Below, piece after piece: positions 1 through 26,062 of a DNA stretch of 26,062 nucleotides (position 1 is its first letter; each line of letters opens with the position of its first letter). The DNA lies in IMG/VR virus record IMGVR_UViG_3300047355_000035, positions 1 to 26,062 of that record. One strand, given 5' to 3'. Both the position numbers and the translations under genes were made by a program. The notes under the pieces are model-generated. The model was not told the DNA's origin. It made no database searches and saw only the letters and a program-made list of their open reading frames with translations. This DNA comes from a virus.

Positions 1-1
1 T

Positions 2-142
2 GGCCTGAGAGGGTCATTCGATTACATCACTTCGATTGAAGTGCAAGAAGGAGATTTTCGTTCTGATGAAATCGACAATCCTACATGGGTGGGTGATGTC
101 TCAGAGTTAATAGGGGAGTTAGAATTACATGAAGTATCTTAA
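2..142 (+). CDS. 3' end of an unidentified phage protein (partial)
   Basis: An open frame enters from the left edge and ends at TAA 140-142, giving about 46 residues that finish in ELHEVS. The visible part is acidic (EVQEGDFRSDEID, then GDVSELIGELE) and has no motif I recognise. The next gene starts inside it at 129, a 14-base overlap typical of the rest of the window, which supports this being the real end of a gene. No function can be given from the fragment. Confidence 0.6.
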   Translation, partial: GLRGSFDYITSIEVQEGDFRSDEIDNPTWVGDVSELIGELELHEVS

Positions 143-323
143 AGAGATTACCGATTGGTCAGACGCCAAATGTCCTGTACCAAATCACACCTACATTGTT
201 AATGATGCACTGCATCTCGTAGGTTATATCAAGACTGGAACTAAAGAAGAGATAATCTTTAAGTCTCCAATGAAACAGTTTAGTAAATCTAGGAGGAAGT
301 TTGTTGACCTTAAAAGGGGTTGA
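129..323 (+). CDS. small conserved-looking phage protein, 64 aa
   Basis: This 64-residue protein overlaps the preceding gene by 14 bases and its TGA is embedded in the -35 box of the next promoter. The N-terminal half contains DWSDAKCPVPNHTYIVND; the middle reads VGYIKTGTKEEIIFKSP; the tail is basic (KSRRKFVDLKRG). The pattern of a short beta-rich protein ending in a basic RRKF segment recalls small uncharacterised proteins of marine T4-like phages, but I cannot assign a function. It is in the same orientation as, and upstream of, the HAD phosphatase gene. Confidence 0.7.
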   Translation: MKYLKEITDWSDAKCPVPNHTYIVNDALHLVGYIKTGTKEEIIFKSPMKQFSKSRRKFVDLKRG

Positions 324-349
324 CGGTGACCTTCATTTAATGCAATAAT
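320..349 (+). promoter_or_regulatory. sigma70-like promoter upstream of the HAD phosphatase gene
   Basis: TTGACG (320-325) and AATAAT (344-349) are separated by 18 bases, with a TG two bases upstream of the -10 box (341-342). The predicted transcription start, seven bases after the -10 box, falls at about 356, which is the A of the downstream ATG. This would be an early, host-polymerase promoter. No experimental support. Confidence 0.5.
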
Positions 350-355
350 GGACAC

Positions 356-802
356 ATGATAAAGAAACAAACAATAATTTTCGATGTTGACGGCACTATC
401 GCTGATGTCGAACATAGAAGGCATTTTGTCAATGGTAATAACGATTGGCAGTCTTTTAGAGCAGAAACAGTAAACGATACTCCAGTTCAGTGGGTATGTG
501 ACATTGCAAAAAGATTTATTGCACAAGGTGACCAAGTTGCCTTCTTCAGTGCAAGAAATGAGTCAGAGAGGGAGATTACAGAGAAACAAATTGCAGAATG
601 GATTGGCAACAATCACCAAGGTTTGTTTTTGAGACCAGATGGCGATTTCAGAAAAGATGATGAGTTTAAATCTGAACTTGCAGATAAGTTCGAAGAATTG
701 GGTGGCAAGATTGATTTAGTCTTTGACGACAGAAATCAAGTTGTCGAAATGTGGAGAAAAAGAGGCACTACAGTTGTCCAAGTTGCAGAAGGAGATTTTT
801 AA
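356..802 (+). CDS. HAD-family phosphatase, PNK 3'-phosphatase-like
   Basis: A 148-residue standalone HAD hydrolase. Motif I is FDVDGTIAD with the nucleophile pair D10/D12; motif II is FFSARNE; motif IV is the FDDRNQ segment near residue 125. The opening DVDGTIADVEHRRHF is like the phosphatase domain of phage polynucleotide kinase (T4 PseT C-terminal half), but no N-terminal kinase P-loop is present, so only 3'-phosphate or nucleotide dephosphorylation would be expected. In T4-like phages this domain acts in RNA/DNA end repair. No Shine-Dalgarno sequence is visible; the predicted promoter start lies on the ATG. A general nucleotide phosphatase role is the alternative. Confidence 0.8.
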   Translation: MIKKQTIIFDVDGTIADVEHRRHFVNGNNDWQSFRAETVNDTPVQWVCDIAKRFIAQGDQVAFFSARNESEREITEKQIAEWIGNNHQGLFLRPDGDFRKDDEFKSELADKFEELGGKIDLVFDDRNQVVEMWRKRGTTVVQVAEGDF

Positions 803-803
803 T

Positions 804-2111
804 ATGACAATGAAAATAATGAATCCAAAAGATTTAATAGAACATCCATATAACAAAGAGTTATATCCAAATGGATGGTCTACCGAAGACGATGAGATGC
901 AAGAACTTCGTAAGTCTATGAAAGCAAGACTTGATGCTGGCGAAGAGTTTCTCAACACAAGACCAATCAAAGCAGATGAAAAAAATGTTGTCTATGGTGG
1001 CAATCGAAGAACATATATCGCTAAAGAATTAGGTGGTAATGTTCAAGTTGAAACAACACCTTACACATTTAACCCTAATAACGAAAAAGATGATGAACTA
1101 GAATTGCTAGAGTCAGATAATGATGATAAGTCAACAGAAAGAAATGAAAAGAAATTGCAAATTGCGATACCTAAACTATCTAAAAGATTATCTGTTAAAA
1201 ATGAAAGAAGTTTCAGAGAAACTGGTAAAGGTTGGTCAGTTAAAAATACATCCGAATTCAAAATTGCTTTTGGTATCAAGTGGGGCATTTCAGAAAAAAC
1301 TTTAAAAGATGCATACAGAATATATGCAGAGTTTGATAGATTCGATTTACTTCAAGCAGTTGATGACCCAAACGATAAAACAACAATACATCAAGCATTA
1401 AAAATTGCTAGAGAGGGCACAAAAAAAGCAAGAAAAGTTGACCCAAATAAATTTAATGTGGTAGCATTTTTAAAAGGCGATGAACGAGCAGAAACTATTA
1501 TTGAGAGAGCTAAAAGATACACAAAACAATACTCCGATAAAAGATTGACTACATCTATAACCACAGATGATGGCATTACATATGAAGTGCCAACTAATCC
1601 ACAGTTTGGTTCTGAGAAACAATTTTTACTTACAGACATTAGTAATGCAACTCAATTTGGGTTTGCAAAATCATTTGACGAAACAGGTGACAATGCACTT
1701 ACAACTCAAACAGGTATAAATTATGAAGATATAGTTTTTGTGAACAAGTGTAAAGCACAATATGAAGATGAAAGTTTAGAGATAAAGGCATTTACTTGGA
1801 AAGGAACTGCATCTAAAACTATGGCGACTGCTGGTAAAACTGCTTCTACTAAGTTATTTAATTCAAAACCTTTCTTACTTACAATGATGACCTCAGATTC
1901 TAGGGGTAATCCTACTGCTAACTCTAGGTACTTTCAAATGATTACATGGGTCACTAAAGATGATTTTAAATCTTCTGGCGACAACGCAACAATGACAATG
2001 CAAAAATGGTATGAGAATCACTTTGATAGACCAGAAGATTATATTGTCATTACAGGAGAAGTTTACGACAGCAACGGTAAACCAGAATTTAATTTTGCTC
2101 CGTTGATGTAA
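804..2111 (+). CDS. ParB/sulfiredoxin-like nuclease-domain protein, 435 aa
   Basis: I choose ATG 804 because GGAG at 791-794 precedes it and the upstream in-frame extension lies wholly inside the HAD gene. The N-terminal domain (about 1-90) has a ParB-like layout: an opening IMNPKDLIEHPYN strand/loop, then VVYGGNRRTYIAKELG at 62-77, which corresponds to the ParB GERR box. A charged linker follows (DDELELLESDNDDKSTERNEK, written as two parts: DDELELLESDND and DKSTERNEK), then helical segments that could bind DNA (about 120-230), and a beta-rich C-terminal half. ParB-like proteins in phages act as partition factors, nucleases or transcription modulators; which applies here is unknown. Confidence 0.65.
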   Translation: MTMKIMNPKDLIEHPYNKELYPNGWSTEDDEMQELRKSMKARLDAGEEFLNTRPIKADEKNVVYGGNRRTYIAKELGGNVQVETTPYTFNPNNEKDDELELLESDNDDKSTERNEKKLQIAIPKLSKRLSVKNERSFRETGKGWSVKNTSEFKIAFGIKWGISEKTLKDAYRIYAEFDRFDLLQAVDDPNDKTTIHQALKIAREGTKKARKVDPNKFNVVAFLKGDERAETIIERAKRYTKQYSDKRLTTSITTDDGITYEVPTNPQFGSEKQFLLTDISNATQFGFAKSFDETGDNALTTQTGINYEDIVFVNKCKAQYEDESLEIKAFTWKGTASKTMATAGKTASTKLFNSKPFLLTMMTSDSRGNPTANSRYFQMITWVTKDDFKSSGDNATMTMQKWYENHFDRPEDYIVITGEVYDSNGKPEFNFAPLM

Positions 2112-2121
2112 AAAGAATGTT

Positions 2122-2198
2122 CGGCCTGTAGCTCAGTTGGATAGAGCATCGGTCTTCTAAACCGAGGGTCAGAGGTTCGAATCCTCTCAGGTCGGCCA
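2122..2198 (+). tRNA. tRNA-Arg (anticodon UCU)
   Basis: A full cloverleaf can be drawn. The acceptor stem is CGGCCTG (2122-2128) with CAGGTCG (2188-2194), one G-U pair. The D stem is GCTC/GAGC (2131-2134, 2144-2147). The anticodon stem is TCGGT/ACCGA with loop CTTCTAA, anticodon TCT at 2156-2158. The T arm is AGAGG TTCGAAT CCTCT. Discriminator G2195 and an encoded CCA (2196-2198) complete 77 bases. It reads AGA, by far the commonest arginine codon in the neighbouring genes, so it probably supports translation of phage mRNAs. Confidence 0.97.
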
Positions 2199-2208
2199 AA
2201 AATTGTGA

Positions 2209-2216
2209 TATAAATA
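2209..2216 (+). promoter_or_regulatory. T4-type late promoter TATAAATA
   Basis: An exact match to the T4 late promoter element lies just after the tRNA. By the T4 rule (+1 six bases after the last A) transcription would start near 2222, two bases before the ATG at 2224. Confidence 0.65.
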
Positions 2217-2223
2217 ATAGATT

Positions 2224-2400
2224 ATGACGAAGAACTTAAAACCTAAAGAAGTATTGTCAGTACTTCAAAAGAAGGTGCAACTAAAGAGAGACATTAAAGA
2301 ACTCAAGTCTGTTGGTGAAACCAAAAAGGCAGAGATATTAATGAAAAAAGTTTCTCAATTAGAAGAAAAATTGCACTCTAGACCGCTATCAAAAAACTAA
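2224..2400 (+). CDS. small helical protein, 58 aa
   Basis: ATG 2224 to TAA 2398-2400 encodes 58 residues, lysine- and glutamate-rich and almost entirely helix-favouring (for example KEVLSVLQKKVQLKRDIKEL and AEILMKKVSQLEEKLH). Leucine spacing suggests a short coiled coil. It sits immediately after a TATAAATA late promoter and its stop codon lies within the next late promoter (CTAAATA), the same promoter/stop overlap seen at other junctions here, which supports it being real. Function unknown. Confidence 0.6.
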   Translation: MTKNLKPKEVLSVLQKKVQLKRDIKELKSVGETKKAEILMKKVSQLEEKLHSRPLSKN

Positions 2401-2403
2401 ATA
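2397..2403 (+). promoter_or_regulatory. T4-type late promoter variant CTAAATA
   Basis: The sequence ACTAAATAGTAGTATAG spans the stop of the 58-aa gene. Predicted start is near 2409, giving a 25-base leader to the ATG at 2434 that contains the Shine-Dalgarno sequence CGGAGAT. Confidence 0.6.
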
Positions 2404-2433
2404 GTAGTATAGAAATTTAACACGGAGATATAA

Positions 2434-2886
2434 ATGGCAACAATTAGATATGATGCGTACTTAGCAGATATGCAATCAAAATTAATCGAATGGCAAAACA
2501 GGTACGATTTGATGGGTGGAGATGCAGGAACTTCCAGAACATTTTATTTCTATTCTAAAGATGCAGATGAAACAGATGATTCTATAATTGTGAGTTTATC
2601 AGAATCTTCAGACTTAACCGTAGACGATGTTGCACATTCACATAAGATATTTGAATGGACAGGCACTGGAGACATTATAGAAGCTCTTAATGCATGGAGA
2701 ACTGCAAATCCAGACGCCACATCAGGCGGAATGTATTCATATTGGAATCAAGATAAAAAGAGTGAATCAGAAATCGATGATGAAAAGATTGTCGCCTATA
2801 ATGCAGTACAATCAATTACCGCTAATATATCTTTTGCTACAACGCTGTTAGAAGGCGATGCAGACGCCACTTTCGAAACACCATAG
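2434..2886 (+). CDS. uncharacterised acidic late protein, 150 aa
   Basis: The start at 2434 has a good GGAG about 7 bases upstream and a late promoter 30 bases upstream. The product is acidic, with an N-terminal helix (AYLADMQSKLIEWQNRY), a beta-rich centre (RTFYFYSKDADETDDSIIVS) and the segment GGMYSYWNQDKKSESEIDDE. No signal peptide or membrane segment is visible. Late expression between the tRNA and the head-protein block suggests a virion or assembly role, but I do not recognise the family. Confidence 0.6.
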   Translation: MATIRYDAYLADMQSKLIEWQNRYDLMGGDAGTSRTFYFYSKDADETDDSIIVSLSESSDLTVDDVAHSHKIFEWTGTGDIIEALNAWRTANPDATSGGMYSYWNQDKKSESEIDDEKIVAYNAVQSITANISFATTLLEGDADATFETP

Positions 2887-2898
2887 CTTTCAAAATAC

Positions 2899-2905
2899 AT
2901 AAATA
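2899..2905 (+). promoter_or_regulatory. T4-type late promoter variant ATAAATA
   Basis: CATAAATAGTAG lies 31 bases upstream of the ligase-like gene. The predicted start (about 2911) falls inside the left arm of the inverted repeat at 2906-2934, so a late transcript would lack most of that arm. The resulting leader is 26 bases. Confidence 0.6.
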
Positions 2906-2934
2906 GTAGTTATACACAACAATGTGATAACTAC
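2906..2934 (+). promoter_or_regulatory. inverted repeat next to the start of the ligase-like gene
   Basis: GTAGTTAT (2906-2913) pairs perfectly with ATAACTAC (2927-2934); after a bulged A, CAC (2915-2917) pairs with GTG (2924-2926) around a six-base loop. The right arm ends two bases before ATG 2937. RNA reading through from upstream could fold and hide the start, while RNA begun at the late promoter would lose five bases of the stem. This resembles the T4 gene e arrangement. There is no U-tract, so it is not an obvious terminator. Confidence 0.5.
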
Positions 2935-2936
2935 TT

Positions 2937-4142
2937 ATGGCCGTTAAAAATCTACATTTAGAACATTTAGAAGATGAAATCATCAATAACGGTATTGATG
3001 GTGGTCGTGCTTCTATAACCTTTCTACTCGCACTCAGAGACATGATGAAAGGAAATGCCAAGAAAAAATTCAACATGACTGTCAAATGGGATGGTGCACC
3101 TGCAATCTTTTGTGGAAAACATCCAGAAGACGGCAGATTCTTTGTCGCAAAGAAATCATTATTCAATAAAGAACCTAAGTTCTATTGTTCAGTATCAGAA
3201 ATTAAGAACGCATCTGAACTATCTGGAGACTTAGAGAAGAAGTTCATAGACTCATTCGAGTATCTATCTAAACTATCCTGGAATAAAGTAATGCAAGGTG
3301 ACTTGATGTTTACTCAGGCAGATAAGAAGATGAAGAAAATAAATGATGTAGAACACATTACATTTCAACCTAACACAATCATGTATGCTGTACCAGTTCA
3401 ATCAGAATTAGGTAAACAGATTGCAAATGCCAAGTATGGTATAGTATTTCATACGACATACGAGGGTTCAAGTATAGATGATTTGGGCGCCTCATTCGGT
3501 GCAGATATATCTTCTTTAGGTCATAACAATGATGTATGGATTGATGATGCAACCTTTAAGAATGTTGCAGGTAATTCTACACTCACAGGAAAAGAAACAC
3601 TTAAGTTATCTACTCTACTTACTAAAACAGGTAAGTCATTTCATAAAATCAAAAGACCTTCACTGATTAAGTTTATGAAGATACAAGACACCATTGCATC
3701 TAAAGGTGCAGGTGCAACATACAAAACATACATGAACGCCCAAATAAGAAAGGGTAAGTTCAATCTAAACTATAATGATTATCTTAAACACTTTGAGAAC
3801 TATTGGAAAACAAAAGTGGTTGGTGCAGTAAAGATGCAGAAGACAAAAGATATCAAAGAACAAATAGGTAAAGACCTTGTCAGAGATATCAGAAGTCTTA
3901 AACCATTCATAACTGCATTGACAGAGTTTCAAGTAGGCATGGTTGAGGCGAAACAGATTATCATAGATGGTTTAAACAAAGCAAAATCAATCGGCACATT
4001 CGTAAGAACACCCACAGGTTTAAAAGTAGTAAATCCTGAGGGATATGTTGCAATCGATGATGACGGTAAGGCAGTGAAGTTAGTAGACCGTATGGAGTTC
4101 TCACTAAATAACTTTACAGCTGCAAAGGCATGGGACAAATAA
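2937..4142 (+). CDS. DUF6267-like protein with KWDG ligase-type motif, 401 aa
   Basis: The product resembles an uncharacterised marine T4-like phage family (DUF6267, from memory). Residues 50-53 are KWDG within TVKWDGAPAIFCG, matching the KxDG adenylation motif I of DNA/RNA ligases and capping enzymes, where the lysine takes AMP. Further candidate motifs are QGDLMF (120-125, possible motif III region), YGIVFHTTYEG (167-177) and lysine-rich stretches around 230-245. A covalent nucleotidyltransferase is therefore plausible, but the spacing of motifs IV and V is unclear. Its TAA overlaps the ATG of the next gene by one base, tying it to the nucleotidyltransferase-kinase. A late promoter and hairpin lie upstream. 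Confidence 0.6.
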   Translation: MAVKNLHLEHLEDEIINNGIDGGRASITFLLALRDMMKGNAKKKFNMTVKWDGAPAIFCGKHPEDGRFFVAKKSLFNKEPKFYCSVSEIKNASELSGDLEKKFIDSFEYLSKLSWNKVMQGDLMFTQADKKMKKINDVEHITFQPNTIMYAVPVQSELGKQIANAKYGIVFHTTYEGSSIDDLGASFGADISSLGHNNDVWIDDATFKNVAGNSTLTGKETLKLSTLLTKTGKSFHKIKRPSLIKFMKIQDTIASKGAGATYKTYMNAQIRKGKFNLNYNDYLKHFENYWKTKVVGAVKMQKTKDIKEQIGKDLVRDIRSLKPFITALTEFQVGMVEAKQIIIDGLNKAKSIGTFVRTPTGLKVVNPEGYVAIDDDGKAVKLVDRMEFSLNNFTAAKAWDK

Positions 4143-5443
4143 TGAAAACATTACAATCATTCATATCAGAGGCGAAACAAAGACCCGCTGTTTTTTCATT
4201 CGGAAGGTTCAACCCACCCACAATTGGGCATGGTAAACTTGTCGATAAACTAAACAAGGTATCAAAGTCAGTAAAAGGCGACCCAATGATATTTACTTCT
4301 CACTCAAATGATAAGAGAAAAAATCCACTGAATCACAAAACAAAGATTCAGTATCTAAGAAAGTTCTTTTCTAAGAAGGTTGGTGTACCAGATGCAAACG
4401 CCAGAACAGTATTCGATGTCGCAAACGCATTACACAAACAAGGTTATACTAGTATCACTATGGTTGTTGGTTCAGATAGAATCAGAGAATTCGAAACACT
4501 ACTTAAGAAATACAATGGTGTAAAGGCAAGACACGGTTTCTATAAGTTCGATGATATAAACATAGTTAGTGCTGGTGAAAGGGATCCAGATGCTGATGAT
4601 GTGTCAGGTATGAGTGCATCTAAGATGAGGGCAGCCGCAGAACAAGATGACTTTGATTCATTCAAAGGTGGCGTGCCAGATAAAAAACTCGCAGACAAAC
4701 TATACAAAGATGTGCGTAGAGGTATGGGAATCGCAGAGGAGTCGTTCTCCACTCTACCAGACTACATGATTGAGGACTTACTTAGAGAAGGTGTATATGA
4801 CCCAGGTATCTTTAAGGCAGTATTCTTCATGGGTGGTCCAGGTTCTGGTAAGTCAACAGTAGTAGATGGTTTGGGTTTGAAGGCATTAGGGTTGAAACTA
4901 GTCAATACAGATAAGTCATTTGAGAATGGTCTAAAGAAGGCAGGTCAAACCTTAGACTTAAATGCAGTACCTGCCGATATCAGAGACCCAATTAGAAAGA
5001 AGGCGAAGAGACAAACTACTCGATTGATGGACAGATACATTGACAATAGACTTGGTCTTATCTTCGATACTACAAGTGCAAACGACACTAAGATTAAAGC
5101 GTATAAGAACATGTTAGATAAACTTGGTTACGAATCTAAAATGGTGTATGTCAGTACATCACTTCCAAACGCATTGGCAAGAAACAGTTCAAGACCAAGA
5201 CAATTACCAGATGCGATTGTTAAGAAAGATTGGAACAATTCACAAAAGAATATTGCATCTATGCAGAAACTATTCAAAAGAGACTTCATGCAAGTATCAA
5301 ATGATGATGATTTAGATTCTTTAAAAAGAAAAACTAACTCAGTCTTTGGTAAATTGATGGCATGGTCTACATCATTTCCTGGAAACACCAGAGCAACACT
5401 CTGGAAACAAAGACAACTATTAACAAAGAAATTACATAAATAG
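4142..5443 (+). CDS. nucleotidyltransferase-P-loop kinase fusion with capsid-targeting-like leader, 433 aa
   Basis: I choose ATG 4142, which overlaps the previous stop (TAATG). Residues 1-11, MKTLQSFISEA, almost copy the T4 internal-protein leader MKTYQEFIAEA, with a possible cut after E10. Residues 14-195 form a cytidylyltransferase/NMN-adenylyltransferase-like domain: FGRFNPPTIGH with the TxGH box at 27-30, VVGSDRIREF at 108-117, and SGMSASKMR at 155-163 (like the ISSTxxR motif). Residues 225-433 form a P-loop kinase with Walker A GGPGSGKST at 231-239. The linker IEDLLREGVYD could also be protease-cut. The architecture recalls NadR (NMNAT plus ribosylnicotinamide kinase), but the kinase looks more like a PNK or zeta-toxin type. 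Substrate unknown. Confidence 0.75.
   Translation: MKTLQSFISEAKQRPAVFSFGRFNPPTIGHGKLVDKLNKVSKSVKGDPMIFTSHSNDKRKNPLNHKTKIQYLRKFFSKKVGVPDANARTVFDVANALHKQGYTSITMVVGSDRIREFETLLKKYNGVKARHGFYKFDDINIVSAGERDPDADDVSGMSASKMRAAAEQDDFDSFKGGVPDKKLADKLYKDVRRGMGIAEESFSTLPDYMIEDLLREGVYDPGIFKAVFFMGGPGSGKSTVVDGLGLKALGLKLVNTDKSFENGLKKAGQTLDLNAVPADIRDPIRKKAKRQTTRLMDRYIDNRLGLIFDTTSANDTKIKAYKNMLDKLGYESKMVYVSTSLPNALARNSSRPRQLPDAIVKKDWNNSQKNIASMQKLFKRDFMQVSNDDDLDSLKRKTNSVFGKLMAWSTSFPGNTRATLWKQRQLLTKKLHK
5436..5442 (+). promoter_or_regulatory. T4-type late promoter variant, zero-leader spacing
   Basis: CATAAATAGAAGTATG: the element overlaps the last codons and stop of the fusion gene and ends five bases before ATG 5448, so the predicted +1 is the A of the start codon. 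Confidence 0.6.
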
Positions 5444-5447
5444 AAGT

Positions 5448-6452
5448 ATGACTACATTATTTAAAAGAATCTTAGAACAAAGAGTTAAACAAGACAAAGA
5501 CATTAAAGATAAAGAAGGTTCACAACCTGCAAAATATCATAGTGGTTTGTCTAAAGACACTAAACAAAAACGAGATGCACACTTTAAGGCAAAGAAAAGT
5601 GGACCTGCACCTGGTGATGATGAAGGTAAGACTAAGAAGTCAGTTCATACTAAGAAGTATGAAAAACAGTTTGGCGAAGAAACCGTGATAGTAGAAAAGA
5701 TTACAGGTTTGGTAAACAAGGCAAAGAAATCAGGCATCTCATATGGTATTCTAAAGAAAGTTTACGATAGAGGATTGGCTGCATATAAGACTGGTCATAG
5801 ACCTGGTACAACTGCACCACAATGGGCATTTGCCAGAGTGAATAGTTTTATCACTAAAGGTTCAGGCACATGGGGCAAGGCAGACAAAGACCTTGCAAAC
5901 AAAGTTAGAGGTGAGTCATTCGTTGCAGACGAAGACTTCACAATGGACGAAGCATGCTGGGATGGTTACAAACAAGTTGGTACAAAAAAGAAAGGTGGAA
6001 AAGTAGTTCCTAATTGTGTGCCAGAAGAGACCGAGATAGAAGAGAACGCAAAAGTCAAAGCAATGTTAAGTAAGATGAAAGGTGTTTCATCTGCTCAGGC
6101 ACAATTAATTGCACAAATACCAATACCTGTATTGACTCAAATATCACAGGCATTGGGTCAGTTAGTAATGGGCGAAGATACTGTAGAAGAAGATAGAGAT
6201 TACAAAAAAGAGTATGAGAACTATCAAGGCAAACCAGAACAAATCAAAAGACGAGCTGCAAGAAATTCAGCTAGAAATCAGTTAAAAGACAACAAAGACA
6301 TAAAGGGTAAAGATGTTCATCATAAAGATAACAACCCAATGAATAATGATAAATCAAATCTATCAATAGTATCTAAAAACTATAATAGAAAAGAACCTAG
6401 ACTTAGAGAAAGACTAGTAAAACAGGGGATAATTAAAAATGGCAAAAGGTAA
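5448..6452 (+). CDS. modular internal-head-type protein with DUF5872-like and HNH-like domains, 334 aa
   Basis: The protein looks like beads on a string. Residues 1-10 (MTTLFKRILE) are leader-like with an ILE site. Residues 26-76 are a basic module (QPAKYHSGLSKDTKQKRDAHF, split as QPAKYHSGL and SKDTKQKRDAHF, then HTKKYEKQFGE). Residues 84-154 resemble DUF5872 (ITGLVNKAKKSGISYGILKK). Residues 166-193 contain a CWDGYKQVG...VPNCVPEE cysteine module. Residues 245-334 are a basic module with KDVHHKDNNPMNN, an HNH-nuclease-like core. Modules of this kind recur in marine T4-like phages. Overlap of 14 bases with the next gene. Probably packaged in the head; whether the HNH part is active is unknown. 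Confidence 0.7.
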   Translation: MTTLFKRILEQRVKQDKDIKDKEGSQPAKYHSGLSKDTKQKRDAHFKAKKSGPAPGDDEGKTKKSVHTKKYEKQFGEETVIVEKITGLVNKAKKSGISYGILKKVYDRGLAAYKTGHRPGTTAPQWAFARVNSFITKGSGTWGKADKDLANKVRGESFVADEDFTMDEACWDGYKQVGTKKKGGKVVPNCVPEETEIEENAKVKAMLSKMKGVSSAQAQLIAQIPIPVLTQISQALGQLVMGEDTVEEDRDYKKEYENYQGKPEQIKRRAARNSARNQLKDNKDIKGKDVHHKDNNPMNNDKSNLSIVSKNYNRKEPRLRERLVKQGIIKNGKR

Positions 6453-7320
6453 TAAAACAGACAATGGTGTTCATCTAATGGGTACAGATGAAATGCTTGC
6501 CGCTTACAAGGCAGATACACCAGGTGAATTAGAAACATCTTATACTGAAAATGTAGACAAGATGATTAAGATTCAAGGTAAGAAGAACAAAGAAGGCAAG
6601 AAGAATCATATGTCTATGTTGTTTGATAATCCTTTAAAGGGATATCCTTACAATGAGTCAGTAGAACTAAAAGAACTTGAAGAAGAAATCGATGCACTGA
6701 TTCTATCTGAAGCATTATCCAAAAAAATGAATATCCAAAAGTACGCAAAGAAAGTAGGATTTAATTCAGACGAAGTTCAATGGATTATGGACAACGAAGA
6801 TGAAGACCATTACGAAAATAATAGTGCCATGAAAAATGAGTGGAGTGCATTATCATATCCTATCAGAACAGGTGATTACTACTTTGCCTTCATTGGTGAC
6901 CGTATGACTGATACCTCTATCACCAAAGCAAATAACAAAATGAATGATGCCATGAGAAAGTATTTTCAAATGGGTCAAAAGAAACTAGAAACATTCTATG
7001 ATGATGATGCAGAATACAGTAAAAAAGATATGCTCGCATCATACATGTGGAATGAAATGTCTCAGATATTTGAAAAACTACCTGCTGGTTTAGGCGCTGA
7101 CGATACAATGACACGAGAATGTCTATACACTGCAATTAAACATATGACAGGCGATGGTGAGATTGTATTCGAACATACTACTATGGCAGATGACATAATC
7201 AACGAAGGTATGTTTAAGAATCTTGCAAAGGGTATCATGGGTAGAATTAGAAATAAACTTAGAAAAGTTAAAAAGAAAATCAAATTAGGCAAAAGAGCCA
7301 AAGATTTAATGGTGAAGTAA
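6439..7320 (+). CDS. uncharacterised late protein with basic tail, 293 aa
   Basis: The start at 6439 has AGGGGATAA upstream and lies inside the previous gene. Residues 1-60 are hydrophilic (VHLMGTDEMLAAYKADTPGE). A possible prohead-protease site occurs at ALILSEAL (86-93), after an acidic stretch (ELKELEEEID). The central part is a mixed alpha/beta domain rich in Tyr and Asp (DNEDEDHYENN, FAFIGDRMTD). The last 35 residues are strongly basic (IRNKLRKVKKKIKLGKRAK), which would suit contact with packaged DNA. Its stop overlaps the next ATG (TAATG). No enzyme motif recognised; a head-packaged role is inferred from context. Confidence 0.6.
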   Translation: MAKGNKTDNGVHLMGTDEMLAAYKADTPGELETSYTENVDKMIKIQGKKNKEGKKNHMSMLFDNPLKGYPYNESVELKELEEEIDALILSEALSKKMNIQKYAKKVGFNSDEVQWIMDNEDEDHYENNSAMKNEWSALSYPIRTGDYYFAFIGDRMTDTSITKANNKMNDAMRKYFQMGQKKLETFYDDDAEYSKKDMLASYMWNEMSQIFEKLPAGLGADDTMTRECLYTAIKHMTGDGEIVFEHTTMADDIINEGMFKNLAKGIMGRIRNKLRKVKKKIKLGKRAKDLMVK

Positions 7321-7727
7321 TGATTAAGGATTTCAAGTCTTTATTCGAAGAAGAATCTACACCAGAAGTCATTTCTGAGGTAGACTCTATACAAACTAGA
7401 ATGAAGAAACGCAGAGCAATGCGTAAGAACAAAGCGAAGATTGCCTTTGCACGAAAGAAGGCAATGAAGAGAAAGATTCTAGACCCAAAGAAACTTATGA
7501 AGAGGGCACAAAAACAAGCTCGAAGTAAGATTGCCTCAAGAATTCTAAAAGGTAAAAACAAAGCAGAATTGGGTATGGGTCAAAAGAGGGCTCTAGAAAA
7601 GATACTCGATAAGAAAACAAAAGCAATATCTAAACTTGCCAAGAAGATGTTGAAAGTCGTAAGACAAAAAGAAATGAACAAAGGCAAAAAGACATTAAAA
7701 GATATTGCACCAGGTAACGCAAAATGA
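7320..7727 (+). CDS. highly basic internal-head-type protein, 135 aa
   Basis: Residues 1-11 (MIKDFKSLFEE) form a leader ending in a possible LFE cut site, and VISE at 17-20 gives a second. What remains is almost wholly Lys/Arg/Ala helix, with runs such as RMKKRRAMRKNKAKIAFARK and KKLMKRAQKQARSKI. Removal of the acidic leader would leave a small, very basic DNA-binding polypeptide, similar in logic to T4 internal proteins. Marine T4-like phages carry comparable Lys/Arg-rich proteins. It overlaps its neighbours at both ends (1 and 4 bases). Confidence 0.7.
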   Translation: MIKDFKSLFEEESTPEVISEVDSIQTRMKKRRAMRKNKAKIAFARKKAMKRKILDPKKLMKRAQKQARSKIASRILKGKNKAELGMGQKRALEKILDKKTKAISKLAKKMLKVVRQKEMNKGKKTLKDIAPGNAK

Positions 7728-8269
7728 AGATAAACACATTCAAGGGCATGGCAATCGATGACACATTGAGAGACTTGCAGATGACAGAAACAAATCTATT
7801 AGATAATCCATTCAGACTAGGTTCAATGATGTACTTTGAAGTAATCAAAGAGGCAAAAAAACTAGTTGCAGAAGGAAGATACAATCTTACAGAGATAGAT
7901 AAACAAGTCTTAGAAACAAACTTAGGTGAGTATGATATCTATGAGAATGAACTTGTACCTCTAGATTGTCCTATGATGGAGATGAACGAAGAAGAAGATA
8001 AAGATGTTGCAATAGGTAAACCTAAAGCAGGCGGGCCTAAGAAGTTCTATGTCTATGTTAAAGACGGTGACAAGACAAAGAAAGTCACATTCGGAGATAC
8101 ATCAGGTCTATCAGTAAAATTTAAAGACCCTAAGGCAAGAGCATCATATGTCGCAAGACATAATTGTGATACTGCAAATGATAAAACCACACCAGGATAT
8201 TGGTCATGTAGACTACCAAGATACGCAAAACAACTTGGTCTGAGTGGTGGTGGTTCATTTTTCTGGTAA
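7724..8269 (+). CDS. phage protein with C-terminal WSCR domain, 181 aa
   Basis: Starts by an ATGA overlap with the previous gene. The N-terminal part (1-100) is acidic and helical and ends in MMEMNEEEDKDV. A separate C-terminal domain (about 108-181) reads KKFYVYVKDGDKTKKVTFGD, then a conserved-looking ARHNCDTANDKTTPGYWSCR block and ends in GGGSFFW. I recall this cysteine-containing block as a recurrent module in marine phage proteins, where its role is unknown. The late block position and modular build suggest a virion component. Confidence 0.65.
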   Translation: MKINTFKGMAIDDTLRDLQMTETNLLDNPFRLGSMMYFEVIKEAKKLVAEGRYNLTEIDKQVLETNLGEYDIYENELVPLDCPMMEMNEEEDKDVAIGKPKAGGPKKFYVYVKDGDKTKKVTFGDTSGLSVKFKDPKARASYVARHNCDTANDKTTPGYWSCRLPRYAKQLGLSGGGSFFW

Positions 8270-8279
8270 AAAATAACAC

Positions 8280-8286
8280 CTAAATA
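8280..8286 (+). promoter_or_regulatory. T4-type late promoter variant, zero-leader spacing
   Basis: CCTAAATATTTGTATG: the element ends five bases before ATG 8292, placing the predicted +1 on the start codon. No Shine-Dalgarno sequence is visible for this gene. Confidence 0.55.
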
Positions 8287-8291
8287 TTTGT

Positions 8292-8573
8292 ATGAAACCA
8301 TACAGAGAACGAATAGAAGAACAACATGGTACAGGTCGAGAGTTCATATATCGAACATTCGAACCAAATATACTAGATGACGAACTCGTTTGGCACAGAG
8401 ATAAAAAGAATCGATGTGTACATGTATTAAGTGGAAGTGGTTGGCAATTACAATTAGATGACAAATTGCCTAAAGATTTAACAATAGGATTAGATTACTA
8501 CATACCCAAGATGACTTATCATAGAGTCATTAAAGGTACTAGTGACCTAGTCGTAAGGATTGAGAACATATAA
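8292..8573 (+). CDS. small cupin-like protein, 93 aa
   Basis: A compact, beta-rich 93-residue protein. The segment LVWHRDKKNRCVHVLSGSGW followed by LGLDYY-type turns (TIGLDYYIPKMTYHRVIKG) has the spacing of a small single-domain cupin: a first-motif His, a glycine-rich strand pair, then IPKMTYHRV as the second motif. Only a partial metal-ligand set is apparent (H in VWHRD, H in YHRV). Similar small cupin-like proteins occur in cyanophages and pelagiphages with no known role. It is preceded by a late promoter and followed by a second one. Confidence 0.55.
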   Translation: MKPYRERIEEQHGTGREFIYRTFEPNILDDELVWHRDKKNRCVHVLSGSGWQLQLDDKLPKDLTIGLDYYIPKMTYHRVIKGTSDLVVRIENI

Positions 8574-8576
8574 ATA
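8569..8576 (+). promoter_or_regulatory. T4-type late promoter TATAAATA
   Basis: An exact TATAAATA overlaps the end of the cupin-like gene (stop TAA 8571-8573). The predicted +1 is near 8582, three bases before ATG 8585. Confidence 0.65.
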
Positions 8577-8584
8577 ACTATATC

Positions 8585-8950
8585 ATGGAAAACAAAACTT
8601 GGAAAGATAAACTAGAAGAAGTAAGAGGTTTTAACAAGACCGAAACTTCTCCAGCAATTATAGATGAGAAATTAACATCTGATGAAATCGAGGAAATGCT
8701 TAAAGAAGAGTTCAAAGAACTTGCAGAGGGCGAAAAGACGGCAGTGGAGTCACTCGAAGAAAAACGAGACAGACTCAAAGAAGAACTCGCACACATAGAA
8801 GAAGAGATTGCTACATCTAATGAGTCAGTTGAAAAAACCATAGAAAAATTAACAGAAAGAAATATGCTTGGCAGACTTGCTAAGTCTTTAAAACTTAATG
8901 AAACTGGTAAACAGAAGATGTTTGACTATTTCGAACAAGGGGAACTATAA
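8585..8950 (+). CDS. acidic coiled-coil protein, 121 aa
   Basis: The product is glutamate- and lysine-rich and strongly helix-favouring. A long coiled coil is likely over residues 35-85 (for example SLEEKRDRLKEELAHIEEEI). No catalytic motif, signal peptide or membrane segment is seen. The C-terminal segment MLGRLAKSLKLNETGKQKMF is less charged. It overlaps the next ATG by one base (TAATG) and is expressed from its own TATAAATA promoter. A scaffold-like or internal-head role is possible but unproven. Confidence 0.6.
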   Translation: MENKTWKDKLEEVRGFNKTETSPAIIDEKLTSDEIEEMLKEEFKELAEGEKTAVESLEEKRDRLKEELAHIEEEIATSNESVEKTIEKLTERNMLGRLAKSLKLNETGKQKMFDYFEQGEL

Positions 8951-9714
8951 TGAAATTAACAGATAAGGGTGTATCAGACCAATTAGTTGCTGATATGAGA
9001 ACCATGTTAGAGGGTCATCTATCAGAAGAACCGTTTAATGCAAATGCAGCTCTAAAGAAACAAAGAATCAAGGGTATGCAAGACAAACTCGAAAATCTAA
9101 GAACACAAAGACAACGAGCTGATGATTCTGCTAAACAGGCAAGAGACCAAGGTAGAGATGACGCCGCTGATGACCACGAACATAAGGGCGATAGAATTAA
9201 CAACAATATCAGAGACCTTAAGGCAAAGATAAGAGATGAGATGAATGAAGACAACACCAATGACAAGTCAGACGATGGTGAAGGTCTAGATAAAGTTAAA
9301 AAAGATGCAGTTAAGAAGAAGTTTGCAGACCGTAAAGACAAAGACATTGACAATGATGGCGACACTGATTCTTCAGACGAATATCTTCATAAGAAAAGAC
9401 AGGCAATCTCCAAGAAAATGGATGAGGGCGAATTACCACCTGCATTGAAAAAGGCAATCGATAAGAAGAAAGGTGAAGACGATGAAGAAGAAGTCGAAGA
9501 AGGAAAATTACCACCTGCTCTTCAGAAAGCAATAGACAAGAAGAAAGGTAAAGATACAGACGATGATGAGAAAGAAGTCGAAGAGGGCAAAGACAAAATC
9601 AAATATCGTGGTAATCTAAAAGATTTGAAGGCAATGAAAGAAGACTTCATGATAATCATAGAGAAGTACGGATTAGACCAAGTTAAGACTATTATCAATT
9701 CAATCGAGAAATAA
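8950..9714 (+). CDS. charged modular protein with EF-hand-like loop and LPPAL repeats, 254 aa
   Basis: The N-terminus holds possible protease sites (MRTMLEG, HLSEE). A charged helical region (35-100) follows. Residues 132-143 (DIDNDGDTDSSD) form a DxDxDG calcium-binding-type loop, as in dockerin or EF-hand proteins. A 15-residue element, ELPPALKKAIDKKKG, occurs at 161-175 and again with two changes at 186-200, each followed by an acidic stretch ending in EVEEGK. The C-terminus (228-254) is a small helical domain. One base separates its stop from the next ATG. Likely part of the same packaged-protein series; no function assigned. Confidence 0.65.
   Translation: MKLTDKGVSDQLVADMRTMLEGHLSEEPFNANAALKKQRIKGMQDKLENLRTQRQRADDSAKQARDQGRDDAADDHEHKGDRINNNIRDLKAKIRDEMNEDNTNDKSDDGEGLDKVKKDAVKKKFADRKDKDIDNDGDTDSSDEYLHKKRQAISKKMDEGELPPALKKAIDKKKGEDDEEEVEEGKLPPALQKAIDKKKGKDTDDDEKEVEEGKDKIKYRGNLKDLKAMKEDFMIIIEKYGLDQVKTIINSIEK
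9430..9549 (+). repeat. two-copy coding repeat (LPPAL element), 75-base period
   Basis: Copy 1 covers 9430-9474 and copy 2 9505-9549. The protein copies match at 13 of 15 positions, while synonymous codons differ (for example aaggca versus aaagca, gataag versus gacaag), so the duplication is old and retained at the protein level. Confidence 0.75.
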
Positions 9715-9715
9715 C

Positions 9716-11194
9716 ATGAATCTGTTTCAAGAGGCAAAGTCAGTTTTAGACAAGGACGGTAAAGTAAATCCTTTAGGTCCTTACGGCAAACAAAAACTCA
9801 CAGGTAGAGAAACATCTGCCTATTTTCGTAGAAACAAAGTAAAACCAGGCGATATCAAGAAAGCAGTAGAAGTTGCACTTGACCTTGGTGGTGCAGATAC
9901 TATTGCAAGACAAGAAATTAAAAAGTTCTTTGGTGATAAGATTCTTAAATCAAAAGAAGTTCAAAACGCATTACAATACGCAAACGAAGAGACATTCAGA
10001 GATGACCTTAACAATTTAGATGAGGGTTCATTCTATGGTAGAGATGACTTAGTTAAACAATTTGCTACACCCAAAAATAAAAAACACCTCTTTGTAAAAT
10101 TAAGAAAGACTGATTCTAAAGGCACACATGGTGTCAGTATGGCAAAAAAGGGCAACGAGAAGAAGATTGCTGATTATAAAAGACAAGGGTACAAAGAAGT
10201 ACCAGTAGAATCTGTAGAAGAGGGTTTCAAACCTTACAATGACAAACAGTATCCTAGATGTGTAGACTTCTACATTCAGTTTAGAGGTGGTAAAGGAGAC
10301 AGAATCACTTCACCAGAAAATAAGAAAGATTTTGAAACTGCAAAGAAGATGATTGATACATATTGCAGAACAAACAAAATCAAACAGAAACCAGTTTACT
10401 CAACACCTGAAGAGGGTTCAAGTGCATACAAAGTCGGTCTTATGATTGACAGTACTTACAGTAAAACATCTGATTATAAAGACGGCAAAGACTTGCAACC
10501 TTTATATGTATCATTAAGTAAACTAAAGACCGCAGAAGACCACGGTGGTGGTTGGAGTCAAGCAGTAATTAAAGAAGAAACAGATTTAACAGAGAACTAT
10601 AGAAAACTCGCACAACATGGTATGGGTGCAGAGGGTAAGAAAGATATCAAAACTGGTACAGGTGTAGATTTCTATGAACCTAAACAAGGTAATAAGAGAC
10701 AAGGTAAAGTCACTAAGATGACTGCTACTGGTTACTCAGTTAAAGATGAGAAAGATGGTAAAACATATACATTTATGTACCACGACAGAATGAAGGCAAA
10801 GAAACTTCTTCAGAAGAAAGATAAACTATCTAACATCATTAAGAAGAACACCATCCAGAAAGGTAAGTTCGCTGGATACATGACTGATTCAGTAGAAGAG
10901 GCACAACAAGGTGCAAGACAGTCTATTATGGACACATATAGAAATATATGGGAAGAAGACTTACAAGAAGAGATGATTACTTACAGAGTTAAGAAGATGC
11001 ATCCTGCTGAAAAGAAAAAGTTCGAACAGTCAGGAAAGATGATGGGTCTAAAAGTCACCATGAATACTAACAAACAAGATACATTAGTTGTTATGAGTGG
11101 CACTAAGAAGAAACTCAGAGACTTCGACTCAGTTGCAAGAGGTAAATCATCATATGGTGATCCTTCAACAGTATCACACTTTGACGAGAAGTAA
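9716..11194 (+). CDS. large modular internal-head-type polyprotein, 492 aa
   Basis: The start MNLFQEAKSVL offers an FQE-A site within seven residues. At least four modules are separated by acidic, cut-site-like linkers: residues 20-103; a KLRKTDSKGTHGVSMAKKGN segment (128-147) ending at SVEEG (166-170); a cysteine-containing domain (174-285) that includes YPRCVDFYIQF; a small SH3-like module with GTGVDFYEPKQGNKRQGKV (313-331) after LTEN (291-294); and a C-terminal domain (420-492) with MITYRVKKMHPAEKKKF and RDFDSVARGKSSYGDPS. I recognise several of these from marine T4-like phages. No catalytic residues are evident. Packaging in the head is inferred. Confidence 0.65.
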   Translation: MNLFQEAKSVLDKDGKVNPLGPYGKQKLTGRETSAYFRRNKVKPGDIKKAVEVALDLGGADTIARQEIKKFFGDKILKSKEVQNALQYANEETFRDDLNNLDEGSFYGRDDLVKQFATPKNKKHLFVKLRKTDSKGTHGVSMAKKGNEKKIADYKRQGYKEVPVESVEEGFKPYNDKQYPRCVDFYIQFRGGKGDRITSPENKKDFETAKKMIDTYCRTNKIKQKPVYSTPEEGSSAYKVGLMIDSTYSKTSDYKDGKDLQPLYVSLSKLKTAEDHGGGWSQAVIKEETDLTENYRKLAQHGMGAEGKKDIKTGTGVDFYEPKQGNKRQGKVTKMTATGYSVKDEKDGKTYTFMYHDRMKAKKLLQKKDKLSNIIKKNTIQKGKFAGYMTDSVEEAQQGARQSIMDTYRNIWEEDLQEEMITYRVKKMHPAEKKKFEQSGKMMGLKVTMNTNKQDTLVVMSGTKKKLRDFDSVARGKSSYGDPSTVSHFDEK

Positions 11195-11195
11195 T

Positions 11196-11522
11196 ATGAC
11201 ATATAAAAGTCTAGTACAAGTAATTAAAGAACACAATGATGGCAAAGAAGAAATCATTGAAAGAATAAACTTTCATGGGAAAAGTCCTGCTGAGAAAAAG
11301 GGTTCAGAGTTCAATAGAAAACAAGAAATCAATGGTTATAAAAAGATTTTAAAGACTATTGAAAAGATTAACAAAGACCACGAGAAGTTTCAATATAACA
11401 ATCGTGCAGACGGACCATCTAATATATTTAAAGGTCTACAACAAGTTGAAAGAACATGCTATGACTTGATACGAGAAATTGAACAAGGCAAATGGGATGG
11501 TAAAGTGGACTTAGAAGAATAA
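11196..11522 (+). CDS. uncharacterised helical protein, 108 aa
   Basis: ATG 11196 is chosen because it directly follows the previous stop; the in-frame extension upstream to 11097 lies inside the preceding gene. The product begins MTYKSLVQVIKEHNDGKEE, a leader-like opening similar in shape to its neighbours though without a clear cut site. It is lysine-rich and helical, with KKILKTIEKINKDHEKFQY near residues 50-68. Its TAA overlaps the next ATG (TAATG). No family recognised. Confidence 0.6.
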   Translation: MTYKSLVQVIKEHNDGKEEIIERINFHGKSPAEKKGSEFNRKQEINGYKKILKTIEKINKDHEKFQYNNRADGPSNIFKGLQQVERTCYDLIREIEQGKWDGKVDLEE

Positions 11523-12082
11523 TGGAAAAAGTAGACGCCAGAACAAGAATGTTTAAAGAAAAGTTGAAGAGACTCAACTATAAAAAACATATTACAGATG
11601 CAATTGAGGCATCATCAAATGTCAAACAAGTAATGGAAAAGATTGCTGACTTTGGTATGATGTCAGATGCAGGTAATAAAAAAATTGCTCGTGCTGTTGC
11701 ACAATCTAAGAACGAGAAAGATTTAAGAGCAAAATTAGATAAAATATCTAAAATGGCAAAGGGTAAGTATGCAGAGGCAGAAGAGGATGAAGTCTTCAAT
11801 CGTGCCATGGATGCAATGCAATCGAAGGCAACTGGTGTACAGAATAGACCAGATGCAACGATGTTAATACAACTTCGTAAATTCAAAGATGGAACCAAAG
11901 ATGGTGAAGTTAGAACAGATGATATGAAGAAGATTAAAGTAAAAAATGCAGATGCAGTCAAAGTTCATGACACTTTAATGAAGGTTCGAGCACCAATTCG
12001 AACTAAATACTTACAACTATTACAAAAAGACAAAAACACTTTTAGTAAAACATTTAATGCAATCTTAAAGGTTGCGAAATAG
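11522..12082 (+). CDS. uncharacterised helical protein, 186 aa
   Basis: It overlaps the preceding gene by one base. The protein is mostly helical and basic overall, with alternating Lys/Asp-rich segments (KKIARAVAQSKNEKDLRAKL, EDEVFNRAMDAMQSK). A compact C-terminal domain (about 115-186) includes RKFKDGTKDGEVRTDDMKKI. No signal peptide, membrane segment or catalytic motif is visible. It is the last of the run of charged proteins before the beta-rich structural proteins begin. Confidence 0.6.
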   Translation: MEKVDARTRMFKEKLKRLNYKKHITDAIEASSNVKQVMEKIADFGMMSDAGNKKIARAVAQSKNEKDLRAKLDKISKMAKGKYAEAEEDEVFNRAMDAMQSKATGVQNRPDATMLIQLRKFKDGTKDGEVRTDDMKKIKVKNADAVKVHDTLMKVRAPIRTKYLQLLQKDKNTFSKTFNAILKVAK

Positions 12083-12091
12083 GAGAATAAA

Positions 12092-12637
12092 ATGGCATTA
12101 TGGGGAATTTCAGATGCAGACGAATCGAAACCTAAGTGGTTAAACGATGCAGATAAGAAGAAAGTTTACGCTGACGCTAGTGGTTGGAGATTTGAAAACC
12201 CTAAAAGTGGCGCAACAGATGAAGTCTTATGTGCAGTAAGTGGACTTGCAGTTTCAATTGGTTCTGCTGATATTACAGAAATAGAATTTATTTCAACAGC
12301 ATTTGATAAATCAGCGGGTGGAACATTATCCGTACGAGTTAGATTTAACGAGGCAGTTGCAGTCACAGGCACACCACAACTTACAGTTGTAAATGACCAA
12401 AGAGCAAATCATGTATTATCATACGCAAGTGGTACAGGTTCTAACGAACTAGTATTCAGTCTTGTAATTGGTGCAGCTAACGCTGCTACAAATGCAGGTG
12501 ATGTTCTAAGTATTGGTGCAAATGCAATGGCATTAAACAGTGGTACTGTAAAAGATAACGGTACTTCTACAAACGCAACTATTACCAATATCGCAGGAAT
12601 TGGTACTGCTGCTGGTACAATTACAGTAGTTGCATAG
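12092..12637 (+). CDS. Ig-like-repeat virion structural protein, 181 aa
   Basis: A good ribosome site (AGGAGAA) precedes ATG 12092. Residues 1-45 (MALWGISDADESKPKWLNDA onwards) match a start I recall from marine T4-like structural proteins. The remainder is a low-lysine, Ala/Thr/Gly-rich beta domain: SADITEIEFISTAFDKSAGG, then AVAVTGTPQLTVVND and a run of short strands to the end, similar to SwmB/invasin-type Ig-like repeats. Composition is sharply unlike the charged proteins upstream. A surface-exposed or decoration role is likely by analogy. Confidence 0.65.
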   Translation: MALWGISDADESKPKWLNDADKKKVYADASGWRFENPKSGATDEVLCAVSGLAVSIGSADITEIEFISTAFDKSAGGTLSVRVRFNEAVAVTGTPQLTVVNDQRANHVLSYASGTGSNELVFSLVIGAANAATNAGDVLSIGANAMALNSGTVKDNGTSTNATITNIAGIGTAAGTITVVA

Positions 12638-12646
12638 TAGAAGACT

Positions 12647-12874
12647 ATGGCATATGTAGTCGTTCCAGGTTCGAATAATTTATGGCAGTATGATAATGCT
12701 GCCGTAAAATCTGATTCAGATACTTACAACGAATCAAATGGTACGGTTGCAAACGGCATTAGAACATTCACTACACCAGGTGGTAATGTCGAAAGGGTCT
12801 ACATTAAGTGTAGAAAAGTTGGTGAAACAATAGTTCGTGGTGAGTTGAATAAAAACTACTACGATGCACAATAG
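12647..12874 (+). CDS. small beta-rich phage protein, 75 aa
   Basis: A 75-residue protein nine bases after its neighbour. The opening MAYVVVPGSNNLWQYDNAA and the closing VYIKCRKVGETIVRGELNK resemble small proteins next to the Ig-like structural gene in marine T4-like phages. All of it looks beta-stranded, with a single cysteine. Probably a virion component co-expressed with the upstream gene. Confidence 0.6.
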   Translation: MAYVVVPGSNNLWQYDNAAVKSDSDTYNESNGTVANGIRTFTTPGGNVERVYIKCRKVGETIVRGELNKNYYDAQ

Positions 12875-12882
12875 GAAAAATT

Positions 12883-13302
12883 ATGAAATCATTTAACGAA
12901 TATTTAATTGAAAATTTAGGTGGGGACTTTGGTTTAGACTCAACAGTACCTTACGACATAGATTCCCAGGCAGTTAAGAACAAACTTAATGCAGTTTTGG
13001 GTCATGTTGCAGTGTCAGAGTTTATGAATCCTCTCGCCGCTATTCAACAAATGGAATCAAAACTCTCTCAAATGGGTCTACATAAGAAAGTTCAAGTAGA
13101 AGGACATGGTGTAGTACAAGATGAAGAGTTCTCAGGTTCAGGTGAATTAAACTTAGAGTTTACTCAATTTGGTGGGGTGTTTGGTAAATCAGTAGATACA
13201 CCTATCGATGAGATTGAGAAAGAAGAAAGAAACATTTCTCTCAAAGTTAAATATGAACAGTTAGAAACTGGTTCATTCAAAGTTTACGGTTCAATCGTTT
13301 AA
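12883..13302 (+). CDS. protein with capsid-targeting-like leader, 139 aa
   Basis: AGGAAAAATT precedes ATG 12883. The first ten residues, MKSFNEYLIE, match the T4 internal-protein leader MKTYQEFIAE position by position, mostly conservatively, ending in a plausible LIE cut site. The mature part (11-139) has a helical segment (AAIQQMESKLSQMGLHKKVQ) and then a beta-rich half (SGSGELNLEFTQFGGVFG, ISLKVKYEQLETGSFKVYG). No enzyme motif. A packaged head protein is inferred from the leader. Confidence 0.65.
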   Translation: MKSFNEYLIENLGGDFGLDSTVPYDIDSQAVKNKLNAVLGHVAVSEFMNPLAAIQQMESKLSQMGLHKKVQVEGHGVVQDEEFSGSGELNLEFTQFGGVFGKSVDTPIDEIEKEERNISLKVKYEQLETGSFKVYGSIV

Positions 13303-13307
13303 ACTTC

Positions 13308-13349
13308 TTTAGTTGAGTCTACTAAATACTAGTAGACACAACAACTAAA
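13308..13349 (+). promoter_or_regulatory. two-part inverted repeat containing a late promoter
   Basis: The outer stem TTTAGTTG (13308-13315) pairs perfectly with CAACTAAA (13342-13349). The inner stem GTCTACTA (13317-13324) pairs perfectly with TAGTAGAC (13330-13337) around AATAC. The late promoter CTAAATA (13322-13328) lies in the inner stem-loop, so transcripts begun there (about 13334) would lack both left arms. No U-tract follows, which argues against a simple terminator. Confidence 0.55.
13322..13328 (+). promoter_or_regulatory. T4-type late promoter variant CTAAATA
   Basis: ACTAAATACTAGTAG sits inside the inverted repeat. The predicted +1 near 13334 gives a 26-base leader to ATG 13360, the same length as at the ligase-like gene, and the leader carries the same ACACAACAA element (13336-13344). 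Confidence 0.6.
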
Positions 13350-13359
13350 CAATTATATT

Positions 13360-13731
13360 ATGGGTCTATTTGACAAAATCACAGCAAAAAACTTTAACGC
13401 ATACGCACATAAGCATTATGATGACCCCCAATGTGAAGACATTGAGGACTTTAATGAAGACTTGCGTAGGTTTAGATATCTAAAACGACTACTTCATCGT
13501 TACCATGAGAATGGTGAATTAAGAGAACGCCTCATGTTGAATCATATTATATGTTTATTCAATGTGTTTGGATTTGAGGCATGTATGAGAATGTTGCAGT
13601 TTAAGATTAAAGAAGAAGAACATTGGTCATCTATAAAGACTATGTTGTTATATCTTGAACTCATACAAGAAGGTTGGTTGATAAACTACCCTATAGATGA
13701 TAAACTTGCACAACGATTGAGAGAACTGTAG
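13360..13731 (+). CDS. DUF7207-like phage protein, 123 aa
   Basis: A helical 123-residue protein beginning MGLFDKITAKNFNAYAHKHY. The segments DPQCEDIEDFNEDLRRFRYL and LMLNHIICLFNVFGFEA are familiar from a small conserved family in cyanophages and other marine T4-like phages (DUF7207, from memory). Function unknown. It has its own late promoter with the hairpin leader, so it starts a new transcription unit with the two genes that follow. Confidence 0.7.
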   Translation: MGLFDKITAKNFNAYAHKHYDDPQCEDIEDFNEDLRRFRYLKRLLHRYHENGELRERLMLNHIICLFNVFGFEACMRMLQFKIKEEEHWSSIKTMLLYLELIQEGWLINYPIDDKLAQRLREL

Positions 13732-13744
13732 TCATTCAGATTGC

Positions 13745-13751
13745 ATAAATA
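13745..13751 (+). promoter_or_regulatory. T4-type late promoter variant, zero-leader spacing
   Basis: GCATAAATAGATATATGG: the element ends five bases before ATG 13757, so the predicted +1 coincides with the start codon. Confidence 0.6.
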
Positions 13752-13756
13752 GATAT

Positions 13757-14386
13757 ATGGTCGGAAGAGTAATAGACAGTTTAATCGTATTCAGGATTCT
13801 TAAGATGTTGACAACACCTTTTGAGAAGACACCTGCCTACAAGTTTGGGTTCATTGACCAGAATGGTGTAAGAGTCAAGTTCATAACAGACCCAGAAAAT
13901 AAGAATCAAAAACTTGCAAACAACCCCAAGACAAAAGAAGAGAAGAACTCTCTCACACCTTTACATAGATTAGTATTCAATCTAAAGAAACTAATTAGAA
14001 AAGTGCCTGGTGGTAAGTCACAATTGGCATCATATGCAGTTGCACTTGGTTTACTCAAAGAACATACTAACTTAGATTCAGAACAGGCAGACCAGTTGTA
14101 TGAAGACTTTTATAGATTACTGAAAGACGAAGATGCATTTCAACCAGAGATGATTGAAGAGGCACAAGACATTGGTAAACTATGTTCTCTAAAAATGCAT
14201 GGTTCTGATTATCATCTAAGAACTCAAATCAAACAGAACTTTGATGAGAATGAAGAAATCAAAATATATCCAGAAAAATCAACAGTCACCAATGTTGCAG
14301 AACATAGTATAGGTTATGGTGTACTAATATATGAGGGGTACATAGGGGAAGATAGAGTCCTGTTTACCGCAGAAGATGTATATTAA
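13757..14386 (+). CDS. conserved T4-like structural-type protein, 209 aa
   Basis: The start MVGRVIDSLIVFRILKMLTT and the following TPFEKTPAYKFGFIDQNG resemble a family annotated as structural in vibriophage- and cyanophage-type T4-like genomes. A lysine-rich stretch (60-90) precedes a helical region (QLASYAVALGLLKEH). The C-terminal half has acidic helices and ends in YIGEDRVLFTAEDVY. It overlaps the PAP2 gene by 11 bases, suggesting coupled translation and perhaps joint function. No catalytic motif seen. Confidence 0.65.
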   Translation: MVGRVIDSLIVFRILKMLTTPFEKTPAYKFGFIDQNGVRVKFITDPENKNQKLANNPKTKEEKNSLTPLHRLVFNLKKLIRKVPGGKSQLASYAVALGLLKEHTNLDSEQADQLYEDFYRLLKDEDAFQPEMIEEAQDIGKLCSLKMHGSDYHLRTQIKQNFDENEEIKIYPEKSTVTNVAEHSIGYGVLIYEGYIGEDRVLFTAEDVY

Positions 14387-16181
14387 CGAAGTACTATATC
14401 ATATTGATGAAGACTACAAACAATATTGTGATGCAATAGACTCCATATGTGAAGAACTTCTAGTTGAAGAAGACAAGAAGAAAGATGCATGGTTCTTCGA
14501 CATGTCTACAGATAAACAACAAGACTATCTCAAGTCACATCCAGATTCAGACAAGGCAAAAGAACTCAAAAGAAAACTACAATCAATGCCCAAAAAGGGC
14601 GACCAAGGTGATACGAGACCGGCACCGGATAAAAAATCTCCGAAGGGGAATGTAGCGAAGACAAATCCCGACAAGGACGCCACACCTTCTGAGAAACCTA
14701 AGAACGATGTTGGTGGTTCATTACCAACTCAAGTTGCAGACTTAAAACAACACATTGGTGAATTAAAAGATGCAATAGGTTTAGATATCGCAACGATTGG
14801 TAAGGCATTTAAAGAACCTTCAGTATACAATACAGTCAAGGCGATTGGTGGTTCAATAACTGCAACATCTAAGACCATAATGGGTTCACTTAGAACTGTG
14901 GGTAAGACTCTTACAGTAGGGGGTGCCGCTATACATGACACTAAGGCATTCCAACAGTTAGAAAAGGGTCTAATTAAAACAGATGAGTTCATGCAGAAAA
15001 ACAAAGTACTCGCAACTATGAGTGCTGTTGGTGTATCTAGTCTCGCAATTGCACAATGGTTAAGAATGTCATTCTCGGGTGATATAGAATCTGATTTTGA
15101 CTTGACTATTATACCTGCCGCCTTTGCAGGTAACGCTGGGTTCGCAGACTTGATTGCAACGCCAGATGGTATCAAAGGTATTGGTTTATTGAGTGCTGGT
15201 ATGGCAACAGGTGGTCTACCTATATGGATGGGTGGTCCTGTTGGTCTTGCAATGGCATTAACATATTCAGGTTTAGTCAGTGCAGGTGATACAAAGAAAG
15301 GCGCTGAGATTAAAAAGAAAATGGTCGATTGGGCAGATAGTATGAGGTCATCAACTGGTGATGTACTGAGAAAAGTTGACAAGAAACTTGGTCTAACAAC
15401 AGAGTCATTGATGAATCCATCGAACATAGATAAACTTCAATTCAATGTATTTGAGAAACTAAAGAAACCCAAATATCACAAAGTAGAGATATTTGAAGAT
15501 GGTTGGTCAGAAATAGAAATGATGCCCCCACCTACAAATAGTTCTAAAACAACTAAGTCAGAATTAGAAACAGTCATCAAAGAGTCAAACAACGCAACAG
15601 ATGACATCAAAAAGAAATACATCAATTGTGCCGATGACCCATGTTATTATATCAAAGAATACATGGAAGACTCAGACTTAGAGTTTGATGAAGAGTATAT
15701 GGATTACATCGTAGACCAATGTACACCAGTAATCAGACACTTTAAAAATTCATTCAACAGACCTAGACCATATCAAGTTGCAGAAGCACTTAATATGAAA
15801 CTTAACAAATGGAAAACAGGAACTGCAAACTCTCCTTCATATCCATCAGGTCATTCAATGCAACCATATCTGGTTGCAAACTTCTATGCAGAGAAATATC
15901 CAGAACATGAGGGTAATCTTAGAGATGCCGCTGATATATGTGCATATGGAAGAGTTCAAGCTGGGTTGCATTACCCAACAGATTATAACGCAGGTATACA
16001 ACTTGCAGATGAAATGGCAAAGTATCTTAAAGATGACTTAAAAGAAGATGCGCCAGTGAACGCTACAGGTAGTGCTGTATCAACAGACACACCTTTAGTA
16101 AGAAGTAGAAACAAGTATCTCAAAAAGAACAAAGAAGATTCTAAGAAGATTTTCGGTCTTTTAAAAAGATACTCTAAGTAA
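14376..16181 (+). CDS. PAP2-family phosphatase fused to a phage N-terminal region, 601 aa
   Basis: The C-terminal domain (about 415-555) has the complete PAP2 signature: K457-x6-R464-P465 in KNSFNRPRP, PSGH at 490-493, and R526-x5-H532-x3-D536 in GRVQAGLHYPTD. PAP2 enzymes dephosphorylate phosphatidic acid, undecaprenyl pyrophosphate or similar. Residues 1-33 are acidic with an ELLVEED cut-like site. Residues 39-67 form a STDKQQDYLKSHPDSDKAKE module common in marine phages. Residues 71-115 are a Pro/Lys linker. Residues 210-305 contain several hydrophobic stretches (VLATMSAVGVSSLAIAQWL; GLPIWMGGPVGLAMALTYSG) that could touch membrane. Substrate and cellular site are unknown; a virion-delivered enzyme is inferred. 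Confidence 0.8.
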   Translation: MYINEVLYHIDEDYKQYCDAIDSICEELLVEEDKKKDAWFFDMSTDKQQDYLKSHPDSDKAKELKRKLQSMPKKGDQGDTRPAPDKKSPKGNVAKTNPDKDATPSEKPKNDVGGSLPTQVADLKQHIGELKDAIGLDIATIGKAFKEPSVYNTVKAIGGSITATSKTIMGSLRTVGKTLTVGGAAIHDTKAFQQLEKGLIKTDEFMQKNKVLATMSAVGVSSLAIAQWLRMSFSGDIESDFDLTIIPAAFAGNAGFADLIATPDGIKGIGLLSAGMATGGLPIWMGGPVGLAMALTYSGLVSAGDTKKGAEIKKKMVDWADSMRSSTGDVLRKVDKKLGLTTESLMNPSNIDKLQFNVFEKLKKPKYHKVEIFEDGWSEIEMMPPPTNSSKTTKSELETVIKESNNATDDIKKKYINCADDPCYYIKEYMEDSDLEFDEEYMDYIVDQCTPVIRHFKNSFNRPRPYQVAEALNMKLNKWKTGTANSPSYPSGHSMQPYLVANFYAEKYPEHEGNLRDAADICAYGRVQAGLHYPTDYNAGIQLADEMAKYLKDDLKEDAPVNATGSAVSTDTPLVRSRNKYLKKNKEDSKKIFGLLKRYSK

Positions 16182-16184
16182 ATT

Positions 16185-17003
16185 ATGGAAAAATTCTTAA
16201 ACTATTTGGCTCTAGGTACCTCTCTTGTAATTGCAGGTATCGCCGCCTATTTCTCAGTTCTTGGTCTTGCAACTATATTTGCAGGTGCATGGTTATCAGT
16301 TGTCATTATGACTGGTGTATTAGAGTTTGGTAAAATAGTCACTGCCGCCTATCTACATCTATTTTGGGAAAGACTCAATTACATGAAGTATTATCTAACC
16401 CTATCAGTTTTCATATTGATGTTAATTACATCATTGGGTATCTTTGGGTTCTTATCAAAGGCGAACATAGACCAGACACTTAAGGGTGATTCGTTTTCAC
16501 TTGAGATGTCAATCATAGAGAAGAGAATAGAGGGTGAAGAGGGTAAACTAGAGAGACTAGAAACACGACTAGAGGGATTAGATTTAGTTATTAGTACTGC
16601 AAGACCCCAAGATAGAAACTACATTGACCGTAGACAAAAAGAAGAAAGGGACTTGATTGCACAAGATATGGATGTTATAATTGAACAAGTAGTCAAGTAC
16701 AATGAAGAATTGATGCCTCTCAAAAGAGAACAACTCATGCAAGAGGGTGAGATTGGTCCGATTAAGTATGTTGCAGAAGTGATATATGGTCAGGAAGAGA
16801 GTGTCAAGTACCTTGACAACGCTGTTAGGTGGGTGATTTTTGCACTCATCTTTGTGTTTGACCCACTTGCGATTTTACTATTGATAACATCAACAAGTCT
16901 TATTGCAAGAAAGATTGAGAAAGATAAACCAAAGGTAGTTGAGAACAGATATGTCATTCAAGTACCCAAAAAGAAAGTTCCCAAAATCAATAAAACCGAC
17001 TAG
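16185..17003 (+). CDS. coiled-coil membrane protein, 272 aa
   Basis: Four hydrophobic segments are visible: about 9-29, 30-46 (IFAGAWLSVVIMTGVLEF), 70-91 (YLTLSVFILMLITSLGIFGF) and 215-237 (WVIFALIFVFDPLAILLLIT). Between the third and fourth lies a long charged coiled coil (105-185, for example KRIEGEEGKLERLETRLEG). The C-terminal tail is basic (VPKKKVPKINKTD). Similar coil-containing membrane proteins occur in vibriophages and other T4-like phages with no established role. Three bases separate it from the PAP2 gene, so both may act at the host membrane. Confidence 0.65.
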   Translation: MEKFLNYLALGTSLVIAGIAAYFSVLGLATIFAGAWLSVVIMTGVLEFGKIVTAAYLHLFWERLNYMKYYLTLSVFILMLITSLGIFGFLSKANIDQTLKGDSFSLEMSIIEKRIEGEEGKLERLETRLEGLDLVISTARPQDRNYIDRRQKEERDLIAQDMDVIIEQVVKYNEELMPLKREQLMQEGEIGPIKYVAEVIYGQEESVKYLDNAVRWVIFALIFVFDPLAILLLITSTSLIARKIEKDKPKVVENRYVIQVPKKKVPKINKTD

Positions 17004-17023
17004 TATTTTGACCATAATTACTG

Positions 17024-17029
17024 TATAAT
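17024..17029 (+). promoter_or_regulatory. candidate -10 box (TATAAT) upstream of primase
   Basis: A perfect TATAAT precedes the primase operon. The only TTGACC nearby (17008-17013) is just 10 bases upstream, too close for a normal -35 box, so this may be an activator-dependent middle promoter. Predicted +1 is about 17036, two bases before ATG 17038. Confidence 0.35.
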
Positions 17030-17037
17030 AAGTAGTA

Positions 17038-18072
17038 ATGTTATGGTTAGAGCGAAAATACTTGTCGATGGTCATGGTCTACTTAGACCGTGCCAAATGG
17101 ACAAACGAGAATACGATGAATCACAGGTGCAATTACTGTGGTGATTCGCAAAAGAATGTATATAAGGCACGAGGGTTTCACTTCGTCAAAGAACAATCAT
17201 TCATCTTCAAATGCCATAACTGTGGTAAGTCAACATCTTCGATAAACTTTATCAAAGACCATTGGCCATCAGTTCACAAAGAATATCTGAAAGAATTTCT
17301 ATCAGAAAAAGGTATGAAACCTAAAAGAAAAATGCCATCGGCGAACGCTTTTAAGTTCACCCCACGAACAGATAATCTAAATAAAACTGTGGTTGAAAAA
17401 GAAAACAGTCTCAAGGCAATCGCCTTTCCTGTTCTCGAAAAGGCAATCGCAAAGAACTATCTCTTAGATAGAAAAATACCAGAATCTTCAATGACTGATT
17501 TATGGTTCGTATCATCGGCACAAACTCTTAGTATGTTGTCAGATAAGTATAGAGATAGAGTATTGGGTAAAGACCCAAGAATAATATTGCCATTCTATGA
17601 CGAGAGTGGTGAATTGATTGGTGTATCAGGTCGTGCTATTAACGACTCACCATTGAGATACATGACCATGAGATTCAGAGATGATGTGCCGCTCATCTTC
17701 AATCTTAATAAAGTGGACAAGACTAAGACAATCTATGTCACAGAGGGACCCATAGATAGTCTATTCCTACCGAATAGTATCGCAGTAGCGGGTAGTGATT
17801 TTAAAAAGATACAAGATGATATAAAAGATAACGCAATACTAATATATGATAACGAACCAAGAAACGCCGAGATAATCAAAAAGATAGAAGAGGTCATTGA
17901 CCTCGGGTACAAGGTGTGTATCTGGAACGATAGAAGAATAGAAGATTGCAAAGACATAAATGATATGATTATTAAAGGTTTGAGTGAAAGTGAGATTATC
18001 GAAATCATCAATCGTAATACAGTTTACGGTCTCTCAGCAAAATTACAATTGATGGAGTATAAGAAAATATGA
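17038..18072 (+). CDS. 61: DNA primase, T4 gp61-like
   Basis: A 344-residue DnaG-type primase that makes RNA primers for lagging-strand synthesis with the replicative helicase (T4 gp41). The zinc-binding domain has CNYC (31-34) and CHNC (59-62). The TOPRIM core shows YVTEGPIDSLFLPNSIAVAGSD (split: YVTEGPIDS with the catalytic E, then AVAGSD) and the acidic LIYDNEPRN. The opening MLWLERKY matches the start of cyanophage gp61 proteins. It overlaps nrdA by four bases (ATGA) and heads the nucleotide/replication operon. Confidence 0.9.
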   Translation: MLWLERKYLSMVMVYLDRAKWTNENTMNHRCNYCGDSQKNVYKARGFHFVKEQSFIFKCHNCGKSTSSINFIKDHWPSVHKEYLKEFLSEKGMKPKRKMPSANAFKFTPRTDNLNKTVVEKENSLKAIAFPVLEKAIAKNYLLDRKIPESSMTDLWFVSSAQTLSMLSDKYRDRVLGKDPRIILPFYDESGELIGVSGRAINDSPLRYMTMRFRDDVPLIFNLNKVDKTKTIYVTEGPIDSLFLPNSIAVAGSDFKKIQDDIKDNAILIYDNEPRNAEIIKKIEEVIDLGYKVCIWNDRRIEDCKDINDMIIKGLSESEIIEIINRNTVYGLSAKLQLMEYKKI

Positions 18073-20360
18073 ACGCAGAAATAAATGTTATAAAGAGTGA
18101 CGGCACAAAATCAATTATCGATTTAGATAAGATACATGTAATGGTAGAGAAGTCTTGCAGAGGCATCAATGGTGTTTCTGAATCTTCAGTAGAGATGAAT
18201 AGTGGTCTACAATTCTTTGATGGTATCACCACAAAAGAGATTCAAAAGATTCTAGTGAAGAGTGCAAGTGATTTGATATCACTAGAGAATCCTAACTACC
18301 AATTCGTTGCTGCCAGACTGTTATTGTTTGGTATTCAGAAACAAGTATTCAATACCAAGTGGAAAGACTCAGAGATTTATCCACCCCTACAAGACTTGAT
18401 TGAGAGAAACATAGACAAAGGTCTATACACGAAAGACCTAGTAGAGAAATACTCAGACAAAGAACTAAAGAAACTCAATTCATATCTAAGACATAGTAGA
18501 GACTTTGACTTTACATATGCAGGTCTACAACAAGTCGTAGATAAGTATTTGGTTCAAGATAGGTCAACAGGTACACTATTTGAAACGCCTCAGTTCATGT
18601 ACATGTTGATTGCAATGACATTGTTTCAAGACTATGAATCAGACGATAGATTACTATATGTTCGTAGATACTATGATGCAGTGAGTATGTTTAAGATTAA
18701 TATACCAACGCCAGTCATGGCAGGTGTTAGAACACCATTGAAACAGTTTGCATCATGTGTTCTGGTCGATACAGATGATTCACTAGACTCATTATTTGCA
18801 TCTGATATGGCGATTGGTCGATATGTTGCACAAAGGGCAGGTATTGGTATCAATGCAGGTCGTATCAGAGGTTTAGGTGCAAAGATAAGAGGGGGTGAAG
18901 TACAACATACTGGTGTCATTCCATTCTTAAAGAAATTCGAATCAACAGTAAGATGTTGTACTCAGAATGGTGTAAGAGGGGGTTCTGCTACAGTTCATTT
19001 CCCTATCTGGCACCAAGAGATAGAAGACATTATAGTCTTAAAGAACAACAAGGGTACAGAAGACAATAGAGTTAGAAAACTAGATTACAGTATTCAGTTA
19101 TCAGAATTGTTCTATCAGAGATTCTTAAAGAACGAAGACATTACTCTATTCTCACCACATGAAGTACCTGGTTTATATGATGCATTTGGTACGCCAGAGT
19201 TTGATGAACTCTATGAGAAGTATGAGAGAGCGACTTCAGTACCTAAAAGAAAAGTTAGTGCAAGAGAATTGATTACAGATTTATTAAAAGAAAGAGCGGA
19301 GACTGGCAGAATCTATATTATGAACATTGACCATTGTAATACTCATAGTTCATTTACTGATAAAGTAAACATGAGTAATCTATGTCAAGAGATAACATTG
19401 CCAACAGACCCAATAGACCACATTGATGACCATGGGGGTGAGATTGCACTTTGTATATTGAGTGCTGTCAATGTGGGTGTAGTTAAAGATGATGAACTAC
19501 AAGACATATGTGAACTTGCAGTGAGGGGTTTAGAAGAACTGATTGATTATCAAGAGTATCCTGTAAAGGCGGCAGAGATGTCGACACTCGCAAGAAGAAG
19601 TCTTGGTATAGGGTATATTGGTCTTGCACATTATCTTGCAAAACATAGAGTCAAGTATTCGGATCCAGAGGCATGGCAACTAGTTCATGACTTGACTGAG
19701 AGATTTCAATACTACTTACTAAGGGCATCAAATCAACTTGCAAAAGAAAAGGGTAAATGTGACTACTTCGACAGAACTAAGTATGCACAAGGTTTATTAC
19801 CAATTGACACATACAAAAAAGATGTTGACTCAATTGTGAAACCAGTATATACTAGAGATTGGGAATATTTAAGGGCAGAGATATTGACTCATGGTTTAAG
19901 ACACTCAACACTTACAGCACAAATGCCAAGTGAATCGTCTTCAGTTGTATGTAATGCAACTAATGGTATTGAACCACCTAGAGACCATCTCTCAGTTAAG
20001 AAGAGTAAGAAAGGTACATTGAAACAGATAGTGCCTCAGTATTCTACTCTTAAGAGTGCATACACATTGCTATGGGATATGCCAGACAACACTGGTTATA
20101 TCAATGTAGTTGCAGTGATGCAGAAGTTCTTTGACCAAGGTATTAGTGGTAACTGGTCATATAATCCAGAACAATACCCTAACAATGAAGTACCTGTGTC
20201 AGTAATGGCGAAAGACTTATTGAACACCTATAAATATGGATGGAAGACTTCTTACTACCAGAATACTATGGATGGTAAAGTCGAAGATGTTGTACAAGAT
20301 GAACTTGCACCATCACAAATTGAAGAAGGAGATGAAGACTGCGATGCCTGTGCCATTTGA
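18069..20360 (+). CDS. nrdA: ribonucleotide reductase class I large subunit NrdA
   Basis: The 763-residue length matches E. coli NrdA (761). It reduces ribonucleoside diphosphates to dNDPs for phage DNA synthesis. Catalytic residues align well: C230 (FASCVL), N437-x-C439-x-E441 in MSNLCQEI, C462 in LCILSAVN, the radical-transfer pair YY in TSYYQNT, and the C-terminal redox cysteines C758/C761 in CDACAI. Residues 1-90 form an ATP-cone-like regulatory domain. The oxygenase gene begins within its last codons. GATC occurs here once (19662). Confidence 0.97.
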   Translation: MNAEINVIKSDGTKSIIDLDKIHVMVEKSCRGINGVSESSVEMNSGLQFFDGITTKEIQKILVKSASDLISLENPNYQFVAARLLLFGIQKQVFNTKWKDSEIYPPLQDLIERNIDKGLYTKDLVEKYSDKELKKLNSYLRHSRDFDFTYAGLQQVVDKYLVQDRSTGTLFETPQFMYMLIAMTLFQDYESDDRLLYVRRYYDAVSMFKINIPTPVMAGVRTPLKQFASCVLVDTDDSLDSLFASDMAIGRYVAQRAGIGINAGRIRGLGAKIRGGEVQHTGVIPFLKKFESTVRCCTQNGVRGGSATVHFPIWHQEIEDIIVLKNNKGTEDNRVRKLDYSIQLSELFYQRFLKNEDITLFSPHEVPGLYDAFGTPEFDELYEKYERATSVPKRKVSARELITDLLKERAETGRIYIMNIDHCNTHSSFTDKVNMSNLCQEITLPTDPIDHIDDHGGEIALCILSAVNVGVVKDDELQDICELAVRGLEELIDYQEYPVKAAEMSTLARRSLGIGYIGLAHYLAKHRVKYSDPEAWQLVHDLTERFQYYLLRASNQLAKEKGKCDYFDRTKYAQGLLPIDTYKKDVDSIVKPVYTRDWEYLRAEILTHGLRHSTLTAQMPSESSSVVCNATNGIEPPRDHLSVKKSKKGTLKQIVPQYSTLKSAYTLLWDMPDNTGYINVVAVMQKFFDQGISGNWSYNPEQYPNNEVPVSVMAKDLLNTYKYGWKTSYYQNTMDGKVEDVVQDELAPSQIEEGDEDCDACAI

Positions 20361-21279
20361 TGAAAAAACTATAGAATATAAGTGTGTAGACGAGAATATC
20401 GCTAAGTGGAAAGACCAACAATCTGCTACACTTAGGGGTAAAACAAACCCAATGACATGGCAGTTTATGAAGAACAAATATGTTGTTGTCAGAGACTTCT
20501 TACCACAACACATGATTACCTTTGCGATGGATGTGTGGAAATCAGCAGAATACACCGATACTGCAACCACATTAGAAACACATGACATTACATATAAGAA
20601 CCCCCAATCATCTAGGGGAACGAGTTCTGGAAAGTATTGTTCGCCATGGGGTAATGCATTGTCTCATTACATACATGAGAAACTAAAAGACTGTTTTGAC
20701 ATGACTTTAGAAGAGACATATTCATTCACCAGAAAGTATGTTAGAGGTGCCTATCTTGGTTCACATACTGATAGACCTTCATGTGAGGTCAGTGCAACAT
20801 TGTGTTTAGATTACAAAACAGACGACAACACACCATGGACAATATGGTTGAGAAATGATAAGAACTATGCAGGTGTAGATGCAGAACAAGTTAAGAATGA
20901 ATCACAAGATTTTAATCATAGAGACAGACTAAAGAATAATTGTATTGCAGTTGACTTAGAACCTGGTGATATATTATTGTATCAAGGTCCTAACATACCA
21001 CATTGGAGAGATGAATTCTTAGGTGATTACAGTTATCATATATTTTCGCATTTTGTGAATTCAAATTCTATGATGCAACATATACCAGACTTTCATCATG
21101 GCGATGAAAGACGCCCTAAGACATCATTAAACCTAGATGGTAGAGAACATAGATGGTCAAATGACAATGACACATATGGTGAACAATCAAAAATCTTTAA
21201 TGATAAATACTATGCCACAGATTATGGGCAATTCGTAAATTACTATGATGATTTAGAAGAAATAGAGAGTAAGAGATAA
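20344..21279 (+). CDS. 2OG-Fe(II) oxygenase, 311 aa
   Basis: ATG 20344 is preferred: GGAG at 20328-20331 lies 12 bases upstream, whereas ATG 20332 would leave no spacing. It overlaps the end of nrdA by 17 bases. The double-stranded beta-helix core has H141-x-D143 in YLGSHTDRPS and the distal H220 in QGPNIPHWRD, after a typical LEPGDILLYQ strand. This is the facial triad of prolyl-hydroxylase-like oxygenases. Substrate unknown. Its place between nrdA and nrdB suggests co-expression with dNTP synthesis rather than a proven link. Confidence 0.8.
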   Translation: MPVPFDEKTIEYKCVDENIAKWKDQQSATLRGKTNPMTWQFMKNKYVVVRDFLPQHMITFAMDVWKSAEYTDTATTLETHDITYKNPQSSRGTSSGKYCSPWGNALSHYIHEKLKDCFDMTLEETYSFTRKYVRGAYLGSHTDRPSCEVSATLCLDYKTDDNTPWTIWLRNDKNYAGVDAEQVKNESQDFNHRDRLKNNCIAVDLEPGDILLYQGPNIPHWRDEFLGDYSYHIFSHFVNSNSMMQHIPDFHHGDERRPKTSLNLDGREHRWSNDNDTYGEQSKIFNDKYYATDYGQFVNYYDDLEEIESKR

Positions 21280-22376
21280 TGACAGTTTTTAATAAGAAAA
21301 ATATTGACTTCACAAAGAACAAGATATTCTTTGGCGAAGAATTAAACACACAAAGATTCGATGAGTTCAAGTATCCGATATTTGATAAACTCACTCAGAC
21401 ACAATTAGGATTCTTCTGGAGACCAGAAGAAGTATCACTACAGAAAGATAGAAGTGATTACCAACAACTAACAGATGCACAAAAACATATATTCACATCT
21501 AACTTAAGATATCAAACTTTACTTGACTCAGTTCAAGGCAGAGCGCCATCCATAGCATTTTTACCGTTTGTCACTCTACCTGAACTTGAGTCGTGTATTA
21601 TCACATGGGACTTCATGGAGACTATTCATAGTAGAAGTTATACTCACATTATAAAGAACATCTATAGTGACCCTAGTGATATATTCGATACGATTATAGA
21701 TGAACCTGCAATCGTTAAGAGGGCAGAGATGGTGACAGAGAAGTATGACCACTTCATTGAACTTGGTCGTAGAAGATTGTTAGGTCTAAAAGTAGATGAC
21801 TATGACCTGTATAAGGCATTGTATCTTGCATTGATATCAGTCAACATACTAGAGGGTGTAAGATTCTTTGTATCATTCGCCTGTAGTTTTGCATTTGGTG
21901 AACTCAAACTCATGGAAGGCAGTGCGAAGATTATCTCATTCATTTCCAGAGATGAAGCACAACACCTTGCAATCACTCAACACATACTTAAATGTTATAA
22001 GAATCAAGAAAACGACTCACTCATGCATAAAGTTATGAAAGATTGTGAATCAGAAGTGTACTCAATGTATGAAGATGCAGTCGCCCAAGAGAAAGAATGG
22101 GCAGAGTTCTTGTTCAGAGAGGGTTCTATGATTGGTTTATCAATACCATTACTTGGTAATTACATAGAATACATTTGTAATAAGAGACTTAGGGCGATTG
22201 GTTTAGACCCAATATTCAATGTCTCTTCAACTAACAACCCTTTACCATGGACACAACATTGGTTTAACAGTAGAGGATTACAAAACGCACCCCAAGAGAC
22301 GGAGATTGAATCTTATGTCATTGGTGGTATTAAACAAGATGTCGATGATAACACATTTGACAATTTTACATTATGA
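21279..22376 (+). CDS. nrdB: ribonucleotide reductase class I small subunit NrdB
   Basis: A 365-residue partner of NrdA that houses the diiron-tyrosyl radical cofactor. Residues offset by one from E. coli are conserved: W47 (FFWRPEE), D83 (LLDSVQG), E114 and H117 (METIHSRSYTH), radical tyrosine Y121. The second half has the LEGVRFFVSFACSFAFGE ligand region and RDEAQH with the last Glu/His pair. The NrdB C-terminus (DNTFDNFTL) would dock onto NrdA. One-base overlap with the oxygenase and ATGA overlap with the cytochrome gene. Confidence 0.97.
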   Translation: MTVFNKKNIDFTKNKIFFGEELNTQRFDEFKYPIFDKLTQTQLGFFWRPEEVSLQKDRSDYQQLTDAQKHIFTSNLRYQTLLDSVQGRAPSIAFLPFVTLPELESCIITWDFMETIHSRSYTHIIKNIYSDPSDIFDTIIDEPAIVKRAEMVTEKYDHFIELGRRRLLGLKVDDYDLYKALYLALISVNILEGVRFFVSFACSFAFGELKLMEGSAKIISFISRDEAQHLAITQHILKCYKNQENDSLMHKVMKDCESEVYSMYEDAVAQEKEWAEFLFREGSMIGLSIPLLGNYIEYICNKRLRAIGLDPIFNVSSTNNPLPWTQHWFNSRGLQNAPQETEIESYVIGGIKQDVDDNTFDNFTL

Positions 22377-22816
22377 GAGAATTAGGAATGACATTAATCG
22401 GTTGTTTAGTAATAGCAACCTTCTTTACACTTAAAGTATACCCAAACTTAGAATATACAGGATACTCATCAAACACTTCATGCACTGGTCAGTGTTATGT
22501 TGACTATGTTGCATTGAACGGTACAAGTGTAGACATATTAAGGGCGAAACAAGAACTTGCAAATGCAGATGAGTTTAGTTCAATCAGAAGTTTATGGTCA
22601 GGTTGTGCCGCCTGTCATGGTGCAGAAGGTCAAGGTATGGCAGTCTTCCCAGCACTTGCAGGTCAAAGTAGTGATTACATTACTCAAAGACTATATGCAT
22701 ATAAGAATAGAGAAACAGTAGGTGCAATGTCATCTACCATGTGGGCACAGGCAGGTATGTTATCTGATGCAGATATACAAACTATAGGTAAATTTATACA
22801 ACAGGAGTTGAAATGA
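22373..22816 (+). CDS. membrane-anchored c-type cytochrome, 147 aa
   Basis: The N-terminus (about 5-22, GMTLIGCLVIATFFTLKV) is a signal anchor directing the protein to the periplasmic face. A single haem c site, C78-A-A-C81-H82, lies in SGCAACHGAEGQGMAVFPAL, followed by the class I fold with candidate methionine ligands M119 or M123 (GAMSSTMWAQAGML) and a C-terminal helix. Two extra cysteines (C37, C41) could form a disulfide. It would carry electrons if the host c-type maturation system attaches haem. It sits between nrdB and glutaredoxin with ATGA overlaps on both sides, so it is a true operon member. Role in infection unknown. Confidence 0.85.
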   Translation: MRELGMTLIGCLVIATFFTLKVYPNLEYTGYSSNTSCTGQCYVDYVALNGTSVDILRAKQELANADEFSSIRSLWSGCAACHGAEGQGMAVFPALAGQSSDYITQRLYAYKNRETVGAMSSTMWAQAGMLSDADIQTIGKFIQQELK

Positions 22817-23037
22817 TAGAAATATATGGAAAAACACAATGCCCATATTGTGATATGGCGAAAAAATTATGTGAACAACAAGGGTATGACTTTGTATACA
22901 AATCACTAGGTACAGATTTTGACAGAGAAGAGATGATGAATACATTTCCAACTGCAAGAACATTTCCTCAGATTAAAGTGAACGAAGAATCTATTGGTGG
23001 GTATACAGAACTACTTGAGTGGCATAACAACAAATGA
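22813..23037 (+). CDS. grx: glutaredoxin
   Basis: A 74-residue glutaredoxin with active site C10-P-Y-C13, cis-proline segment TFPQI (P52) and the glutathione-site IGGY. AGGAG precedes the ATG. In T4-like phages glutaredoxin (nrdC) re-reduces NrdA, and its presence in the same operon fits. ATGA overlaps join it to both neighbours. Confidence 0.93.
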   Translation: MIEIYGKTQCPYCDMAKKLCEQQGYDFVYKSLGTDFDREEMMNTFPTARTFPQIKVNEESIGGYTELLEWHNNK

Positions 23038-23288
23038 GAATTGTACACCTTTATCTACAGAGAGAACGAGATTGGGATGCAATGGATTTGAGATTGAAAC
23101 ATATCTGTAATTCATTGAACCGAGAAGAGTTCGAGGTGAGGGTGTATGTATTGGGGTTAGACTTCTATAAGACTGATAAGACTTTACCCCATATAGAACT
23201 AGATGGTAAGAAAAAGTCAATAGACAACTTTTGGAATGAAACAATAGGCGAAAGAAAACTAGATAATGGAGATTTACTGCAAGAATAA
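23034..23288 (+). CDS. small protein, possibly degenerate thioredoxin fold, 84 aa
   Basis: It starts by ATGA overlap with glutaredoxin. The opening MRIVHLYLQRERDWDAMDLR has no CxxC. Later, TLPHIELDGKKKSIDNFW parallels the glutaredoxin region TFPQIKVNEESIGGYTELL in order and spacing (Pro-x-Ile strand, hairpin, helix). That suggests a glutaredoxin-like fold that has lost its cysteines, perhaps a duplication product or a binding adaptor. Similarity is weak, and an unrelated small protein is possible. Confidence 0.55.
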   Translation: MRIVHLYLQRERDWDAMDLRLKHICNSLNREEFEVRVYVLGLDFYKTDKTLPHIELDGKKKSIDNFWNETIGERKLDNGDLLQE

Positions 23289-23589
23289 TCTATTGTTAGA
23301 CAAGGCAGTAGAGTATGCGAATACGCTGGGTATCAGTGAGATGCCTGCGATTATCAATATAAAACGATTACCACCATCATTCACGCAACAAGGGTTAATC
23401 GAACACCCACGAGAACTAGACAATCACATCTACATAAACATATTTGTTAAACTCAACAAAGAGAGATACATCACACTCGCACACGAAATGGTGCATGTCC
23501 GACAGGTACTAAAGGGTGAAGAAATAGACGAAAACGAGGCGTATTTACTTGAGAAAACCCTTGACAATGACCATCGAAAACGGTTATAA
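23266..23589 (+). CDS. HExxH zinc-metallopeptidase-like protein, 107 aa
   Basis: The protein carries H73-E-M-V-H77 in ITLAHEMVHVRQ, the zincin signature with its catalytic glutamate, and a downstream acidic helix (EIDENEAYLLEKTL) where a third ligand could lie. The length suits a minimal catalytic core with no signal peptide. I recall similar short HEMVHVRQ proteins in marine phages, of unknown target. It overlaps the preceding gene by 23 bases. The -35 box of the next promoter lies in its last codons. Confidence 0.65.
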   Translation: MEIYCKNNLLLDKAVEYANTLGISEMPAIINIKRLPPSFTQQGLIEHPRELDNHIYINIFVKLNKERYITLAHEMVHVRQVLKGEEIDENEAYLLEKTLDNDHRKRL

Positions 23590-23590
23590 T
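23561..23590 (+). promoter_or_regulatory. near-consensus sigma70 promoter
   Basis: TTGACA (23561-23566) and TATAAT (23585-23590) are perfect consensus boxes separated by 18 bases. The predicted +1 is about 23597, which is the A of an ATG. This is the strongest host-type promoter in the window. Confidence 0.7.
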
Positions 23591-23596
23591 CCTACC

Positions 23597-24106
23597 ATGA
23601 TGAAAGGAAAAGTAAAAAGAATATTTATCGATATGGACGGTGTACTTGCCGACTTCTTAAGAGGGGTCGAAGGTCCACAGTATTTGGGTGAACCACTTAC
23701 TAATGATGCAGAAGGTCATTCTACATATGACGATAGAAAAGAAGAACTAACAAACAAAAGACTGTTTGCAAACTTACCCCCAATGGTCGATATGTACGAC
23801 CTACTCGCATATGTCAGACATTGTGAAGTACCATGGGAAATATTGACTGCCGCTGGTGAAGTCAACAGACACTTAGTAGTACATGACAAGAACGAATGGA
23901 TTAAGAGATATGTAGACCCAACAGTTCCAGTGACATGTACATTTACTGGTACTCAAAAGGCGGCATATGCCTTTGAGGGTTCTGTATTGATTGACGATAG
24001 ACAAAAGAATATCGATGCATGGATTGATGCAGGTGGTATTGGTATTGTCCATGTAAGTGCAAGAGATACTATAGAACAATTAAAGTTGTTAAGAAATAAC
24101 GACTAA
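23597..24106 (+). CDS. HAD hydrolase, 5'(3')-deoxyribonucleotidase-like, 169 aa
   Basis: Start chosen at 23597 (MMKGKVKRIF) because the strong promoter would begin RNA there; ATG 23600 is an alternative, and the longer frame from 23549 would lie upstream of that start. Motif I is FIDMDGVLADF (D12/D14), motif II is near ILTAAGE, motif IV is VLIDDRQKNIDAW, followed by GGIGIVHVS. This arrangement fits the NT5C-type deoxyribonucleotidases that dephosphorylate dNMPs and tune nucleotide pools. No Shine-Dalgarno sequence is visible. It is distinct in sequence from the HAD protein at 356. Confidence 0.8.
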   Translation: MMKGKVKRIFIDMDGVLADFLRGVEGPQYLGEPLTNDAEGHSTYDDRKEELTNKRLFANLPPMVDMYDLLAYVRHCEVPWEILTAAGEVNRHLVVHDKNEWIKRYVDPTVPVTCTFTGTQKAAYAFEGSVLIDDRQKNIDAWIDAGGIGIVHVSARDTIEQLKLLRNND

Positions 24107-24109
24107 ATA
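24103..24109 (+). promoter_or_regulatory. T4-type late promoter variant, zero-leader spacing
   Basis: ACTAAATACAAGTATGG: the element overlaps the stop of the HAD gene and ends five bases before ATG 24115, so the predicted +1 is the start codon. It would drive the lysis-gene segment. Confidence 0.6.
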
Positions 24110-24114
24110 CAAGT

Positions 24115-24402
24115 ATGGAAAGATTAAAGAGATTGTGGAGTTGGATTCGCAAGACAACTAGATACATATATGAAAGCATCAAGTCGATGTTTGTTAAGAG
24201 ATATCTGGTTACAGTTTCATTCAACAGTGTATATGGTGATTCAGACGATAGACAATTTATCGCCAAGAAAATTTTAGTACAAAAAGAGAAACATCTCAAA
24301 TTTAGAGATGAAGACAACAAAGTAATCGAATACAGAAGTTCAGGTGGGCTGAACTTTATCATAGAAGATTACGAGTATGAGTATGGACAAGAAACCGAGT
24401 AG
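24115..24402 (+). CDS. small protein with basic amphipathic N-terminus, 95 aa
   Basis: The first 28 residues (MERLKRLWSWIRKTTRYIYE, then SIKSMFVK) are Arg/Lys/aromatic-rich and amphipathic, able to lie on a membrane surface. The rest is beta-rich: RYLVTVSFNSVYGDSDDRQF and then a YRSSGGLNFIIEDYEYEYG ending. Families with this YLVT...DSDDQ-type core are common in marine T4-like phages, but no function is known to me. Position directly before the small membrane peptide and spanins suggests a lysis or membrane role. Confidence 0.6.
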   Translation: MERLKRLWSWIRKTTRYIYESIKSMFVKRYLVTVSFNSVYGDSDDRQFIAKKILVQKEKHLKFRDEDNKVIEYRSSGGLNFIIEDYEYEYGQETE

Positions 24403-24460
24403 TGAAGACATATTGTTTTTGTTCTTGTTGTTCGGTGCATTACTCATAGTTATATTATAG
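24383..24460 (+). CDS. 25-residue single-span membrane peptide
   Basis: ATG 24383 to TAG 24458-24460. The first nine residues are polar (MDKKPSSED), and the remaining sixteen (ILFLFLLFGALLIVIL) form one uninterrupted hydrophobic span. ATG 24377 would add two residues. It overlaps the previous gene by 20 bases, and the i-spanin ribosome site follows nine bases after its start of the gap. A mini-holin or lysis accessory is possible; a chance frame is the alternative. Confidence 0.4.
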   Translation: MDKKPSSEDILFLFLLFGALLIVIL

Positions 24461-24469
24461 GGAGTAAAT

Positions 24470-24853
24470 ATGAATCAGTTATTTATTGGTATTATACTCG
24501 TACTTGGTCTTGGTGGTTATTACCTCTACAATGAGAATATCACACTGAAAGACAATAACGCCAAGTTAGAGTATGCAGTAGAAGAACAGAAGGCGGCAAT
24601 GACCGCAATGAAAGAGTCTTACGAGAAACAAGGTAAGGCATTGTTAAACATGTCAAGACAAAATGCAGAGATAGAGAAAGAGAAGGCAGAGTATCTATCA
24701 ATATTTGCACGACATAACCTAGATGTACTCGCACTAAAGAAACCTGGCATGATTGAACTAAGATTCAACAATGCAAGTGAACAAGTTATGGAGGGACTAG
24801 AAGATGATACAGAGAAACTTTACAATATCGGCGCTGATAATACTCCTGAGTAG
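24470..24853 (+). CDS. i-spanin-like inner-membrane protein (Rz type), 127 aa
   Basis: GGGAG precedes ATG 24470. Residues 2-20 (NQLFIGIILVLGLGGYYLY) form an N-terminal anchor; a periplasmic coiled coil follows (about 25-80, for example AKLEYAVEEQKAAMTAMKE), then ARHNLDVLALKKPGMIELRF, a block I recall from marine T4-like i-spanins. In lysis the i-spanin spans the periplasm and joins the o-spanin to fuse the membranes. The o-spanin gene starts inside it in another frame, the classical Rz/Rz1 arrangement. Confidence 0.8.
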   Translation: MNQLFIGIILVLGLGGYYLYNENITLKDNNAKLEYAVEEQKAAMTAMKESYEKQGKALLNMSRQNAEIEKEKAEYLSIFARHNLDVLALKKPGMIELRFNNASEQVMEGLEDDTEKLYNIGADNTPE

Positions 24854-25325
24854 TTGTTCACTACTACCTGAACGAAAGGTAGAGATAGTCAGTAAACCCC
24901 TAGAGATAGAAATCATGCAACCTGATTTACCACGACCAGTAGAATTGACTGCACCCAAATGGTTTGTAGTATCTGAGGCACGAATAGTAAATCCATGTAA
25001 GAGAACATTATCATTTGAACCTAAGAGGTTTGATGATAAAGGTGTAGAACAACTTAAACGACCAAAAACATGTGAGTTGTCGCAAAGAGACAATCCAGAC
25101 TGGCCAGAGGGATATACATATCTCGACAGATTCTTAGATGAGATGAAAGACCAGAACAATGGTGAGGTGTTATTTGTCGCAACATCAGTTGGCGATTACA
25201 AAGTCATGGCAGAAGACATGCAAGAACTAAAACGATACATCAAACAAATTGGTGAAGTCGTAATATATTATAGAGAAGTCACTACAAAGACTGAAGCGAA
25301 AGTTAATGAGACCAATAAAGACTAA
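24804..25325 (+). CDS. o-spanin-like outer-membrane lipoprotein (Rz1 type), 173 aa
   Basis: A lipoprotein signal peptide is clear: RNFTISALIILLSSC with lipobox LSSC and the modified cysteine at C18. The mature part begins SLLPERKVEIVSKPLEIEI, then a Pro-rich MQPDLPRPVELTAPKWFVV, and ends with a helical segment (MAEDMQELKRYIKQIGE). It overlaps the i-spanin gene by 50 bases in a different frame. Longer than lambda Rz1 (60 aa), but like spanins of other marine T4-like phages. It would pair with the i-spanin to disrupt the outer membrane, implying a Gram-negative host. Confidence 0.8.
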   Translation: MIQRNFTISALIILLSSCSLLPERKVEIVSKPLEIEIMQPDLPRPVELTAPKWFVVSEARIVNPCKRTLSFEPKRFDDKGVEQLKRPKTCELSQRDNPDWPEGYTYLDRFLDEMKDQNNGEVLFVATSVGDYKVMAEDMQELKRYIKQIGEVVIYYREVTTKTEAKVNETNKD

Positions 25326-26062
25326 CAAATTACAGAATACATATGGACCATGTAGGGGAGACTATAAACAGACTTTCTCTACACCCATGTTTCAAGGTAA
25401 GGCAAACCTCAATCATGAAATTGTCGCAGAACACTGTAGAGATGTAGTAGGTAGAATACCAAAGGGTAATACAGAAACAGAATACACAACCTACTTCGAG
25501 CACGATTTGAGAGAAGAGACACATAACCAACCATGGTACAACGACTTCGCAAATCAGATGAAAGATACTTACATCGAATTCATCCGTAAAATGTGGCATT
25601 TCGATGTGACTGGAATATCTCGACATGACATACACCTATTTGCATGGGTGAATGTATATAATGAACCACACTCCCATTCAGTTCATAATCATGTCAAGTC
25701 CAGACTATCTGGTACCTACTATGTCTCTACAGATTCTAATTCAGAACCAATTACCTTTTATCATCCTAACATGAGTTCTCTTTTTGGTCATGGCGCCAGT
25801 GATGGTCAACACGAAGATGGTCAATATACATTTCAAGGTACGCCAGGTGGTCAGACAGAAATGGCATTTTATGCCGAAACTGGTGACTTCTTACTATGGC
25901 CCTCGTACATGACCCATGCAGTACCACAGGGTAGGTCACGAGGAAAAGGAATGATTGGTGAGATTAAAGAATACGAGAGAATATCAATCTCTTTCAATTT
26001 ACAACATGCAGAGAATTTAGGGTCATATCATCATGGTGACCCATTTGATTATGGAGTTTTAA
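25306..26062 (+). CDS. 2OG-Fe(II) oxygenase, TIGR02466-like (3' end missing)
   Basis: The frame opens at ATG 25306 inside the o-spanin gene and runs off the window after 252 codons. I prefer this start to ATG 25387 because the family usually begins with a TPM/TPI strand, here KQTFSTPMFQG. Family-type features follow: FAWVNVYNEPHSHSVHNH, LSGTYYV, TFYHPNMSS, GDFLLWPSYMTHAVPQG and the final RISISFNL strand. Candidate iron ligands are in the PHSH/HNH region and the H of MTHAV. Role in the phage unknown. It is the second 2OG oxygenase in the window. Confidence 0.75.
   Translation, partial: MRPIKTNKLQNTYGPCRGDYKQTFSTPMFQGKANLNHEIVAEHCRDVVGRIPKGNTETEYTTYFEHDLREETHNQPWYNDFANQMKDTYIEFIRKMWHFDVTGISRHDIHLFAWVNVYNEPHSHSVHNHVKSRLSGTYYVSTDSNSEPITFYHPNMSSLFGHGASDGQHEDGQYTFQGTPGGQTEMAFYAETGDFLLWPSYMTHAVPQGRSRGKGMIGEIKEYERISISFNLQHAENLGSYHHGDPFDYGVL

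Follow-up and report, generated by a model that had tools for sequence, protein, structure and literature searches.

T4-type leaders in a gene block that probably encodes cargo for a virus head

Residues 4, 7, 8 and 10 were identified by mutagenesis as those that matter in the capsid-targeting sequence of phage T4 (PMC9026906). Cyanophage virions have repeatedly yielded enzymes by mass spectrometry (MS), and the publications on them, as far as their accessible text goes, give no route by which these enzymes enter the particle. A T4-type leader on such enzymes is a candidate route, and our literature searches found no report of this leader on enzyme cargo in marine phages. Here, we analyzed a 26,062-nt stretch of DNA (IMG/VR virus record IMGVR_UViG_3300047355_000035, positions 1 to 26,062; hereafter the window), of which the block at positions 2,937-13,302 is displayed, and designate its genes by their first position. 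With a probability of roughly three in four, we regard this block as encoding cargo for the virus head, which is targeted by leaders, cut by a gp21-type protease and probably enters the cell with the DNA. This reading extends the known T4 mechanism to the enzyme cargo of marine phages. As a sequence rule, the leader predicts from a genome alone which proteins a widespread group of ocean viruses may deliver with its DNA.

Leaders of the genes 4142 and 12883

The initial annotation listed five N-termini (genes 4142, 5448, 7320, 9716 and 12883), all of which are present at these coordinates, and likened MKTLQSFISEA (4142) and MKSFNEYLIEN (12883) to the T4 capsid-targeting sequence. The likeness holds at residues 4, 7, 8 and 10. 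The hydrophobic residues at the targeting positions are L4 and F7 in 4142 and F4 and Y7 in 12883, and the processing site h8-x-E10 (h, hydrophobic) reads I8-S-E10/A in the former and L8-I-E10/N in the latter, N rather than A, G or S following the predicted cut. Regarding homology to T4 internal proteins outside the leader, the 12883 protein has no Pfam or PHROG match and the 4142 protein matches enzyme families.

The strict pattern M[KRN][TSN]h..hh.E, fixed before the S-CREM2 N-termini were examined, was scored at in-frame starts. It matched two of the 3003 possible starts, exactly those of the genes 4142 and 12883, in G001, a near-identical 140-kb record in which the 4142 protein is identical to that of the window at 432 of 433 residues. 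The matches in T4 (3/3030) were IPII, IPIII and gene 61.1, and none was found in HTVC008M (0/2484) or lambda (0/1519). S-CREM2 gave one match (ORF154; 1/4841), S-SCSM1 two (2/4452) and S-SM1 one at a non-gene start (1/4501), its NMNAT, with K at position 3, being missed. The wider forms R1 and R2 were drawn up after the S-CREM2 N-termini had been seen, and the strict form alone predates them. R1 matched 21 of 22,311 starts in six T4-type genomes together, with noise of about 4 in 10,000 (8 of the 21 matches fall outside annotated gene starts); for the 44 called genes of the window, chance should give about 0.02 matches, versus two seen. A floating-register form (R3) was dropped as a stand-alone pattern, being too loose and matching many non-gene starts.

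Distinct orthologue N-termini were scanned with a query start up to 30 and an ATG within 15 codons under a nearest-ATG rule. R1 was present in 26/28 for 12883, 30/77 for 4142 and 2/409 for 21 other window genes, both of the last from 6439; DUF6267 was left out of this background because the nearest-ATG rule missed leaders seen otherwise, and other genes near leader-bearing genes are an unclean background because neighbours also carry the leader. The loose pattern R4 occurred in 0/155 N-termini of eight control gene families, chosen after the table had been made, and elsewhere in 3/22 (13360), 3/31 (8292), 3/30 (9716), 2/37 (6439) and 1/33 (7724). The leader octapeptide was among six search seeds; counts of exact MKSFNEYL and MNLFQEAK are thus not independent, unlike those of variant N-termini. 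The leader was not used in gathering the NMNAT and DUF6267 sets. The former comprises 80 of 589 relatives, and 41 of the 80 loci, many of them shortened forms, match none of the fixed leader patterns.

A matrix trained on 15 of the 18 DUF6267 leader N-termini (a duplicate leader, the short leader of HTVC008M and a longer variant were omitted) ranked 12883 first and 4142 third of the 3003 G001 starts. Among 3030 starts of T4, 61.1 was first, IPI second, IPIII sixth and IPII seventh, with two shuffled T4 N-termini also scoring above 9. Three MS-detected virion proteins ranked first to third of 4841 starts in S-CREM2, and no lambda start scored above 6.6. The most informative positions of the matrix were 4, 7, 10, 5 and 8, to be compared with 4, 7, 8 and 10 in the T4 mutagenesis (PMC9026906).

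A predicted two-enzyme precursor and its neighbours

The leader of 4142 (Table 1) retains E10 in all 19 relatives aligning over it, out of 21 rows in total, and is absent from 2 of the 21 fused relatives. An in-frame ATG exists four codons upstream; most orthologues begin at MK. The motifs FGRFNPPT.GH and SGMSASK.R, which we take to be active-site motifs, are invariant in 21/21 relatives. The nearest named relative is that of HTVC008M, in which the kinase forms a protein of its own that begins shortly ahead of the position of the internal site of 4142; R1 matches no start in this phage, whose NMNAT leader MKTLKELLRKK carries K at position 10. The internal site was absent from the initial annotation. 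Sequence searches found no relatives of solved structure for the 4142 protein or DUF6267. NadR, a fusion of NMNAT and ribosylnicotinamide kinase (6gyf, Foldseek rank 3 for 4142), was not favoured as a model for the fusion because the kinase domain of 4142 aligns best to polynucleotide kinases.

Table 1. Features of the displayed block; a slash marks a predicted cut.
Feature	Position	Strand	Remark
DUF6267 protein, RNA-ligase-like fold (suggestive)	2937..4142	+	leaderless here; leader in some relatives
433-aa precursor: leader, NMNAT-like nucleotidyltransferase, polynucleotide-kinase-like P-loop kinase	4142..5443	+	predicted domains
Capsid-targeting-like leader MKTLQSFISE	4142..4171	+	predicted gp21 cut before A11
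NMNAT/PPAT-like nucleotidyltransferase domain, residues 15-194	4184..4723	+	Z 13-15
Internal gp21-type site DLLRE/G, residues 212-217, between enzyme domains	4775..4792	+	E216 and G217 in 21/21
Polynucleotide-kinase-like domain, residues 221-411	4802..5374	+	4mde Z 15.3; T4 PNK 1ltq Z 13.3
Weak leader MTTLFKRILE, then DUF5824, CW.GY...NCV module, HNH-like end	5448..5477 (leader)	+	
Leader MIKDFKSLFEE, register shifted by one	7320..7352	+	orthologues MKTFREFLEDD, MLSFKQFVSEV
135-aa protein rich in lysine and arginine	7320..7727	+	
Leader variant MKINTFKGMAIDD	7724..7762	+	carries D in place of the E of orthologues such as MKTFKELAIRE
Protein with 4 h-x-E-G sites (0.6 expected) and DKDIDNDG...EYLHKKRQ module	8950..9714	+	
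Short Alt-type leader MNLFQE	9716..9733	+	T4 Alt cut at ITE-6
492-aa protein with 4 h-x-E-[AG] sites (0.9 expected)	9716..11194	+	
Likely start of next small gene, MTYKSLVQVIKE	11196..11231	+	relative L042 starts MKSFKEYNQLNE
Capsid-targeting-like leader MKSFNEYLIE	12883..12912	+	top of 3003 G001 starts by matrix
139-aa protein with leader, no family match	12883..13302	+	HTVC008M relative gp139 starts MKSFKDFQNVNE

Among the looser leaders proposed initially, those at 7320 and 9716 find support in their orthologues, while that at 5448 is weak, R4 being found in 13/46 orthologues. The leader variants at 7724 and 11196 had been overlooked. No relatives of 9716 were found in named phages by tblastn. 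The initial proposal covered the whole block, which does not hold for 6439, 8292, 11522 and 12092, in the orthologues of which no consistent leader was found, nor for the leaderless DUF6267 of this virus. A relationship of 12092 to the S-SCSM1 virion protein 95 was dropped, as the match spans just 8 residues (E 0.028). In 17 genes from the block and its flanks, sites of the form h-x-E-[AG] number 22 where 10.1 are expected; the figures are 6 versus 5.6 in eight control genes and 67 versus 71.7 in 103 other G001 genes. The label "late" given to the block is not borne out by the late promoter TATAAATA, which occurs 3 times in the window versus 2.2 expected.

RNA ligases are characterized by a nucleotidyltransferase fold with a K-x-D-G motif. 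K50-W-D-G is invariant in DUF6267 (27/27), and the top 12 VIA rows were all RNA or tRNA ligases, with a best Z of 7.1, short of the trust line of 8; Foldseek gave no match at E<=0.001. We suggest that DUF6267 may be an RNA ligase. A leader is found on 18/44 of its relatives, for which the R1 count by the nearest-ATG rule (0/42) is an undercount, 3 of the 18 leader-bearing sequences matching at a first Met.

Virion proteins of relatives and head-assembly genes

Leader-bearing NMNAT-like relatives of the 4142 protein were MS-detected in the virions of S-SM1 (MKKFSAFLNEA), S-SCSM1 (MKSFLQFLKEA) and S-CREM2 (MKNFSSFLTEA). The S-CREM2 leader also occurs on the MS-detected SAM lyase, kinase-like protein, ORF13 and ORF136; altogether, 5 of the 6 annotated leader genes are among the 52 detected of 219 (p=0.003), by a pattern widened after those N-termini had been seen. 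No exact leader was found on the MS-detected S-CREM2 proteins 155, 156, 165, 174 and 176, and S-CREM2 ORF175 and S-SCSM1 ORF30 fit the pattern and are not reported in virions. The S-SCSM1 genes 89-98 lie directly before the primase gene, as here, and 7 of the 10 are marked as virion proteins in the record. NMNAT was also reported in S-SZBM1 virions, as were NMNAT-like proteins and kinases in those of S-CBWM1, termed a non-T4 cyanomyovirus. An earlier study of S-PM2 virions did not detect the cytidylyltransferase (as related in PMC3037559), which is also not named, in the accessible text, among the 14 detected proteins of S-CREM1. The authors of the MS papers caution about carry-over of abundant proteins.

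No gp21-type protease gene lies in the window, which is a fragment. The protease that the proposed trimming presupposes was found as Peptidase_S77 in G001 (E 2.4e-38) and also in G002 (~2e-38). G001 encodes gp21, gp22, gp23 and portal, the gp22-type scaffold core matching phrog_237 (E 4.2e-71) and gp23 matching phrog_138 (E 3.9e-160). The predicted gp23 site VLSE/A resembles T4 LTE/A as matched by eye.

The head-cargo reading, its alternatives and known systems

The initial claim of a packaged and injected protein set is partly supported: the leader is genuine, is carried by protein families unrelated to one another and, in relatives, marks virion proteins, and G001 encodes a gp21-type protease. 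Present are the leader, its conserved positions, the protease and scaffold genes in the near-identical record, and leader-bearing relatives in virions by published MS. Packing of the block's proteins with DNA is probable because the leaders are T4-like and enzymes bearing this tag are found in the particles of related viruses; the proteins may be delivered with the DNA. By analogy with T4, the leaders (10 N-terminal residues in 4142 and 12883; variants at 7320, 9716 and 7724) would bind the prohead scaffold core, and we propose that the cargo would therefore be enclosed ahead of DNA packaging. Subsequently, the gp21-type protease would cut behind the leader glutamate and also cut 4142 at E216/G217, yielding two separate enzymes, and the cargo would remain among the DNA and probably enter the cell alongside it. 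We infer that the proteins are targeted in this virus, that they are cleaved and injected, and that on entry they serve in the repair of NAD+ or nucleic-acid ends.

It is possible, albeit doubtful, that marine T4-type phages hold a dedicated cargo locus with a portable leader on changing enzymes and, in this clade, a fused polyprotein of two enzymes that the prohead protease splits in the head. Such a locus would lie next to primase and ribonucleotide reductase genes, and the tagged enzymes would serve NAD synthesis, polynucleotide end healing and RNA sealing here, and SAM cleavage and a kinase function elsewhere. If true, a repair and NAD+-restoring kit would accompany the DNA into the cell ahead of all phage gene expression, and would blunt defences that cut tRNA or drain NAD+.

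The leader may instead target to the prohead core proteins with a role in assembly or DNA condensation that do not reach the cell as active enzymes, the leader sometimes being left uncut. The E is missing from the leaders of HTVC008M gp130, the window gene 7724 and the DUF6267 clade with MFSFKGFITTE, T4 D10 stops processing and not targeting (PMC9026906), and the K/R-rich 7320 family could suit DNA binding. A purely structural role, however, would not need the invariant NMNAT-like motifs, and the two separate sites in 4142 suggest the freeing of working enzymes; we consider this alternative unlikely.

It is less probable still that the F-x-x-F/Y-I/L-x-E segment docks another partner, such as a sliding clamp or a host protein, and that virion presence reflects carry-over, which the S-CREM2 authors call possible. 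The motif is short and predicted to be partly helical, and some leader-bearing proteins went undetected, but the same motif is found on T4 IPI, IPII and IPIII, in which its leader function is established; the enrichment among detected S-CREM2 proteins (5/6, p=0.003) also speaks against docking, and the conserved glutamate and the excess of h-x-E-[AG] sites fit a protease and not a docking site. Chance likeness, or common descent of one protein family, is hardly credible and was already disfavoured: a short motif could arise by chance and the NMNAT family could merely inherit its N-terminus, yet the leader occurs on the unrelated NMNAT, DUF6267, SAM lyase, kinase-like and 12883 families, R4 is absent from the control families, and the leader is kept ahead of long linkers in S-SM1 and S-SCSM1.

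Returning to head cargo, the ejection proteins of phiKZ and SPN3US are likewise head proteins with propeptides cut after E by a gp21-related protease, but the propeptides are far longer, several exceeding 100 residues, according to the accessible part of PMC5694885. Polyvalent proteins are similarly multidomain, predicted to be injected and assigned a role in early conflict, whereas a T4-type leader is not described for them in the accessible part of PMC5512222. T4 Alt, an injected ADP-ribosyltransferase, is an enzyme cargo with a 6-residue leader (ITE-6) resembling MNLFQE of 9716 and MKLISE of G001 gp21, but nothing in common with 9716 was found except the leader; cyanomyoviruses are reported to lack alt in the accessible text of PMC2984593. 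The NMNAT-like cytidylyltransferase of marine cyanophages (T4-GC190) shares with 4142 the leader and the enzyme domain (39-46% identity to S-SCSM1 and S-CREM2) and is found in the virions of the three phages checked. In contrast to 4142, the S-CREM2, S-SCSM1 and S-SM1 proteins, as read, have no kinase domain and another C-terminal part, with long linkers behind the leader in S-SM1 and S-SCSM1. T4 IPI, IPII and IPIII share with this virus the N-terminal leader with hydrophobic residues 4, 7 and 8 and E10, in the IPII/IPIII register, as well as the gp21-type protease and gp22-type scaffold of G001. The T4 internal proteins that have been tested are inhibitors of GmrSD restriction enzymes, as far as the accessible text of PMC12373910 goes, whereas the best case here, 4142, is predicted to combine two enzymes and has a further site in its interior.

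Occurrence and conservation of the leader

The initial annotation had claimed, for five genes in the window, N-termini resembling the capsid-targeting sequence of T4 (~10 residues with hydrophobic positions 4, 7, and 8 and E at 10), and all five were found at the positions claimed. The window is a 26-kb piece of a T4-type marine myovirus genome, for which we found two longer, near-identical records, G001 (140,007 bases) and G002 (114,386 bases). The 4142 and 12883 proteins in G001 matched those in the window at 432 of 433 and 136 of 139 residues, respectively. Both records possess a gp21-type prohead protease (E 2e-38), and G001 additionally encodes gp22, gp23, and the portal. The nearest named phage found for gene 4142 was Pelagibacter phage HTVC008M (43.6% across 91% of the protein length).

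The strict pattern, M[KRN][TSN]h..hh.E, matched two of the 3003 in-frame starts in G001 (4142 and 12883, both named in the initial annotation), three of 3030 in T4 (IPII, IPIII, and 61.1), and none of 2484 in HTVC008M. A wider form (R1) was found at 21 of 22,311 starts over six T4-type genomes, eight of the 21 not being annotated gene starts, and at none of 1519 starts in lambda. By family, R1 fitted 26/28 N-termini of 12883, 30/77 of 4142, and 2/409 across 21 other genes of the window (DUF6267 excluded). A loose pattern (R4) fitted 61/77 of 4142, 9/23 of 7320, 13/46 of 5448, and 0/155 in eight families taken as controls, and also matched 13360 in 3/22 and 8292 in 3/31. T4 gene 61.1 is absent from the main text of PMC5694885, and "gp61.1" was not found among the literature matches listed.

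In T4, residues 4 and 7 act in targeting and residues 8 and 10 in processing, and D at 10 stops cutting, not targeting (PMC9026906). Fifteen DUF6267 leaders, collected via a downstream motif, carried the most information at positions 4 (4.1 bits), 7 (3.4), 10 (2.6), 5 (2.5), 8 (2.4), and 9 (2.2), and less at 2, 3, and 6 (1.2-1.7 bits). When 21 fused-enzyme sequences were aligned, all 19 rows aligning over the leader (including L135, with an insertion inside it) had F/W at 7 and E at 10, positions 5, 6, and 9 being variable; the leader was missing from the other two. Judging from these alignments, leader conservation falls on the residues found functional in T4 (4, 7, 8, and 10). Among 80 NMNAT loci gathered by domain motifs, the strict form was seen in 17, R1 in 6, and a shifted register in 16. 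The remaining 41 fitted no pattern, two of them being truncated by the contig boundary and many being shortened (e.g., MKTFKDIREA).

Several observations stand against a uniform leader. DUF6267 of this virus, whose stop codon overlaps the 4142 start (TAATG), has no leader, and 18 of the 44 listed relatives have one. K replaces E10 in the HTVC008M NMNAT, 7724 has D where its relatives carry E, and the residue after the predicted cut in 12883 is N. No consistent leader was found in the orthologue N-termini of 6439, 8292, 11522, 12092, and 13360.

Coordinates of features in the window and in related records
Record	Position	Strand	Feature
Window	356-802	+	PNKP-type 3'-phosphatase domain (Pfam HAD_PNKP, E 1.7e-28); separate leaderless gene near 4142
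Window	2122-2198	+	tRNA-Arg (TCT), upstream of block
Window	5448-6452	+	CW.GY...PNCV module
Window	8950-9714	+	DKDIDNDG...EYLHKKRQ module
Window	14376-16181	+	601 aa, PAP2-type phosphatase domain at the C-terminus (E 1e-7); relative L159 has the C-terminal portion as an independent gene, beginning MRRLKSYIIED
Window	22373-22816	+	c-type cytochrome (Pfam Cytochrom_C, E 7e-9), CAACH motif; adjoins glutaredoxin gene
G001:C1	32728-33033	-	101 aa, begins MSLFNDYIEEG, fits leader register; apparently just beyond left end of window
T4 NC_000866	18966-19130	-	Gene 61.1 (54 aa), begins MKTFKEFIKED, full pattern match; highest score in T4 with matrix from DUF6267 leaders
S-SCSM1 (L104)	4216-4536	+	ORF30, 106 aa, begins MKTFKQFMSES; among virion genes
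S-SCSM1 (L105)	5627-5836	+	Virion protein 93; C-terminus KKKRTFKEFLEYIE, leader-like motif
S-CREM2 (L106)	3837-5081	-	Virion SAM lyase, with leader
S-CREM2 (L106)	7704-10313	-	Virion protein annotated as Cas9; LRFASFMAEAAV near residues 17-28, annotated frame
S-CREM2 (L106)	10579-12846	-	Virion kinase-like protein, with leader

Leader-bearing proteins in the virions of relatives

Among relatives of this virus, the leader is a mark of virion proteins. A cytidylyltransferase of the 4142 enzyme family was detected in purified virions of S-SM1 (PMC3037559), S-SCSM1 (PMC9602691), and S-CREM2 (PMC10665884), and all three N-termini are leaders (MKKFSAFLNEA, MKSFLQFLKEA, and MKNFSSFLTEA, respectively). 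The long linker between leader and enzyme in S-SM1 and S-SCSM1 suggests that the leader is retained for its own sake. The result from S-PM2, which encodes the enzyme, yet in whose virions an earlier study did not detect it (told in PMC3037559), counts against this marking.

In S-CREM2 (219 genes, 52 detected in virions), a wider pattern (R2), set with the S-CREM2 N-termini already in view, fitted six annotated starts, five of which were detected (NMNAT, SAM lyase [Pfam E 2e-19], a kinase-like protein, ORF13, and ORF136; hypergeometric p 0.003); ORF175 fits R2, yet lies outside the detected set. The DUF6267-trained matrix, built without S-CREM2 N-termini, placed ORFs 154, 14, and 136 at ranks 1-3 of 4841 starts. 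Among 4452 starts in S-SCSM1, its top rank went to ORF30, a gene without virion-protein marking, and its second to NMNAT. The leaders of the S-CREM2 SAM lyase and kinase-like protein, together with LRFASFMAEAAV in the Cas9-annotated protein, suggest a putative injected anti-restriction set.

Seven of the ten S-SCSM1 genes 89-98, directly before primase, are marked as virion proteins, and the DxDNDG module of 8950 is also present in one of these (E 2e-5). S-CREM2 virion protein 160 likewise has the CW.GY...NCV module seen in 5448 (E 1e-7). Both modules recur in several otherwise unlike proteins of the group, some found in virions. The authors of the S-CREM2 and S-SCSM1 studies were undecided between cargo and carry-over for the virion enzymes (PMC10665884, PMC9602691); the main text of neither paper contains "N-terminal" or "propeptide."

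The 4142 protein and predicted protease sites

AlphaFold2 modelled 4142 as a pair of folded domains (roughly residues 15-194 and 224-433; overall pTM 0.48), with pLDDT <50 at residues 1-11 and 200-209 and a helix at 207-216. The first domain aligned with PPAT/NadD/NMNAT enzymes, and polynucleotide kinases gave the best alignment to the second (Z 15.3). Between the two domains, a hydrophobic residue, a variable residue, and E-G (E216-G217) were found in 21/21 aligned relatives. The kinase is a separate protein in HTVC008M, beginning MIPFILKEGLYDPGIFKA, and the standalone form at locus L176 begins MKKTLDEIRQYINEGVYDPGIFKA, while the fused form at L164 reads PLREFREYLNEGVYDPG; by these sequences, the linker of 4142 looks like a fused leader. 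The likeness of the DUF6267 model to RNA ligases was no more than suggestive (best Z 7.1). The kinase-like domain, the PNKP-type 3'-phosphatase, and the ligase-like DUF6267 nearby may thus form a polynucleotide end-repair set.

Across 17 genes spanning the block and the regions flanking it (2937-16181), the predicted protease motif h-x-E-[AG] occurred 22 times versus 10.1 in shuffles, the excess coming mostly from 8950, 9716, 4142, and 7724. Eight control genes of the window gave 6 versus 5.6, another 103 genes of G001 gave 67 versus 71.7, and gp22 gave 8 versus 2.1.

Comparison with T4

No description of capsid-targeting-type leaders in marine phages was found among the best literature matches, which covered few subscription journals. 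T-even internal proteins have previously been discovered through the capsid-targeting signal (PMC12373910). The proposed mechanism is that of T4, with trimming, injection, and late expression putative for all of the proteins.
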